A stretch of DNA of 64,000 bases. It comes from Bacteroidia bacterium. GTDB taxonomy: Bacteria; Bacteroidota; Bacteroidia; J057; JAIXKT01. Of the stretch, positions 1-64,000 are shown piece by piece. The notes beneath the pieces are model-generated. The model was not told the origin of the DNA and ran no database searches. It saw only the letters and a program-made list of their open reading frames with translations. The position numbers were made by a program, and so were the translations under genes. The DNA lies in contig JAIXKT010000054.1 of NCBI GenBank assembly GCA_026932145.1, forward strand, positions 62,001 to 126,000, written 5' to 3'. Numbering within the stretch: the first letter of the stretch is position 1; the number at the start of each line of letters is the position of its first letter.

Positions 1-448
<448 letters not shown>

Positions 449-1285
449 TTATTTTGTCCCTAATTGCACACGTTTCATCCCGATAACTCGCACTTTTGGG
501 TTAATCTCTTTGAGGTATTGACTAACAGTTTTGCTGTTATCATTAAGGTAGCTTTGGTTTAATAAGGTATTTTCGTCAAAGAACTTGCGCAATTTGCCTT
601 GTGCAATTTTTTCAACCATATTTTCTGGTTTTCCTTCTTGGCGAATTTGATCCATTGCTATATCCAATTCTTTGTCAATAATTTCTTTTGGGATGTCTTC
701 TTTATCTAAGGCAAGGGGATTCATGGCAGCAATTTGGATAGCGAGTTCTTTTCCGGCTTCTTTTAAATCAACTCCATTGGCATTGTCAAAAGCGATAGCA
801 GCAGCTAAACGACTTCCTAAGTGGGTGTATGTTGCTACAAATGAACCAGATAGTGTTTCATATTTACTAACGTCTAACTTTTCGCCAATTTTTCCCATAT
901 TATCTACAAGTAGATCTGATACAGATTTACCGTTGATTGTTAATTTAGAAATATCGTCTAAAGTGGCCGGCTGGGTATTAATGACGGCATCTGCAATGCT
1001 ATTTCCAAGTGCTATAAAGTCGGCATTTTTAGCCACGAAGTCAGTTTCACAGTTTAATTCAATAATGATTGCTTTTGTGTGGTCTGCATTTACTCTTGCG
1101 AAAACAGCTCCTTCGCGGGCATCACGATCGGCACGGGAGGCCATCACTTTTTGTCCTTTTTTCCGAAGTAATTCTACTGCCTTTTCAAAATCACCATTTG
1201 CTTCTTCTAAGGATTTTTTACAATCCATCATCCCTGCACCAGTCATTTGGCGCAATTTATTTACGTCTTGAGCGGATATTGCCAT
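449..1285 (-). CDS. tsf: Elongation factor Ts
   Basis: EF-Ts is the guanine nucleotide exchange factor that recycles EF-Tu during translation. The 278-residue protein starts with the UBA-like region containing LRQMTGAGMMDCKKSL (residues 11-26) and carries the signature CETDFVAKN near residues 79-87. Length matches the family. It lies 12 bases upstream of pyrH in the same direction. Its usual upstream partner rpsB is not here: the preceding gene is a secreted T9SS protein, and tsf has its own promoter-like TACCTTTG at 1314-1321. Translation starts at ATG 1283-1285. Confidence 0.98.
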   Translation of the reverse strand: MAISAQDVNKLRQMTGAGMMDCKKSLEEANGDFEKAVELLRKKGQKVMASRADRDAREGAVFARVNADHTKAIIIELNCETDFVAKNADFIALGNSIADAVINTQPATLDDISKLTINGKSVSDLLVDNMGKIGEKLDVSKYETLSGSFVATYTHLGSRLAAAIAFDNANGVDLKEAGKELAIQIAAMNPLALDKEDIPKEIIDKELDIAMDQIRQEGKPENMVEKIAQGKLRKFFDENTLLNQSYLNDNSKTVSQYLKEINPKVRVIGMKRVQLGTK

Positions 1286-1313
1286 ATTTTAATAACTTAA
1301 TTTAATTCGGGCG

Positions 1314-1354
1314 CAAAGGTACTGCTTTTAAAGCTAACATAAATAGCTTTAAAA
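1314..1354 (-). promoter_or_regulatory. Putative tsf-pyrH promoter with overlapping 11-bp inverted repeat
   Basis: On the minus strand TACCTTTG (1321-1314) fits the Bacteroidota -7 consensus TAnnTTTG and sits 28 bases before the tsf start. Just upstream is a perfect 11-bp inverted repeat, TTTTAAAGCTA at 1326-1336 and TAGCTTTAAAA at 1344-1354, with a 7-base loop. The repeat covers the spot where the -33 element should lie, so it could be an operator. It could also be a weak AT-rich terminator for the gene ending at 1403. The -7 match is seen; the role is inferred. Confidence 0.5.
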
Positions 1355-1402
1355 ATATAAGAGTTGATTTTTTTTTCTGTATTTTTGGGAAATAGTTACA
1401 AT

Positions 1403-2107
1403 TTAATCTGTAACAATTAAGCGTTTGGTGATATATGGCCGGCCGTCAATCACTAAGCTATAAAAATAAACTCCTGATTTTAAATTAGATAAATCTAATG
1501 AAATAGAGCCTTGCTGCCCTTTGATAAGTTGTTGTTTTTGTAAACCGCCTAAGATGTCATAGATGTTTATTTGGGCAGTTGAATTTGGGTTGGGAAGAGT
1601 ATAGTTTATGCTAGCCAAATTTACTGCCGGATTTGGGCTTATTTGAACTGCAAGTTTGTTTTGTGCTATTAAATCTTCCAAACTAGTAACTACATTAAAG
1701 TTTACGGTGGCAGTTACAGAATCAGGAGTTCCGTTAGTTTTGATGAAATAATAGGTTGCAGAGGCACTTCCCGGAAGCCCGTAGGATTCAAGTTGTGCTT
1801 TAAAAGTTTTATTAGTATCTCCAGGGGCAATTATTGCTGGATTGGGAGTTATCTCGGTTTCTTCAGGATAACAAGTAGGGCCAAAACAAAGCTGTAAATC
1901 ATGGTCAGGGCTAACTTGGTGAATTACACGTCTCACTTTTACGACAACTGTGTCTGTAGATATGTTTTTAACTAAAATAGCAGCTACTAAAAGCCGGCTA
2001 CCATCTCCTGAAATAGTGGTTGTAGGTACATTTATCAGTTGGAGGCTTTGGGCTTGTGTAGTTATTATTAATGCAATAAGTCCGTAAAACAGAATAAATT
2101 TCTTCAT
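1403..2107 (-). CDS. Secreted protein with T9SS C-terminal sorting domain
   Basis: A 234-residue exported protein of unknown specific function. The N-terminus MKKFILFYGLIALIITTQAQ is a clear signal peptide. The last ~80 residues form a Por secretion-tail (TIGR04183-like) sorting domain: ISPNPAVNLASINYTLPN, then NIYDILGG, LSNLKSGVYFYSL and the terminal KRLIVTD. Such tails send cargo across the outer membrane by the type IX system and are normally cleaved. The middle part is beta-rich with one Cys pair (LCFGPTCYPEE). An ATG 15 bases upstream (2122) is possible, but the -7-like element at 2130-2137 and the signal peptide shape favour 2107. The middle region is not assigned to a family. Confidence 0.85.
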   Translation of the reverse strand: MKKFILFYGLIALIITTQAQSLQLINVPTTTISGDGSRLLVAAILVKNISTDTVVVKVRRVIHQVSPDHDLQLCFGPTCYPEETEITPNPAIIAPGDTNKTFKAQLESYGLPGSASATYYFIKTNGTPDSVTATVNFNVVTSLEDLIAQNKLAVQISPNPAVNLASINYTLPNPNSTAQINIYDILGGLQKQQLIKGQQGSISLDLSNLKSGVYFYSLVIDGRPYITKRLIVTD

Positions 2108-2129
2108 AGTGAAAGTTATCAAACTCGCA

Positions 2130-2137
2130 CAAATGTA
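2130..2137 (-). promoter_or_regulatory. Putative -7 promoter element of the small T9SS cargo gene
   Basis: TACATTTG on the minus strand matches TAnnTTTG and lies 22 bases before the chosen start at 2107. A TTG about 23 bases further upstream may be the -33 element. Transcription would start close to 2123, which makes the alternative ATG at 2122 unlikely. Confidence 0.45.
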
Positions 2138-2225
2138 CGAAATACTATAGGTTATTGTTTCAATTTAAACTTATTTAGGGGATTTTTTCTGGATAAAACG
2201 AATCAAGTTTATTGAGGCAATCTGG

Positions 2226-4811
2226 TTATTTATCCGTAGTTTTCTTTTTTTTCTTGTTTTTGGATATTGGTTTTTCATCTATCCAGTCTTCAACGTTTTC
2301 GGAGGATTGTTTTCCGAAGATTTCTTCTTTTTCTTGCTGAAAAGCCTTTTGTATTTCTTCTTTTTCCTTTTTGAAGCCAAGTTGCACTTGTTTTTTCATG
2401 GCTTGGGTATCCAATGAGAAGTTTGGGTTATCTGTTGTTCCGCTAACATGAACCAAGAGAGCTGTATTTCCGCCGGGTGCGGGGCTGGTTTCTATCCATT
2501 CATTAACCTGTGGGTCTGGCTCTTGCCAGCTATTTTTAGGCAAAAATAATTTCACATGATAGCTCAGTTTTTGGTCAAAAGTATGGTTTCCACTTGCCTG
2601 AACTTTCCATGATTTATTGGCTAAAACATCTAATTCACCTAAGTTAAATATCTCATTATTAATTGAAAATGAAGCACGTGCATAATCAAAAGTCAAATCT
2701 TTTAGTTTAGCTAATTTTACAAATGTTCCTAACTTATGTAACGTTGGGTATCCAATAAGAGATCCGTTATGCCACTCAATAGTTCCGGTAGCACTAAACG
2801 AAGGTAGTAGGGTAGTGAAGTCTGATTTTAATCGTGTTTGGAGTGCTACGTCTAAATTGACTTCTCCACTAAGGTAATTTGCAGGTGGAATTACTGCCCG
2901 AATGGTTGGTATTGCATTAAAAAGCTCTTTTAAAGAAGTTTGGGATAATTTGGCATTACAAGCTACTTGGAGTTCGTTGTTAGGAGAAATACATAAGACA
3001 CCGCTGGTGTTCACTTTTCCACCAAAAACATGAAGCCTTAGCGTGTCAAGATACAAACATTGATTTGTTATGTGAACTTCACCGACCCAAGAGCTACCGG
3101 AAATGGTTTCTATTGTAAATTTCTCAAACTCGGTTTTTAAGTTAAACGAAATATTTTTGGGGATTGAAAGTACGTTAGTTGAGGATTTATAGGAAGAAGT
3201 CGTTCCTGATGAGTTAGAAGATAAATTTTGCTTAGAAATAAAGTCTGAAAGATAAAAATAAGGAGATTGAAAAAGTAAATTTCCTGATAATAACGCTGTT
3301 GTGTCAAAAAGATAGGGGATTGGGTTTTGAATATTTCCCAACAATTGAAATTCTGTTTGGCCGATAGTGCCGATACATCTATCTATATGAAGTTTTTCGT
3401 TTGAAAAGGTTATATCGAGGTTCATATTTCGGATGGGGCTGGGGATATGTTCGGTTTCATAACACAACTTTGAGCCGGATAAGGAGCCGGTAGTGCTTGT
3501 TTTGTGGTATTTTCCGATGCGAAAGTCTGATAACATCCCTTGGGTTACTAAGCTAAAATCAACAATTCCGCTAATGGCATCTTCGGGATGAAATCCCGGT
3601 AAAAGACCTTTCACCTGAGCAATATCTAACTTTCCGTGGGCATCTAATAAGATGAGTGGCGTTACAAAGTCATGGTACACAAATCTAAGAGCAAAAGTAT
3701 CTTTGCCCCATTGGCCATTGAGTTTTTCGATTTCCCAGTGTGCTTTCTCCGGCTCATCACCGGAATATATTAACGTAGTTTTTCCGTTTAGCTTACTCAA
3801 TTTCCCCAGTTTTTCATTTGTAGTAACTTCTCCATCAGAGAGTTCTATGGCTAACTTAAATTCAGGCAGATGCTTTTTTCCCCAATAACCAAGCAGATAA
3901 CCTTCTGTCTGAAATTTTCCAGAAGCCTTATATTCACTAACTTTTGAAGAAATATATTCCGGCATAAGGGATAGAAACTCTGTTACGGTAGCTTCATAAC
4001 TGCCGTAACTTAGGTCGAAATTAATCCCCAACTCTTCGATGCGAAAATTTCCGGCAGCATAAATAGGAAGGTCTCCTAACTGTATTTTGGCATTTTTTAT
4101 TTCGTATAGTTTTTTATTTTGATCTACAAATAACTTTGTTGAAGCATGAATATTTTTCCCTGTTAAATATGAAAATGTACCGACTTTTAATTTTTGAATA
4201 TTGGTAGCTAAGGATGCTTCTAAGTCAAACATCGTTTTGCTAAAGTTTCCAGATAAAGAAAAGTCGGTTTGTTTACATTGTATTGTAGCTGTTGGCGTTT
4301 TTACAACAATATGAGAATCAGTAATTTTTAATTTTTCTAATGCTAAATGGATTGGAGACGGAGGTTTGGTGGGGTCAGGTTGTAATAAGTTTGAAATGGC
4401 TGCTTCAACGTTCCAAAGAGTTTGTTTATTTTGCTCAAATACTAAATCGGACTTTTTAAGGATTATTGCCTTGATTGTATAGTCGTTTTTGATAAACCCA
4501 ATAATATCAAAAACAAGGTATATTTTTTGGCACGAGGCAAAAGATTTCTCTGAAAAATGCTGTTTTTGAGCTAATTTGGGAGATAAGGAAATCTGAACAT
4601 CTGCGAGTTCTACTTCAATATTTGGCCAACTTTTCAGAAAAGAAACATCTAAGTAGCCAATGATAATTTTGGCATTTAGGTTTTTAGCCAAAGATTGCAA
4701 TACTATTTGCTGAATTTTATCTTTGTATAGGAATGTAAGTGTTGCAGAAGCTGTTAAAATAAGTGCTCCAATTAATAGCAGCAGCCACAATATCCGAACT
4801 AACCACGTCAT
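2226..4811 (-). CDS. AsmA-family envelope protein
   Basis: The 861-residue protein has a single N-terminal membrane helix (about residues 4-27) followed by a long beta-rich periplasmic region, the layout of AsmA/TamB-like proteins. These are thought to bridge inner and outer membranes and help lipid or outer membrane protein traffic; that role comes from the family. The AsmA N-terminal type sequence (ILTASATLTFLYKDKIQQIV, then NLNAKIIIGYLDVSFLKSWP) and a C-terminal AsmA-like region (GTIEWHNGSLIGYPTLHKLG) are visible. The tail is strongly charged and ends in a poly-lysine stretch. It lies 69 bases after the ABC-F gene, on the same strand. Substrate unknown. Confidence 0.82.
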   Translation of the reverse strand: MTWLVRILWLLLLIGALILTASATLTFLYKDKIQQIVLQSLAKNLNAKIIIGYLDVSFLKSWPNIEVELADVQISLSPKLAQKQHFSEKSFASCQKIYLVFDIIGFIKNDYTIKAIILKKSDLVFEQNKQTLWNVEAAISNLLQPDPTKPPSPIHLALEKLKITDSHIVVKTPTATIQCKQTDFSLSGNFSKTMFDLEASLATNIQKLKVGTFSYLTGKNIHASTKLFVDQNKKLYEIKNAKIQLGDLPIYAAGNFRIEELGINFDLSYGSYEATVTEFLSLMPEYISSKVSEYKASGKFQTEGYLLGYWGKKHLPEFKLAIELSDGEVTTNEKLGKLSKLNGKTTLIYSGDEPEKAHWEIEKLNGQWGKDTFALRFVYHDFVTPLILLDAHGKLDIAQVKGLLPGFHPEDAISGIVDFSLVTQGMLSDFRIGKYHKTSTTGSLSGSKLCYETEHIPSPIRNMNLDITFSNEKLHIDRCIGTIGQTEFQLLGNIQNPIPYLFDTTALLSGNLLFQSPYFYLSDFISKQNLSSNSSGTTSSYKSSTNVLSIPKNISFNLKTEFEKFTIETISGSSWVGEVHITNQCLYLDTLRLHVFGGKVNTSGVLCISPNNELQVACNAKLSQTSLKELFNAIPTIRAVIPPANYLSGEVNLDVALQTRLKSDFTTLLPSFSATGTIEWHNGSLIGYPTLHKLGTFVKLAKLKDLTFDYARASFSINNEIFNLGELDVLANKSWKVQASGNHTFDQKLSYHVKLFLPKNSWQEPDPQVNEWIETSPAPGGNTALLVHVSGTTDNPNFSLDTQAMKKQVQLGFKKEKEEIQKAFQQEKEEIFGKQSSENVEDWIDEKPISKNKKKKKTTDK

Positions 4812-4880
4812 CTCTTATAGCTGCAAATTAACGAATAATAGGCAGTGCTGGTGGGTAGCAATACTGTTTGTTCGTCAAGG

Positions 4881-6773
4881 CTATTTAGATTGAGTTTGCT
4901 CAAGTTCTTCAATTAGTTTTTCCCATTCTTTCGTTGTTTGCTCTAACTTGAGTTCCGTTCGTTTATACTCTTTTTCAAATTGAGTAATCCTATCAGGATA
5001 ATCAGCATATTCCTCGGAGTTCATTTTAAACTCTAATTCTTCTAATCTGAGTTCCATTTCTTCGATTAGGATTTCAATTTTTTCTATATCTTGACGAATA
5101 TCTTCGAGGTTTCTTGCCATTTTCGTCTTTTGGGTTACTGATTTAGAAAGTTTACTGACAGTTACATTTTGTTTATTTTTCTTAGTTTGATACCATGTAT
5201 CAAATTCGGAATAGCTTCCGGGGTACTCTTGAATTTGACCTTCTTCGATAAACCAAATTTTTTCAGTAGTTTGTCGTAGAAAATGCCTATCATGCGAAAT
5301 TACAACATAACTTCCAGAATATTGCTGTAATGCTTGAATTAAAATTTGAATTGACTGTAAATCAAGGTGATTGGTTGGCTCATCTAACAATAAGCAGTTT
5401 GCGTCAGAGAGTAGTGTTTTGGCTAAGGCGAGTCGAGATTTTTCCCCGCCGGAGAGAACTTTGACTTTTTTATCTACATCATCTCCGGTGAATAAAAAGC
5501 AACCCAATATAGTTCTGATGTAGGTTTCCCCTTTTTCGTGAACATATTGTGAAAGCTCTTCTAACAGAGTATTTTCGGGCACTAAATTCTCCAATTGATG
5601 TTGGGCAAAAAGGGACATTACCACATGATAACCAAGTTTTCTTTCTCCTTGAAACGGTTCTCGGCCATCCAGCATCCGCAGAATTGTAGATTTTCCAATT
5701 CCGTTAGCACCAATTAAACCGATCTTATCTCCCCGCCAAATAGTTGCGGAAGTGTTGTTTAAAACCTTAACTTCTCCATAGCTTTTGGAAACTTGGTCAA
5801 GTGATAAAATCTCCCTCCCCGGTTGTGTTTTTACCTGAAATTGTAGTTTTATACTTGCGTTATCATCTATAACCGGCTCAATTATATCTATTTTTTCAAG
5901 ATTTTTTATGCGGCTCTGTACCTGAGTAGCTTTACTCGCTTTTGCCCGAAATCTTTGTATAAAGCGTTCTTGGTCAGCAAAATATTTTTGCTGATTTTCA
6001 TATTCAGCCTGCCTGATTTGATTTCGTAGTTCACGCTCTTTTAGATAAAAAGCGTAATTCCCTGAAAAAGAATGAATTCCCAATTGAGCTATTTCCAAAG
6101 TTCTGGTAATTACTCTATCTAAAAATTCTCTATCATGAGAAACGATAATATAAGTACCGGGGTAATACTCTAAATAACCTTCGAGCCATTGGATAGAAGG
6201 CAAGTCTAAGTGGTTTGTAGGCTCATCTAAAAGCAGTAAATCCGGCTGGCGCAGAAGCATTTTTGCAAGCATTACACGCATTCTCCAGCCTCCTGAAAAC
6301 GATGATAGTGGACGCTCTAAATCGGCATTTTTGAAACCTAACCCAGCCAAAACCATCCCTACTCGAGAATCTAACTCGTAGCCGCCTAACGCCTCGAACT
6401 CACTTTGTAAATGACCTAATTTACTAACAAGAGCATCCGAATAGTTTGTCTCTAATTGCTGCAAGACTTTCTCAATATCTGCCTGAATAGTCAGCTCTCG
6501 GTCAAAAGCCTGCATAGCAACTTGATAAATAGAATCTTGGCTCTGGATAGATAGTAAATCTTGGTTTAAATAACCTATACTTAAACTACCCAGCCGAGTA
6601 ACGCTGCCGCTACTTGGCTGAAATTCTCCGGTAATAAGACGAAGCAGTGTGGTTTTTCCTGTCCCATTTTTACCGATTAAACCAATTTTTTCACGTAGAT
6701 TAATAGACAAAGAAACGTCTTTATACAAAAATCTACCTCCAAATTCAAAAGAAGTATTTGTGAATGTTATCAC
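4881..6773 (-). CDS. ABC-F family ATPase (Uup/YheS-like)
   Basis: A soluble 630-residue protein with two ABC domains and no membrane segments, typical of ABC-F proteins that act on ribosomes or in translation quality control. Domain 1 has Walker A GKNGTGKT (residues 34-41), signature SSFSGGWRMR and Walker B LLLLDEPTNHLDL. Domain 2 has Walker A GANGIGKST, signature LSGGEKSRLALAK and a second DEPTNHLDL. A charged coiled coil fills the last ~85 residues, as in Uup. The start is GTG at 6771-6773, giving MITFTNTSFEFGGR, the family's normal N-terminus. A TAnnTTTG-type element ends only 5 bases before this GTG, so the mRNA may be leaderless. Whether it confers antibiotic protection cannot be told. 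Confidence 0.92.
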   Translation of the reverse strand: MITFTNTSFEFGGRFLYKDVSLSINLREKIGLIGKNGTGKTTLLRLITGEFQPSSGSVTRLGSLSIGYLNQDLLSIQSQDSIYQVAMQAFDRELTIQADIEKVLQQLETNYSDALVSKLGHLQSEFEALGGYELDSRVGMVLAGLGFKNADLERPLSSFSGGWRMRVMLAKMLLRQPDLLLLDEPTNHLDLPSIQWLEGYLEYYPGTYIIVSHDREFLDRVITRTLEIAQLGIHSFSGNYAFYLKERELRNQIRQAEYENQQKYFADQERFIQRFRAKASKATQVQSRIKNLEKIDIIEPVIDDNASIKLQFQVKTQPGREILSLDQVSKSYGEVKVLNNTSATIWRGDKIGLIGANGIGKSTILRMLDGREPFQGERKLGYHVVMSLFAQHQLENLVPENTLLEELSQYVHEKGETYIRTILGCFLFTGDDVDKKVKVLSGGEKSRLALAKTLLSDANCLLLDEPTNHLDLQSIQILIQALQQYSGSYVVISHDRHFLRQTTEKIWFIEEGQIQEYPGSYSEFDTWYQTKKNKQNVTVSKLSKSVTQKTKMARNLEDIRQDIEKIEILIEEMELRLEELEFKMNSEEYADYPDRITQFEKEYKRTELKLEQTTKEWEKLIEELEQTQSK

Positions 6774-6778
6774 AACAA

Positions 6779-6786
6779 CAAAGATA
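6779..6786 (-). promoter_or_regulatory. Putative -7 element immediately before the ABC-F start
   Basis: TATCTTTG on the minus strand fits TAnnTTTG. It ends 5 bases before the GTG start at 6773, so transcription would begin at or next to the start codon. It may be a chance match if the true promoter lies elsewhere. Confidence 0.35.
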
Positions 6787-6787
6787 T

Positions 6788-6826
6788 AAAAAAAAGAGAC
6801 GGCTTAAATTTAAAAGCCGTCTCTTT
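6788..6826 (-). terminator. Intrinsic terminator of the PorE-like gene
   Basis: A 13-bp inverted repeat, AAAGAGACGGCTT at 6793-6805 and AAGCCGTCTCTTT at 6814-6826, with an 8-base loop. On the minus strand the stem is followed by a run of eight T. It sits 18 bases after the stop of the gene ending at 6845 and separates it from the ABC-F gene. Confidence 0.85.
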
Positions 6827-6844
6827 AAGTGATTTTAAAAATGA

Positions 6845-8899
6845 TTATTTAGATTTATTAGAGGCAGCCTTAGGAGTGTAGTTCATAGACTTTATACGGA
6901 ACTCTGTGCGACGATTAGCCTGCTCGTCAGCATCAGATAATTCAGGGTAAATTAGTGGCTCAGATTCTCCAAATCCAAAGGACGTTAATCTATCTTTTGC
7001 GATTCCAGCTGCAATTAAGAATTTAACCACAGAATCAGCACGGCGTTGAGATAACTTTATGTTGTATTGCTCTGACCCATTTGTGTCTGTATGAGAACCA
7101 AGTTGTATAGAAATAGTGGGGTTATCATTCAATATTTTCACTAACTTATTGAGTTCTTCTATGGATTCAGGACGTAAATCAGCTTTGTCAAAGTCGTAGT
7201 AGATGTTTTGTAGAACTATTGGCTGGTCAATAACAATACGCTCCAAATAAATGTCAATATCTGCTTCTAAGTCGGTCGATTTTTTTACGCCGATTGTAGA
7301 AACGAACACTTCATTAGCAAGATATTCAGGGGCGTTACCGACTAATTTATAGTCAAAATCTTTTTCTAATGGGAAGCGGTATCCTGCGGTTTGGTCTGTC
7401 CGGAAAGTATCAACGGGTATCAAAACGCCATCTTTTTTCTTGTAGAGAGTTACTGTTGCGAAAGGAATTGGTTGCTTGGTCTTTTTATCACGAACAGTTC
7501 CGTGTACAGATAGTTCAATAACTGGGCGCACAATTCTGCGTGCAAGATAGATGTCATCGCTACCTTCACCGCCCGGGCGGTTTGAGCTAAATAATGCAAC
7601 AGTATCTGGAGTTAGCCAATAACAGGCAAAATCGTCATAACTACCGTTGATTTCTTTGCCAAGATTTTCTGGTTGAGACCATGAAGATCCTGCGCCTTGC
7701 GTTTTAAATAAGTCGTAGCCGCCGAAGCCTAAGTGCCCGTTAGATGCAAAATATAACGTTTTGCTGTCTTTTGCGATAAATGGGAAAATCTCATGAAATT
7801 CGGTATTAACACTGGGACCGCAGTTTACGGGAGTTGTCCAACCTTGACCTTGTTTTTTACTGTACCAAAGGTCTGTTTCTCCTTGCCCACCATCTCTATC
7901 TGAACTGAAATACATCGTGTTACCATCTTCAGAAACACAAGGTTGTGCATCATAAGTATCCACTTTTTTGGTTTTACCTCTTGAATTTACAACTACTTCG
8001 CGTTTTCCTTGGAGGCCTTCTACTTTTCTAAACTTACCCCATGTTTTAGCATCTGGGTTAAATTGAGATTCATAAATGGAGCAGCCATGATATTTTTTGG
8101 ATTTTCCGCGTCCGCAGATGGTGTAATACATCGTTAAGCCATCTGAAGTTACACATAATGAACCATCATTAACTTTGGTATTTACCTTTTTGCCTAAATT
8201 TTCAGGAGTACCATAGGTCGTGTCATTATCCATTTGAACAATCCAAATGTCTGAGCGGTGCTCTTCTCCGTTTTCTGCAAAAGCTAATTTGCCTCTGGCT
8301 CCTTTTCTATGGGAGGTAAAGATGATAAAAGAATCACCTTTTATCTCATACAACCATGGGTTAAAGTCTCCATTTTTGGAGTTAAAACCTAATTTTGTAA
8401 CTGTCCAAACATTATCTTCGGGTTTGTATTTTTCTGCAAATTCACAGCCTTTAATTTCTGTTTCGGCATGGGTACGAATATAATCTTTGGTTGTATGGTA
8501 CTTTAAGAAAGAGGTAAAGGCGTTTTTAGCTTCGCCATAACGCTCTAACATTTTTAAAGCAACCCCTAAATCAAACCAAGTAGTATCGTTATATTTTGGG
8601 TCAATATCCAATGCTGATTGATACCAATTTATAGCTTCTTCCATGTTTCCTAAGAAGAAATTACAACGTCCCACCCTGCGAACCGCCTTATAATTTGACG
8701 GATCATATTTCAGCACTTCGCGATACTTTTGCTCTGCTAACTTGGCTTCGCGTGCTTGAAAAAGATAATCCGCCTCTTTTAGCAGTTTCGTTACCTTTTT
8801 CTGGTCAACTTTTTTAGTATCCTGAGAATAAGCAAGATACGACATCGTGGTCATAAAAATGACACATCCGATCACTATAAATCTTAACATTGAATTCAT
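6845..8899 (-). CDS. porE: PorE-like TPR/PD40/OmpA outer membrane-associated protein
   Basis: The 684-residue protein (from the chosen start) has four parts in order: signal peptide (MLRFIVIGCVIFMTTMSYLAYSQ region); TPR repeats at about residues 40-150 (YREVLKYDPSNYKAVRRVGR); PD40/WD40-like propeller strands (MYFSSDRDGGQGETDLWYSK, LYFASNGHLGFGGYDLFKT, FSSNRPGGEGSDDIYLARR); a carboxypeptidase-regulatory-like fold (VHGTVRDKKTKQPIPFATVTL); and a C-terminal OmpA domain that binds peptidoglycan (LGSHTDTNGSEQYNIKLSQR). This architecture is that of PorE, a T9SS component in Porphyromonas. A TAnnTTTG promoter at 8950-8957 places transcription start downstream of the first in-frame ATG (8992), so ATG 8899 or 8890 is right. 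Several paralogues with this architecture exist in Bacteroidota, so the T9SS role is probable, not proven. Confidence 0.8.
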   Translation of the reverse strand: MNSMLRFIVIGCVIFMTTMSYLAYSQDTKKVDQKKVTKLLKEADYLFQAREAKLAEQKYREVLKYDPSNYKAVRRVGRCNFFLGNMEEAINWYQSALDIDPKYNDTTWFDLGVALKMLERYGEAKNAFTSFLKYHTTKDYIRTHAETEIKGCEFAEKYKPEDNVWTVTKLGFNSKNGDFNPWLYEIKGDSFIIFTSHRKGARGKLAFAENGEEHRSDIWIVQMDNDTTYGTPENLGKKVNTKVNDGSLCVTSDGLTMYYTICGRGKSKKYHGCSIYESQFNPDAKTWGKFRKVEGLQGKREVVVNSRGKTKKVDTYDAQPCVSEDGNTMYFSSDRDGGQGETDLWYSKKQGQGWTTPVNCGPSVNTEFHEIFPFIAKDSKTLYFASNGHLGFGGYDLFKTQGAGSSWSQPENLGKEINGSYDDFACYWLTPDTVALFSSNRPGGEGSDDIYLARRIVRPVIELSVHGTVRDKKTKQPIPFATVTLYKKKDGVLIPVDTFRTDQTAGYRFPLEKDFDYKLVGNAPEYLANEVFVSTIGVKKSTDLEADIDIYLERIVIDQPIVLQNIYYDFDKADLRPESIEELNKLVKILNDNPTISIQLGSHTDTNGSEQYNIKLSQRRADSVVKFLIAAGIAKDRLTSFGFGESEPLIYPELSDADEQANRRTEFRIKSMNYTPKAASNKSK

Positions 8900-8949
8900 T
8901 GGCAAGTTTATTGGTTGCTCAATATTTTGTTTGCTTTCCAAAATCACCG

Positions 8950-8982
8950 CAAACTTAGACAATTTTCTTTGGTTATTCCAAA
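8950..8982 (-). promoter_or_regulatory. Promoter of the porE-like gene
   Basis: On the minus strand TTTG (8982-8979), 21 bases, then TAAGTTTG (8957-8950) reproduces the Bacteroidota TTTG-N19-22-TAnnTTTG promoter. It gives a leader of about 45-55 bases and rules out the far-upstream ATG at 8992. Confidence 0.6.
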
Positions 8983-9158
8983 GTAAAAACATTGTTTTTT
9001 TTAAAATCTATTTTTTTGTTATCCACACCATAGTAGTTCGTAGTGCCAATCCTTAAATAAGCGTAGTACTGGGGAGTTATGTTTGTGATAACGATTAGCT
9101 ATCGTTTAAATTATTATTAAAAAACCTAAAAAAATATCTGAATTATTAAAAAAGGTTG

Positions 9159-9166
9159 TAATTTTG
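9159..9166 (+). promoter_or_regulatory. Promoter -7 element of rplS
   Basis: TAATTTTG fits TAnnTTTG and is followed by CAGTCCC, nearly the same initial sequence as at the rpsL promoter (TAACTTTGCAGTCC). It lies 52 bases before the rplS ATG. No strong -33 element is seen. Confidence 0.55.
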
Positions 9167-9218
9167 CAGTCCCGTCTAAAAACCAGACAACCCGGGTTAT
9201 TTTATTTTTAGTGTAACA

Positions 9219-9569
9219 ATGAATCAGCTTATTATTAAAGAGATTAACAAAGATGCTCTCAGAACAGATTTACCTTCTTTTAAATCCGGAGATACAGTTA
9301 ATGTTTATGTAAAAATTAAGGAAGGCAATAAAGAGCGTGTGCAGCAATATCGTGGTATTGTAATTCAGCGCCGAGGAATTGGCCTTACAGAGACAGTAAC
9401 GGTTCGTAAAATATCTTATGGTATTGGAGTTGAGCGGATATTTCCAGTTCATTCACCAATAATTGATTCGATAGAAGTTTTAAAACGGGGTTTGGTTCGG
9501 CGCGCACGTATATTTTATTTACGTAAATTGAGCGGCAAATCAGCCCGAATCGAAGAAAAACTTTCTTGA
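9219..9569 (+). CDS. rplS: 50S ribosomal protein L19
   Basis: L19 lies at the 30S-50S interface. The 116-residue sequence shows the family core: F[21 protein letters not shown], [39 protein letters not shown] and [18 protein letters not shown]. Length is normal. It appears to be its own transcription unit, with a promoter at 9159-9166 and a terminator hairpin at 9593-9620. The usual partner trmD is not adjacent here. Confidence 0.98.
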
Positions 9570-9592
9570 TTTTAACAGGAATTTCCTGAACT

Positions 9593-9620
9593 GCAGATGA
9601 ATTTCATCTGCCATTTTTTT
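9593..9620 (+). terminator. Intrinsic terminator after rplS
   Basis: GCAGATG (9593-9599) and CATCTGC (9605-9611) pair around a 5-base loop and are followed by CATTTTTTT on the plus strand. A smaller hairpin, CAGGAA/TTCCTG at 9576-9588, precedes it. The T-run ends just before the next gene's start at 9626, so read-through or an unseen promoter must serve the helicase. Confidence 0.75.
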
Positions 9621-9625
9621 ACACA

Positions 9626-11440
9626 ATGAGCACTACAGACACTTTATTTTCCGACTTAGGCTTAATGCCTGAGTTGTTGTCTTTGTTACAAGAGATTGGT
9701 TATGAACGGCCTACGCCGATTCAGGAAGCCGTTATCCCCGTTTTGACTGAAAAAAACACGGATTTAATAGCTTTAGCTGAGACGGGTTCAGGGAAAACAG
9801 CAGCCTATGGCTTACCGTTGCTACAGAAAATTGACCCACAATTACGCCGTTCTCAAGCACTAATTCTTTGCCCAACCCGTGAACTATGTATGCAAATTAC
9901 TCGCGACTTAGTTCAATTTGCAAAGTTTTTACCCAAAATTTCAGTTGAATCTTTATATGGGGGCGTAAGTTTTGATAGACAAGTAGATAACCTAAATCGC
10001 GGGGTACACGTAATAGTAGCAACTCCGGGTCGTCTTCTTGACCACCTGACTCGCAAAACAACCCGTTTAAGCGATTTGACTACTTTAGTTTTAGACGAAG
10101 CAGACGAAATGCTGAATATGGGTTTTGAAGAAGACTTAAAAGCTATCCTCGACTTCATACCGGAAAAAGTAACTACGTGGCTTTTTTCTGCAACCCTTTC
10201 TCCGGAAATCCGGCAGATTGGTATGCGTTATATGGAAAATCCGGTTGAAATCTCGGCAGGCGGCCAAAATACAACAGCCGGAAATATTACACACCGCTAT
10301 TATCTCTGCAAGCTAAACGCCAGAATAGATACATTAAAGCGTGTAATTGACTACTATCCAGATATGTACGGTATGATTTTCACCCGAACCAAAGCTGAAG
10401 CTCAGGAAATAGCTGAGAAACTGATTCGGGACGGTTATTCCGCAGATGCCTTACATGGTGATATGACCCAAGCAGCCCGAACAAAGGTCTTAAATCGCTT
10501 TAGAGAACAAAGCCTGAAGCTACTAATCGCTACTGACGTAGCTGCACGAGGGCTGGATATTCCCAATATTACCCACATTATCCACTACGGCCTCCCAGAC
10601 GACATCGAATCTTACATACACCGTTCCGGGCGTACTGCAAGAGCCGGTAAATCAGGATATTCCATAGTTATTCTAACCCAACTACAACAAAGCCGGATTT
10701 TTACTCTACAGAGAACATTGAAAATTTCCGTAGAACGGTGCAAAATCCCATCACCTTCAGAAGTCATTGAACGCCGGTTATTACGGTTCTTTCAGGAATT
10801 TCATTCCACAGAATATCAAGAAGAACTTATTGAAAACTACCTCCCTACGATTTTACAAGAAGTTTCAGGTATTGAAAGAGATGAATTACTTCGCCGTTTT
10901 GTGTGGTTAGAGTTTCGCCGTTTTATGGATTATTACCAAAGTGCTCCAGACTTGAACGTTTATGAGGCACCCGGTGGTCGTGAACGAGATTCAGAAAAAG
11001 CAGGCCGTACTATACGATTCCATATTAATATTGGAAGTAGAGATGGCTTTGAAAAGTTTGACTTCATAGATTTTGTCAGCGAAGTAACCCGCATCCCCGG
11101 AAAAAGAATCCAAAGAGTGCAGGTGTGCGATACTTTTTCTTTCTTTGAAGCCTATCGCGATGAATCAGAAAAAATAATCGAATTATTAGAAGGAAAAGAT
11201 ATTGCTGGCCGCAAAGTTCACATAGAAATTGCTGACCCTGACAAAAGATCGGACAATAATAGAGGTAGAAAATCTTTTGGTCGCTCAAACTCTTCAAGAT
11301 ACTCGGATTCTTCTTACTCTTCAAGAGATTCTTATCGTAGTAAGACTAAGTATTCTGACTATGACCCCCCGCTTCATTCCTCAGATAAATATTCCAAAGA
11401 CCGCCCTAAGCCTAAGAAAAAATATAAATCCCAATTTTAA
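9626..11440 (+). CDS. deaD: DEAD-box ATP-dependent RNA helicase, DeaD/CsdA type
   Basis: RNA helicase for ribosome assembly or RNA decay. Visible motifs: Q motif GYERPTPIQ (residues 25-33), Walker A AETGSGKT (51-58), PTREL, TPGR, DEAD (157-160), SAT (about 187-189), and HRSGRTARAG (about 332-341). After the helicase core there is a DbpA/CsdA-type RNA-binding domain (about 465-540, from TIRFHINIGSRDGFEKFDF to GRKVHIEIADPD). A low-complexity Ser/Arg/Lys/Tyr tail (about 545-604) resembles RNA-binding tails of cold-shock helicases. Length is 604 residues, close to DeaD. A TauE-like permease follows 15 bases downstream, suggesting co-transcription without a clear functional link. Confidence 0.93.
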   Translation: MSTTDTLFSDLGLMPELLSLLQEIGYERPTPIQEAVIPVLTEKNTDLIALAETGSGKTAAYGLPLLQKIDPQLRRSQALILCPTRELCMQITRDLVQFAKFLPKISVESLYGGVSFDRQVDNLNRGVHVIVATPGRLLDHLTRKTTRLSDLTTLVLDEADEMLNMGFEEDLKAILDFIPEKVTTWLFSATLSPEIRQIGMRYMENPVEISAGGQNTTAGNITHRYYLCKLNARIDTLKRVIDYYPDMYGMIFTRTKAEAQEIAEKLIRDGYSADALHGDMTQAARTKVLNRFREQSLKLLIATDVAARGLDIPNITHIIHYGLPDDIESYIHRSGRTARAGKSGYSIVILTQLQQSRIFTLQRTLKISVERCKIPSPSEVIERRLLRFFQEFHSTEYQEELIENYLPTILQEVSGIERDELLRRFVWLEFRRFMDYYQSAPDLNVYEAPGGRERDSEKAGRTIRFHINIGSRDGFEKFDFIDFVSEVTRIPGKRIQRVQVCDTFSFFEAYRDESEKIIELLEGKDIAGRKVHIEIADPDKRSDNNRGRKSFGRSNSSRYSDSSYSSRDSYRSKTKYSDYDPPLHSSDKYSKDRPKPKKKYKSQF

Positions 11441-11455
11441 GGACGTTCTTAATTC

Positions 11456-12247
11456 ATGGCAGTAGCTTTAGGATACTTTTTCGCTGTTGGAATAGGGCTA
11501 CTGTTAGGACTTATTGGCGGGGGAGGCTCGATTTTGACTGTCCCTATTTTGGTGTATTTATTTAATATTCAGCCAACTAAGGCTACTTCTTATTCTTTGT
11601 TTATCATTGGAGTTACGGCTCTGGCTGGATACTTCCAGCAAGTTGTACGTAAAAATGTAGATTACGCTTCTGCAATTCTATTCGGATTACCTTCTATTGT
11701 GGGGGTATATTGCTCACGAATATGGTTACTTCCATTAATTCCAAACCAACTAATAACCAATAGCTGGTTTACGTTAAGTAAAGATTCTTTTTTATTGTTG
11801 CTATTTGCAATCCTAATGTTAATAGCAGCAGTATCAATGCTTTACAAGAAATCTCAACCGACTGTTTCTATCCATAAAAGACCTGTTTTGCTGTTTGTAG
11901 AAGGGTTATTTATTGGTGCTTTTACTGGATTAGTGGGTGCTGGAGGAGGTTTTTTACTGATTCCAGCCTTAGTACACTGGATTGGTTTAGATATGAAAAA
12001 AGCGGTTGGAACATCGCTGCTAATTATCACCTTTAAATCTTTAATTGGTTTTATGGGAGATATTCAGCACGGAATAGACCTGAATTGGAATTTGCTATTT
12101 CTATTTTCAGGCTGTTCACTTATCGGAATATTTATTGGAAATCATTTTAATAAAATATTTCCTACCGAAGTATTGAAGCGTATGTTCGGCTGGCTTGTAT
12201 TAATTGCCGGAATTTCCATAATATTTGAAGAAATAGCTCGGCTTTAA
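11456..12247 (+). CDS. TauE/SafE family membrane permease
   Basis: The 263-residue integral membrane protein has about eight hydrophobic segments and the duplicated TauE/SafE signature: GLLLGLIGGGGSILTVPILV near the N-terminus and GAFTGLVGAGGGFLLIPALV near residue 160. Members export sulfite, sulfoacetate or other organic anions, but the substrate cannot be deduced here. It begins 15 bases after the helicase stop, so it is likely on the same transcript. Confidence 0.88.
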   Translation: MAVALGYFFAVGIGLLLGLIGGGGSILTVPILVYLFNIQPTKATSYSLFIIGVTALAGYFQQVVRKNVDYASAILFGLPSIVGVYCSRIWLLPLIPNQLITNSWFTLSKDSFLLLLFAILMLIAAVSMLYKKSQPTVSIHKRPVLLFVEGLFIGAFTGLVGAGGGFLLIPALVHWIGLDMKKAVGTSLLIITFKSLIGFMGDIQHGIDLNWNLLFLFSGCSLIGIFIGNHFNKIFPTEVLKRMFGWLVLIAGISIIFEEIARL

Positions 12248-12348
12248 TCTTTTTACTACTTAAATAGTCCGTTTTATTCGGTATTCAGAACAACCGTACC
12301 TAAAAATTAAGCCGGTGGAACAAAAGTTTTTTTAATAGCGTTAAGTTC

Positions 12349-12356
12349 TAATTTTG
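12349..12356 (+). promoter_or_regulatory. Promoter -7 element of ispG
   Basis: TAATTTTG matches TAnnTTTG, 49 bases before the ispG ATG, in the 158-base gap after the TauE gene. No convincing -33 element is seen. The rest of the gap shows nothing else notable. Confidence 0.5.
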
Positions 12357-12405
12357 GAGCTCAAAATAGTATCTATTTACAAATAGCTATTTTTTTAAGT
12401 TTTAT

Positions 12406-14340
12406 ATGAATCCTTACTGTATTTCGCTGAATAAATTAACACGCCTTCCAACCCGAAGGGTTTCTATTGGAGATATTATTTTGGGTGGAGACCAGCCTAT
12501 TCGTATTCAAAGCATGACTACTACGGATACGATGAACACGAGTGCCACAGTAGCAGAAGCGATTCGGATGATAGAAGCCGGATGTGAGTTAGTGCGTATC
12601 ACTGCTCCAAGCCTAAAAGAAGCCGAAAATTTACGGGAAATAAAACATCAATTGCAATTAGCCGGCTTTAAAACGCCCATTATTGCAGATATTCACTTTA
12701 CCCCCAATGCTGCAGAATTAGCCGCCCGCATCGTTGAAAAAGTACGGATTAACCCCGGAAACTATGCCGATAAAAAGAAATTTGAAACCAAAGAATATTC
12801 TGATTCAGAATATTATGCAGAAATAGACAGAATTAGAAAAAAAATACTGCCATTGATTAGAATCTGTAAAGAATATGGAACAGCAATGCGGATTGGCACA
12901 AACCATGGCTCATTATCAGATAGAATCTTGAATAGGTATGGAGACACTCCGGCTGGGATGGTTGAATCAGCAATGGAGTTTGTCAGAATCTGCGAAGATG
13001 AATCTTTTCATAACATAGTTCTTTCTATGAAAGCCTCTAACACTCAAGTAATGGTGGAGGCTTACCGTTTATTGGCTCAGACGATGTTAAATCGTAACCT
13101 CTTGTATCCAATACATTTAGGAGTTACAGAAGCTGGTGAAGGAGAGGATGGACGGCTAAAATCAGCTATTGGAATTGGGGCACTACTTGCAGATGGAATC
13201 GGCGATACTGTTCGCGTTTCCCTAACAGAGCCACCCGAATATGAAATTCCGGTAGCTAAGTATATCATTCAGCATTACCAAATACCCGCCCCAACGTCAG
13301 TTGAAATCAACAAAGTAGAGCATAATCCTTTTTCTTTTAGGAGGTTAAAAAATAACAACATCCAAAATATCGGGAATATTCATCCTCCCAGAGTGTTTAT
13401 AGATGCGGCTCACAAATCCATAGATACAATAGCTTTAGGCCAAGTCGGTTACTATTATTTGCCTAAAAACGATAAATGGATGCAAACAGACCTTGCTTGT
13501 GATTATATTTATGTGGGTAAAAATATTCCTGATATTGAGATTCCGGCATCCGTTAGGCTGATTTGTGATAGTTCTTTGTGGCAGCAATCTGAAAAGGGTA
13601 GCATTTATCCGTGGTTTAGGTTTTTGGAAAGTTATACAATTACCGGAAAAAGGCATCCGGAATGTAATTTTGTATCAGTGCGTCCGGAGAATGTAGCGTT
13701 TTTAGAGCCTTCTGAATCATTTAATACAGTAGTTTGGGTAATACAAACACAAGATTCACAGATAACTACTTGGGTTCGGAATTTGATTACGGCTTTACGT
13801 CAAAGAGGGTTTCAGCAGCCGGTAGTTTTACAAAGTCAAATTTCTACACAAGCTTACACTTCTCAGACCGAAGAAGCGCAGCTACAGCTAACGGCAGCTT
13901 GTATTACCGGCGGATTATTGGTAGATGGTCTAATAGACGGACTTTGGCTTACCGGAAATACACCCAATTGGTCTTTGTTTTTTGCCAATAGATTAACTTT
14001 TGGCCTGCTTCAGGCTTCAAGGAATCGAATGAGTAAAACGGAATATATATCCTGCCCTTCTTGTGGCCGAACGTTATTTAACTTACCGGAAACTACTGCT
14101 CGCATTCGGCGGGTTACGGAGCATTTAAAGGGTTTAAAAATCGGAATTATGGGCTGCATTGTGAACGGGCCGGGGGAAATGGCCGATGCAGACTTCGGCT
14201 ATGTAGGTACAGGACCGGGGCTAATATCGCTATACAAAGGCCATGAAATTATAGAAAAAAACATACCCGAAGACCAAGCCGTTGAAAAATTAATCGCCCT
14301 CATCAAACGATATGGCGCATGGATAGACCCTCCCGAATAA
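12406..14340 (+). CDS. ispG: 4-hydroxy-3-methylbut-2-enyl-diphosphate synthase IspG (GcpE), long form
   Basis: IspG converts methylerythritol cyclodiphosphate to HMBPP in the MEP isoprenoid pathway, using a [4Fe-4S] cluster. The N-terminal TIM barrel contains IRIQSMTTTDTMNTSATV and GTNHGSLSDRIL. A central insert of roughly 250 residues (about 290-540) makes it 644 residues, against ~370 in E. coli. This three-domain form is known from Bacteroidota, Chlamydiae and plants. The C-terminal domain carries the cluster ligands: SCPSCGRTLF at about 547-556 and MGCIVNGPGEMADAD at about 580-594. No gene overlap with neighbours. Confidence 0.97.
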   Translation: MNPYCISLNKLTRLPTRRVSIGDIILGGDQPIRIQSMTTTDTMNTSATVAEAIRMIEAGCELVRITAPSLKEAENLREIKHQLQLAGFKTPIIADIHFTPNAAELAARIVEKVRINPGNYADKKKFETKEYSDSEYYAEIDRIRKKILPLIRICKEYGTAMRIGTNHGSLSDRILNRYGDTPAGMVESAMEFVRICEDESFHNIVLSMKASNTQVMVEAYRLLAQTMLNRNLLYPIHLGVTEAGEGEDGRLKSAIGIGALLADGIGDTVRVSLTEPPEYEIPVAKYIIQHYQIPAPTSVEINKVEHNPFSFRRLKNNNIQNIGNIHPPRVFIDAAHKSIDTIALGQVGYYYLPKNDKWMQTDLACDYIYVGKNIPDIEIPASVRLICDSSLWQQSEKGSIYPWFRFLESYTITGKRHPECNFVSVRPENVAFLEPSESFNTVVWVIQTQDSQITTWVRNLITALRQRGFQQPVVLQSQISTQAYTSQTEEAQLQLTAACITGGLLVDGLIDGLWLTGNTPNWSLFFANRLTFGLLQASRNRMSKTEYISCPSCGRTLFNLPETTARIRRVTEHLKGLKIGIMGCIVNGPGEMADADFGYVGTGPGLISLYKGHEIIEKNIPEDQAVEKLIALIKRYGAWIDPPE

Positions 14341-14375
14341 AATTAACTACCTTATATACTGTAAGTTGTGTTTCT

Positions 14376-16106
14376 TTATTTGGGAGAAAATTCGCTGAGT
14401 AATTCCTTTGCATTAGCTATGGCTGCGTTGGAAGGCGGATTTCCGCTCAACATAACAGCAATTTCTCGAACCCGCTCTTCTTCTTTTAGCTTACAAATAT
14501 GTGAACGAGTGCTGGTTTCATCGCTCGTTTTGTATAAAAAATAATGATTAAGCCCTCGTGATGCTACCTGCGGTAGATGAGTGATACAAATAACCTGAGA
14601 ATATCGCGCTAATTTTTCCATAACTAACCCTACCTGAAGCGCAACAGACCCGCTAATACCGGTATCTATCTCATCAAAAACTAAGCATGGAAACTGCATC
14701 TTTTGGGCTAAAGCAGTTTTGATGGCTAATAAAATTCGAGATATTTCACCGCCGGAAGCTACAGATTCTAAGCTCGCCGGCAAAACACCAACGTTTGTAC
14801 TAACCATAAAAGAACAAGTATTTATGCCATTTGACTGAAAAAATGTAGTATTGTTCCCTATTGATAATGAATATTTTGAATGATTGATACGTTCTACCAC
14901 AATACTAAATTGAGCATTAGGCAACCCAAGTTCCGGTAGTATTTGATTGATTGTGTAACCCAGATGTTCTGCTGTCTGGCTGCGTTTTTTCTCTAAAAGA
15001 TAGCATTTTTCAAGAAATTTTTCGCCTATTTGGGCTAACTCTTTCTCTGTTTGCTCAATTTTTTCGGAAATAGATTCTATTTGAGAGAGTTCTTGCCGGC
15101 TGTTTGATAGAATCTGTATTAGCTCTGCTGTTTTTTTGGTAGCGTACTTTAGTTTTAGTCGCTGATAGGTTTCTATTCTTTGGTTAATGTATAGAAGCCG
15201 CTGTGGGTCGGTTTCTATTTCATCGCATTTTGATTGTAATTGATACGTAACATCCTCTAACTGAACGAGTAAATTTTCTAATATCTCTGCTGAATCTTTA
15301 AAAGAGGAATCAATCGTAGTAAGTTTTTGGATGGCTTTTATGTGTTTGGAAAGCAAGGTCTGGATGGATGTTTCGCTTTCATAAAAGTCAAAAACTGCTG
15401 ATTTTAAACTTGTTGTTAAGAGTTCGGAATTTTCTAAACGTTGCAAAGCGGTATCTAATTCAACTTCTTCGGATGCCGAGAGTTTTGCGGCATTAAGCTC
15501 CTCTACCAGATGAGAGAGGTAATCTTTTTTTCGTATTCCTTCTTGCTCTGTTAGTTTTAGCTGGGTAAGTTCTTGTTGTTTTTGGTTAAAAGTATAGAAA
15601 TAACTTTTCAATTCTTTTATATCTGTCTGGTTTTCAGAGAATTGGTCAAGTAAGAGAAGTTGTTCGCTTGGGGAAAGTATTTTTAAGTTTTCGTGTTGGC
15701 GATGAAAATCAATTAGAAAGGCAGAGAAGTTTTTGAGGGCTTGCAGGGTGATAGGGGAGTCTTCTAAGAAAGCTCGACTTTTTCCGTTGGGTAATATTTC
15801 TCGGCGAATGATGACTTCTGGACTGTTTTCTATGCTTATTTCTATTTCGGGGGCGTTTTCGGCAAGCCAATCTTTAATAAACTCATTTTGGGGGAGGTTG
15901 AAAGTTGCTTCAATCCAGCATTTTTGGGTTGGATCCCTTAATATCGAGGCTGATTCTACTCGACTTCCTAATGCTAATCCCAATGCTTCCATCAAGATAG
16001 ACTTTCCTGAACCTGTTTCTCCCGTCAAAATATTCAGGCCGGCTTCAAACCGTATATCAACAGATTCTAACAACGCAAAGTTGCTTATAACCAAACGACT
16101 AAGCAT
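14376..16106 (-). CDS. recN: DNA repair protein RecN
   Basis: SMC-like ATPase that acts early in double-strand break repair. The 576-residue protein has Walker A GETGSGKS at residues 29-36, a long central coiled coil (about 150-370), and near the C-terminus the ABC signature SGGEISRILLAIKTAL and Walker B LVFDEIDTGISGSVA followed by ITHLPQVAS. Length is slightly above E. coli RecN (553). Its ATG is 8 bases after the stop of the multi-PAS gene, so the two are probably co-transcribed and recN may depend on the promoter at 21363-21370. It converges with ispG; no clear terminator hairpin lies in the 35-base gap. Confidence 0.96.
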   Translation of the reverse strand: MLSRLVISNFALLESVDIRFEAGLNILTGETGSGKSILMEALGLALGSRVESASILRDPTQKCWIEATFNLPQNEFIKDWLAENAPEIEISIENSPEVIIRREILPNGKSRAFLEDSPITLQALKNFSAFLIDFHRQHENLKILSPSEQLLLLDQFSENQTDIKELKSYFYTFNQKQQELTQLKLTEQEGIRKKDYLSHLVEELNAAKLSASEEVELDTALQRLENSELLTTSLKSAVFDFYESETSIQTLLSKHIKAIQKLTTIDSSFKDSAEILENLLVQLEDVTYQLQSKCDEIETDPQRLLYINQRIETYQRLKLKYATKKTAELIQILSNSRQELSQIESISEKIEQTEKELAQIGEKFLEKCYLLEKKRSQTAEHLGYTINQILPELGLPNAQFSIVVERINHSKYSLSIGNNTTFFQSNGINTCSFMVSTNVGVLPASLESVASGGEISRILLAIKTALAQKMQFPCLVFDEIDTGISGSVALQVGLVMEKLARYSQVICITHLPQVASRGLNHYFLYKTSDETSTRSHICKLKEEERVREIAVMLSGNPPSNAAIANAKELLSEFSPK

Positions 16107-16114
16107 AAAATCTT

Positions 16115-19100
16115 TTAATTAGCCGGTAAGCCTAAGTCTTGGCAGGTGAAAAGCACGTAATCATTGTCTAATAGAGTTCCCACAATGCTCAACATAATTT
16201 GCTTTCCATATTTATCATAAACGACTCCCCAACCTTTCCAAATTCCCAATGAGCGTACATTGCTAACAGCTTGTCCAAATCCGCCACCTTCACTTTTTAT
16301 GAACGAACATGGCTTACCAATAAGTTCCGTCTTATGAAAATTAAGTATCTCAAGCAAACTATCATTTAGAAAAGAAATTTGGTTTCGCATATTGACTTCC
16401 AATACTAAGTTTGAACGAACCATTCCGGCAAAGATTTTATCCGACTTTTCATGGGATTTTCGTAAATCATTCATAATCAGGATTAAGGAATCTATACTTC
16501 CTTTAAATGATTCTTCATTTATAGAAGCATCTTCTAAGGCTTGATTTAGTAAGTGGTTGATTTCCATTAGGTTTGTTACATCAGTCATTTGGCCAATAAA
16601 CTGAATCAATTCACTTTCTTCGTTTAGTATGGGATATATGGACACTCTTGCCCAGAAATATCCATCTACAATGGGGACTTCTAAGTCTCCTGACCATGCT
16701 TCACCAGAGTTTAATGTTGAGACTATGGCGTTAAAATCAGTTGGTTTGAATAGAGAAATAAAGGACTTTCCGATGCAATGAGAAACATCTGCGGGCAAAA
16801 TAGCGGATAGAAAAGGGGAAATATAGGTGATTTCCCCGGAAGTTGAAAAGTCAAAACGCAGTTCTCCGGGATATTGAGGAGTTGCAGGATACAAAGCATA
16901 GTTATCGGTAGTCTTTTCAGCAGAAATACTAAACTGATTTAATACCAATCCGATTTCCATAAATTTAACGATATTCCCATATTCTTGCGGGTCAGTTACG
17001 GGATACCGTAAACCATAAAAACGTTTTACTTGTCCAGTTTTATCTAATCGAACGTATTCTGTTTGGATGGTTTGGTCTAATTGCAGTGTTTCCCAAATAA
17101 AAGCTAAATTACTGATAGGAATTTCTTCAGGAAGCAATAAGTCCCAGATTGTTTTTTGGGTAAGCTCATCAAAAGAATAACCGCTTGCGGCTAAAAACGG
17201 TTGATTTGCAAAGAGGATTTTTCCATTTAGGTCATATTCTAAAATTGCAAATGAGTTTTCGAGCAATGAAATTTTTTGGTTAGCCTCTTCTGCATTTTTG
17301 GAATTGAGGGAGACCCGTAGTTTTAATTCTTCTATTTGAGCTTGATATTCTTTTTCTTCTTGTTTAACAAGGTTTAGGGCTTCTTTAATTCTTTGAGATT
17401 GAAGTTTTTGTCTGGTAATATCAAAAGAAATAACGATAAATTTAGTAATTTCGTTATCTTGATTCTTTACCGGTGTGATTGTTTGGCGTACCCAAAATTC
17501 AGTTCCGTCTTTGCTTCTATATTTAACTTCTCCCTGCCAAACTTCCCCGGAATGAATAACCTGGTTCATTTCATCATAAAATTCTGGGGGATGTTCGTTT
17601 GTTCTTAATATATCGTGTGTTTTCCCAATCAGTTCTTCTGAAGAGTAGCCCCAAATTTGGCAGGCTTCTTTATTTACATAGATAATTAATCCATCGAGAG
17701 AAAGTTCGGATACGATGGCTGCTCTGTTAATGGCTTCAATCTGTCCGGCGAGTTCTACTTGTGCTTTAAGCATCTCTTGTTGAACTTTCTCTAAATTAAC
17801 TGAATAACTTCTGAGTTTTTCTTCTTGAGATTGAGATTCTTTTAAGATTTGTTTAATCCGGATACTTTGTTGTTTTTGCCGGGTAATATCGAAAGAGACA
17901 GATATGTACTTGGTGGGCTGCTGTTTTTCGTTTAAAACCGGTGTTATGGTTAGTAGAATCCAAAATTCTACGCCTGCTTTATTTTTTCCGCATACTTCGT
18001 CTTGCCAAACAGAGCCTTGTTTGATGGTATCAAACATTTCTTGATAAAACTCTTCCGGATGGTATTCAGATTTAATGATTTGGTAATTTTTGCCGATAAG
18101 TTCTTGGCGGGAATATCCCCAAAGAGAAACGGTGGCTTCATTTACGAAGGTGATGTTTCCGTCTAAGTCCATTTCATAAACCAAGCCGGAATTATTTAAC
18201 GCGCCGATTTGGCCGGCTAATTCAATTTGGGATTTTAGTAGCTGCTGTTGTTGTTGCTGCATATAATCTGCGTTTTCACGGAGAATATCTTCCTGCATTT
18301 GAGCAACTTCAAGAGCTTCTGTGATTTGTAACTCTTGCTCTTTTTGGGCACTAATGTCAAAACTTACACTGATGTACTTAACCGGTTTCCCTTCAAAGTT
18401 TAGTACCGGCGTTATAGTTGTATTTACATAATAGAGAGAGCCATCTTTGGCCTTGTTGATGATAATATCTTTCCACACACGACCTTTGCTAATTGTTTTC
18501 CACATATCGGCGAAGAAGTCTTCTGGATGTTTGCCGGATTTTAAGATTCGGCTATTTTCACCGATTAGTTCTTCGCGTGCGTGCTGGGATACTCGGCAAA
18601 ATTCTTCATTAACCATTATGATAGTGCCTTTTAAGTCTGTTTCGGAAACTATGGCAGCGTTATTTAAGGCACCAATTTGCCCCCGAAGTTCTACTTGGGT
18701 TTTGCGCATTTCATTTTGGGTTTCCGCCATTTCTGTGGCATTTCTGCGAAGTTCGGTCTCTTGGGCGCGGGAAATCTCTAAAGCAGATTTTATTTGCTCT
18801 TCATGTAATCTTTGCTGGGTAATGTCAAATGATACGGCGATAAATTTAATCGGTCTTTGGTCGTTTCCTAAAACCGGAGCAATCGTGATATTAACCCAAA
18901 CAAAGCCTCCGTCTTTGGTTTTGTTTTTCAGCTCTCCTTTCCAAACTCTACCTTTGGTTACGGTTTGCCATAGGTCTGAAAAAATATCATCATTTTGATG
19001 TCCTGATTTTAGTATTCGGTGGTTTTGGCCAATTAATTCATCTTTAAAATATTTGTAAGTAGCTAAGAAATAGTCATTTACGAATGTTATTCTGCCGGTT

Positions 19101-21319
19101 GTATCTGTTTCGGATACGATAGCAGCTTGGTTAATTACGGTGATTTGCCCGGTAAGTTCGATTTGGGTACGCCTCATTTCTTCGGCTGACGTTTCCAATT
19201 CTTCGGCATTTTGCCTTAGCTCTTCTTCCTGAGCCATAGAAACTTCTAAGGCTTCACTTAATTTTTCTTCTTGGTTCTTTTGGGTTGTTATGTCTATCTG
19301 GACGCTGATAAACTTGGATATATTTCCTTCTATATCTAAAACCGGTGTGATACAGGCTTCTACCCAGTAATAAGTGCCGTTTTTGGTTCTGTTTTTTAAG
19401 ATACCGCGCCAGATATTTCCGGAGGATATTTTTGACCACATATCTTCATAAAATTCGGCAGACTGGTAGGTAGAGCGTAAGATACTGTGTTTACTACCAA
19501 TTAGTTCTCGGCGTGAATAGCGGGAAATCTGTATAAAACTGTCATTAACAAAGGTAATTACGCCGTTTTTATCTGTTTCGGAAACTATGGCAGCGTTGTT
19601 TAGTGCTCGGATTTGGCCGTCTAACTCTTGATGAGCCACTAATAGTTCCTGCTGTGCAACCTGCATTTTTTGGTTGCTTTCCATAATTTCAGTTTGTTTT
19701 TCTTGTAATTCGTTGCTTAGTTTTTGAGATTCCGTAAGCAGTCTAAGTGTTTTTTTGCTTGCGCGCAACATAGAAAAGGTAGCGGCAATATTTTCCGATA
19801 TTTTTTTGATAAATTCTATTTCATGTTTTTGAAAATAACTGAATGAGGCAAACTCAATAACGCCCTGAAGAACATTATTATAGTTTAATGGAGTTATTAA
19901 CAACGATTTAGGCGTAGCCTCTCCCAGTCCGGATGTCATTGTAACGTAGTCTCCGGGCACATCTGTGATATAAATAATTTCTCGCTCTGCGGCGGCTTGA
20001 CCTACAAAGCCTTCTCCGAATCTAAATGAACGGTTGGAGAGGCTTCGTTTGTTGTAGGCATAGCTTGCCACCATTTCTACAGATAGTTCTTGTGGGTTTT
20101 CGTCGTTTACGAGAAAAAAAGCACCTTGATTTGCGTCAATATATTTTGTTAAATTAGAAATTAGCCGTTCTGGCAGCACTTCTAAGCTGTCGCTCATCTG
20201 GAGCATTTCTGAGAATTTTGCGTATCCGGCGATAGCCCAATTTCTAAGCCGCTCTTCTTCCGCTACGGTCTGTAATTTATCCCGCATAGAAGTTAGGGCT
20301 ACCCCTAATTGGTCATTTACACCCAAAGGCTCAAATTCTTGTTCAAAATTACCCTCCCCAATCTCGGTAGCAAAATCTGCAACTCTACGTAAGCTAACAG
20401 TAAGGTTATTAATACTTTCTGATAAATTTCCAAATTCATCAGCGGGAATTGGAAGCTGCTTTTTATCTAAATCTCCATGCTCTAACGCATCTACCACACT
20501 GATAATTTGTGATAAAGACTTCGTGATTCGAGAAACAATATAAAAACTCAAGACTATAATTACTGCAAGGCCAAGTAAACCAATGGAAATAAAGACCATA
20601 AGAAGGTTTTTGTATTCAAGGTCATCTTTTCCGCTATGTTTTTTAGCATCTTCTATAAAATATTCGGTAAGTAGGTTCAAAGAATCATAAGATTCTTTAA
20701 TAGAGGATGTTAAATCTTTCAGTATTAATTCTAAGCTTTTGTCAAAAATACGTACTTGCTGTTGGAGTTTATATTTGTCATTACTTTCGGTATGTTTTTC
20801 TTCTAAACGATTTTTTAATGTATCAAGCCAATTTTGGGTAGATATTTGGGCACTTTTTACATTTTCCTCTACTCTAAGGGCAATATCTAACTCGGTAGAT
20901 GTGGTTAAACTGTCTTTTAATGATTTCCAGATAGAGTTTAGTTTTTCGGAATTTCGGTCTATTGCTTGGCTGGATATTTCTATGTTCTGTAATGTGGGGG
21001 AGGCTTTTATGGATTGAATTTGTAAAACGTTATCGGCTAAAAGTGCTTTGATTTGTGCAATATTGTTAGTTGGTATTAGATGCTGGGTAATGATGGTTTT
21101 TGAGTCATTGCGGAAATCACCAAGCCCTAAAAGCCCCGCAGCTATAATAGAAATTATTGAAAGACACGTAATTAAGATAAATAATATTAACCGAGTTCGG
21201 ATTGAAATTTCATTAGAATAAAACCCATTTTTCCCGGTATTCTTTGGGTTGGCAGGCGAAATCTTGGGATTTGCCTTACGGTGGGTGGTATTTTCCTTAT
21301 TATTAGTAAGCGGAGTCAT
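16115..21319 (-). CDS. Giant membrane sensor: HAMP, GAF and about eight PAS domains, no kinase
   Basis: The protein (1734 residues from ATG 21319) has a membrane helix at about 40-65, a helical extracytoplasmic sensor region, a second membrane helix at about 236-260, HAMP at about 261-350, and GAF at about 356-525 (FGEGFVGQAA). Five similar PAS+PAC+coiled-coil modules follow, starting near 570, 726, 885, 1038 and 1195, then three more divergent PAS domains near 1351, 1485 and 1636. Typical strings are AIVSETDKNGVITFVNDSF and KFISVQIDITTQK. No HisKA/HATPase N or G boxes, GGDEF, EAL or MCP signalling domain is visible. It ends directly before recN. The upstream ATG (21373) overlaps the -7 element, so 21319 is preferred. 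It may signal through a partner kinase; function unknown. Confidence 0.85.
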   Translation of the reverse strand: MTPLTNNKENTTHRKANPKISPANPKNTGKNGFYSNEISIRTRLILFILITCLSIISIIAAGLLGLGDFRNDSKTIITQHLIPTNNIAQIKALLADNVLQIQSIKASPTLQNIEISSQAIDRNSEKLNSIWKSLKDSLTTSTELDIALRVEENVKSAQISTQNWLDTLKNRLEEKHTESNDKYKLQQQVRIFDKSLELILKDLTSSIKESYDSLNLLTEYFIEDAKKHSGKDDLEYKNLLMVFISIGLLGLAVIIVLSFYIVSRITKSLSQIISVVDALEHGDLDKKQLPIPADEFGNLSESINNLTVSLRRVADFATEIGEGNFEQEFEPLGVNDQLGVALTSMRDKLQTVAEEERLRNWAIAGYAKFSEMLQMSDSLEVLPERLISNLTKYIDANQGAFFLVNDENPQELSVEMVASYAYNKRSLSNRSFRFGEGFVGQAAAEREIIYITDVPGDYVTMTSGLGEATPKSLLITPLNYNNVLQGVIEFASFSYFQKHEIEFIKKISENIAATFSMLRASKKTLRLLTESQKLSNELQEKQTEIMESNQKMQVAQQELLVAHQELDGQIRALNNAAIVSETDKNGVITFVNDSFIQISRYSRRELIGSKHSILRSTYQSAEFYEDMWSKISSGNIWRGILKNRTKNGTYYWVEACITPVLDIEGNISKFISVQIDITTQKNQEEKLSEALEVSMAQEEELRQNAEELETSAEEMRRTQIELTGQITVINQAAIVSETDTTGRITFVNDYFLATYKYFKDELIGQNHRILKSGHQNDDIFSDLWQTVTKGRVWKGELKNKTKDGGFVWVNITIAPVLGNDQRPIKFIAVSFDITQQRLHEEQIKSALEISRAQETELRRNATEMAETQNEMRKTQVELRGQIGALNNAAIVSETDLKGTIIMVNEEFCRVSQHAREELIGENSRILKSGKHPEDFFADMWKTISKGRVWKDIIINKAKDGSLYYVNTTITPVLNFEGKPVKYISVSFDISAQKEQELQITEALEVAQMQEDILRENADYMQQQQQQLLKSQIELAGQIGALNNSGLVYEMDLDGNITFVNEATVSLWGYSRQELIGKNYQIIKSEYHPEEFYQEMFDTIKQGSVWQDEVCGKNKAGVEFWILLTITPVLNEKQQPTKYISVSFDITRQKQQSIRIKQILKESQSQEEKLRSYSVNLEKVQQEMLKAQVELAGQIEAINRAAIVSELSLDGLIIYVNKEACQIWGYSSEELIGKTHDILRTNEHPPEFYDEMNQVIHSGEVWQGEVKYRSKDGTEFWVRQTITPVKNQDNEITKFIVISFDITRQKLQSQRIKEALNLVKQEEKEYQAQIEELKLRVSLNSKNAEEANQKISLLENSFAILEYDLNGKILFANQPFLAASGYSFDELTQKTIWDLLLPEEIPISNLAFIWETLQLDQTIQTEYVRLDKTGQVKRFYGLRYPVTDPQEYGNIVKFMEIGLVLNQFSISAEKTTDNYALYPATPQYPGELRFDFSTSGEITYISPFLSAILPADVSHCIGKSFISLFKPTDFNAIVSTLNSGEAWSGDLEVPIVDGYFWARVSIYPILNEESELIQFIGQMTDVTNLMEINHLLNQALEDASINEESFKGSIDSLILIMNDLRKSHEKSDKIFAGMVRSNLVLEVNMRNQISFLNDSLLEILNFHKTELIGKPCSFIKSEGGGFGQAVSNVRSLGIWKGWGVVYDKYGKQIMLSIVGTLLDNDYVLFTCQDLGLPAN

Positions 21320-21362
21320 CTTTTTAGCTAAAATAACATAAACGATGTTACTGTTTAACCTG

Positions 21363-21370
21363 CAAAAGTA
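21363..21370 (-). promoter_or_regulatory. Promoter -7 element of the multi-PAS/recN unit
   Basis: TACTTTTG on the minus strand fits TAnnTTTG and lies 43 bases before ATG 21319. It overlaps the zone right after the alternative ATG at 21373, which would then precede the transcript start. No strong -33 sequence is visible. Confidence 0.45.
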
Positions 21371-21551
21371 CAATCTCTAAACCTTAAATTCTTATCGCTG
21401 TGGATAATTTTAAAAAAAAGATAGTAAATAGGTTATAAAAATTATGTTGAAAAAAAGTAATAACTTGATTCTGTTGTTTTACGTTACGTTTTTTGTATTA
21501 ACCAAGTATTATTCAGCAGAATATTGGTGTTTTTTTACTAAATTTTCTGTA

Positions 21552-21570
21552 CGTCTTTTGAGCAAAGACG
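21552..21570 (-). terminator. Hairpin just after guaD, possible terminator
   Basis: CGTCTTT (21552-21558) and AAAGACG (21564-21570) form a perfect 7-bp stem with a 5-base loop, starting 6 bases after the guaD stop codon. There is no T-run on the minus strand, so its efficiency is doubtful. The rest of the gap up to 21319 is AT-rich with no other structure seen. Confidence 0.35.
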
Positions 21571-21576
21571 CAGTTT

Positions 21577-22047
21577 CTAATATTGCTGTTTGTCTATTTT
21601 GTTTTTCCAGATTTGGAAAGCACTGAGGGCAGATTTTCTACCTTGATTTAAAAATGGGATTTTTCGATACTGGTGCTGAACTTTGAGCTCTTCATAGATA
21701 AAGTTATCATCAAAGCCAACGTCAGCAGCATCTTCACGTGTGCAGCCAAAAAATACTTTTAGCGGCCGTGCCCAATAGATAGAGCCGAGACACATTGGGC
21801 ACGGCTCACAGGAAGAATAGATGATACAATCTGTTAACTGATAGACTCCCAGACTTTTACAGGCATTTCGAATCGCAACTACTTCGGCGTGAGCTGTTGG
21901 ATCATTGAGCAAAATAACCTGATTATTTCCTTCTCCTACAATTACATTATTTTGCACAACAACTGCTCCAAAAGGCCCTCCTTCATTACGGTTCATCCCC
22001 GCTATCCCCAATTGGATAGCTCTATCCATAAATTCTTGTTGGTACAT
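21577..22047 (-). CDS. guaD: Guanine deaminase (CDA-fold)
   Basis: Zinc-dependent deaminase converting guanine to xanthine in purine salvage. The 156-residue sequence has the cytidine-deaminase-fold zinc motif DPTAHAE (His53, Glu55) and EPCPMCLGSIYWARP (Cys83, Cys86). It follows Bacillus GuaD closely in length and in GGPFGAVVV, GVYQLTDCIIYSSCEPCP and the C-terminal FDDNFIYEEL and SAFQIWKNK. TadA-type tRNA deaminases share the zinc motif but not these C-terminal features. It stands between the multi-PAS gene and the helicase, with gaps of 257 and 144 bases, so it is probably a single-gene unit. Confidence 0.9.
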   Translation of the reverse strand: MYQQEFMDRAIQLGIAGMNRNEGGPFGAVVVQNNVIVGEGNNQVILLNDPTAHAEVVAIRNACKSLGVYQLTDCIIYSSCEPCPMCLGSIYWARPLKVFFGCTREDAADVGFDDNFIYEELKVQHQYRKIPFLNQGRKSALSAFQIWKNKIDKQQY

Positions 22048-22191
22048 AGATATATTTTTTGTGTATTCTATAAAAACTGTAACATATTGGTTATTACCTA
22101 ATTAGATTAAGTTAATCATAAATACTAAGATATTAAACCTAAAAGTTACGAAATGCAATATACGCAAAAAATAAAGCCTTCTGAAAAAAAC

Positions 22192-25100
22192 TTAATCTTC
22201 ATGCTGTAGATTAGCTTCCCATTGATGAATGATTTTTTGAACTACCGATTCCGGATTGAGCCAAAAAGATCTGGCGGAAATAAATAACAATTTCCATTTA
22301 CGGTACTGAAAAACAGCAGGTTGAAATAGTATTCTGTCGTAAGAATTTTTTCTACTAAAGAGAAAAGAGCCGTCCACCCATATCCCTAAAACATAATGAT
22401 TTGGAAATTTGGGGTGCATTAATGCTAAATCTACTTGTTGGGTTGCTACGCCAACCTGCTGTGCTACCGGAACGTTTTTTGCCAGCAAAGACTTTATTAA
22501 GAAGGTGATAATTGGGTCTATTAAATTATTCCTAATACTATGATTATCACGATTTTGAGAATAGTTTAAGGATAGACTAATTTGTTGGGCATAGCCCAAA
22601 AACTTTCCCAGTAATTGGACTCCGGGCATATTTCCGGCATAGCTTGCAAAATGACTTTCAGATAGAGAAGTTACCAAAATGAGTTTTTTTCGCGCTCTGG
22701 TAATGGCAACATTCAGCCGTTTTTCACCGCCGGCTCTACTAAGGCTTCCAAATAAAAAACGCAACTTCTTGTTTTTATCCGGTGCATATCCCGTTGAAAG
22801 TATGATTATATCCCGCTCGTCTCCCTGAACGTTTTCTATATTTTTGATAAATAATTTTTCTTCTGAAATTCCTTGGTTAAGCAGATGAAATATCCGTTCC
22901 CGCGCCACAGCATCCCCAATTTTTGTAAGATGATTCTCTAACTCATTCAGAATAAGCTCTTGCTGCATAAAATTGAACGTAATTATTCCTATTGAATCAT
23001 TAGGATACTGGGTTAAAGCTGATTGTAGCTGGTTGAGCACCTCTACGGCTTCTAACTTATTTTGTAGATTTTCCCAAGAACCTTCAATCTTAATATAGGA
23101 AATTACCGGTTCATAGGCTTTTTCCGGCTTAGCCAAGGGAATGGTTTCTAACAGACCGTCATAAAAATGCTGGTTAGAAAACATAATTAGCTCTGGAAAT
23201 AGTGAACGATAATGCCCGCGTAAAGGCACTGTTTCTAAGCTACTATGCGCAAATTGCAATAACGATTCTGATGTAATTACGTTATCATCAGTAAGTTCTG
23301 AGTCTTCATCAAAGGTTTCTATTTTGGTTTGATACAAATCATAAGGTGGTAGCTGCTGCTCGTCTCCGGCAACGAGTACCTGTTTTCCACGTAAAAATGT
23401 GGGAATAGCTCGCTCTACCAAACATTGCGAAGCTTCGTCAAATATCACTAAATCAAATAGATGCGGTTTCATCTCAAAAATGGCTGAAACCGTTTCCGGA
23501 GAAGCCAACACACAGGGAGCTAAATATTGAATTTCTGACTCCCAAAAATGCTGAAACAGCTTCCGTATCGGCCAGATTTTTGACTTCTTCGTAATTTGAT
23601 GATTTAAGTCCCTGAACGTTAGTAAGTTATTCCGCTGATTGTATTTTAGTTGAGTTAAAATTCTTTGCTTTAAATGGTGCCGAAGCAGTTCTAAGGCAAA
23701 AAAACGTAGATTATTATCTTCTTGAAAAACTTCATGGGAAAGATTTTCCCAAATAGTGGTACTGGCTTCTCGCAAAAAGGGTTTCTTAATTTCTGCATCT
23801 TGAACCCAAATAAATACTAAGGTTTGCTCTATTTGTTTCAAGTATTTTTCCGTTGGTAAGCACTCAGGGTTTTGTATAAACCACTGAATAAAAGCCTGTT
23901 CCGGTTTATTTAAACGAGCATACCAGCTATCTGCAAGTTGTAAAGTTTCGCTATGCTGCCCCAGAAATACTAACGCTTCTTTAAGTTCTGTGCTTGAATA
24001 AAGAGGTTTTTGAGAAATATTAGCTAAAAAAGGCTCTAAAAGGGACTGGATTTTTTGATTTATGTGGGATGAATCTAAGGCAGATTTTGCCTGCTTAAAT
24101 GTATTTTCCCACCAATTTGAATCCGGTTGGGCAAATAATTGGGTCTCGTGTTCCCAGCTAAGTAACCATAGCCAAAATATCTTATAGTTCTTGAAATCAG
24201 AGAGTTGTTTTTCCCAAAGATGTTTTTTAGGTATTTCAGGCCAGTCTTGAAGTAGTGGATTTCGTTTTAAAACAGCTAATTTAGGGGCACATTCTCGAAC
24301 GATAAGTGCTTCTTGCCGGAGTTCTGCTAATTGATGCTGACCCAGATTAAATCGTTGTAAAAATTGGTTTACAAAACCGGTAGAAGTATGCCAAGAGCTT
24401 TTAAGAATCTTGAATATAGAATCCTGCAGGTCATCCAAAACATCCAAGTGATTCAAAAATTCAATAATCTTAGGAACGTTTTCAAGCGGCAGTAAAACTA
24501 CTTGATTGAGTTTGTTTTGAATAGCTTCAAGGGTAGGAATATTTTCAAATGCTTGATTAACAATATCTAAATTATCAGAACGAATATAAGTTGTAAGTTT
24601 ATTGCGAAACGCAGGGTCTATAAATTCAGCGTATTTCAAAAAAGATTGTGCTTGCGTTTGGGTGAGTTTTGTTATTTCGGGGGAAATTACAGGCAAACTT
24701 TCCCGTGCGCAAGCCAAATCAACACTTTCCTGAATATTATGTGTAATATCCGTAATTAGTTGATTATGAATATTTTTTCTATTTTTCCAGAAGCTATTTT
24801 GGGTTAAAATTTCCCAAAATTCAGATAATCTACTGATTGTTTGATATACATTTTGCCATTCTGCCCAAGTACTTGTTTGTAGTGTTTTAGGTAGTGGAAT
24901 GGGGTTTTCCGGTTTTGGATGTGTGCAATATAGGTCGAACAAGCGTAAGCCGCATGGCTGAACCTTCAATAATTCTGAGTAAATATTTTCATGGAAATCA
25001 AAGCGATTTTGCTGTTTCTGGCAGCTTATCAAGAAGTTGGATTCCCAATTAACTTGTTCGAGGGTTTTTACTTCGGTTTCATATTGTCGAATTTGGGCGA

Positions 25101-26232
25101 TTTGGAAAGTCAACTGTTTATAGACGGCTGATCTATCATTTTGATAATCGTGGATACACAAAGCAAACGGTGCAATTCCGATTTCTTGTAGGCGGCGCAG
25201 CACAACGTCTAATGCAGAGCGTTTTTGGGATACTACTAATACTGTTTTCCCAAAAGCTAAAAATTCCGTTAAGGCATTGACAATCATCTGTGATTTTCCG
25301 CTTCCCGGAGGGCCGTTTACAGCAACGGATACCCCTTGCCGCAGTCTTTGCAAGACTTCTTCTTGGCTTGAATCCTGCGGTAAAATGCCCGGCCATACCG
25401 CTAATATAGGTTCTAATGATGAAGCTATGTTAGAAAAATCCGGTATTTTTCCGGCATAAGTGCTGGAAAGAGTGGTATAGTCTTGCACGATGGCGGCATC
25501 AGCCTGCGGAAAAATCCCCAAAACAACCTCAGGAATAGCCGTTAATACACCAAGAGGTAAGGTAGCAGCATATTCCTGTGTCCAATCACTAAATCGCTGT
25601 ATTTTATCTGTAAATAGCTGAGAATCAATCTTTATGGAAATATTATATTGGTTAATGATTTCATAAAGTTGTAAAATTACGGCTTGTAAATGGTCGCTTT
25701 CTGAAAAATCTATTTCCCAAAAATCATCTGGAAATAGATGCTGATTGATTTTTTCATAAGCGCGAAAAAAAATCGGGTTTAGATGAATCTCTTCTGTGTT
25801 GTTACGTTCTAAAATCCAGCGGCTTCGTGTATCCGAAGATTTGACCAAACGAGCTGGCAAAAATAATAACGGGCTGCGAACAATGGTGTTATCTAATAGT
25901 TTCCCAAAAACAAAAGGAAATCCTAATTTTAAGTCATAGGTGCCGGATTCTTCGTAAATAGTGTGTAGCGTTCGATGAATCCGGTTTAGGCGAATATCTC
26001 CGGCAATAATATCATGAAGTTGCGGATCAACTTGCTTTATAAGTACAACTGATTGGTTTTTAATTAGTTTATCAATCATTCCAAAACAAGTTTGGTTGTT
26101 TAGGAGGCTGATTGATTCTAAGTCGAAATCACGAAGTGGGGAAAGCCTAAGCAGCTTGAGTGAACGGTTTCTTTGGCTTATATCCGTTAAGCGGAGCTTT
26201 AATTGCTGAAAATAATTCTCAATAAGTTGCAC
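22192..26232 (-). CDS. DUF4011-type SF1 helicase with Vsr-like C-terminal domain (Hhe-like)
   Basis: A 1346-residue protein. The N-terminal motif LRLTDISQRNRSLKLLRLS (about 13-31) resembles DUF4011 proteins. An Upf1-like SF1 helicase follows: Walker A NGPPGSGKSQMIV (about 307-320), motif Ia VVSQKRSALDVVLRRL, motif II DEASQ (about 930) with AGDEQQLPP, motif IV area RGHYRS (about 1005), then VQGDERDIIILS and NVAITRARKK (about 1176). Residues ~1237-1340 look like the Vsr/MTES_1575 endonuclease fold (VDLALMHPKFPNHYVLGIWVDG). The acidic residue usually found after LGI is Trp here, so the nuclease may be inactive. Such helicase-Vsr proteins include the reported antiphage system Hhe. It starts 6 bases after the TPR gene stop, so the two are probably translationally coupled. 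Confidence 0.8.
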   Translation of the reverse strand: MQLIENYFQQLKLRLTDISQRNRSLKLLRLSPLRDFDLESISLLNNQTCFGMIDKLIKNQSVVLIKQVDPQLHDIIAGDIRLNRIHRTLHTIYEESGTYDLKLGFPFVFGKLLDNTIVRSPLLFLPARLVKSSDTRSRWILERNNTEEIHLNPIFFRAYEKINQHLFPDDFWEIDFSESDHLQAVILQLYEIINQYNISIKIDSQLFTDKIQRFSDWTQEYAATLPLGVLTAIPEVVLGIFPQADAAIVQDYTTLSSTYAGKIPDFSNIASSLEPILAVWPGILPQDSSQEEVLQRLRQGVSVAVNGPPGSGKSQMIVNALTEFLAFGKTVLVVSQKRSALDVVLRRLQEIGIAPFALCIHDYQNDRSAVYKQLTFQIAQIRQYETEVKTLEQVNWESNFLISCQKQQNRFDFHENIYSELLKVQPCGLRLFDLYCTHPKPENPIPLPKTLQTSTWAEWQNVYQTISRLSEFWEILTQNSFWKNRKNIHNQLITDITHNIQESVDLACARESLPVISPEITKLTQTQAQSFLKYAEFIDPAFRNKLTTYIRSDNLDIVNQAFENIPTLEAIQNKLNQVVLLPLENVPKIIEFLNHLDVLDDLQDSIFKILKSSWHTSTGFVNQFLQRFNLGQHQLAELRQEALIVRECAPKLAVLKRNPLLQDWPEIPKKHLWEKQLSDFKNYKIFWLWLLSWEHETQLFAQPDSNWWENTFKQAKSALDSSHINQKIQSLLEPFLANISQKPLYSSTELKEALVFLGQHSETLQLADSWYARLNKPEQAFIQWFIQNPECLPTEKYLKQIEQTLVFIWVQDAEIKKPFLREASTTIWENLSHEVFQEDNNLRFFALELLRHHLKQRILTQLKYNQRNNLLTFRDLNHQITKKSKIWPIRKLFQHFWESEIQYLAPCVLASPETVSAIFEMKPHLFDLVIFDEASQCLVERAIPTFLRGKQVLVAGDEQQLPPYDLYQTKIETFDEDSELTDDNVITSESLLQFAHSSLETVPLRGHYRSLFPELIMFSNQHFYDGLLETIPLAKPEKAYEPVISYIKIEGSWENLQNKLEAVEVLNQLQSALTQYPNDSIGIITFNFMQQELILNELENHLTKIGDAVARERIFHLLNQGISEEKLFIKNIENVQGDERDIIILSTGYAPDKNKKLRFLFGSLSRAGGEKRLNVAITRARKKLILVTSLSESHFASYAGNMPGVQLLGKFLGYAQQISLSLNYSQNRDNHSIRNNLIDPIITFLIKSLLAKNVPVAQQVGVATQQVDLALMHPKFPNHYVLGIWVDGSFLFSRKNSYDRILFQPAVFQYRKWKLLFISARSFWLNPESVVQKIIHQWEANLQHED

Positions 26233-26238
26233 TAATGA

Positions 26239-27993
26239 TTACAAAATACCGGTTTGAATTTTTTTATCGAGTTCGGGAGATTGTTGCCCTTTGTTTTTTG
26301 CCTCTTTCCACATATCAAGTGCTTCTTGTTTGTTTCCCAATTTATAGAGTACATCTCCCAGATGTTCTGTTACTTCACCGCTTTGGGAGGCGCGGTAGGC
26401 TTTTTCTATCCATCGGCGGGCTTCACCATATTTTTCCATCTGAAATAGAACCCAGCCATAGGTATCTTGGTAAGAGGCGTTATCCGGGCTTAGCCGAATT
26501 ACGCGCTCAATCATTTCTAAGGCTTTGGGTAAACGTTCTTTACGGACGGATAGGTAGTATGCATAGTTATTTAAAGCAAATGTATTGTCCGGGTCTAAGC
26601 GTAATATTTTCTCAAATATTTCATCTGATTTAGCATATTGCTGGGCATAGTGGTAAGTATCTCCCAAAATAGAAAGTACTTGAACCAAAAAGGCGGGGTC
26701 AGGTGAGCCGATTTTCAGCACTTTTTCTAAGGCAGCAATAGCTGGCGCATAGTTATGTAGTCTAAAATTAGCTATTCCATTGTAATACAAAAATATTTGC
26801 AGCGTGGGAAATCGCTCTAAGGCACCTTCACTATCGGTTTTTAAGGCTTCCCATTGGCTATCCTCTAAATCCTGATTGAGTAATTGCTCCCATAGATGAA
26901 CGTTAAACTCTTCTTGTTCTAAGGCTTTTCGGTAATAATATCTGGCAGAATCCGGTTGGTTGTTTAGGGCGCATAAATCTCCACGCAAGGCTAATGCATA
27001 AGGATGTGCAGCATTATCAGCAAAAATCTGAGCAGAAATCTTATCAACTTGCTCTTTTATAGATTTATCTTTCTGGTAATAAGGGAGTAAACTTCCTACA
27101 AATTCAACTTTATGCTCAACTTCTACTTGGTTGTTGGAAATGATTTTTTGGACGTAGTACTGAACTTTTGCGGTATTATCTTTTTTTTGGTAGTATTTTG
27201 TTAGTTCTAAAATAGCAAACAAGTCATTGGGTTTCATGGGTAGTAGCTGGTCTTCTAACAACTGAATAGCCTCTGATTCTTTGCCCGTTTCTTGCAAAAA
27301 TTGATAAAACATCATGTAATAACGCGCTTCATACGGAAATGTTTTTATCAATTTTTGATATTCTGCTTCGATTTTTTGTGTTTGGTTAGCGATTTGGTAA
27401 ATAGCGATACGTTGGGCAAAAAGTTCTTCAAAAAAGCCTACTTGTTTTTCAATGGCATCAAACTGGTCTAATGCTAAGTCATATTTTTCGAGACGTAGAT
27501 AAAATTCGGCTAATAGAAACCGGATGTTTAGTTGGTCGGGAAAAAGTTGAACAGACTTTTCTAATAATTTGGCACCTTCGCTGTATTTGAATAAAGCCCC
27601 GTAAATTTCTGCTGCCGTTTGGTGATACCAATATTGTTTTGGATCAAGGTCTATGGCTTTTTTGGCATAGCCTAATGCTTCCGTTAAGTTTTGCTGCTCT
27701 TGATATATTTTTGCTAAATGATAACATGAAACAGCCGATTTTGGGTTTACTTTGAGGGCTTCACGAAATAATTGGGCAGATTCGGGCAATTTTTGCTGTT
27801 GATATTTTAGAACGGCATCAAAAAAAAGAGCATTAAACTTACCGGAATTAGAAGCTGAAGATTCTTTAACTGATTGATTTGCCGATTTATTTTTGCGGCT
27901 TTTTTGGGCATAAGTAATGCACGAGATACTTATACAGCCTAATAAAATCCAGATATGTAATCGTAGCACTTGGCTTTTTGCCGAACATCCCAT
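26239..27993 (-). CDS. Exported TPR-repeat protein
   Basis: The 584-residue protein has an N-terminal signal sequence (LHIWILLGCISISCITYAQ, about residues 12-30) and then TPR repeats along most of its length. Examples are SCYHLAKIYQEQQNLTEALG near 70, ALNNYAYYLSVRKERLPKAL near 480, and TEHLGDVLYKLGNKQEALDM near 550. TPR superhelices hold protein partners; the partner is not known. It follows sbcC by 55 bases and precedes the helicase by 6. A -7-like element at 28003-28010 ends 9 bases before its ATG, suggesting a very short leader. Whether it belongs functionally with the DNA-processing neighbours is unclear, since it is predicted to be outside the cytoplasm. Confidence 0.85.
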   Translation of the reverse strand: MGCSAKSQVLRLHIWILLGCISISCITYAQKSRKNKSANQSVKESSASNSGKFNALFFDAVLKYQQQKLPESAQLFREALKVNPKSAVSCYHLAKIYQEQQNLTEALGYAKKAIDLDPKQYWYHQTAAEIYGALFKYSEGAKLLEKSVQLFPDQLNIRFLLAEFYLRLEKYDLALDQFDAIEKQVGFFEELFAQRIAIYQIANQTQKIEAEYQKLIKTFPYEARYYMMFYQFLQETGKESEAIQLLEDQLLPMKPNDLFAILELTKYYQKKDNTAKVQYYVQKIISNNQVEVEHKVEFVGSLLPYYQKDKSIKEQVDKISAQIFADNAAHPYALALRGDLCALNNQPDSARYYYRKALEQEEFNVHLWEQLLNQDLEDSQWEALKTDSEGALERFPTLQIFLYYNGIANFRLHNYAPAIAALEKVLKIGSPDPAFLVQVLSILGDTYHYAQQYAKSDEIFEKILRLDPDNTFALNNYAYYLSVRKERLPKALEMIERVIRLSPDNASYQDTYGWVLFQMEKYGEARRWIEKAYRASQSGEVTEHLGDVLYKLGNKQEALDMWKEAKNKGQQSPELDKKIQTGIL

Positions 27994-28002
27994 ATTTATC
28001 TA

Positions 28003-28010
28003 CAAACATA
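28003..28010 (-). promoter_or_regulatory. Possible -7 element before the TPR-helicase pair
   Basis: TATGTTTG on the minus strand fits TAnnTTTG in the 55-base gap after sbcC. It ends 9 bases before the ATG at 27993, so any transcript from it would have almost no leader. Confidence 0.35.
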
Positions 28011-28048
28011 CGCATTAATCGAAATACTTAGGCTGTTTATTTTTTTCG

Positions 28049-30925
28049 TTAATTGGTTATTTGGATTTTTGAATACCCGTTACCGCTTGGCGTAACTTCA
28101 ATATGTGTTGCAATTCGCTCTTTGAGTTCTGTCAGGTGGGAAATTACACCTATTATTTTCCCTTCACTTTGTAAATTTGACAAAGCGTTTAATGCTACAT
28201 CAAGGTAATCAGAATCTAATGTGCCAAAGCCTTCATCAATAAACAAGGTATTTATGCGCATATTTTTGCTTGCCATATTTGCCAAACCAAGTGCAAGAGA
28301 AAGCGACACTATAAATTTTTCGCCGCCGGAAAGATTCTGTGCCGTTCGTTCTTCGTTATTTTGAAATTTATCCATTACAGATAACTCAAAGGGATTGGAA
28401 GACTCGCCTATACGTTTCAGGGTATAACGGTCAGACATTTTTTGTAACTGCTTGTTTGATAGGCTGACTAAATGTTCAAAAGTTAGCGTTTGGGCAAAGT
28501 TGCGGTACTTTTTGCCGTCTCCGGAGCCGATAAGTTCATTTAGTTTTGCCCATTTGCTACAAACAGCTTGCTGCTGTTCTTGTTCTTTGCGTTTTGCTTC
28601 ATTAAACGTTACGTTTTCGGCATTAGTTTTTAGTTTTTGCTGATTAGATCCAATCTTTTGTAAAAAATCATCTGCTTTAATTCTATTTTCGTTAAACATG
28701 GTTTGGAGTTCTTCTTTTGTTTTATCAGTACTCTTTTGTGCTTGTTTTTCAGCAAGTTCTCTTTCTTTTTCAGCAATAATAGCAATGTACTTTTCAAGTT
28801 CTGTATTGGTTTCTAAGGTCTTTTTTTCGGCATTAGTTTTTGCTGATTCTAATTTGTCTATTAAATTTTTTAAGTGATTTTCTTCATCATCAACGGATTT
28901 TTCGGCAAAGATTTCTTTACGTTCTGCCGATAAACTTTGTTTATCAGTTTCGATACTTTGTTGCTCTTGTAGCTTATTATTTTGCTGTTTGGTTAATTCT
29001 TCAAATTTTGTTGATAGCGATGCTATACTTTCTTTGAGGGTATTGAAGGTTGTGTTTTTAGTTTCAATTTCTGAAATGATTGTAGGGATTTCATCATCTC
29101 TTAACTGGGCAATTTGTTTTTCAAGTTGTTCAATTTTTTCAAGTGTGTTGGCTACTTCTTTGTATTTTGCTCGTTCTTCATACCTAATCAATTCCAATTG
29201 ACTTAGATAGCTTTCGTTTTCTGTAATTTCAGGGATGATTAGCCCGATGGTTACTACTTCATTATAAGTTTGTTGCGCTGATTTTCTGTTATCGTCTAAT
29301 TTTTCATTTTCTTTAATTATTTGTAGTTGTGCGTTTTCGCAGTCTTTTTGGGCTACTGCCAATAGTTTTTCATCATTAGAAATTTGTTTTAGAAGTTGTT
29401 CATTTAATTGTTCTTGCTGTTTTAGTTCGGTTTCTTTATTTCCCAATTCAGGGATATTTTCTGTTGCAAAAGGATGCTCTGTTGAGCCGCAAAGTGGGCA
29501 TTCTTTGCCGTCTTGAAGCGTTTTTCTGTGCTCATCTAAGCTTTTAATGGTGTTCAATAAGTTAATGTTTTCTCTTAAAAGATTGAGTTCTCGTTTTTGG
29601 TTTTCGGCAGTTATTTTATGTGCTTTGATTTTTGTGAAAAGTGCTGCTATCTTGTTTGTATTTTGGGAAATAACTTGCTCATACTGAACAATTACTGCTT
29701 TATTCTGTAATGTAGCTTTAAGTGTATCAATGATGGTTTTTACGGTTCTTCCGCAGGTAACGATATTTTCTTTTTGGGTGTGTAGGTCTGTTTTTTCTTT
29801 TCCGTTCAAAAGGCTGTTAAACTCATTTTTCAGGTTTTGGAGTGTATCTTGTTTTTGCTTTAAGCTGTTTTTTTTATTTGTTATTTCTGTTTCTAATTGT
29901 TTGTGGTTTTCTATTTTTGTATTTAGTTCTGTTTCAGTGTTTTTAGATTCTTTTTTCAATTCAGAAAGGGTGTTTTCAAGAGGTTTTAGCAGTTCTTTTT
30001 TAGATAAAATTTTGGTATCCAGCTCCCTGGTTTGTTTGAACACCGGTTCTTGCAGTTTCCATTCTTCTTTTGCCGCAGTTAGTTTATCGCTTGCGTTTTT
30101 TAAAATCTCTTGTGTTGTTTTGTTTTTTTCTTCCAATTCCGGCAGTTTTTCTTTTGCTGTATAAATTTGATTTTTTAAATTGGCTAAATCAGTAAGCCAT
30201 TTTTGAGCTGTGTCAATCTGTTTTAAATTTTCATCAATTTGATTTTTTTCTATTTCAAAGCTGATGATTTCTGTATTAAGGGTTTCGGTTTCTGCTGCTG
30301 AAAGCGTTTTTATTGCTTCCAGTTCTATTGAAATCTTATCTAATTTTCCTTTTTCTGTTCTATTTCGTTCAAAAACGCTTTTTGAGATTTCTCCATAGAT
30401 TTCAGTTCCTGTTATTTGCTCTAAGAGTTCACCTTTGTCGTTTTTATCAGCTTGCAAAAAGGCTGCGAAACTGCCTTGCGCCAGCATAATTACTTTGGTA
30501 AATTGCTCAAAGGTAAGTCCCACAATTTCAACAATTTTGGTATCACAGAAACGTATTTGGTCGGCGATGATTTTATCTTCAATATCAGCTATTAGCCGGT
30601 TTACGGGTTTTAAATTTCCGTTTCTATTTACTTCTTGTTTCCATGAGGATTTCCATTTTTTGCCATTTACTTCAAAGATAATTTCTGCATAGCAATCTTT
30701 TTCGCCTTTTGTCATTACGGCGTTTTCGTTTCCGGTGATTTCTACTCTGGGTGTTTTTCCATAGAGAGCGAGCGAAATAGCATCGAGAATAGAAGTTTTA
30801 CCGGAACCTGTTTTGCCCGTAATGGCAAAAAGCCCATCGTTTGTAAAAATAGACTGGGTAAAATCAAGTTCATTTTCACCCGATAACGAATTGATATTTT
30901 TGAATTTAAGGTTTAAGATTCTCAT
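28049..30925 (-). CDS. sbcC: Exonuclease subunit SbcC (Rad50-like ATPase)
   Basis: SbcC is the SMC-like ATPase of the SbcCD nuclease, which opens hairpins and processes DNA ends. The 958-residue protein has Walker A GKTGSGKT (residues 37-44), two long coiled-coil arms, the zinc hook CPLCGSTEHPF (near 477), the ABC signature NLSGGEKFIVSLSLALGLA (near 855) and Walker B LFIDEGFGTLD (near 885). Its start overlaps the sbcD stop by 4 bases (ATGA), a coupled pair. Length is slightly under the E. coli protein (1048). Confidence 0.96.
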   Translation of the reverse strand: MRILNLKFKNINSLSGENELDFTQSIFTNDGLFAITGKTGSGKTSILDAISLALYGKTPRVEITGNENAVMTKGEKDCYAEIIFEVNGKKWKSSWKQEVNRNGNLKPVNRLIADIEDKIIADQIRFCDTKIVEIVGLTFEQFTKVIMLAQGSFAAFLQADKNDKGELLEQITGTEIYGEISKSVFERNRTEKGKLDKISIELEAIKTLSAAETETLNTEIISFEIEKNQIDENLKQIDTAQKWLTDLANLKNQIYTAKEKLPELEEKNKTTQEILKNASDKLTAAKEEWKLQEPVFKQTRELDTKILSKKELLKPLENTLSELKKESKNTETELNTKIENHKQLETEITNKKNSLKQKQDTLQNLKNEFNSLLNGKEKTDLHTQKENIVTCGRTVKTIIDTLKATLQNKAVIVQYEQVISQNTNKIAALFTKIKAHKITAENQKRELNLLRENINLLNTIKSLDEHRKTLQDGKECPLCGSTEHPFATENIPELGNKETELKQQEQLNEQLLKQISNDEKLLAVAQKDCENAQLQIIKENEKLDDNRKSAQQTYNEVVTIGLIIPEITENESYLSQLELIRYEERAKYKEVANTLEKIEQLEKQIAQLRDDEIPTIISEIETKNTTFNTLKESIASLSTKFEELTKQQNNKLQEQQSIETDKQSLSAERKEIFAEKSVDDEENHLKNLIDKLESAKTNAEKKTLETNTELEKYIAIIAEKERELAEKQAQKSTDKTKEELQTMFNENRIKADDFLQKIGSNQQKLKTNAENVTFNEAKRKEQEQQQAVCSKWAKLNELIGSGDGKKYRNFAQTLTFEHLVSLSNKQLQKMSDRYTLKRIGESSNPFELSVMDKFQNNEERTAQNLSGGEKFIVSLSLALGLANMASKNMRINTLFIDEGFGTLDSDYLDVALNALSNLQSEGKIIGVISHLTELKERIATHIEVTPSGNGYSKIQITN

Positions 30926-32133
30926 AAAAGGCTATTTTCTAAACTATCAACAATTTCTTTGTATAATTCTGTAATCTCGTTTTTTTGTTCGTTAGGAATG
31001 TTGTTTTTTTCGAGTAGTTTATCAAAAACATTGAAGGCATTGAGTTCTTCAAGTGATTCTGCGGTGTCTTCTGTTGTTAAGCCACTGCTTCGGTATTGGC
31101 GATTTTGTAGTTTTAAGATTTCGATTTTAGAATTAGCTATTTGTTCATTAGCCCAAGTAGAAAAATCAGGAAAAATTTCATCACCGTTGTAAATGACTTC
31201 AACCCAAACAGATTCATTCATTTCTTTTAGTTCTGTTAAGCGTTTTGTTAGATGATTTTTGTTTCCGGCAATAGATTCTAATTTTTGAAAAACCGGAATT
31301 TCTACTGTTTTAATGGTTCTTTCGTTCTTAAAATCAATGATATAAACACATTTTTTTTGTGTTGCTTCTCCAAAACCCATTGGGATTGGTGAGCCACAGT
31401 AGCGAATATGTTCTTTGATTTTAGATGGCAGATGATAATGCCCAAGAGCAACATAATCAAAAATGCGGGGAAAAATGTCGCTACCAATTGCTTCTATATT
31501 TCCGATGTAGGTTTCCCGAACGCCGTCATCTTCATTTCTTTTGCCCCCAAGTACTGACAAATGGCCCGTTGCAATGATTGGAACGTTTGTTCCTAATAGT
31601 TGTCGTTTATTTTCAGCAAGTTTAGCGATTGCTTCATAATGTTTTTGGATTGCTTCATTGATGCGTTTTGAGCGGTCAGCATAATTTTCTCTATCAGTAA
31701 AACGGCTAATATCTCTTTCCCGTAAAAAAGGAACCCCGCAAACAATAATTGGCTTTTTTTCTTTGTCTTTGATGATAATAATTTCATTTTCAATATTTTC
31801 GTTTGTGCAGCCAATTACGGAGATATTTAATGCTGCCAAAATATCTTTGGGTGCATTGAGAAAGCTGGGTGAGTCATGATTTCCGCCCACGACAACTATA
31901 TTTCCACAACCTGCAGTTTTTACTTTCAAGAGAAAGTCATAATACATTTTTTGGGAAGTACTGCTGGGGGACGCAGTGTCAAATACATCACCGGCAATCA
32001 ATAGTAATTCAATAGCATTTTCTTGTATCGTTATTAGCAACCATTCTAAAAAAGCGGCGTGTTCTTCTTGCCGTTCTTTTTTAGAATAAAGAGTTCTACC
32101 TAAATGCCAGTCAGAAGTATGCAGTATTTTCAT
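30922..32133 (-). CDS. sbcD: Exonuclease subunit SbcD (Mre11-like)
   Basis: The nuclease subunit of SbcCD, a Mn-dependent metallophosphoesterase. Phosphoesterase motifs in order: HTSDWHLG (residues 5-12), IAGDVFD, VGGNHDS, ATGHLSVLG and LGHYHLP. Length 403 residues is normal. It overlaps sbcC by 4 bases. It is divergent from the UvrD-like helicase/nuclease gene, with 161 bases between the start codons, so a shared control region for both end-processing enzymes is possible. No clear TAnnTTTG element was found for sbcD. Confidence 0.96.
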   Translation of the reverse strand: MKILHTSDWHLGRTLYSKKERQEEHAAFLEWLLITIQENAIELLLIAGDVFDTASPSSTSQKMYYDFLLKVKTAGCGNIVVVGGNHDSPSFLNAPKDILAALNISVIGCTNENIENEIIIIKDKEKKPIIVCGVPFLRERDISRFTDRENYADRSKRINEAIQKHYEAIAKLAENKRQLLGTNVPIIATGHLSVLGGKRNEDDGVRETYIGNIEAIGSDIFPRIFDYVALGHYHLPSKIKEHIRYCGSPIPMGFGEATQKKCVYIIDFKNERTIKTVEIPVFQKLESIAGNKNHLTKRLTELKEMNESVWVEVIYNGDEIFPDFSTWANEQIANSKIEILKLQNRQYRSSGLTTEDTAESLEELNAFNVFDKLLEKNNIPNEQKNEITELYKEIVDSLENSLL

Positions 32134-32270
32134 TGTTTTTTAAGTTTAATTGTGTTTTAGAAAGCAGAAGAGATTATCCGGAGATTTTTTGGCAAAAAAT
32201 GGTTATTCATAATCTGGATGTTTTCAAGAACGAAATTAGAGCCTTTATACTTTCTAAGCTACAAGACTTT

Positions 32271-32278
32271 TATTTTTG
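32271..32278 (+). promoter_or_regulatory. Possible -7 element of the UvrD-nuclease gene
   Basis: TATTTTTG matches TAnnTTTG and ends 16 bases before the ATG at 32295. If correct, the upstream in-frame ATG at 32133 would not be on the transcript. Confidence 0.4.
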
Positions 32279-32294
32279 TGCAATATTGGTAGCT

Positions 32295-35200
32295 ATGCAG
32301 AAACCTCGTCAAAATTCATTTAAGATACAATATCAGTCTTTAAATGCAGTGCAGCGAAGTGCTGTGGATGTATTAAATGGAACAGTAGTGGTACTTGCCG
32401 GGCCGGGAACCGGAAAAACGCAGGTGCTTTCTATGAGAATCGCTAATTTATTGCTACAACCGGATGTCTCTCCCTACAATATTTTGTGTTTGACGTATTC
32501 CAATGCCGGAACATCTGCAATGAAAAAACGACTGCTGCAATTAATTGGCCCAGAAGCATACCAAATTACAGTCAGCACATTCCACGCATTTTGCAACCAA
32601 ATTATCATTGAAAATCCAGCCATTTTTGAAAACAATAAAATCTTACGGCAGATTCAGGAACTTGACAAAATAGAAATTATGGATAATATCCTGTTTCAGT
32701 TGCCGTTAAGCCATCCATTTAAAAACAAAAGAGAGGAATATTCAAGCAATACCAGAGGGCGGTTACTCAAATTAGTTAGAATAATAGCTGAAGAAGGCCT
32801 GCAAATAGATGACTTACAACAGTGGTTTGAAAATTACCAAGAAGATATTCCCAATATAGAAAAATTTATTTACAAACGAAAGTATCGGGATAAATTACCG
32901 GGAGAAATTAACCAAGCCGGCAACAAAGAAATAGAAGATATAGAAAAATGGAAAACAGCAATCACAATCGCTAATCAATATCTGACTGCGGTACAGGAAG
33001 CCGGTTTCTATGACTATAACGATATGATTAGCCAAGTCATAAATGCCTTTCAGCAGCATGAAAATCTCTTAGCTCGCTATCAAGAGCGTTATCAATATGT
33101 ATTAGTTGATGAATATCAAGATACCAATGGCGCACAAAATAAAGTGCTGGAACTTTTAATGGGTTATTGGGAAAACCCAAATCTCTTTGTGGTGGGTGAT
33201 GACGACCAAGCCATATATCGTTTTCAGGGAGCTAATACCTACAATTTGCTCCAGATTATCGAACGTTTTCCGCCACAAGCCTTTCTTGTTTTGAACCAAA
33301 ACTACCGCAGCACCCAACCTATCTTAAATGCCGCCGCCGTAACAATCCAAAAACTGACAGAACGCTTGATAAACGTTGAAGCAATTCAGCAAAAATATCA
33401 ACTGCATAAAGACCTACAAAGTAACGTAACTCCAATATCCGATGAAAAAATTGTATGCTACAAACTTGAATCAGCAGAAATAGAGCTATTCTGGATTATC
33501 AGACTTATCCAGCAAAGATTAGAAAAAAACACAGACCCCAGTGAAATAGCGGTATTGGTACGGAAAAACAAACACGCCGAAAGAATATTTAGGCTGCTTG
33601 AAAACCAACAGATTCCAGCTTCTTTGTCCAAAACAACCAATTTATTGGAAGAAAAATTTACAGATAATATTTTATTACTCTTAGAATATTTACTCAAATC
33701 TTACCACCAAACATTTTTGCCGGGAGAAAATAACACATTGTTCTTTCAGTTATTATTGTGCCCTTGGTGGGAGTTAGATGCCTTTTCTGTTCAGCAGAGT
33801 TATACAATCTGGGAGCAAAACGAACGAAATGAAGATAAACGAAGAAAGAATTTTTATGATTTTATTCATACTTTATCGGCGGAAAAAAGCGAGGATTTTC
33901 AGATAAAGGAGCAGATAACCAAAGTAGCTCGCTCTATAGATTTTTGGGTCAAGGACTTTCAGGAATATTCTTTTGAGGAATGGCTTGAGCGTGTTTGGTA
34001 TCAGAGCGGCATTATCGCTTTTTCACTTCGTAGCCCTACGCAACTCACTTATGTAGAGCAATTAAAAACGTTTTTTACACTTTTACAAGAACTATATACT
34101 GCCGAACCCAACGCAATGTTGGTGTTGGAAAAAATCCAAAAAATGCGCCAAGAAAAAATTTCTGTACCAGTAACGACCCTCTTGGGAGGCTCACGCGGTG
34201 TCAGAATCTCTACATTACACAGTGCCAAAGGGGAAGAATATAGCCACGTGATTATGGCAAATTGCTCCGAAAAATACTGGAAACCATATACCGGAGCTGA
34301 ACCATTCCTGCCACCGGTAGATTACCTGAAAAATAACCCGACAAATAAACAAACACTGAATAACCCAAAAGCAAACCAGCAAACTAAAAATGACGAACGA
34401 AGGCTCTTTTATGTAGGAATTACCCGAGCAAAATATTCCCTTACCTTTACATACACTACTGAAAACCAAGATACTCAACTATCTTTTCTATCAGAACTAA
34501 TTGATGTTGAACAGTGTATAGAAAAATCCATAGAAACTGAAACAGTCCAAAAACTAATCCAAGAGCACCTACCGAATTATTACAACGCTCCGCTCCTAAA
34601 AAATTTTGAAACACTATCCGCTCAATACTTCGCAAAAAGAATAGAAGAATTTCAACTATCTGTAACGCACTTAAATACCTTTTTTGAATGCCCCAGAAAG
34701 TTTTATTTAGCATACATCATCAAATTACCGACTTCCTTTACGCCGGATTCTGCCTTTGGAACGGCAATTCACGAAGCATTGCGCAGCCTCATGGAAAACT
34801 ATAAAAGCCACAAACTTCTCCCCACAGAAGATGAATTTATCCAAAAATTCAAAGAAAATATCACAACCTATCGTTATCTTTTTTCTGACCCCAAGTTCAA
34901 AACCTATCAAGAGCGCGGAGAAATTATCCTCAAAAACTATTATAACCAGATGCTGCCAACTTGGCATAACCTAAAAAACTGGTGGACAGAGCAAAGTTTA
35001 AACGCAAAACTACCCATCAAGGAAAACTTTATAGAACTAAACGGAAAATTAGACTTGATATTGCAAACTATTGAAAACCAATGGATTTGTGTAGATTATA
35101 AAACCGGAAAAGCAGATAAAACTGCATTCAAAAAACGAACCCAAGAACCACAACAAGATATTGATTATCAACTTCTTTCTATCTCAGACATCGCCCAAGA

Positions 35201-35501
35201 ACAAACAAATAAATTTGGAGGTAACTACTGGCGACAAATGGTTTTCTATCAAATCTTAACCTCACAGCATATTATTTTTAATACAAATAACGTTTTTCAA
35301 TTCCATCTCCTTGAATCCCAAGATGTTGAAGAAGTTATCCAACCAATAGAAATTTCTACAACAAGTACCGATATTGTTACAAAGCAAATTTATTTCTTTT
35401 ACAAAAGTTTATTAAAATTTGAATTTCCCCAAAAAACAAGTGATTTTCAAGACAAAGAACCTTGTTCGTACTGCAACTTCAAAAATATTTGCTGGAAATA
35501 A
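32295..35501 (+). CDS. UvrD-family helicase fused to a PD-(D/E)XK Fe-S nuclease
   Basis: A 1068-residue DNA helicase/nuclease of the UvrD/AddA class. Helicase motifs: Q region SLNAVQRSAV, Walker A AGPGTGKTQV (about 35-44), VDEYQDT (about 270), GDDDQAIYRFQGAN (about 302), LNQNYRST (about 334), STLHSAKGEEYSHV (about 640) and FYVGITRAK (about 705). The C-terminal ~280 residues form a RecB-like nuclease: FGTAIHEALR, GKLDLIL (Asp), VDYKTGK (D-x-K). Four Cys are placed as in AddB-type Fe-S nucleases: one in FECPRKFY and three in CSYCNFKNIC. All catalytic motifs look intact. The in-frame ATG at 32133 would add 54 residues unlike the family and overlap the sbcD start, so 32295 is preferred. Confidence 0.9.
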   Translation: MQKPRQNSFKIQYQSLNAVQRSAVDVLNGTVVVLAGPGTGKTQVLSMRIANLLLQPDVSPYNILCLTYSNAGTSAMKKRLLQLIGPEAYQITVSTFHAFCNQIIIENPAIFENNKILRQIQELDKIEIMDNILFQLPLSHPFKNKREEYSSNTRGRLLKLVRIIAEEGLQIDDLQQWFENYQEDIPNIEKFIYKRKYRDKLPGEINQAGNKEIEDIEKWKTAITIANQYLTAVQEAGFYDYNDMISQVINAFQQHENLLARYQERYQYVLVDEYQDTNGAQNKVLELLMGYWENPNLFVVGDDDQAIYRFQGANTYNLLQIIERFPPQAFLVLNQNYRSTQPILNAAAVTIQKLTERLINVEAIQQKYQLHKDLQSNVTPISDEKIVCYKLESAEIELFWIIRLIQQRLEKNTDPSEIAVLVRKNKHAERIFRLLENQQIPASLSKTTNLLEEKFTDNILLLLEYLLKSYHQTFLPGENNTLFFQLLLCPWWELDAFSVQQSYTIWEQNERNEDKRRKNFYDFIHTLSAEKSEDFQIKEQITKVARSIDFWVKDFQEYSFEEWLERVWYQSGIIAFSLRSPTQLTYVEQLKTFFTLLQELYTAEPNAMLVLEKIQKMRQEKISVPVTTLLGGSRGVRISTLHSAKGEEYSHVIMANCSEKYWKPYTGAEPFLPPVDYLKNNPTNKQTLNNPKANQQTKNDERRLFYVGITRAKYSLTFTYTTENQDTQLSFLSELIDVEQCIEKSIETETVQKLIQEHLPNYYNAPLLKNFETLSAQYFAKRIEEFQLSVTHLNTFFECPRKFYLAYIIKLPTSFTPDSAFGTAIHEALRSLMENYKSHKLLPTEDEFIQKFKENITTYRYLFSDPKFKTYQERGEIILKNYYNQMLPTWHNLKNWWTEQSLNAKLPIKENFIELNGKLDLILQTIENQWICVDYKTGKADKTAFKKRTQEPQQDIDYQLLSISDIAQEQTNKFGGNYWRQMVFYQILTSQHIIFNTNNVFQFHLLESQDVEEVIQPIEISTTSTDIVTKQIYFFYKSLLKFEFPQKTSDFQDKEPCSYCNFKNICWK

Positions 35502-35504
35502 AAA

Positions 35505-35530
35505 ATGGGTGCAGAAAAATCTGCACCCAT
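35505..35530 (-). terminator. Strong hairpin between convergent genes
   Basis: ATGGGTGCAGA (35505-35515) and TCTGCACCCAT (35520-35530) form a perfect 11-bp stem with a 4-base loop. A T-run follows only on the minus strand, but the hairpin sits 3 bases after the helicase stop on the plus strand. It may end transcripts from both sides. Confidence 0.65.
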
Positions 35531-35733
35531 AACCCAAAAAGTAAATTCACCATAAGTATGTGAACAAAGGTTTCTACGGTATTTTAATGGATAAGGTTAC
35601 AAAATCTGACAACATAAATTGTTTTTTTTGAGTATTCCAGACGGTTTGAGTAAAAATATGCGATACAAAGCTAAAAAGTAGATAAATCCACTATTTTTCA
35701 ATATTAATAATGTAGAATATCGCCAAATTTAGA

Positions 35734-35937
35734 TTATCCAAAAATCCAATAAACAATAACCCCCAGAAAAGGAAATCCTAAGATTACCAAAAACCAAATT
35801 GTCTTATAGGACAATGTGTGGTTAGAGCGAACTAACTGAACCATTATCAGAAGAACGAACGCCACCCACGCTATCGTAAAATGGCTCTCTAATGGGTTCA
35901 GCAGGTACTGCAATATATCAATAAAAAAGACTTTCAT
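35734..35937 (-). CDS. Small PLDc_N-like membrane protein
   Basis: The 67-residue protein has two hydrophobic helices: IAWVAFVLLIMVQLV (about 22-36) and TIWFLVILGFPFLGVIVYWI (about 46-65). The second contains the FPFLG-x-x-x-Y-W-I-F-G ending typical of the phospholipase D N-terminal membrane domain family (PLDc_N) in a stand-alone form. No catalytic HKD motif is present, so it is not a phospholipase. Codon use and an ATG start support a real gene. Function unknown. The 230-base gap before its end holds only the hairpin at 35505-35530. Confidence 0.7.
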   Translation of the reverse strand: MKVFFIDILQYLLNPLESHFTIAWVAFVLLIMVQLVRSNHTLSYKTIWFLVILGFPFLGVIVYWIFG

Positions 35938-36004
35938 AATCTATATTTAAGTATAACTAAACCCTTATACGTCAGAAGAAGTAATAAGGTTCCAAAATAA
36001 TACT

Positions 36005-36026
36005 GAAAAATAGTTTAGAAAACTAT
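36005..36026 (-). terminator. Possible terminator of the YyaL-like gene
   Basis: ATAGTTT (36010-36016) and AAACTAT (36020-36026) form a 7-bp AT-rich stem with a 3-base loop, followed on the minus strand by TTTTTC. It lies about 37 bases after the stop at 36063. Low GC makes it weak. Confidence 0.4.
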
Positions 36027-36062
36027 ATTTTAATGATTAATCCTAAAAAAATAAGCGTTATT

Positions 36063-38090
36063 TTATCGGAAATTTGTTTGTATTTTTTGTAAAGCATTTT
36101 CACAAGAGGTATCCGGTTCGTAGCATACTTCTCCTTGGCAAGTGTAAATCAATGTTTTGTCTAAAACAAACTTATCTCGCAATAAGGGATAAAATGATTT
36201 TTGGTAACTTCCTGAAAACAAAATATTAGGAATAAATTTTTTCCATAGAAATTGCATTTTAGTTAGGGCATCTTTTCCCACAATACTTACCTGAAAATCC
36301 GGATAAGCCTGCTTTAGCAATAAAATTGCCCAATGTGAGTAGATAGATGGATAGGTTTCTATTTTGGGCGCAATTTGCAGCAGCATTTTTTTTGCCCGTT
36401 CTTTCCATTCCGGTTTGTCTAAAAATATCCCCAAATCCCAAAGATTATGAGCCATTTGTGCATTAGAGGACGGAATCACCGTATCATGAATTTCTTGCTT
36501 ACGAACAATTAACGGAGGCATTAGTGTAGAGCTAAACCAATAAAAACCGGTAGTTTCATCCCTAAAATGGGCATCCACATAAAGCAACCAATTGTTTGCC
36601 TGCTCTAAGTAATAACCCTCAAACGTTACTTGATACAAATCTATAAAAGCACGGATTAAAAAGGCATAATCATCTAAAAAGCCTGTAATATTGTCGGATT
36701 CTGCAATAGGGCAGCGAAAAACCTGAAAGTCTTCGCAGGAACTTTCAACAATCGTATCTGCTAAGGCCATCGCCTCAAACAAATATTCCTCTTTTTGAAA
36801 ACTTTTATATGATTCTACTAAAGAACTGATAAATAGAGCGTTCCAAGATGTTATGATTTTGTCATCAATAGTTGGATGAACTCTTTTTTTTCGATTTTCA
36901 AATAGTACATGATTTATTTGGGAGCGCTTAGTTTTCCATTCTTGTTCGCTAATGGCCAGTTTTTTTGCCATTTCAGAATCTGAATAACGTGGTGCCAAAA
37001 TATTATTTCCGTGTTCCCAATTTCCGGCTTCGGTACAGCCGTAAAAATCACAGGCAATAGCTGCTAAACCTCCCAAAACTACCTGAATATCAGCATATTT
37101 CCAGACGTAAAATAACCCTTCTATATGTTCGCTGTCAGCGTCAATCGAAGATGCATAACCTTTTCTTTGTTTTAATTCTCGTTGAATAAACCGAATAGTG
37201 TTTTCAGCAACTTCCTGATAAACAGGTTTTTGAAAATATCTATAAGCCTCTGCATACAAGGAAATTAGCTGGGTATTGTCATAGAGCATTTTCTCAAAAT
37301 GGGGAATAAACCATTTATTGTCGGTAGAGTATCTGGCAAAGCCACTGCCAATCTGGTCATAAATACCGCCGGAAGCCATAGCATCTAAGGTTGTTTCTAC
37401 AATGCTAAGTGCCGCTGAATCCTGAGAAAGTACTCCAAACCGCAATAAATACAGCCAATTATGTGGAAGCGGAAACTTAGGCGTGTGCAAACTTCCGCCA
37501 AATTCAAAATCTAAGTAGCTTTTCCAACTTTGAAAAATGAGTTTTACAAAATTTATATCTGTTGAAATATGCTTTAAGGAAGTTAAAACTTTTTTTTCAT
37601 TTTGCTGAATTACTTGCGTAATTTCTTCAGCATAAGCAAAAGCTCGCTCTGGGTCTGCCGTAACCAAGTTTAATATATCTAACAAAATTTTAATCCATTG
37701 ATTTTTAGGAAAATAAGTTCCTCCATAAATGGGTTTCCCGTTGGGTAAACAAATACAATTTAGAGGCCATCCGCCGCTTCCATGCAGTGCCTGCACAGCA
37801 TCCATATATACTGCATCAACATCCGGTCGTTCCTCTCTATCTACCTTAATACAAATAAAATGTTCATTCATGATTTCTGCAACTTCCGGATCATTGAAAC
37901 ATTCTCTTTCCATTACATGGCACCAATGGCAGGCAGCATAGCCAATGCTAACGATAACCAATTTTTGCTCCTTAGCTGCACGAGCCAGCGAATCTTCCCC
38001 CCAAGATAACCAATGAATGGGATTGTAAGCATGCTGCTTTAAGTAAATACTCCTCGAATGAATCAATGAATTTGGTAAAAGATTAGACAT
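36063..38090 (-). CDS. YyaL/DUF255 thioredoxin-fold protein
   Basis: The 675-residue protein belongs to the YyaL/Spermatogenesis-associated-20 family. The N-terminal thioredoxin-like DUF255 domain has YAACHWCHVMERECF (Cys54 and Cys57, a CxxC) and VDREERPDVDAVYMDAVQ. It is followed by an alpha/alpha-barrel region similar to N-acylglucosamine 2-epimerases (GGIYDQIGSGFARYSTDNKW, HFEKMLYDNTQL, SSIDADSE). Full family length (~670). Biochemical role is not established in bacteria. No signal peptide is visible, so it is probably cytoplasmic. It is divergent from the giant secreted protein gene. Confidence 0.92.
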   Translation of the reverse strand: MSNLLPNSLIHSRSIYLKQHAYNPIHWLSWGEDSLARAAKEQKLVIVSIGYAACHWCHVMERECFNDPEVAEIMNEHFICIKVDREERPDVDAVYMDAVQALHGSGGWPLNCICLPNGKPIYGGTYFPKNQWIKILLDILNLVTADPERAFAYAEEITQVIQQNEKKVLTSLKHISTDINFVKLIFQSWKSYLDFEFGGSLHTPKFPLPHNWLYLLRFGVLSQDSAALSIVETTLDAMASGGIYDQIGSGFARYSTDNKWFIPHFEKMLYDNTQLISLYAEAYRYFQKPVYQEVAENTIRFIQRELKQRKGYASSIDADSEHIEGLFYVWKYADIQVVLGGLAAIACDFYGCTEAGNWEHGNNILAPRYSDSEMAKKLAISEQEWKTKRSQINHVLFENRKKRVHPTIDDKIITSWNALFISSLVESYKSFQKEEYLFEAMALADTIVESSCEDFQVFRCPIAESDNITGFLDDYAFLIRAFIDLYQVTFEGYYLEQANNWLLYVDAHFRDETTGFYWFSSTLMPPLIVRKQEIHDTVIPSSNAQMAHNLWDLGIFLDKPEWKERAKKMLLQIAPKIETYPSIYSHWAILLLKQAYPDFQVSIVGKDALTKMQFLWKKFIPNILFSGSYQKSFYPLLRDKFVLDKTLIYTCQGEVCYEPDTSCENALQKIQTNFR

Positions 38091-38197
38091 AAAAATAGAA
38101 CACCTCGACCTAAAAAAACTGCTAAGTTAAGAAACTAACCCGAATATAGCTGCGTTTTCAGGCGGGACTATACACTGAATAGCATAAATCACCTATA

Positions 38198-38233
38198 TTT
38201 TATCAGCCGAACTATCAATTTTGGCTGATAAAA
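38198..38233. repeat. Perfect 11-bp inverted repeat in a divergent intergenic region
   Basis: TTTTATCAGCC (38198-38208) and GGCTGATAAAA (38223-38233) are exact reverse complements separated by 14 bases. They lie in the 249-base region between two divergent genes, 42 bases upstream of the -33 element of the plus-strand promoter. Neither strand has a terminator-like T-run. A regulator site or an RNA hairpin in a minus-strand leader are both possible. Confidence 0.6.
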
Positions 38234-38275
38234 CGTAAAAAATCTTGAATAATTAGACATTTTTTTTAAAAGTTC

Positions 38276-38304
38276 TTGACAAGTACGTTTTTTTACTAAT
38301 TTTG
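38276..38304 (+). promoter_or_regulatory. Promoter of the giant secreted protein gene
   Basis: TTG (38276-38278, in TTGAC), 18 bases, then TAATTTTG (38297-38304) fits the Bacteroidota promoter. The -7 element ends 35 bases before the ATG at 38340. Confidence 0.6.
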
Positions 38305-38339
38305 TTTTCAAGAGTTTCTATTAGCTCTGGTTTTTTATT

Positions 38340-41300
38340 ATGCGTAATTTTATTTTTTCACGATTGCGAAGTTGGCGTTTGGCGCTGACGGTTGCTGTGG
38401 TTTCGTTAGGCTTAGCCTCATCTGCCACAGCTCAGGTAAATGGTTACACCGCTACTACCGGTACGGGAGCTACTTGGGAAAACCTAAGTGGTGGAACCAT
38501 TATTATGTCTGCTTCTAATGACGATATTCCTTCAGTGGTTCAGAACATTGGGTTTAACTTTAACTTCGGGGGCACTGTTTACACCCAGTATTCAGTATCA
38601 CCGGACGGTTTTTTGAAGTTTGGCGGGATAGCTGCTTCTTCTCAGTACACGAATACGAATAGTGCTACGAACCAGCCTAAACTATTTCCTTGGTGGAATG
38701 ATTTGGCTCTGGGGGGATCTGGTTTAGGCGGGGAGATTCGGTATCAGGTTTTTGGTACAGCCCCTAACCGGAAGTTGGTAATCCAGTGGTATGTTACGAT
38801 TCCGCGAAGCACAAGTGCTGCCGCCAATGCTCAGTTTCAGGTTACTCTTTCAGAGGGCACTAACACCATTCAATATGTATATGGTTCACCGAATACAGCA
38901 ACGGACGGAATGTCAGGTGCTTCTATCGGGATTTCTACGAGCACTACTGACTTTATCAGCTTAGATGCTGCTCGTGTACCCAGCACAACCGTTTTTACTA
39001 CCTCTATAACTAACTATAATGGGACAAATTATCCCTATGTGTTGTTTACGCCGCCGCCATGTCAGGATCCGCCTACGGCAGGTACGGCTGTTAGCTCTGT
39101 GCCTAAGGCTTGTGCTAACGTTGCGTTTTCCTTAAACCTAACTGGCCAGTCCGGTGGGGTTCAGACCTACCAGTGGCAGTCTTCTCCGAACGGTTCTTCT
39201 TGGTCAGATATTAGTGGAGCTACTTCTGTTCCGTATAGTGCTACCCAGACATCAGCTACTTATTATCGTTGCAAAGTAACCTGTGGTTCAACGGTTTCAT
39301 CTGTTTCTGTATTTGTAGATATGGAAGCCCCGAATAACTGCTACTGCACGCCTACGTATTCAAACGCTTGTACCAGTGATGATAAAATCACGAACTTTAC
39401 CTTTTCTAACATTAATAATACTTCCGATTGCTCACCACAGAATTATAATTACTATTCCGGTTTGACGGCCAATGTTTATACCGGCTTATCTTATCCAACA
39501 TCATTTACCTTTGGCTATGCAGGTCAAGGTTGTAAGGTTTGGGTAGATTTCAATGACAATGGTAGTTTTGAAGATGCCGGAGAAATGGTATTTAGCCTGC
39601 AAGCTACAAGTTCTGTTAGTGGTACGATCGTTATTCCGGGTAATGCTCCTGCGGGTGTTCACCGGATGCGCGTTCGTTGTGTTTGGAACACCCTTACCTT
39701 TACCTCTTGTAGTGCCCAATCTTACGGAGAGACAGAAGACTATAATATTAACATAGTAGCGGGTTCTCCTTGTGTGGATCCCCCTACTGCCGGTACTGCT
39801 AACAGTACTTTACCTAAGGTTTGTTCCGGTTCATCATTTTCAGTATATCTCACGGGTAATTCTAATGGTTTAAACCAGACTTATCAGTGGCAGTCTTCTC
39901 CGAATGGTTCTTCTTGGTCAAATATCACCGGAGCTACCGATACATTTAGGGTTGCTACCCAGACATCAGCTACTTATTATCGTTGCAATGTAACCTGTGG
40001 TTCAACGGTTTCATCTGTTTCTGTATTTGTAGATATGGAAGCCCCGAATAACTGCTACTGCACGCCTACGTATTCAACCGGCTGCACTGATGATGATGAT
40101 ATTATTAATTTTACTTTTTCTAACATTAACAATACTTCTACCTGTTCTCCTGGCCCGTCATATTATACTTACTATTCCGGTTTAACGGCCAATGCGGCTG
40201 CTGGTTCTTCTTATCCGGTGTCTGTTACATTTGGTAATAATACTTATAGTGAAGGTTGTAAGGTTTGGGTAGATTTCAATGACAATGGTAGTTTTGAAGA
40301 TGCCGGAGAAATGGTATTTAGCCTGCAAGCTACAAGTTCTGTTAGTGGTACGATCGTTATTCCGGGTAATGCTCCTGCGGGTGTTCACCGGATGCGCGTT
40401 CGTTGTGTTTATGGTAATCTTACCTTTACCTCTTGTGATAATCAATCTTACGGAGAGACTGAGGATTATAAGATTAACATCACGATACCTGCCTGCCCTG
40501 CTCCTTATGCGTTGGCCGCTACTAACATTTCTTTGACGACTGCCGATTTGACATGGTCAGGCTCCGGTCAAGGAAGCTATATTTTAGAATGGGGACCACT
40601 TGGTTTTGTTCAGGGTACCGGCACTACCGTTAATCCGGCTACTTCTCCGGTATCTTTAAGTGGCTTGAATCCCGGAACTGATTATTCTTTCTATGTACGG
40701 CAAGATTGCGGTATTGACGGCTTGAGCACTGTTACCGGCCCGAGTAATTTCCAGACACAAACTCCCGGTGAATCTTGCGTAACTGCCTCTACTATAGCTA
40801 CTTATCAGGACTCAGCATCTATTGTTATTACAGTAATTAACTCTGGTGCTTCCCAAGATGGCCCGAATGCAAATTGTTCCAGTGGTAGTGGAAATGTCCC
40901 TGATGATGACCGTTGGGTTAAGTTTATTGCTCCGAATACGACTAACAAGTTACGTGTTCGTTCCTATCCGGGTAATAATTCTGACTGGGTTATGGAAGTA
41001 TGGGATGGTTGTCCGGGTTCAGGGAGCGTAATAGCTTGCTCTGATGATGGCCCCGGAAATAATCTTATGCCCCTAACTGACCTCTGCGGCTTAACACCCG
41101 GAAATGCTTACTATGTACGTTTGTGGTCATGGGCTACTGGCCTTGTAGGCAGAACTTGTAGTTTGGCTATCTTTGAGACCACACCATGCCCCGTTCCACC
41201 ACCAAACGACCAGTGTATCAATGCTACTATGTTGAATGTAAATCCTAGCTGTGTTTCAACCAATGGAACTACAATTGCAGCTTCTTCAGGTGCAAATCCC

Positions 41301-42908
41301 TCTGCAAGTTGTAATATGTACGGTGCTAAGAACGATGTTTGGTACAAGTTCAATACCGGCTGTAATACCAATATTGGCATTACAGTAGCTACTTCTACCG
41401 GAACTCATGGATTTAATTTGAATTCAGACTGCAGCGGAACACAAGTTGGCAGTAATTGTAATACTTCACAAGGTACTTTAAACTACACTGGCTTAGTACG
41501 TTATACAGATTACTATGTAAGAGTATGGTCAATACCGGGTAGCGAAGGTAATTTTACTGTTTGTGTAACTGGTACTCTTGGTGTACCACCTATCATTACC
41601 TCAACTACACCGGATAGCCGCATAGGTGCAGGTGTCGTTAATTTAGGTGCCACTTCATCTTTTGGCAGCGTTAGATGGTATGACCAACTTATCGGAGGCA
41701 CTTTATTATTTACCGGAAATTCTTATAGCCAAGTTATTAGTAATACTACAACTTATTATGTAGAGGCTTTCGGAGATTGTGCATCACCTACACGCACCGC
41801 AGTTACTGCAACGGTTATGCTTCCTTATGTCGTAAACACGATGACAGCAATCAACATCACCCATAATGGTGCTTCACTTAATTGGACTTACAATGGAAAT
41901 ACTCCTTGTGATTCAGTTAAAGTGTATATCAAGAAATCCATAGCTAATAGCTGGTTTAAGATTGAGACGTTATCTGGTGCTCCACTAAATTTCCAACGTC
42001 AACAATTGCAGGCAAATACAAACTACTTATGGCAATGCCAGACATTCTATAATGGAACCGGATATTGGGGGCCTACATCAACCTTTACTACTGCCGGAAT
42101 CTGCGCTTCATTCACTGGAACTAACGAAACTAATGTAACTGACAGTGCTGCTACGCTTAACTGGCTCACATCAGGGACACCGGATAGCGTTAAAGTACTA
42201 TATCGTAGAACGGGAAGTAACAACTGGGCTTCTGTAACCACTACCAATGCTTATGTTGCACTTACTGGCCTTTGGCAAGCAACTAATTATGAGTGGAAAG
42301 CTCAGACATACTGTAATGGTGTTATTAATACTACTTCTAATTTAGATAACTTCACTACATTACCTACTTGTGAGATACCAACTAATTTAGCAAATGCTTA
42401 TTATTCACCTACTCAGCGGAAACTTTCTTGGGATCTTATATCAGGAGCATCGAGCTACAATATACAGTGGCGTTTACAAGGTAATCCTAACTGGATATCT
42501 ATTATGAATAATGTAGATACGACCCGTAATTTAGGTGGTTTATCTGAAAGCAGTACCTATGAGTGGCGTGTACGTACCAATTGTAATGGCAGCTATGGTC
42601 CATGGTCATCCATAAATACGTTTACACACGTAAATACCAAGACTATGGGAGCTACTGCCTTAAATGCTGTTGTGTATCCTATTCCGACCCGTAACGGATA
42701 TGTATCTGTTCGCTTCCAAGGCGAAGCCGGTATGAGTTACAATATTTTGGTAACAGACGTAACCGGTCGCGTAATAGCTACTCAAAACGGCACAGCCGAA
42801 CTCTCCAATGATATATTAGTAAACCTAAATGGTGCATCCTCAGGCGTTTACAACCTATCATTAAGATGTGGCGAATCTACCTTTAATCATAAAGTAGTTG
42901 TTGAGTAA
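38340..42908 (+). CDS. Giant modular secreted protein: Ig-like, GEVED, FN3, T9SS sorting tail
   Basis: A 1522-residue exported protein, probably surface-bound. Signal peptide at residues 1-32 (ALTVAVVSLGLASSATAQ). A beta-rich N-terminal domain (about 33-240) is followed by two copies of an Ig-like + GEVED unit (241-477 and 478-718; VWVDFNDNGSFEDAGEMVF, GETEDY). A fibronectin III domain lies near 720-805, two related Cys-containing beta domains near 810-1080 (DDRWVKFIAP, DVWYKFNTGC), an Ig-like domain, then about three FN3 repeats at 1165-1440 (ESSTYEWRVRTNC). The T9SS tail covers about 1445-1522 (YPIPTRNGYVSVRF, DVTGRVI, SSGVYNLSL). No enzymatic domain is visible, so adhesion or a matrix role is a guess. 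Single gene with its own promoter and terminator. Confidence 0.88.
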   Translation: MRNFIFSRLRSWRLALTVAVVSLGLASSATAQVNGYTATTGTGATWENLSGGTIIMSASNDDIPSVVQNIGFNFNFGGTVYTQYSVSPDGFLKFGGIAASSQYTNTNSATNQPKLFPWWNDLALGGSGLGGEIRYQVFGTAPNRKLVIQWYVTIPRSTSAAANAQFQVTLSEGTNTIQYVYGSPNTATDGMSGASIGISTSTTDFISLDAARVPSTTVFTTSITNYNGTNYPYVLFTPPPCQDPPTAGTAVSSVPKACANVAFSLNLTGQSGGVQTYQWQSSPNGSSWSDISGATSVPYSATQTSATYYRCKVTCGSTVSSVSVFVDMEAPNNCYCTPTYSNACTSDDKITNFTFSNINNTSDCSPQNYNYYSGLTANVYTGLSYPTSFTFGYAGQGCKVWVDFNDNGSFEDAGEMVFSLQATSSVSGTIVIPGNAPAGVHRMRVRCVWNTLTFTSCSAQSYGETEDYNINIVAGSPCVDPPTAGTANSTLPKVCSGSSFSVYLTGNSNGLNQTYQWQSSPNGSSWSNITGATDTFRVATQTSATYYRCNVTCGSTVSSVSVFVDMEAPNNCYCTPTYSTGCTDDDDIINFTFSNINNTSTCSPGPSYYTYYSGLTANAAAGSSYPVSVTFGNNTYSEGCKVWVDFNDNGSFEDAGEMVFSLQATSSVSGTIVIPGNAPAGVHRMRVRCVYGNLTFTSCDNQSYGETEDYKINITIPACPAPYALAATNISLTTADLTWSGSGQGSYILEWGPLGFVQGTGTTVNPATSPVSLSGLNPGTDYSFYVRQDCGIDGLSTVTGPSNFQTQTPGESCVTASTIATYQDSASIVITVINSGASQDGPNANCSSGSGNVPDDDRWVKFIAPNTTNKLRVRSYPGNNSDWVMEVWDGCPGSGSVIACSDDGPGNNLMPLTDLCGLTPGNAYYVRLWSWATGLVGRTCSLAIFETTPCPVPPPNDQCINATMLNVNPSCVSTNGTTIAASSGANPSASCNMYGAKNDVWYKFNTGCNTNIGITVATSTGTHGFNLNSDCSGTQVGSNCNTSQGTLNYTGLVRYTDYYVRVWSIPGSEGNFTVCVTGTLGVPPIITSTTPDSRIGAGVVNLGATSSFGSVRWYDQLIGGTLLFTGNSYSQVISNTTTYYVEAFGDCASPTRTAVTATVMLPYVVNTMTAINITHNGASLNWTYNGNTPCDSVKVYIKKSIANSWFKIETLSGAPLNFQRQQLQANTNYLWQCQTFYNGTGYWGPTSTFTTAGICASFTGTNETNVTDSAATLNWLTSGTPDSVKVLYRRTGSNNWASVTTTNAYVALTGLWQATNYEWKAQTYCNGVINTTSNLDNFTTLPTCEIPTNLANAYYSPTQRKLSWDLISGASSYNIQWRLQGNPNWISIMNNVDTTRNLGGLSESSTYEWRVRTNCNGSYGPWSSINTFTHVNTKTMGATALNAVVYPIPTRNGYVSVRFQGEAGMSYNILVTDVTGRVIATQNGTAELSNDILVNLNGASSGVYNLSLRCGESTFNHKVVVE
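39060..39770 (+). repeat. Tandem intragenic repeat, copy 1 (Ig-like + GEVED)
   Basis: First of two adjacent ~0.7-kb units inside the giant secreted gene. It shares a 159-base exactly identical block (39526-39684) and an 88-base identical block (39276-39363) with copy 2, while the remaining parts have diverged. Confidence 0.9.
39771..40493 (+). repeat. Tandem intragenic repeat, copy 2 (Ig-like + GEVED)
   Basis: Second unit, directly adjacent to copy 1 and in frame. Its identical 159-base block lies at 40252-40410. The patchwork of exact identity and divergence suggests gene conversion after an older duplication. Confidence 0.9.
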
Positions 42909-42930
42909 TCATAACCACTTTGTGTTATTA

Positions 42931-42966
42931 ACCATAAAGCCCGCATTTGCGGGCTTTATGGTTTTA
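42931..42966 (+). terminator. Intrinsic terminator after the giant secreted gene
   Basis: ACCATAAAGCCCGC (42931-42944) and GCGGGCTTTATGGT (42949-42962) form a perfect 14-bp stem with a 4-base ATTT loop, starting 23 bases after the stop codon. It is followed by a short T-run. Confidence 0.88.
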
Positions 42967-42998
42967 CTGGCTTTTAAATAATAGCGGATTTTTTCATA

Positions 42999-43028
42999 TT
43001 GTATGTGCCAATTTAAACTGTAACTTTG
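42999..43028 (+). promoter_or_regulatory. Promoter of the E2 acyltransferase gene
   Basis: TTG (42999-43001), 19 bases, then TAACTTTG (43021-43028) matches the Bacteroidota promoter. A Shine-Dalgarno-like AGGAG at 43045-43049 sits 7 bases before the ATG, unusual for this phylum. Confidence 0.6.
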
Positions 43029-43056
43029 CGTCAATAATCAAAATAGGAGTTAATCT

Positions 43057-44427
43057 ATGGCCCGCGTTGAAATGGTAATGCCCAAAATGGGCGAAAGTAT
43101 CATGGAAGCAACTATTCTTAAATGGACAAAAAAGATAGGTGATGTTATTGAAACCGATGAATCTATTCTTGAAATTGCTACTGATAAAGTAGATTCAGAG
43201 GTGCCTTCCCCAAGTGGCGGAACATTAGCCGAAATATTATTTCCGGAAGGTGCAGTTGTTCCAGTAGGAACTGTTATTGCAGTGCTTGAAACCAATGCCA
43301 CTAACAATACAGCTTCAAAGACTAATACAAAACCGGAACTCACCACAAATAAGGAAGTTATATCTAAGATTGCCAGTTCTTCCGATGCGTTACAACCCGT
43401 TTTGACAAACCTTTTATTAGAAAAACCACAGTCCGGCCGGTTTTATTCTCCCTTAGTTATGAATATTGCCAAAGAAGAAGGAATTTCTACAGACGAACTG
43501 GATAGAATCCCCGGAACAGGTAATGAAGGTAGAGTTACGAAAAAAGATATTCTGCAATATTTAGAACTTAAAAAAGCCGGTAATCTTACCGGAACGAATG
43601 CTTCAACAGTTCCACCGGTTATTCAGTTAGACAAACCGGTAAATAACACCCAAAAGATTGTTACAGAATCAGTTGCTACTCCAGTCTCTACTCCCAAAAA
43701 ATCATTTTCCTTTAATGGTAATTTTGAAATAATCGAGATGGACAGGATGCGGAAAGTGATAGCCGAAAATATGCTGTATTCTAAGCAGACTTCCCCGCAT
43801 GTAACTTCATTTGTAGAGGCAGACGTTACCAACTTGGTTTTGTGGAGAGAGAAAAATAAATCTATTTTCGAGAAAAAATATGGGGAAAAGCTAACCTTCA
43901 CACCGATGTTTGTAGAGGCCGTTTGCAAGGCGATTCGGGATTTACCGATGGTTAATATTTCGGTAGATGGCGATAAAATTATTGTTAAGAAAGATATAAA
44001 CATAGGCGTTGCGGTTGCGCTACCTACGAATAACTTGATTGTTCCTACTTTGCGCCGCGCAGATAAGTTAAACTTAGCCGGTTTAGCTGCCAGCGTGAAT
44101 GACTTAGCTAACCGTGCGAGAATCAACAAGTTGTCTTTTACTGACTTAGAAGATGGAACTTTTACAATTTCTAATGTAGGTACTTTTGGGAATGTTATGG
44201 GAACTCCTATAATTATGCAGCCGCAGTGTGCGGTATTGGCTACCGGTGCTATTCGGAAAAAGCCGGCTGTTTTGGAAACCCCCACAGGAGATGTAATCGC
44301 AATCCGGCATTTGATGTTTTTATCCCATTCTTACGACCACCGCGTTATTGACGGAGCATTAGGCGGAACTTTCGTTCGTAGAGTGGCTGACTACTTAGAA
44401 GCGTGGGATATTAATAGAGAAGTCTAA
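43057..44427 (+). CDS. 2-oxo acid dehydrogenase complex E2 (dihydrolipoamide acyltransferase)
   Basis: The 456-residue core subunit of a 2-oxo acid dehydrogenase complex transfers acyl groups from a lipoyl arm to CoA. The lipoyl domain (1-78) has the lipoylated lysine in EIATDKVDSEVPSP (Lys44). The E3/E1-binding domain is near 127-165 (SPLVMNIAKEEGISTDEL, GTGNEGRVTKKDIL). The catalytic domain (about 225-456) has the active-site SHSYDHRVIDGALGG near residue 424. The sequence resembles branched-chain or 2-oxoglutarate types, but the specific substrate cannot be fixed. No E1 or E3 gene lies next to it. Confidence 0.93.
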   Translation: MARVEMVMPKMGESIMEATILKWTKKIGDVIETDESILEIATDKVDSEVPSPSGGTLAEILFPEGAVVPVGTVIAVLETNATNNTASKTNTKPELTTNKEVISKIASSSDALQPVLTNLLLEKPQSGRFYSPLVMNIAKEEGISTDELDRIPGTGNEGRVTKKDILQYLELKKAGNLTGTNASTVPPVIQLDKPVNNTQKIVTESVATPVSTPKKSFSFNGNFEIIEMDRMRKVIAENMLYSKQTSPHVTSFVEADVTNLVLWREKNKSIFEKKYGEKLTFTPMFVEAVCKAIRDLPMVNISVDGDKIIVKKDINIGVAVALPTNNLIVPTLRRADKLNLAGLAASVNDLANRARINKLSFTDLEDGTFTISNVGTFGNVMGTPIIMQPQCAVLATGAIRKKPAVLETPTGDVIAIRHLMFLSHSYDHRVIDGALGGTFVRRVADYLEAWDINREV

Positions 44428-44475
44428 GAAAACGTTCGGAAAAACTACTAAAATGCTGATGTTAGGGTTGCTAAC

Positions 44476-45381
44476 TTAGTCAGTTCTGATTTCCACTTCC
44501 ACTCTTCTGTTTCTTTTTCTACCTTCTTCGGTTTCGTTACTTTCGATGGGGCGTGTGTTTCCAAAACCTCTTGGCGTTATTCTATCCGAATTTATTCCTT
44601 TGCTAATCAAATAGTTTGTAACTGCCTGAGCACGTTGTAGCGAAAGTTGATTGTTTTTTGATTCGTCAGAGTTACCTCTATCAGTGTGCCCGTTTAGATA
44701 AATTCGGATAGTAGGGTTATCTTTAAGCCATTTGGCAGCTTTGTCAAGTTCAGGATAGGATTCCGGAAGCATTTCATCTGATGCAGACTTAAATACAACA
44801 TTTTCAAAAGCATAAACTTCTGCTTTTTTAGTCCAGATGACACCATCAGTTTCAACATTCGTTTGATAAGCAAGATTTAATGTAACACCATTAAATTCAC
44901 CAAAATCTTTGCTAAAAGTTAATTTATATCGAGCTAAGCCGATGATAGTATCTGGATCATCTTTTTTAGATCCATTGAGAATCATGGTTTTAGCAAGTGG
45001 GTCATAACTTCCACGCACAAATTCAGTGGCTTTTTTTCCTATATCAGAAAGAGAGTAGGGCGGTTCAGGGGGGAAAGGCATTTTACTTAGTTCCCAATAA
45101 AAAGCGCCTTCTATTTTATTGTTTTCTAATTCTTGCAGGTGAACTTCAAAAATGAATAGGAATTGATTGTTATAGTCTTTATCGCCGCGCCATTCGCCGC
45201 GCCAGACAGCATTTCTGGGAAAAGCACTTCGTTTAGCCGGAGGCGCTAAGCCTTCTAATAATGATATTGGCAAGGAAGGGACTTTTTTGCTGTTTTGGGT
45301 GTATCCGGCAGATGCAAATATGCAAATAATGAAAAAGAACCCCCATTTTAACCCAATACTTAATGAAATAGACTTTTTCAT
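44476..45381 (-). CDS. OmpA-family envelope protein
   Basis: The 301-residue protein has a signal peptide (about 1-29, ending SAGYTQ), an N-terminal region of about 150 residues that I do not recognise (NAVWRGEWRGDKDYNNQFLF), and a C-terminal OmpA-like peptidoglycan-binding domain (about 185-301). The latter contains IRIYLNGHTDRGNSDESKN, LSLQRAQAVTNYLISKGI and GRKRNRRVEVEI. It probably anchors the envelope to peptidoglycan. It has its own TAACTTTG promoter element and converges with the E2 gene, with 48 bases between stops. Confidence 0.88.
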   Translation of the reverse strand: MKKSISLSIGLKWGFFFIICIFASAGYTQNSKKVPSLPISLLEGLAPPAKRSAFPRNAVWRGEWRGDKDYNNQFLFIFEVHLQELENNKIEGAFYWELSKMPFPPEPPYSLSDIGKKATEFVRGSYDPLAKTMILNGSKKDDPDTIIGLARYKLTFSKDFGEFNGVTLNLAYQTNVETDGVIWTKKAEVYAFENVVFKSASDEMLPESYPELDKAAKWLKDNPTIRIYLNGHTDRGNSDESKNNQLSLQRAQAVTNYLISKGINSDRITPRGFGNTRPIESNETEEGRKRNRRVEVEIRTD

Positions 45382-45404
45382 TTTTTAGTTAAATTGATAA
45401 AACA

Positions 45405-45412
45405 CAAAGTTA
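45405..45412 (-). promoter_or_regulatory. Promoter -7 element of the OmpA-family gene
   Basis: TAACTTTG on the minus strand, 23 bases before the ATG at 45381. On the other strand of the same 141-base region, TAACTTCG at 45494-45501 is a weaker match that may serve gatB. Confidence 0.5.
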
Positions 45413-45522
45413 GTTGGTATTTGCACAAGAAGATAGAAAGCAGAATCCTAAAATACCTTTTTACGAAGTAGAATTACTTTTATTCAAACTTACTAACTTC
45501 GCAGCGCGGAACTTAAAAAAAT

Positions 45523-46965
45523 ATGAGAGAAGGTTATGAAATGATAATTGGGTTGGAAATTCACTGCCAGTTATTGACTGAAAGTAAGATGTTTTGCCCT
45601 GAAGCAGCTTTGTATGGAGAGCAACCCAATACAGTATTATCGCCCGTTTCTTATGGGCATCCGGGTGCCTTGCCTTCCATTAACTACAATGCGTATTTAT
45701 ATGCGATTCGTGCCTGCTTAGCAACCCATTGCAAGGTGGCGGAATCTACTTATTTTGCCCGAAAAAATTATTTTTACCCCGATCTCCCTAAGGGCTATCA
45801 AATTACCCAAGATAAAACTCCCATAGGGTTAGGTGGTTACATTAATATTCGGTTAAAAGATAATTCATCTAAGAGAATAGGTATAACGCGCATTCACATA
45901 GAAGAAGATGCCGGTAAGAGTTTACATGACCAAGATTTGTATGACACATTATTAGACTTAAATCGGGCTGGCGTGGGGCTGATAGAAATTGTGAGCGAGC
46001 CGGATATGCGAAGCCCGGAGGAGGCGGCAACTTATGTTTCAGAAATACGAAAGCTGGTGCGATACATCAGTATCTGTGACGGAAATATGGAAGACGGCAG
46101 CCTGCGGGTAGATGTAAACGTATCCGTCCGCCCAAAAGGTGAGCAAAAATTTGGAAAACGAGTTGAAATCAAAAATATGAACTCAATTTCTAATTTAACA
46201 AAAGCAATTGATTATGAAGCAGAAAGACAAATAAAAGAAATAGAATCCGGTAATATTATTTTACAGCAAACACGCACTTGGGATGTGGCGAAGGGAGTAA
46301 CGATGATCATGAGGGATAAGGAAACCGCAGACGACTACCGTTATTTTCCAGAGCCGGATTTACTACCCGTTTTTATGGGTAAGCAGGATATTATAGCAGT
46401 AGAAAAGACCTTACCTCCGCTCCCGGAAGTCCTTTATCCAAAATATACCCAAGAATTAGGACTTTCAGACTTTGATGCCCAAGTAATTACAGAGCAAAGA
46501 GATGTCGCTTTATACTTTGAAGACTTATTAACGCATAATATTGAACCCAAAATAGCTGCAAATTGGATTCTGGGGCCAGTAAAAAACTATCTTAATGAAC
46601 AAGCCATTGACATTAACCAAATAACAATTAAACCAAATATATTAGCCAGTTTAATCAATTTGGTATCAGAGGGAAAAGTTAGCTTAACAATTGCTAAAGA
46701 ATATATTTTTCCATTGTTACCTAATGCTACACAAACGCCTTTTGAAATTGCGAAGGAAAATAATTGGCTGTTATCGGTAAATGAAGATGCCATAAAAGTT
46801 GCCATAGCGCAGGTTTTAGCAGAATTTCCCCAAAAAGTAGTGGAGTTTAAGGCTGGGAAGGTAGGCTTATTGGGGTTTTTTGTAGGTAAAGTTATGGACC
46901 TAACCTTAAAGCAAGCAGATCCAAAAGTGATTAACCAGCTTGTTCGGCAGGCACTTGATAGCTAA
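45523..46965 (+). CDS. gatB: Aspartyl/glutamyl-tRNA amidotransferase subunit B
   Basis: GatB is the kinase/transamidase subunit of GatCAB, which turns Glu-tRNA(Gln) or Asp-tRNA(Asn) into the amidated forms. The 480-residue protein begins with IIGLEIHCQLLTESKMFCP and contains GHPGALPSIN, LDLNRAGVGLIEIVSEPDMRS, EDGSLRVDVNVSVRPKG, TRTWD and MRDKETADDYRYFPEPDL. The YqeY-like tail domain is at about 330-480. Full length. gatA and gatC are not adjacent, which is common in Bacteroidota. The DUF819 gene follows 28 bases downstream. Confidence 0.97.
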   Translation: MREGYEMIIGLEIHCQLLTESKMFCPEAALYGEQPNTVLSPVSYGHPGALPSINYNAYLYAIRACLATHCKVAESTYFARKNYFYPDLPKGYQITQDKTPIGLGGYINIRLKDNSSKRIGITRIHIEEDAGKSLHDQDLYDTLLDLNRAGVGLIEIVSEPDMRSPEEAATYVSEIRKLVRYISICDGNMEDGSLRVDVNVSVRPKGEQKFGKRVEIKNMNSISNLTKAIDYEAERQIKEIESGNIILQQTRTWDVAKGVTMIMRDKETADDYRYFPEPDLLPVFMGKQDIIAVEKTLPPLPEVLYPKYTQELGLSDFDAQVITEQRDVALYFEDLLTHNIEPKIAANWILGPVKNYLNEQAIDINQITIKPNILASLINLVSEGKVSLTIAKEYIFPLLPNATQTPFEIAKENNWLLSVNEDAIKVAIAQVLAEFPQKVVEFKAGKVGLLGFFVGKVMDLTLKQADPKVINQLVRQALDS

Positions 46966-46993
46966 AAAATATCAATGCTAAATTGCATAGCTA

Positions 46994-48139
46994 ATGTATA
47001 GTACTGTTAGTCAGGTATTTTATATTTTATGCTGGATATTTTCACCATACTTTATCCAGAAAGCTTGTAAGCGTTGGGTTTATTTAGATGCCGTAGGCCC
47101 TGTGGTATTATGCTATACTGCCGGATTTATGTTAAGCCAAATATTTCAGGCTTCAACGGATTTAGCCCAGCGGATTTCGGAAGTTGCGCTATCATTAGGG
47201 ATGCCTTGCTTACTATTTTCAGTAAGCGTTCGTAGATGGTTTATGGAAAGCCGCCGGTTTTTAGTGGGATATGCACTGGCGGTTGTAGCGGTATGTGCCT
47301 CAGCAATCATAACTTGTATAGTAATCTTTCCAAATTATATAGATAATGCAGAAATGGCGGGTATGTTAGTAGGAGATTATACCGGTGGCACACCCAATTT
47401 AATTGCTATCGGAAAGGCTCTTCAGGTTCCGGAAACATTATTGGTAAACATGAATACGGTGGATGTACTGATTGGCGGAGGGTATTTTTTGCTGTTATTA
47501 GGCCCATTACCTAAAGTACTGAAAAAAATATTTGAATTTCGGGGAAAAACGATGTTTAACCAAGAAACTAACCAAATTTTGGATAATAATGTTATCCAAA
47601 ACCCTTCTTGGAAACATTATGTATTAGGTATCATACTCGCTGCTATTGGTGCGGGAATAACACTTGGGGCTTCGGAGCTGATTTATGGGTCATTAAATCC
47701 GGTATTTGTGATTTTGGGGATTACTTCCGTAGCGATAGCTTTTTCGCTAATTCCGGCTATTCACAAATTACCGGGTACACACATTGCGGGAGAATACTTA
47801 ATATTAATGTTTTGTGTAGGTATGGGCGGAATGGTTAGCCTTGAGCAAATGGGTAATATGGGCGGAGAAGTAGCTCAGTTTATGGGCAGTGTACTATTGC
47901 TGTCAATTATTTTTCACTACATAAGCTGTTGGATAGTAGGTATAGATTCTGATGTTACTATTGTTACAAACGTAGCGGCGATATTTAATCCGGCGTTTGT
48001 TCCTCCGGTAGTTCAGGCTATTAAGAAGCCGGAAATGCTTTTTTCTGGAATTGCAATGGGGCTTTTGGGCTTTGCTATCGGAAATTATCTTGGAATAACA
48101 TTATCTCTCTGGCTTCGCTCAATATTATCAAATGGATGA
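46994..48139 (+). CDS. DUF819 family integral membrane protein
   Basis: The 381-residue protein has about ten hydrophobic helices and DUF819/YjcL features: LDAVGPVVLCYTAGF, then VGDYTGGTPNLIAIGKAL and NVAAIFNPAFVPPVVQAI. The family is thought to be transporter-like, but no substrate is established. It lies 28 bases after gatB, and its last 8 bases overlap the start of the glycosyltransferase gene, so the three are likely one transcript. Confidence 0.88.
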   Translation: MYSTVSQVFYILCWIFSPYFIQKACKRWVYLDAVGPVVLCYTAGFMLSQIFQASTDLAQRISEVALSLGMPCLLFSVSVRRWFMESRRFLVGYALAVVAVCASAIITCIVIFPNYIDNAEMAGMLVGDYTGGTPNLIAIGKALQVPETLLVNMNTVDVLIGGGYFLLLLGPLPKVLKKIFEFRGKTMFNQETNQILDNNVIQNPSWKHYVLGIILAAIGAGITLGASELIYGSLNPVFVILGITSVAIAFSLIPAIHKLPGTHIAGEYLILMFCVGMGGMVSLEQMGNMGGEVAQFMGSVLLLSIIFHYISCWIVGIDSDVTIVTNVAAIFNPAFVPPVVQAIKKPEMLFSGIAMGLLGFAIGNYLGITLSLWLRSILSNG

Positions 48140-49268
48140 GTTATCTAAGCCTCGCCTGAAAGTTTTATTTTATGCCGTAAACGGCTTAGGCTTAGGGCAT
48201 CTTACGCGGATGATGTCTTTATGGCAGGGGTTTTTGCATCAGCAGAAATATTTGATAGAACCTTTTTTTTTAACTACATCACACGCGAGTAATTTATTAT
48301 GCCGCTATAAGATACCTTATGTACAGTTTCCATCTAAAACAGCCGTCTCTCAAAACCCAACGTGGGGCTATCGGGCTATTGGAAGACTCTATCAAGCCTT
48401 AGTGAATGATGTATATGACCAATTTCGCCCGCATATACTTATCGTAGATACGTTGGTGTTAGGCTCTCATTTTGACTTAGCAAATTTGCTGCGCTTTGGT
48501 AATGCTTACAAAGTTTATGTACACCGTGCACGCAAACAAGACGCATACGATGCAGGAACAATTCAAGCTCAACGGTTTTATGACTTAATTATAGCACCGC
48601 ATTATCGAGGCAGCGAGATAATCCCTTTACCGATAGAACACGACATACCTTTATACTGGAGCGGGCCGTTATTTTTTGCAGGGAATCCAGTATCAAGACC
48701 AGACGTTAGAAACTACCTAAATGCCCGTCCAGATGAAAATATAGTGCTCATTACCTTAGGTGGCGGCGGAGATACCTCTAATCAAGAACTTTTTCAAGAA
48801 ATTCTGCGGCTGATAACGGCTTTACCAAATACCAAAATATTATTAGGGAGAGGCCCTTTAGATAGCCAAAATTTAAAAATAACCTCCAAGAATATTATAG
48901 AAACGAACTATTTTCCGCTATCAGAATGGTATAGCGGAATAGATTGGGCAATATCGGCAGCAGGCTACAACGCCTTTCATGAGTTACTACACGCCGGAAT
49001 AGCGACTATTTTTATCCCGCGCCAAAGAGGATTGGATGACCAATATTTTCGAGCAAAACGCGCAGCTGAATCAGAAGCAGCCTTCTTAGTAAACCCAGAA
49101 CAAGAAATTATTCCCCAACTAAAAAATATACTTCCCTTAATAGCAAACCCTGAAGTACGAAAAAAAATTTGCCGTAATGCTCAAAACTATGTACCCACTA
49201 ATCATACCGCAGATATTGCAGCAGAGATTATAGCTCAATATACAGAACTCCAAAATACTGTTAATTAG
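48132..49268 (+). CDS. MurG-like glycosyltransferase (GT28-type)
   Basis: The 378-residue GT-B fold protein has the N-terminal glycine-rich motif YAVNGLGLGHLTRMMSLWQG (about 14-33) and a C-terminal GT28-like half: VLITLGGGGDTSN, ILLGRGPL, DWAISAAGYNAFHELLHAG, and IPRQRGLDDQYFRAKRA. It resembles MurG and diacylglycerol glucosyltransferases. It is not MurG itself, which sits in the dcw cluster. Acceptor and sugar are unknown. The overlap with the DUF819 gene suggests the pair works together, for example on an envelope glycan or its export, but that is inference. Confidence 0.85.
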   Translation: MDELSKPRLKVLFYAVNGLGLGHLTRMMSLWQGFLHQQKYLIEPFFLTTSHASNLLCRYKIPYVQFPSKTAVSQNPTWGYRAIGRLYQALVNDVYDQFRPHILIVDTLVLGSHFDLANLLRFGNAYKVYVHRARKQDAYDAGTIQAQRFYDLIIAPHYRGSEIIPLPIEHDIPLYWSGPLFFAGNPVSRPDVRNYLNARPDENIVLITLGGGGDTSNQELFQEILRLITALPNTKILLGRGPLDSQNLKITSKNIIETNYFPLSEWYSGIDWAISAAGYNAFHELLHAGIATIFIPRQRGLDDQYFRAKRAAESEAAFLVNPEQEIIPQLKNILPLIANPEVRKKICRNAQNYVPTNHTADIAAEIIAQYTELQNTVN

Positions 49269-49335
49269 TAAATTGCATTAATAGAGCTAATAATTTTTAG
49301 AATACTTTTAAAAGTGAATAAAAAAATAAAAATAA

Positions 49336-49368
49336 TTTGACTTTAAACAGAATAAGTCTGTAACTTTG
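49336..49368 (+). promoter_or_regulatory. Main promoter of the str-S10-spc ribosomal cluster
   Basis: TTTGAC (49336-49341) and TAACTTTG (49361-49368), with 21 bases between TTTG and TA, form a near-perfect Bacteroidota promoter. The -7 element ends 45 bases before the rpsL ATG. It is the only strong match upstream of the whole 14-kb cluster. Confidence 0.75.
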
Positions 49369-49413
49369 CAGTCCAAATCCCGAAAGTGGATATTCTGATT
49401 TTGAAGCGAATAT

Positions 49414-49815
49414 ATGCCAACTATACAACAACTTATTCGTACGGGTCGTGAGACAAAAACGTGGAAAACGAAGTCTCCGGCGTTAGCATCGTGCCCACAA
49501 AAACGTGGAGTATGTACCCGTGTTTACACAACCACTCCCAAGAAGCCAAACTCAGCCCTACGCAAAGTAGCTAAAGTAAAGTTGGTCAATGGCTATGAAG
49601 TGATTGCTTACATTCCCGGCGAAGGTCATAACTTACAAGAACACTCAATAGTATTGATTCGTGGCGGTAGGGTAAAAGACTTACCAGGAGTGCGTTATCA
49701 CATCGTTCGCGGTGCATTAGACACTGCAGGTGTAAATAACCGTAAACAAAGCCGCTCTAAATACGGAACAAAGAAAAATGTTAAACCAGCCGCTAAACCC
49801 GGAAGCAAAAAATAA
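49414..49815 (+). CDS. rpsL: 30S ribosomal protein S12
   Basis: S12 is part of the decoding centre. The 133-residue protein has [20 protein letters not shown] and [14 protein letters not shown]. The lysines at the two classic streptomycin-resistance sites (TPKKPNS and GRVKDLP) are wild type. A short Lys-rich C-terminal tail extends the usual length. First gene of the cluster, 19 bases before rpsG. Confidence 0.99.
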
Positions 49816-49834
49816 GCCTAAATAATTAATTTCC

Positions 49835-50302
49835 ATGAGAAAGCAGCGAGCTATTAAGCGAGAAATTACTCCAGATCCGAAATACAACAGCGAACTTGTA
49901 GCAAGATTCGTTAATACAATGATGGTTGATGGCAAAAAAAGTGTTTCATACCGTATTTTTTGTAACGCAATAGATATTGTAGAGCGTAAATTAGAACAAC
50001 CCGGCTTAGAAATATTTCACAGAGCCGTAGAAAATGTGATGCCTTTGGTTGAAGTAAAAAGCCGTAGAGTAGGAGGCGCAACATTCCAAGTACCTACCGA
50101 AATCCGCCCAGACCGCCGTATATCCGTCGGTATCAAATGGATTATCAACTACAGCCGCAAAAGAGGTGAAAAATCAATGCAAGATCGCCTCGCTGCCGAA
50201 CTTATTGCCGCTTCCAAAGGAGAAGGAGCATCAGTAAAGAAAAAAGACGATACCCACCGTATGGCCGAAGCTAACAAAGCCTTTTCCCACTTTCGTTTCT
50301 AA
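49835..50302 (+). CDS. rpsG: 30S ribosomal protein S7
   Basis: S7 nucleates assembly of the 16S rRNA 3' domain and contacts the E site. The 155 residues show the family pattern: MRKQRAIKREITPDPKYNS, FVNTMMVDGKKSVSYRIF, VENVMPLVEVKSRRVGGAT and GEKSMQDRLAAELI. It sits between rpsL and fusA as in the str operon, 6 bases before fusA. Confidence 0.99.
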   Translation: MRKQRAIKREITPDPKYNSELVARFVNTMMVDGKKSVSYRIFCNAIDIVERKLEQPGLEIFHRAVENVMPLVEVKSRRVGGATFQVPTEIRPDRRISVGIKWIINYSRKRGEKSMQDRLAAELIAASKGEGASVKKKDDTHRMAEANKAFSHFRF

Positions 50303-50308
50303 CCAAAT

Positions 50309-52435
50309 ATGTCCCAAGATAAATTCTCAAAAGTTGACCTGCATAATACCCGAAATATTGGGATTATGGCGCACATTGATGCCGGCAAAACAACTACTAG
50401 TGAGCGCATTTTGTATTACACAGGACTTGTTCATAAAATTGGAGAAGTTCATGAAGGCGCAGCTACTATGGACTGGATGGAACAGGAACAGGAACGCGGA
50501 ATTACAATTACCTCGGCAGCTACTACCACTTACTGGAAATATAGAGATAAACCTTATCGAATTAACCTAATAGACACTCCCGGACACGTAGATTTTACCG
50601 TTGAAGTAGAGCGTTCTTTACGGATATTAGATGGCGCAGTAGCGTTATTCTGCTCCGTAGGCGGAGTTCAGCCACAATCAGAAACAGTTTGGAGACAAGC
50701 TAATAAATACAAAGTCCCACGGCTCGCTTTCGTGAACAAAATGGATAGAGCAGGCGCAGACTTCTTTAAAGTAGTAACACAAATTAAAGAACGCCTAAAA
50801 GCTAATCCAATCCCACTACAAGTTCCTATTGGCAGTGAAGATACCTTTCGCGGTGTTGTTGACTTAATAACCAAACAAGCAATTATCTGGAACGAGCATG
50901 ATAAAGGAATGACATACGAAGTAGTTCCAATACCACAAGACCTCGTTGAAGATGTAGAAAATTGGAGAAGATTCCTAATCGAACAAGTAGCCGAATTCGA
51001 TGATTCCTTGATGGAAAAATATTTTACAGATGAAACTACCATCACCGAAGATGAACTAAATGAAGCAATAAAAAAAGCGACCCATGCATTTAAGGTTACA
51101 CCTGTAATGTGCGGATCTTCTTTCAAAAACAAAGGAGTTCAAACGATGTTAGATGCAGTTATTAAGTTTCTACCATCTCCTTTGGATATGCCACCAACGA
51201 TAGGAAGCGACCCTAAAACCGGTGAATCTATTACTCGTAACCCCAACAAAAATGAGCCTTTTACAGCATTAGCATTTAAGATTATGACTGATCCGTATGT
51301 AGGACGTTTAGCATTTTTTAGGGTATATTCCGGCACATTAGATAGTGGATCATACGTCTTAAATACCCGCACGGGTGAAAAAGAACGTATCAGCCGCATC
51401 TTACAAATGCACGCTAATAAACAGAATCCTATTGATAGCGTAGAAGCTGGAGATATTGCGGCAGCCGTAGGATTTAAAAATATACGGACAGGAGACACCT
51501 TGTGTGCATTAGATAGCCCCATTATTTTAGAATCTATATCTTTCCCTGAACCAGTTATAGAACTTGCAGTAGAGCCTAAAACTCAGGCTGATGCCGACAA
51601 AATGTCCACAGCTCTCCAAAAACTATCAGAAGAAGATCCAACTTTCCGAGTAAAAACCGACGAAGAATCTGGACAAACAATTATATCCGGTATGGGTGAA
51701 CTTCACCTCGAGATTATCATGGATAGAATGAAGCGGGAGTTCAAAGTAGAGGTTAATGAAGGCCAACCACAGGTTGCTTACAGAGAAACTATAACTAAAA
51801 ATAAAGTTCACCGCGAACTATTCAAAAAACAATCTGGTGGTCGTGGAAAATTCGCCGATATTCACGTAGAATATTCCCCTATTGAAGGCTATAAAGGATT
51901 TGAATTTGTTAATGAAATCAAAGGTGGCGTAATCCCCAAAGAATATATTCCGTCTATTGAAAAAGGTATAAGAGGCGCACTTACAGACGGAGTAATAGCA
52001 GGATTTCCAGTTGAAGGAATTCGCGTTCGGCTATTTGACGGCTCTTATCATGAGGTTGACTCGGATGCTTTATCTTTTGAACTCTGCGGACGTTATTCAG
52101 TGCGCGCAGCTTGCTCAGAAGCCGGCCCGATTATCCTTGAACCTATTATGAAGGTAGAGGTAGAAACCCCAGACGATTATATGGGTCCCATTGTAGGAGA
52201 CCTAAACCGCCGCAGAGGCCAGATTAATTCAATGACATCTCGATATGGTATGCAAGTAGTAGTTGCATTAGTGCCACTATCAGAAATGTTTGGCTATGTA
52301 ACACAACTTAGAACCCTATCTTCGGGAAGAGCTATTTCTACAATGGAGTTTTCTCATTATGAACCAACTCCAAGAAATATTCAAGAAGAAGTAGTTGCTA
52401 AATCAAAGGGAATTAAAGAAAGTCAAAAAGCATAA
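50309..52435 (+). CDS. fusA: Elongation factor G
   Basis: EF-G drives ribosomal translocation. The 708-residue GTPase carries G1 [15 protein letters not shown], switch [11 protein letters not shown]4 [11 protein letters not shown]5-like CGSSFKNKG, and the domain IV/V stretches [14 protein letters not shown] and [17 protein letters not shown]. Full length. It follows rpsG by 6 bases and precedes rpsJ by 5; no tuf gene lies between, as is usual in Bacteroidota. Confidence 0.99.
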
Positions 52436-52440
52436 AATTC

Positions 52441-52746
52441 ATGAAGCAGCGCATCCGTATCAAATTAAAATCATACGACCATACTCTGGTAGATCGGTCA
52501 GCAGAAAAAATTGTTAAAACAGTAAAGAGTACCCAAGCTATAGTTAGCGGCCCAATACCACTGCCTACAGAGAAGAAAATTATTACCGTAAACCGCTCAC
52601 CACACGTAAACAAAGAATCTCGTGAGCAGTTTCAGGTGTGTACTCACAAAAGACTTATAGATATATTAAGTTCAAGTAGTAAAACAGTTGATGCTCTGAT
52701 GAAGTTAGAGCTTCCAAGTGGTGTAGATGTAGAAATTAAAGTTTAG
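52441..52746 (+). CDS. rpsJ: 30S ribosomal protein S10
   Basis: S10 (101 residues) binds the 16S rRNA 3' domain and also partners NusB/NusG in antitermination. Sequence: [60 protein letters not shown]. First gene of the S10 group, joined directly to the str genes. Confidence 0.99.
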
Positions 52747-52751
52747 TAATC

Positions 52752-53369
52752 ATGGCGGGAATAATAGGGAAAAAGCTGGGAATGACCAGCATATTTGATG
52801 AAGATCGCCGACAAATAGCATGTACGGTTATTTTGGCAGGTCCTTGCGTTGTTACGCAAATCAAAACAAATGAAAAAGATGGCTACGAAGCAGTTCAGTT
52901 GGCCTTTGATGATAAGAAAGAAAAAAATACTTCCCAACCTTTATTAGGGCATTTTAAGAAAGCTACTACGACTCCAAAGCGTAAACTCGCTGAGTTTGAA
53001 TTAGATGTAACTACTTATGCCTTAGGAGACACTGTGTCTGCATCATCCTTTACAGAGGGTGATTTAGTTGATGTTGTTGGTACCTCTAAAGGAAAAGGTT
53101 TTCAAGGAGTAGTTAAGAGACACGGTTTTGCGGGCGTTGGAGGCCAAACACACGGCCAACATAATAGATTACGCGCCCCCGGTTCTATGGGCGCAGGCTC
53201 AGATCCATCTCGGGTATTTAAAGGAAAAAAACTCGGCGGAAGAATGGGTAATCAACGGACTACAATATCTAATCTGCGTGTACTGCGTGTCTTGTCAGAT
53301 AAAAACGTAATTATTGTTTCCGGAAATATCCCCGGTGCTAATGGTTCTTATGTATTGATAAAAAATTAA
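52752..53369 (+). CDS. rplC: 50S ribosomal protein L3
   Basis: L3 (205 residues) reaches the peptidyl transferase centre. [20 protein letters not shown] opens the protein. The central loop [20 protein letters not shown] contains the Gln that is methylated in many bacteria, followed by [15 protein letters not shown]. It lies 5 bases after rpsJ. Confidence 0.99.
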
Positions 53370-53371
53370 GT

Positions 53372-53998
53372 ATGGAATTACCAGTTTATTCGGTTCAAGG
53401 AAAGACTACCGGTGCTTCTATTGTTTTAGAGGACTCTATTTTTGCAATAGAACCAAATGATCACGCGATATATTTGGACGTTCGGATGCTTCAGGCAAAT
53501 CAACGTAGAGGCACACACAAAACTAAAGATCGCTCAGAAGTACGAGGAAGTACTAAAAAGCCATTCAAACAAAAAGGCACTGGAAATGCCCGGCAAGGAC
53601 AAAGAAGAAGCCCACTTTTTAAAGGAGGTGGAACGATTTTTGGCCCTCGCCCAAGAGATTACTCCTTTTCTATTAACAAAAAGGTAAAGAAACTGGCCAG
53701 AAAAAGCGCATTAACCTATAAAGCACGGGAAAGTAAAATCATTATAGTCGAAAGTTTCTCCATCGAAAAACCCAAAACAAAAGATTTTATAAAAATATTA
53801 AAAAACTTTAACCTTGAAAGTTCAAAAGTTTTATTAATTTTGCCGTCCCAAAACAAAAACGTGCACTTGTCAGCCAGAAATATTTCGACAGCTCAGGTAC
53901 AACCTGCGTTACAATTTACAACAATAGATGTATTACATTGTGACCAGCTTATTATAGTTAAAGATGCTGTTAATCAATTAAATACATTATTAGCATAA
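53372..53998 (+). CDS. rplD: 50S ribosomal protein L4
   Basis: L4 (208 residues) lines the peptide exit tunnel. The extended loop TKDRSEVRGSTKKPFKQKGT and RQGQRRSPLFKGGGTIFGPR, then SFSINKKVKKLARKSALTYK, are typical. In E. coli L4 represses its operon; no equivalent leader is recognised here. Two bases separate it from rplC. Confidence 0.99.
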   Translation: MELPVYSVQGKTTGASIVLEDSIFAIEPNDHAIYLDVRMLQANQRRGTHKTKDRSEVRGSTKKPFKQKGTGNARQGQRRSPLFKGGGTIFGPRPRDYSFSINKKVKKLARKSALTYKARESKIIIVESFSIEKPKTKDFIKILKNFNLESSKVLLILPSQNKNVHLSARNISTAQVQPALQFTTIDVLHCDQLIIVKDAVNQLNTLLA

Positions 53999-54000
53999 CT

Positions 54001-54294
54001 ATGTCAATTATCATAAAACCCATTCAGACAGAAAAAACTACGAAGATAGGGCAAAAACATAAAAAATATGTTTTTGAGGTTGGTCTTAGTGCTAATAAAA
54101 TAGAGATACGTAAGGCAATCGAAACTATGTTTGGGGTTATTGTGGAATCTGTGCAGACAAATATCACTATAGGTAAAAGCAGAAGTAGAATGTCTAAACG
54201 TGGCTTCATTCAAGGGAAGTCTTCTAACAGAAAAAAAGCAACAATAACCTTAAAAGAGGGTCAGGAAATTAATTTTAACGAAAATTTAAGCTAA
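54001..54294 (+). CDS. rplW: 50S ribosomal protein L23
   Basis: L23 (97 residues) sits at the tunnel exit and binds trigger factor and SRP. Family features: [59 protein letters not shown]. Two bases after rplD. Confidence 0.98.
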
Positions 54295-54301
54295 GCAAAA
54301 A

Positions 54302-55126
54302 ATGGGTATTCGTAAACTTCGCCCCTTAACTCCCGGTCAACGTTTCCGCTCTGTGTCTGATTTCTCAGAAATCACCACAGATAAGCCAGAACGTTCCTTA
54401 TTAACAACTATTTCAAAATCTGGCGGAAGAAATGGTGTAGGCCGTATGACTGTACGCTATGTAGGAGGCGGTCATAAAAAACGGTATCGTATTATTGACT
54501 TCAAGCGCAATAAACATGGTGTTCCGGCAGTAGTTAAAACTATAGAATATGATCCACATCGTTCCGCAAGGATAGCATTACTTTTCTATAAAGACGGTGA
54601 AAAACGTTATATTATTGCACCAGATAAGTTGAAAGTTGGGCAGACAGTAGTATCTGGTACGGGTAGCGAACCTTCAGTCGGAAATGCTTTACCATTAAAA
54701 GAGATTCCATTAGGTGCTATTATTCACAATATTGAACTACAGCCCGGAAAAGGTGCAGCGATGGCACGTAGTGCCGGCACTCATGCCCAGTTGAGTGCAA
54801 AGGAAGGACGTTATGCCACCTTAAAATTACCATCCGGAGAAACAAGATTAGTACTAAATGACTGTTTAGCAACTATTGGATCTGTTGGAAATGCTGACCA
54901 CATGAATATATTGTTGGGTAAAGCTGGTAGAAACCGTTGGTTGGGGCGTCGTCCACGCGTACGAGGAGTCGCTATGAACCCGGTAGATCATCCAATGGGC
55001 GGAGGTGAAGGAAAAGCCTCCGGTGGCCACCCACGTTCCAGAAATGGAATCAAGGCAAAAGGCCAAAAAACACGTAATAAAAAGAAAGTTTCATCAAAAC
55101 TGATTATTTCTCGTCGCAAAAAGTAA
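54302..55126 (+). CDS. rplB: 50S ribosomal protein L2
   Basis: L2 (274 residues) is needed for subunit joining and peptidyl transfer. It shows [39 protein letters not shown] and the C-terminal [20 protein letters not shown], which includes the conserved functional histidine. Confidence 0.99.
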
Positions 55127-55133
55127 TTAATTT

Positions 55134-55430
55134 ATGCCACGTTCACTAAAAAAAGGCCCATTTATAGAGCCTACTTTAGAACGGAAAGTTCTAAAAATGA
55201 ATGAAAAGGGTGAGAAAAAAGTTATCAAGACATGGTCTCGCCGCTCTATGATATCACCTGATTTTGTAGGTCATACTTTTTCTGTTCACAATGGGAGGAG
55301 CTTTATTCCTGTACTTGCAACAGAAAATATGGTAGGGCATAAGTTAGGTGAGTTTGCCCCAACACGCACATTTAAAGGTCACGCAGGCTCTAAAAACGCC
55401 AAAGGTAACAGTAAAGGGAAAAAAAGCTAA
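55134..55430 (+). CDS. rpsS: 30S ribosomal protein S19
   Basis: S19 (98 residues) binds the 30S head with S13. It starts [20 protein letters not shown] and contains [20 protein letters not shown] and [18 protein letters not shown]. Its stop shares one base with the rplV ATG (TAATG). Confidence 0.99.
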
Positions 55431-55888
55431 TGGAAGCAAGTGCAACTAAAATGACCCGCAAAGAAAAAATTGCGGCAGGTATAGAAAAGCCAATTAAAAA
55501 AAATAAACGCATACAAGCTAAGTATAAGGGTGCAAAAAAATCTGAATGCAAGGTATTCCTATCAGATGAACGGACATCCCCGCGTAAAATGCGTCTGTTG
55601 GCAGATGCTATCAGAGGGAAAAAATTATCCGATGCCCTTAACTTTTTAGCACTCTCCCCAAGACACGCTTCAACCCCGCTTAGAAAACTGCTTTTAAATG
55701 GTTATCATTCATATATCCAAAAATTTGAGCAGTTAGAGCAAGATGAACTCTTTGTATCTCTAATTATGGTAGATGGTGGACCAATGCTGAAAAGACTACG
55801 CCCCGCACCTCAAGGACGTGGCCACAGAATCAGAAAAAGATCTAACCATGTTACAGTTGTTTTAAATCAGATAATCGAAAAGAATTAA
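55430..55888 (+). CDS. rplV: 50S ribosomal protein L22 with N-terminal extension
   Basis: L22 (152 residues, against about 110 in E. coli) extends a hairpin into the exit tunnel. The core [20 protein letters not shown] to [18 protein letters not shown] is normal. About 35-40 Lys-rich residues precede it ([20 protein letters not shown]). The ATG overlapping the rpsS stop fixes the start; a later ATG at codon 8 is possible. Confidence 0.97.
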
Positions 55889-55889
55889 T

Positions 55890-56654
55890 ATGGGCCAAAA
55901 GACACACCCTATTGGACTACGCTTAGGAATCATAAAAGGCTGGGAATCAAATTGGTTTGGCGGCACAAAATATGCTGAAAAACTTATTGAAGACGAAAAA
56001 ATTCGCAACTATATTAGAAAACGCATTCCAAGAGCTGGAATTTCTAAAATTGCCATAGAAAGAACCTTAAAAAGGGTCATCGTAACTGTGCATACTTCCC
56101 GCCCTGGTATTGTTATTGGAAAGAGTGGATCTGAAGTAGATAAGTTGAAAGATGAACTCAAAAAAATGACTCAAAAAGATGTTCAGTTGAATATTTTTGA
56201 AATTAAGAGGCCGGAGTTAGATGCCCGATTAGTAGCCGATAATATCGTACAACAATTAGAGTCAAGGGTTTCATTTAGAAGAGCAATGAAATCAGCGATT
56301 ACTGCGACTATGCGGGCTGGTGCAGAAGGTATTAAGGTGATATGTTCCGGACGTTTAGGTGGAGCAGAAATGGCGAGAACAGAGTCTTACAAGGAAGGCC
56401 GTGTACCGCTGCATACTTTACGCGCAGATATTGATTATGCTTTATCAGAAGCCCTAACTATTTACGGAATTATAGGCGTTAAAGTATGGGTTTTCCGTGG
56501 TGAAATTTACGGAAAAGTTGATTTAGCCCCTACTGCTGCTACCAACCAATCTAATAATAGATCGGCTAATAATGCCAATAGAGAAAATCGTCCCGAAAAG
56601 AGACAATTTAGGGAAAGAGATAATAATAGAGAACGCCGCCCGAAACGAAAATAA
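55890..56654 (+). CDS. rpsC: 30S ribosomal protein S3
   Basis: S3 (254 residues) lines the mRNA entry channel. [20 protein letters not shown], the KH-domain [18 protein letters not shown] and [20 protein letters not shown] are visible. A basic Asn/Arg-rich tail of about 40 residues follows the core. One base separates it from rplV. Confidence 0.99.
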
Positions 56655-56666
56655 TTAAGCAAGAAA

Positions 56667-57080
56667 ATGTTACTTCCAAAAAGAACTAAATTCCGTAAGC
56701 AACAAAAAGGCCGCGTAAAAGGAATGGCAACACGCGGTGCGGAAATAGCGTTTGGTTCCTACGGTCTTAAATCATTAGACCCACTATGGATAACCAGTCG
56801 CCAAATAGAATCAGCTCGTATTGCCCTAACACGTTATTTAAAACGCGAAGGTCGAGTTTGGATTCGAATATTTCCAGATAAACCAATTACCAAAAAACCT
56901 GCAGAAGTACGTATGGGAAAAGGTAAAGGAAGCCCCGAATTCTGGGTAGCAGTAGTGAAACCCGGTACAATATTATTTGAAGCAGACGGAATCGCCGCAG
57001 ATGCAGCTAAAGAAGCTATGCGCCTAGCAGCACAAAAACTTCCCGGTAAAATGAAATTTGTAACCCGTAGAGATCTCTGA
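56667..57080 (+). CDS. rplP: 50S ribosomal protein L16
   Basis: L16 (137 residues) lies near the A site. It begins [20 protein letters not shown] and includes [20 protein letters not shown] and [19 protein letters not shown]. Standard length. Confidence 0.99.
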
Positions 57081-57082
57081 TT

Positions 57083-57280
57083 ATGACTAATATTGAACTA
57101 AGAGAATTTTCTGATAACGACTTGACTAATATGGTAATAGAAGATAAAGCTGCATTAGATAAACTCAAGTTTGCCCATTACGTATCCGGAATAGAAAATC
57201 CGGCAAAAATCATGCAACTGCGCCGCAAAATAGCACGCATTAAAACAATTTTAACACAACGAAAGAAAGGAATTCGCTAA
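57083..57280 (+). CDS. rpmC: 50S ribosomal protein L29
   Basis: L29 (65 residues) sits near the tunnel exit. [20 protein letters not shown] and [20 protein letters not shown] match the family's two-helix form. Two bases after rplP. Confidence 0.97.
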
Positions 57281-57284
57281 TATT

Positions 57285-57575
57285 ATGGAAGTTACTTCAG
57301 AAAATCAAGCAGAAAAACCCCTTGATAGAAATCATAGAAAAGAACGAATCGGCAAAGTAACTAGCAATAAAATGGCTAAATCTATTGTTGTTTCTGTTCA
57401 GCGAAAAATAGAACATCCTATTTACCGTAAATACATTAAGCGGACAACAAAATTTGTTGCCCATGACGAAAATAATGATGCGAATATTGGTGACACTGTC
57501 CGCATTATGGAAACGCGCCCATTGAGCAAAACGAAACGTTGGAGATTAGTTGAAATTTTAGAGAGAGCTAAGTAA
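57285..57575 (+). CDS. rpsQ: 30S ribosomal protein S17
   Basis: S17 (96 residues) is an early 16S-binding OB-fold protein. [40 protein letters not shown] and [16 protein letters not shown] are diagnostic. About 20 hydrophilic residues precede the usual N-terminus. Confidence 0.98.
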
Positions 57576-57577
57576 TT

Positions 57578-57946
57578 ATGATACAGCAAGAATCACGACT
57601 AAAAGCCGCAGATAACAGCGGAGCTAAAGAGTTACTTTGTATCCGAGTACTGGGAGGTACTAGACGCCGTTATGCTACGCTTGGCGATAAGATAGTTTGT
57701 TCGGTAAAATCGGCTATGCCAAACGCTGCCATAAAAAAAGGAGATGTCGTTAAGGCAGTGATAGTTCGCACCAGAAAAGAAGTTCGTAGAAAAGACGGTT
57801 CTTATATCCGCTTTGACGAAAATGCAGCCGTTATAATCAATGCGATGAACGAACCAAGAGGTACGCGCATATTCGGTCCTGTTGCCAGAGAACTCCGAGA
57901 AAAACAGTTTATGAAAATTATTTCTTTAGCCCCAGAAGTTATATAA
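57578..57946 (+). CDS. rplN: 50S ribosomal protein L14
   Basis: L14 (122 residues) lies at the subunit interface and is the RsfS binding site. [40 protein letters not shown] and [20 protein letters not shown] match the family closely. Confidence 0.99.
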
Positions 57947-57950
57947 GATA

Positions 57951-58298
57951 ATGATTAAGAATACTTTATATCCAAAACACAAAAAATTACACGTCAAAAC
58001 AGGGGACTTAGTAAAGGTTTTGTCAGGAGATTACAAAGGTGTTGAGGCAAGAATTGTTAGAATGTATCCAACAAAGCAGACAGCTATTGTTGAGGGAGTT
58101 AATATTATCAAAAAGCGTATGAAGCCAGATCAACAGAACCCTAACGGAAGGGTGTTAGAAATGGAGTCTCCAATACGAGTTTGCAAACTACAGCTAATTG
58201 ACCCCAAAACCGGCAAAAGCACTCGGATTGGAAGAGTTAGAAACCCTAATGGAAGGGGATTAATTCGTGTCAGCAAAAAAACTAAACAGCCAATTTAA
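57951..58298 (+). CDS. rplX: 50S ribosomal protein L24
   Basis: L24 (115 residues) is an assembly initiator. The KOW motif is [20 protein letters not shown], followed by [20 protein letters not shown]. Normal length for Bacteroidota. Confidence 0.98.
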
Positions 58299-58312
58299 AT
58301 TCTGATTTCATT

Positions 58313-58867
58313 ATGGCTTACATAATTCGATTAAAAAAAGATTATACAGAAAGAATTGCCGGAGAATTAAAAACGCAATTCAGCTATAAAAATATTATGC
58401 AGATTCCCCGTATCGAGAAAGTAGTTTTATCTCGTGGAATGGGAAAGGCAGTGGCAGACAAGAAGTTAATAGAGCATTCAGTAAATGAAATTGCACAAAT
58501 AGCTGGTCAGAAACCTATAATATGCCGCTCTAAGAAAGATATATCAAACTTTAAACTGCGTGCAGGAGTTCCGATAGGTTGCAAAGTTACTTTGCGTGGG
58601 GACAAAATGTATGAGTTTTTAGATAGACTTATAAATATATCTTTACCAAGAACTCGCGATTTTAGAGGCTTACAAAGTAAAGGCTTTGACGGCAGAGGAA
58701 ACTATAACTTAGGTATTCGTGAGCAAATTATTTTCCCGGAAATTGACGTTGATAAAATATACGAAATTATGGGAATGGATATAACAATTGTAACTACAGC
58801 TAAGACGGATGCTGAGGCTTATGCTTTACTAAAAGCGTTCGGAATGCCCTTTAAAGAGAATAAATAA
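58313..58867 (+). CDS. rplE: 50S ribosomal protein L5
   Basis: L5 (184 residues) binds 5S rRNA and contacts P-site t[43 protein letters not shown] and [20 protein letters not shown] are visible. It is followed after one base by rpsN. Confidence 0.99.
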
Positions 58868-58868
58868 T

Positions 58869-59138
58869 ATGTCTAAACGTTCTATAATTGCACGTCAAGC
58901 TAAGCGTGAAAAGTTGGTAGCTAAGTATGCAGCTAAACGTAAAGCGCTAAAAGAAGCAGGTGAGTATCAAAAACTTGCTCTACTGCCGAGGGATTCAAGT
59001 CCTGTTCGGCTTAAGAATCGCTGTAAACTAACCGGCCGCCCCAAAGCCTATATTCGTATGTTCGGCCTATCACGTATTAAATTTAGAGAATTAGCCCTCG
59101 CCGGCAAAATCCCAGGTGTAACAAAAGCAAGTTGGTAA
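58869..59138 (+). CDS. rpsN: 30S ribosomal protein S14, zinc-independent type
   Basis: S14 (89 residues) is of the long form without the CxxC zinc ribbon. [20 protein letters not shown] and [20 protein letters not shown] are diagnostic. The absence of paired cysteines means it does not need zinc. Confidence 0.99.
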
Positions 59139-59142
59139 TTTT

Positions 59143-59547
59143 ATGACAGACCCTATAGCAGATTTGCTCACAAGAATAAGAAATGCAAGTGCTGTAAAAC
59201 ACAGACTTGTTGTAGTACCAGCCTCCAATATAAAATTGGCTATTTTGCAGGTAATGTGTGACTCCGGCTACATATCGAATTTTAAGAAATTTGATAAAGA
59301 TACCGAAAATAAGTTTCCAGTAATAAAGATTGCACTTAAATATGATGCAATAACTCGTGAACCGGCAATCCAACACATCAAACGTGTTTCCAGACCCGGA
59401 TTAAGAATCTATAAAAATTGTGAAGAACTCCCAAGAGTATTGAACGGCCTTGGAATAGCCATTGTCTCTACTTCAAAAGGAGTTATGAGTGATAAACAAG
59501 CCCGTACCAATCATGTTGGAGGGGAAGTTTTGTGTACTATTTATTAA
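59143..59547 (+). CDS. rpsH: 30S ribosomal protein S8
   Basis: S8 (134 residues) binds the central domain of 16S rRNA. It begins MTDPIADLLTRIRNASAVKH, and the C-terminal half has KRVSRPGLRIYKNCEELPRV and GIAIVSTSKGVMSDKQAR. The E. coli protein represses its operon; no homologous site was identified. Confidence 0.99.
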   Translation: MTDPIADLLTRIRNASAVKHRLVVVPASNIKLAILQVMCDSGYISNFKKFDKDTENKFPVIKIALKYDAITREPAIQHIKRVSRPGLRIYKNCEELPRVLNGLGIAIVSTSKGVMSDKQARTNHVGGEVLCTIY

Positions 59548-59553
59548 AGTTAT

Positions 59554-60117
59554 ATGTCCCGAATTGGTAAAGCTATTATAAAAATTCCCGCAAGTGTTTC
59601 AATTTCAAGGGTAGGCGGAATGGTAACTGTTAAAGGTCCTAAGGGAACTCTTACCCAGTATGTCCACCCAGATATTACTTATACACTTGAAAACGGTGAT
59701 TTGCAAGTGCAACGGCCTTCAGACCAAAAACGCCACCGTGAATTACACGGCCTCTATAGAAGTTTGTTAAATAATCTCGTTACCGGTGTAACAGAAGGAT
59801 TTTCAAAAGAAATGGAACTAATTGGTGTGGGTTATAAGGCAGAAGCCAAAGGCCAGATTTTAGAGATGTCTTTGGGGTTTTCTCATGGTATTCAGTTTGT
59901 TATGCCCGAAGGTATTACTGTGGCTACAGAAACCCTTAAGGGACAACCACCCAAAATAACGCTAAAATCAATTGATAAACAACTTTTAGGTTTTGTAGCA
60001 GCTAAAATACGAACTTTGCGTCCACCAGAGCCTTACAAAGGAAAAGGTATTCGTTTTGTAAAAGAAGTGATTCGTCGTAAAGCTGGAAAAACATCAGGTA
60101 AAGGGGGTAAAAAATAA
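59554..60117 (+). CDS. rplF: 50S ribosomal protein L6
   Basis: L6 (187 residues) sits near the sarcin-ricin loop. MSRIGKAIIKIPASVSISRV, MVTVKGPKGTLTQYVHPDIT, and the C-terminal RTLRPPEPYKGKGIRFVKE match the family. A short Lys/Gly-rich tail ends it. Confidence 0.99.
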   Translation: MSRIGKAIIKIPASVSISRVGGMVTVKGPKGTLTQYVHPDITYTLENGDLQVQRPSDQKRHRELHGLYRSLLNNLVTGVTEGFSKEMELIGVGYKAEAKGQILEMSLGFSHGIQFVMPEGITVATETLKGQPPKITLKSIDKQLLGFVAAKIRTLRPPEPYKGKGIRFVKEVIRRKAGKTSGKGGKK

Positions 60118-60123
60118 AATTTT

Positions 60124-60480
60124 ATGTCAAATCAAAAAGAACTTCGTAGAGTGCGCATAAAACAAGGAATACGTAAGCGTATGTTAGGTACGGTTGAACG
60201 TCCAAGACTTTCTGTTTTTCGCAGCAATAATCATATTTACGCACAAATTATTGATGATACTACTGGCAAAACCTTAGTTTCCTCTTCTTCAAATACCAAA
60301 TCTTTATTGGAACATACCGGAACAAAAACAGAGATTAGTATGCAGGTGGGTAAAGCATTGGCTGAAAGAGCTTCTGCATCAGGTATTACCAAAATTGTTT
60401 TTGATAGAAACGGGTTCAAGTATCATGGGCGTATAAAAGCATTAGCTGAAGGTGCCCGTGAAGGAGGTTTATTGTTTTAA
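60124..60480 (+). CDS. rplR: 50S ribosomal protein L18
   Basis: L18 (118 residues) binds 5S r[23 protein letters not shown]-type sequence is followed by [19 protein letters not shown] and [20 protein letters not shown]. Seventeen bases separate it from rpsE. Confidence 0.99.
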
Positions 60481-60497
60481 TTGTTAATACGATTTAC

Positions 60498-61049
60498 ATG
60501 TCATTAGGAGTAAATACAAAAAGAGTTAAGCCAACCGATTCAGAATTATCTGATCGCTTGGTAGCCGTCAATAGAGTTGCTAAAGTTGTTAAAGGAGGTC
60601 GTAGATTTGGCTTTAGCGCAATAGTTGTTGTTGGAGACCAAAAAGGTGTAGTTGGGCACGGTTTAGGAAAAGCTAATGAAGTTACTAGTGCTATAGCCAA
60701 AGGACTTGATGATGCTAAAAAAAATCTGATTAAAGTAACTCTTAAGAAGATTAAGGATGAAGGATCTACAGCTCAGAAATACACGATTCCACATCCTGTA
60801 TTAGTAAAGTATAAATCTGCGAAGGTATTATTGCGCCCAGCAGCTTCAGGAACTGGGGTATTAGCCGGCGGATCTATGCGCGCAGTTTTAGAGAGTGCAG
60901 GGATTACAGACGTTTTAGGAAAATCGCTCGGTTCTTCCAGCCCGCATAACGTAGTTAAGGCTACCTTAAAAGCACTTGCACTTCTCAAAGACCCATCAGT
61001 TATTGCAAAAGTTCGTTCAGTTTCATTATCAAAAGTTTTTAATGGATAA
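60498..61049 (+). CDS. rpsE: 30S ribosomal protein S5
   Basis: S5 (183 residues) contributes to decoding fidelity. [40 protein letters not shown] and [20 protein letters not shown] are diagnostic. It is followed after 5 bases by the short rpmD gene. Confidence 0.99.
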
Positions 61050-61054
61050 ATACG

Positions 61055-61234
61055 ATGCGTACCGTAAAAATAACCCTAAAGAAAAGTTTAATTAAACGAG
61101 AAAAATCTCAATGTGCGACTGTATATGCGCTAGGAATGGGCAAAATTAACTCGTCTGTTCAACATACTCTTACACCTCAGATTTTAGGAATGATAAAAAA
61201 AGTTAGTCACTTAATTTTGGTAGAGGAGGTATAA
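61055..61234 (+). CDS. rpmD: 50S ribosomal protein L30
   Basis: A 59-codon gene between rpsE and rplO. Translation from ATG 61055 gives [40 protein letters not shown] and [19 protein letters not shown], which matches L30 end to end (KxS-IxR, ALGxxKIN-SVxHTxTPxIxGMIxKVxHL). Position in the spc order confirms it. Its last codons contain AGGAGGT (61224-61230), a Shine-Dalgarno match 7 bases before the rplO ATG. Confidence 0.97.
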
Positions 61235-61237
61235 ACT

Positions 61238-61693
61238 ATGAAATTACATACATTAAAACCGGCTTCCGGATCTATATCTGAACGTAAGCGTATTGGAAGA
61301 GGCCCCGGATCTGGGAAAGGCAGAACTGCGACCAGAGGAACAAAAGGCCAACAATCTCGTTCAGGTTATTCCAGAAAAAAAGGATTTGAAGGAGGTCAGA
61401 TGCCACTTCAAAGAAGATTACCAAAGTTTGGCTTTAAAAATCCTTTTAGAGTTGAATACGAAGTTATTAATCTGGATACTCTTCAAGAACTTTTGGATAG
61501 AAAACCGACAGCAGTTGTGGATCACCAATATCTAAAAAGTAATGGAATTATTTCTACAACTAAGACTTTAGTTAAATTATTGGGTAGAGGCGAGATTAAA
61601 ATACCGGTTACAGTTCACTTAAATAAGTTTAGCGAAACAGCCATCGAAGCTATCAAACAAGCAGGTGGTACTGTTCATCCGATTGAATCATGA
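61238..61693 (+). CDS. rplO: 50S ribosomal protein L15
   Basis: L15 (151 residues) is a late assembly protein. The glycine-rich N-terminus RIGRGPGSGKGRTATRGTKG and KKGFEGGQMPLQRRLPKFGF are typical, with a C-terminal VTVHLNKFSETAIEAIKQAG. Its stop overlaps the secY start by 4 bases (ATGA). Confidence 0.99.
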   Translation: MKLHTLKPASGSISERKRIGRGPGSGKGRTATRGTKGQQSRSGYSRKKGFEGGQMPLQRRLPKFGFKNPFRVEYEVINLDTLQELLDRKPTAVVDHQYLKSNGIISTTKTLVKLLGRGEIKIPVTVHLNKFSETAIEAIKQAGGTVHPIES

Positions 61694-63030
61694 AAGGCTT
61701 AATTAAGACCCTTAAGAATATTTGGAGTATTCCGGAACTACGTTCTCGGATACTGTTTACGCTGATATTATTAGCCGTTTATCGCTTAGGTTCCTATATT
61801 ATTCTTCCAGGTATAAACTCCGAAATACTCGAGCAACTATTTTCTCGCTCACAAGGAGGCGGTATATTGGGGATATTGAATACATTTGTAGGAGGCTCAT
61901 TTTCTCGCGGGTCAATATTTGCCTTGGGGATTATGCCCTATATATCGGCTTCAATTATTATACAGTTGGTAGGAGCTGTGCTACCGCAGATTCAGAAACT
62001 TCAAAAGGAGGGAGAGTCTGGTCAGCGAAAGATTAACCAATATACTCGCTTTTTGGCAATATTTATTACATTGGCTCAATCCTCCGGTTATGTTGTAAAC
62101 TTAAAATCTCAATATGCAGAGGCCATAGTAGAAACGGCGACTTTTACGCTTTCTACTATGGCTGTCTTGACCGCAGGTACAATGTTTTTGGTCTGGTTAG
62201 GTGAGCGTATTACCGAAGATGGGATAGGAAACGGAGTTTCGTTGATTATTATGATAGGGATTATATCCGAATTACCGGTAGCCTTGATTAATGAATCCCA
62301 GTCAAACGCACCAATGATTTTCTATATTGAGTTGTTATCTTTAGCACTTGTTATTATGGGCGTAATTTTGATTACGCAGGCAACACGAAAAATACCGGTA
62401 AATTATGCCCGTAGAATGATGGGAAACCGAATGATGGGAGGCTCAATGAACAACATTACCCGATCCAGTATTCCTTTAAAACTAAATGCTTCTGGTGTAA
62501 TGCCCATCATTTTTGCCCAATCATTGATGTTTATTCCGGCTACCATTGCGCAGTTTTTTCCGGAATCAGACTTTTGGACATCTACCGGTGCTTGGTTTGC
62601 TAATTTTACGAGTATTCCTTACAGTATCTGTTTCGCTGTGTTAATTATTGTCTTTACCTATTTTTATACAGCAATAGCTGTAAATCCAAATGACATTGCA
62701 GAATCACTGAAGCGTAATGGGGCATTTGTACCTAATGTAAAGCCAGGTCGCCCAACCTCTGAATATATTGACGAAGTATTAACAAGGATTACTCTGCCTG
62801 GTTCTATATTCTTAGCTATGGTGGCATTAATGCCAGCAATTATCACAAGTTTTGGAATTTCAACTCAATTTGCGCACTTCTTTGGTGGAACAAGTTTACT
62901 CATCATGATAGGGGTAGTCTTGGATACTTTGCAGCAAGTTGAAAGTCATTTACTAATGCGTCATTATGATGGTCTTATGAAAACAGGACGCATCAAAGGA
63001 CGTGGAACACCAGTAACCCCAATTGGTTAA
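61690..63030 (+). CDS. secY: Protein translocase subunit SecY
   Basis: SecY forms the channel of the Sec translocon in the inner membrane. The 446-residue protein has about ten membrane helices. The sequence includes RILFTLILLAVYRLGSYIIL, the plug-region GGSFSRGSIFALGIMPYISA, GERITEDGIGNGVSLIIMIG and the cytoplasmic loop RPTSEYIDEVLTRITLPGS. It is translationally coupled to rplO by the ATGA overlap. Confidence 0.98.
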   Translation: MKGLIKTLKNIWSIPELRSRILFTLILLAVYRLGSYIILPGINSEILEQLFSRSQGGGILGILNTFVGGSFSRGSIFALGIMPYISASIIIQLVGAVLPQIQKLQKEGESGQRKINQYTRFLAIFITLAQSSGYVVNLKSQYAEAIVETATFTLSTMAVLTAGTMFLVWLGERITEDGIGNGVSLIIMIGIISELPVALINESQSNAPMIFYIELLSLALVIMGVILITQATRKIPVNYARRMMGNRMMGGSMNNITRSSIPLKLNASGVMPIIFAQSLMFIPATIAQFFPESDFWTSTGAWFANFTSIPYSICFAVLIIVFTYFYTAIAVNPNDIAESLKRNGAFVPNVKPGRPTSEYIDEVLTRITLPGSIFLAMVALMPAIITSFGISTQFAHFFGGTSLLIMIGVVLDTLQQVESHLLMRHYDGLMKTGRIKGRGTPVTPIG

Positions 63031-63043
63031 TACTTTTACACAG

Positions 63044-63829
63044 ATGAGCAGACCCATCCTAAAAACGGAAGATGAAATTGAACTGATTAGACAAAGTTCC
63101 TTACTCGTAAGTAAGGCACTTGGGATGCTGAAGCCATATATTCAACCGGGTACTTCTACACGAAAGTTGGATAAGTTGGCAGAAGAGTTTATTCAAGATA
63201 ATGGTGGGATCCCTGCGTTCAAAAATTATCGTAGCTCAAAAGACCAAGATCCATTTCCCTATACCTTGTGTGTTTCTTGTGATAACGCTGTAGTACACGG
63301 ACTTCCAAACGATGAACCCCTCAAAGAAGGGATGATTGTATCGGTTGATTGTGGTGTCCTGATGAATGGTTATTATGGGGACTCTGCTTATAGCTTCACA
63401 GTTGGTGATACGACCCCAGAAAAAGAACAGTTACTTCGCGTAACCTACGAATCTCTGCAAAAAGGAATAGAAAACGCCGTTTCGGGAAATCGTATCGGCG
63501 ATATTTCTTATGCCGTTCAGAGTTACGTAGAAAATTATGGGTACGGCGTAGTACGGGACTTAGTAGGACATGGAGTAGGAAAAAAACTTCATGAACCCCC
63601 CGAAGTTCCTAACTTTGGGAAGCGTGGAAATGGAATTAAATTGGAGGAAGGTCTCGTAATTGCGATAGAACCTATGATAAATATGGGGCATTATGGCGTG
63701 CAATTAGCTAAAGATGGCTGGACAATCTTGACTAAAGATGGCAAACCATCCGCTCATTTTGAGCATACAGTTGTAGTACGAAAGGGGCGTGCAGAATTAT
63801 TAACTACTTTTGAATACATTTTGAACTAA
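63044..63829 (+). CDS. map: Methionine aminopeptidase, type I
   Basis: Removes N-terminal methionine from new proteins. From ATG 63044 the product is 261 residues: [20 protein letters not shown], then GIPAFKNY and [20 protein letters not shown]. The five metal ligands are visible as [31 protein letters not shown] and FEHTVVV. An in-frame ATG at 63023 would overlap secY and add seven unlike residues, so the later start is preferred. It lies 13 bases after secY. Confidence 0.96.
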
Positions 63830-63831
63830 AT

Positions 63832-64000
63832 ATGGCGAAACAACTCTCCATCAAATTAGATGGAATTATTCAAGAGGCGTTACCGAACGCAACTTTTCAA
63901 GTAAGGCTTGAGAACGGGCACATTGTACTTGCCCATATCTCAGGTAAAATGCGAATGCATTATATTAAAATTTTACCGGGAGATAAAGTCAGTATTGAAG
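63832..64000 (+). CDS. infA: Translation initiation factor IF-1, 3' end outside window
   Basis: The first 56 codons are present: [40 protein letters not shown] and [16 protein letters not shown], the OB-fold of IF-1. The ATG is 2 bases after the map stop. The missing end should be about 16 residues. Confidence 0.97.

Follow-up and report, generated by a model that had tools for sequence, protein, structure and literature searches.

The 1346-aa protein encoded from a GTG start at 22192..26232 on the minus strand of the window (the whole 64,000-nucleotide stretch of Bacteroidia DNA analysed here) is a superfamily 1 (SF1) DUF4011 helicase whose C-terminal domain is predicted to have a Vsr-type fold with a largely altered canonical site. 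We propose that it is a core helicase, mostly inherited, carrying a re-purposed and probably non-cleaving Vsr-fold module, and that genome maintenance is likelier as its role than phage restriction; we give this reading about an even chance of being correct.

Intact Helicase Motifs and a Predicted Vsr-Fold Domain

All four helicase motifs that the first-pass annotation had reported as intact (GPPGSGKS, DEASQ, VQGDERD, and ITRARKK) are present, and most helicase-motif residues fall in invariant or near-invariant columns of a 21-sequence alignment that includes the window protein; most invariant columns of this alignment lie in the helicase core, and none lies in the Vsr-fold domain. The N-terminal DUF4011-containing region (25393..26232, minus strand; aa 1-280, with an inferred outer limit and the Pfam match at aa 80-153) is followed by a first RecA part with the Walker A motif GPPGSGKS (25117..25383, minus strand; aa ~284-372, limits as used for the tree), a second RecA part with DEASQ, AGDEQQLPP, VQGDERD, and RLNVAITRAR (22663..23619, minus strand; aa ~872-1190), and a Vsr/MTES_1575-like domain of PD-(D/E)XK fold (22195..22518, minus strand; aa ~1239-1346), placed by Pfam and an AlphaFold2 model. 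The Pfam families found, with scores well outside chance expectation, were AAA_11, AAA_12, MTES_1575, and DUF4011. The DUF4011 match is partial (profile positions 79-152 of 158; E 1e-5) and scores 26.0 bits against a gathering cut-off of 22.2, and MTES_1575 (PF18741) matches residues 1246-1336 with 45 bits (E 1.2e-11), above its cut-off of 38.2. The protein thus carries the whole combination by which an SF1 DUF4011 helicase was recognized, namely Walker A, DEAS, QGDExD, and RLNVAITRAR with AAA_11/AAA_12 and an above-cut-off DUF4011 match. A search of its own genome for paralogues returned only two weak partial matches (E 4e-4 and 8e-4).

AlphaFold2 was used to model aa 1192-1346 (mean pLDDT 85.5, pTM 0.67). 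In VIA-align comparisons with known structures, this model reached Z scores of 11.6 (3hrl), 11.1 (3r3p), 9.4 (Vsr, 1cw0), and 8.8 (RAP module of FASTKD4, 9gek); the corresponding values for a canonical Bacillaceae control were 12.3, 13.1, 11.4, and 9.6. At an E threshold of 0.001, Foldseek matched neither model to any PDB entry. A profile built from canonical domains recovered 3hrl (E 2.7e-6) and proteins with a RAP domain (9e-5); against Vsr it reached only E 0.4, over the C-terminal part of Vsr, and the equation of the window's Trp with the Phe of Vsr thus rests on the motif. On this model, the C-terminus is predicted to have a Vsr-like fold, which agrees with the Pfam matches and with the DUF4011 helicase with a Vsr-like C-terminus recognized at first pass; the absence of a nuclease fold, which had been named there as a refuting outcome, was not borne out, since the model matches Vsr-family structures.

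Replacement of Canonical Residues in the C-Terminal Domain

The DNA near position 22380 reads ttagggata-TGG-gtg-gac-ggc, which confirms that LGI-W-V-D-G is real. The TGG codon (22378..22380, minus strand) places Trp1285 in the acid (E-x-D) column, as judged from the alignment and the DNA reading. This column is Glu in 33/33 canonical rows of a 167-row alignment, a group that was chosen as canonical and in which the Glu/Asp/Glu/Asp/His residues are therefore fixed by construction. The earlier claim that LGIWVDG replaces a probable catalytic acid is thus upheld, the position being that of a usually acidic active-site residue, but the change is wider than the single substitution described. Among the 12 residues fixed in the canonical rows, the window protein keeps five (Gln, both Asp, Gly, and Trp) and loses seven, with both Glu and the His among them: the helix Glu is replaced by Ile1242, the second Glu by Trp1285, His by Phe1292, Asp by Ile1301, Arg by Gln1304, Gly by Lys1312, and Arg by Phe1317. 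The usual Lys/Arg is Tyr1298. Residues kept in this alignment are Gln1259, Asp1268 (22429..22431, minus strand; the VDL residue, in the column of the first catalytic Asp), Asp1287 (22372..22374, minus strand; the second acid of E-x-D), Gly1288, Arg1300, and Trp1313. The family's canonical Glu / Asp / Glu-x-Asp / His set accordingly reads Ile1242, Asp1268, Trp1285, Asp1287, and Phe1292. Loss of the acid is indecisive for inactivity when taken by itself, because Vsr has Phe there, carrying FXH instead of (D/E)XK (according to excerpts of PMC1189080). Judged from the sequence, the wider loss of canonical residues matters more than the Trp alone, and, as far as the alignment goes, the combined loss is a stronger argument for inactivity than loss of the Glu.

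Residue States among Relatives

The relatives drawn on included the 80 top-scoring of at least 591. Trp is absent from the acid column of every other row, both in the state table (143 of 149 rows, six being dropped for want of the anchoring motif) and in a 63-row alignment, and it occurs in 0/17 other homologues from the window's order. It had been asked at first pass whether Bacteroidota homologues keep this Trp; none of those examined does. Within the Bacteroidota clade, 55/55 rows are without the full canonical set (L099 was judged by eye), and the Bacilli rows of the neighbouring branch keep it in 5/5 cases. Alignment A2 comprised the window and 86 of 100 locus rows.

The altered states differ among lineages. 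Glu-x-Glu was observed in 12/17 other homologues of the window's order. The acid column holds Glu in 12/13 f4 rows and Met in the remaining one, Phe or Leu in f3, and Gln or Leu in f7; in Cytophagales it is mostly Leu. Among aligned f4 rows, the first Asp (12/12), first Glu (11/12), second Glu (12/12), and Lys (12/12) are nearly constant; the f3 and f7 rows vary freely in the site, and the f7 domain barely aligns. One Cytophagales-like family (f21) lacks the Glu in 72/72 C-termini read, and 71 of these carry a new [T/S/C]-Asp-Asp signature, the exception being L065 with Leu-Asp-Asp; both Asp columns, the new third Asp, and the Lys are each present in 63/63 aligned rows. The 72 C-termini came from 74 f21 genomes with the gene (63 aligned, seven read by eye, and L064 and L065; no C-terminus was obtained from G192 or G215). 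The two Cytophagales sets are not independent, because certain f21 genomes belong to organisms that are also represented among the named loci (L285 and L103, for example, seem identical).

Distribution, Inheritance, and Selection

The helicase family is near-universal in f21 (74/78 genomes, with 77 genera sampled) and common in the window's order (18/22 genomes, window included); no match came from f2, f5, or f6, each represented by one genome, so members of the order can do without the gene. The PDC-S37 profile hit 28/148 genomes across the phylum, including the window and four f21 genomes, a different query and hence not a strict comparison. The helicase tree (128/149 rows, with 21 short or distant rows left out) and the EF-G tree (EF-G being matched at threshold in 26/28 genomes) both group the window's order with f4. 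The helicase appears to be chromosomal and mainly vertically inherited, and transfer between the window's order and Cytophagales may have occurred.

NG86 estimates of dN/dS over 19 pairs were mostly saturated, with finite dS for related pairs only and none for the window itself. Finite C-domain values were 0.12-0.20 in 4/9 degraded Bacteroidota pairs and 0.03-0.12 in 4/6 canonical pairs, and the degraded long-form pair L153/L155 gave 0.62. The dN of the C-domain exceeded that of the core in 18/19 pairs, canonical pairs included. Given the saturation, we make no firm claim of relaxed selection on the C-domain.

Genomic Neighbourhood

The window contains mostly housekeeping genes (SMC/RecN-like, SbcC-like, SbcD-like, UvrD-PDDEXK, GatB, EF-G, L2, and SecY). 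Upstream of the helicase gene is a TPR-repeat protein gene (26239..27993, minus strand), which ends 6 nt before the helicase start and is possibly co-transcribed with it; no homologue of this gene was found beside the helicase genes at 51 relatives' loci. A conserved operon partner was sought at these loci and in the window, and none was found. Two window neighbours have homologues near, and neither adjacent to, the relatives' genes at the 51 loci: a cut-off DEAD-box-helicase ORF (five Cytophagales loci) and the SMC/RecN-like gene (one locus). In 15/38 Cytophagales loci (17 when more distant copies are included), the helicase gene is immediately preceded by a tandem helix-hairpin-helix gene (ComEA-like, identified by eye), and 11/38 have an SDR-type gene, likewise identified by eye; these neighbours look like family-level synteny rather than a functional module.

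Alternative Interpretations

In the reading that we prefer, the SF1 (Upf1/Dna2-type) ATP-driven motor would translocate on or unwind nucleic acid, and the Vsr-fold domain, without the canonical metal site, would bind nucleic acid or engage duplexes without cleaving them, in the manner of the inactive nuclease domain of RecC. The physiological role would most likely be genome maintenance over destruction of phage DNA. Relatives of the gene occur in nearly all genomes of one Bacteroidota family and in many of its own order, which makes it more likely a housekeeping than a phage-defence gene; against this, a fixed defence gene is compatible with near-universal presence. The first-pass idea of a derivative with a different role is plausible, but "Hhe-like" implies too close a relationship.

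That the C-terminal domain still cuts is unlikely in our view. Asp1268 and Asp1287 would then bind metal and Trp1285 would take the place of the Vsr Phe, with Asp...[T/S/C]-Asp-Asp...Lys or Asp...Glu-x-Glu...Lys as the rewired sites of relatives. Both Asp are retained, Vsr has its FXH in place of (D/E)XK, and the site residues are constant in f21 and near-fixed in f4; however, a Vsr-type or rewired site would presumably require the helix Glu, the His, and the Lys/Arg, none of which the window protein has, and these positions are freely variable in f3 and f7. Against the non-cleaving reading, two Asp remain, Vsr works with Phe in the acid column, and the constancy in f21 and f4 resembles a remodelled rather than a dead active site in those relatives. 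An anti-phage defence protein that became fixed here, whether of Hhe, ProA, or PDC-S37 type, is an unlikely explanation: near-universality in f21, mostly housekeeping neighbours, scores far under the ProA and Hhe curated cut-offs, and the lack of a DUF3320 match weigh against matches to all three profiles, at least 28 relatives among viral contigs, and the predicted inactivated Vsr domains of other defence helicases, Druantia I/II (as excerpts of PMC12458937 report). It is quite improbable that the domain is simply decaying in the window's lineage and that only the helicase matters. The window and f3/f7 have indeed lost residues that f4 keeps, and the f7 domain aligns poorly, but the fold is predicted with fair confidence, MTES_1575 still scores above its Pfam cut-off, the ORF is intact through the domain, and dN/dS stays below 1 wherever related pairs yield a finite dS (no value was measurable for the window protein itself).

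As a broader but less likely possibility, these proteins may represent a Bacteroidota core helicase-nuclease that appears in defence databases only by kinship, and in which the Vsr-type domain was rewired several ways (to Asp...[T/S/C]-Asp-Asp...Lys among the Cytophagales, to Asp...Glu-x-Glu...Lys in f4, and to Trp-Val-Asp in the window). The outcome would be either novel catalytic sites or a module that guides the substrate, used for chromosome maintenance and not restriction. Profiles of phage-defence helicases draw in the window protein and its near-universal relatives, and Bacteroidota defence counts may therefore include a housekeeping gene. The intact Bacilli, Glu-x-Glu f4, T-Asp-Asp Cytophagales, and Trp-x-Asp window domains form a natural series for how a helicase-borne nuclease domain turns off or rewires.

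Comparison with Known Systems

Against the NCBIfam Hhe model (NF042953), the window protein scored 348.7 bits, with the best stretch at residues 876-1339; the curated cut-off of 2000 rules out Hhe membership. The ProA model (NF058533) gave 510.2 bits against a curated cut-off of 1500 (best stretch at profile positions 647-1709 of 1903); the relatives L056 (645.0) and L066 (444.5) were also below it, and the positive control L071 scored 2189.1. Among PADLOC profiles, PDC-S37 matched with E 6.5e-144 (best stretch at profile positions 291-1342 of 1550) and Hhe with E 9.9e-71. Of the initial "Hhe-like" label, the kinship among DUF4011 helicases stands, but the closeness does not, PDC-S37 and ProA scoring better. 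The window protein shares with PDC-S37/ProA the DUF4011, SF1 core, and Vsr-like domain in identical order and the best profile matches; it differs in partial profile coverage, a degraded site, and the C-terminal DUF3320 region, which went unmatched even at a permissive E of 0.1 and is present in L071, L072, and L073, whereas L073 and L071 match PDC-S37 nearly to the profile end. With Hhe/HheA, the second RecA part and the Vsr-fold domain align, but the protein falls 451 aa short of the 1797 positions in the model. The system described in excerpts of PMC3710099 likewise joins an SF1 helicase to a Vsr-type REase domain, and the HEPN, transglutaminase, and wHTH domains mentioned there are not among the window's Pfam matches. 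Among the titles listed by searches of open-access literature, none concerned a degraded Vsr domain in DUF4011 helicases. According to excerpts of PMC10250203, every P. aeruginosa isolate searched has a DUF4011 gene, which belongs to the core genome flanking a hotspot of defence genes.

Similar length (1248-1282 aa) and architecture are found in the short canonical Bacilli DUF4011 helicases L089, L092, L100, L121, and L148, a neighbouring branch in the helicase tree, in which the branching order among the Bacilli, Bacteroidota, and Clostridia groups has no support. These Bacilli proteins keep the Glu, Asp, Glu-x-Asp, and His, and the window protein does not. RecC and FASTKD4 are not close relatives, and the helicase motifs of the window protein are intact; the helicase domains of RecC, besides its nuclease-like domain, are inactive. 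The RecC nuclease-like domain (PMC1185551) and the FASTKD4 RAP domain (excerpts of PMC11879112) are reported as non-catalytic PD-(D/E)XK folds that contact nucleic acid, and thereby offer precedents for the preferred reading, as do the Druantia I/II helicases with their predicted inactivated Vsr domains and the P. aeruginosa DUF4011 gene. The predicted fold is shared with E. coli Vsr (1cw0; Z 9.4) and the I-Bth0305I catalytic domain (3r3p; Z 11.1). In Vsr the motif ends in His (FXH), and a His69-Asp51 pair is described (PMC11879112), where the window protein has Asp1287 and Phe1292; both have an aromatic residue at the first (D/E)XK half-motif position, Phe in Vsr and Trp in the window protein, equated by motif and not by residue alignment.

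A Predicted Vsr-Type Fold in the C-Terminus of the Window Helicase

The DUF4011 helicase ORF (22192-26232, minus strand) encodes 1346 amino acids and begins with a GTG codon 6 nt past the stop codon of a TPR-repeat gene. It matched the Pfam families AAA_11, AAA_12, MTES_1575 (E 1.2e-11), and DUF4011 (E 1e-5), and all of the helicase motifs described as intact in the first-pass annotation were present. At 22380-22378, the DNA read directly gave the codon TGG; thus, the LGI-W-V-D-G motif is genuine, and the reported Trp in place of the expected acid of the Vsr-like domain was borne out.

Residues 1192-1346 were modeled on an 87-row alignment (mean pLDDT 85.5, pTM 0.67, a single loop below 50). 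In the Foldseek search against the PDB, the top match was the catalytic domain of I-Bth0305I (E 6.2e-3, TM 0.75 by target length); neither this model nor, likewise, that of a canonical Bacillaceae control gave a match at E <0.001. By VIA-align, the window model matched 3hrl (Z 11.6, 2.0 A over 91), 3r3p (Z 11.1, 2.8 A over 97), Vsr 1cw0 (Z 9.4, 3.8 A over 106), and FASTKD4 9gek (Z 8.8, 4.0 A over 108), and the control behaved alike (Z 12.3, 13.1, 11.4, and 9.6, respectively). Because of these matches to Vsr-family structures, the predicted C-terminal domain very probably has a Vsr-type PD-(D/E)XK fold, in agreement with its annotation as a nuclease-like domain.

Loss of Canonical Active-Site Residues

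Among 33 rows chosen for being canonical (Glu, Asp, Glu-x-Asp, and His all kept), the 12 tabulated columns were fixed, and in a second set of 25 rows (alignment A3), Glu, Gln, Asp, Glu-Cys-Asp-Gly, His, Asp, Arg, Gly-Trp, and Arg were invariant. The window domain retains five of the 12 fixed residues (Gln1259, Asp1268, Asp1287, Gly1288, and Trp1313) and replaces seven (Ile1242, Trp1285, Phe1292, Ile1301, Gln1304, Lys1312, and Phe1317), so Trp1285 is only one among several losses; in addition, Tyr1298 stands where Lys or Arg is usual. Since Vsr itself is described as having FXH instead of the (D/E)XK half-motif (PMC1189080), Trp1285 alone is no proof of inactivity. Judging from the alignments, the Vsr-like domains of Cytophagales and of f4, another family of the order, could be rewired active sites, with a strict Asp...Asp-Asp...Lys in the former and Asp...Glu-x-Glu...Lys in the latter, which would count against a non-cutting role; the window domain has neither the Lys nor a third acid at those columns, and it is therefore a weak candidate for nuclease activity.

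Distribution and Inheritance

The gene was present in 18 of the 22 genomes of the order, the window counted, and no match was found in the f2, f5, and f6 genomes or in the incomplete f8 genome. Conservation of the Trp among Bacteroidota homologues, raised by the first-pass annotation, was not observed within the order: none of the 17 other homologues carried it, f4 having Glu in 12 of 13 rows and Met in one (12 rows aligned, L035 read separately), f3 having Phe and Leu, and f7 having Gln and Leu. In the Cytophagales-like family f21, the gene was matched in 74/78 genomes (E 1e-50), and 72 C-termini were read (63 aligned, seven by eye, L064, and L065). The first Asp, the second Asp, the Lys, and a third Asp replacing Gly each occurred in 63/63 aligned rows, and Glu in none; the seven further C-termini showed T-Asp-Asp without Glu, L064 T-Asp-Asp, and L065 Leu-Asp-Asp.

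A quick maximum-likelihood analysis of the helicase cores from 128 of 149 rows paired the window with f3 (SH-aLRT 87) inside the order (17 rows, 90), which adjoined Cytophagales (38 rows, 98) in a joint clade of 55 rows (99). The f21 rows nested among Cytophagales (Cyclobacteriaceae and Flammeovirgaceae), some of these genomes evidently being the same organisms as named Cytophagales loci. The site was non-canonical in all 55 rows (L099 by eye). It was canonical in 5/5 similarly long Bacilli rows, which formed an adjacent branch, the fork itself being unresolved. Parsimony required at least nine changes in the acid column (125 rows), four in the first Asp column, and 13 in the full set, counts that do not separate gain from loss. 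Elsewhere, short Clostridia forms (L122, L124, L125, L127, L128, L131, L132, and L136-L139) carried Ser or Pro for the first catalytic Asp (11/11) and kept the helix Glu and Glu-x-Asp. A separate group of long DUF4011 helicases (L072, L160, L144, L153-L155, L171, L185, L135, and L165) had L, V, M, or Q for the Glu in 10/10 rows tabulated, and its His was mostly gone, often to Tyr.

An EF-G tree (26/28 genomes) kept the order and f4 each together, as in the helicase tree, and left the window unresolved near f2, f3, and f5; the f2, f5, f6, and f8 genomes had no helicase match. The gene history fits descent with losses, although the two trees disagree on the position of f7, and gene transfer linking the order with Cytophagales is a possible alternative. 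The dN/dS values were mostly saturated.

Genomic Surroundings

The window has a housekeeping character, with GatB, EF-G, L2, and SecY among its other genes. By Pfam, DNA-repair-type genes near the helicase were SMC/RecN-like (14376-16106, minus), SbcC-like (28049-30925, minus), SbcD-like (30922-32133, minus), and a UvrD helicase with a PD-(D/E)XK nuclease domain (32133-35501, plus). A 1752-aa sensor protein (16115-21373, minus) matched 4HB_MCP, HAMP, GAF, and as many as eight PAS domains, but its 16 Pfam matches (E up to 0.1) included neither a histidine kinase nor any other output domain. A 1522-aa protein (38340-42908, plus) had GEVED, fn3, and Ig-like domains together with a Por_Secre_tail domain (type IX secretion). 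No adjacent gene common to the window and the relatives' loci was found. In Cytophagales, the directly upstream gene, identified by eye, encoded an SDR in 11/38 loci and a protein with tandem helix-hairpin-helix motifs in 15/38, including L064, L087, L096, and L102, ending 4 to 293 nt ahead of the helicase's first Met.

Comparison with Known Systems

The best PADLOC profile for the window helicase was PDC-S37, which at E 1e-50 matched 28/148 genomes across the phylum, including the window and four f21 genomes; this gives a rough scale for the 74/78 in f21. The helicase follows the building plan of PDC-S37, ProA, and Hhe, but, unlike the PDC-S37/ProA type, it has no DUF3320 region, which was found in L071, L072, and L073. 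The first-pass label "Hhe-like" is too close: the best NCBIfam matches were ProA and Hhe, and the curated cut-offs ruled out membership of both Hhe (349 bits vs 2000 required) and ProA (510 vs 1500). DUF4011 genes elsewhere can also be core genes and neighbours of defence genes, since in P. aeruginosa every isolate searched is described as having such a gene, which borders a defence hotspot on its right side (PMC10250203).

We propose that the motor would run on nucleic acid and that the Vsr-fold domain may bind or steer it without cutting. Precedents for such a non-cutting nuclease-fold domain are RecC, whose inactive nuclease domain is described as making a hoop for ssDNA (PMC1185551), the Vsr-like domain of FASTKD4, reported as non-cutting (PMC11879112), and the Druantia I/II helicases, with predicted inactivated Vsr domains (PMC12458937).
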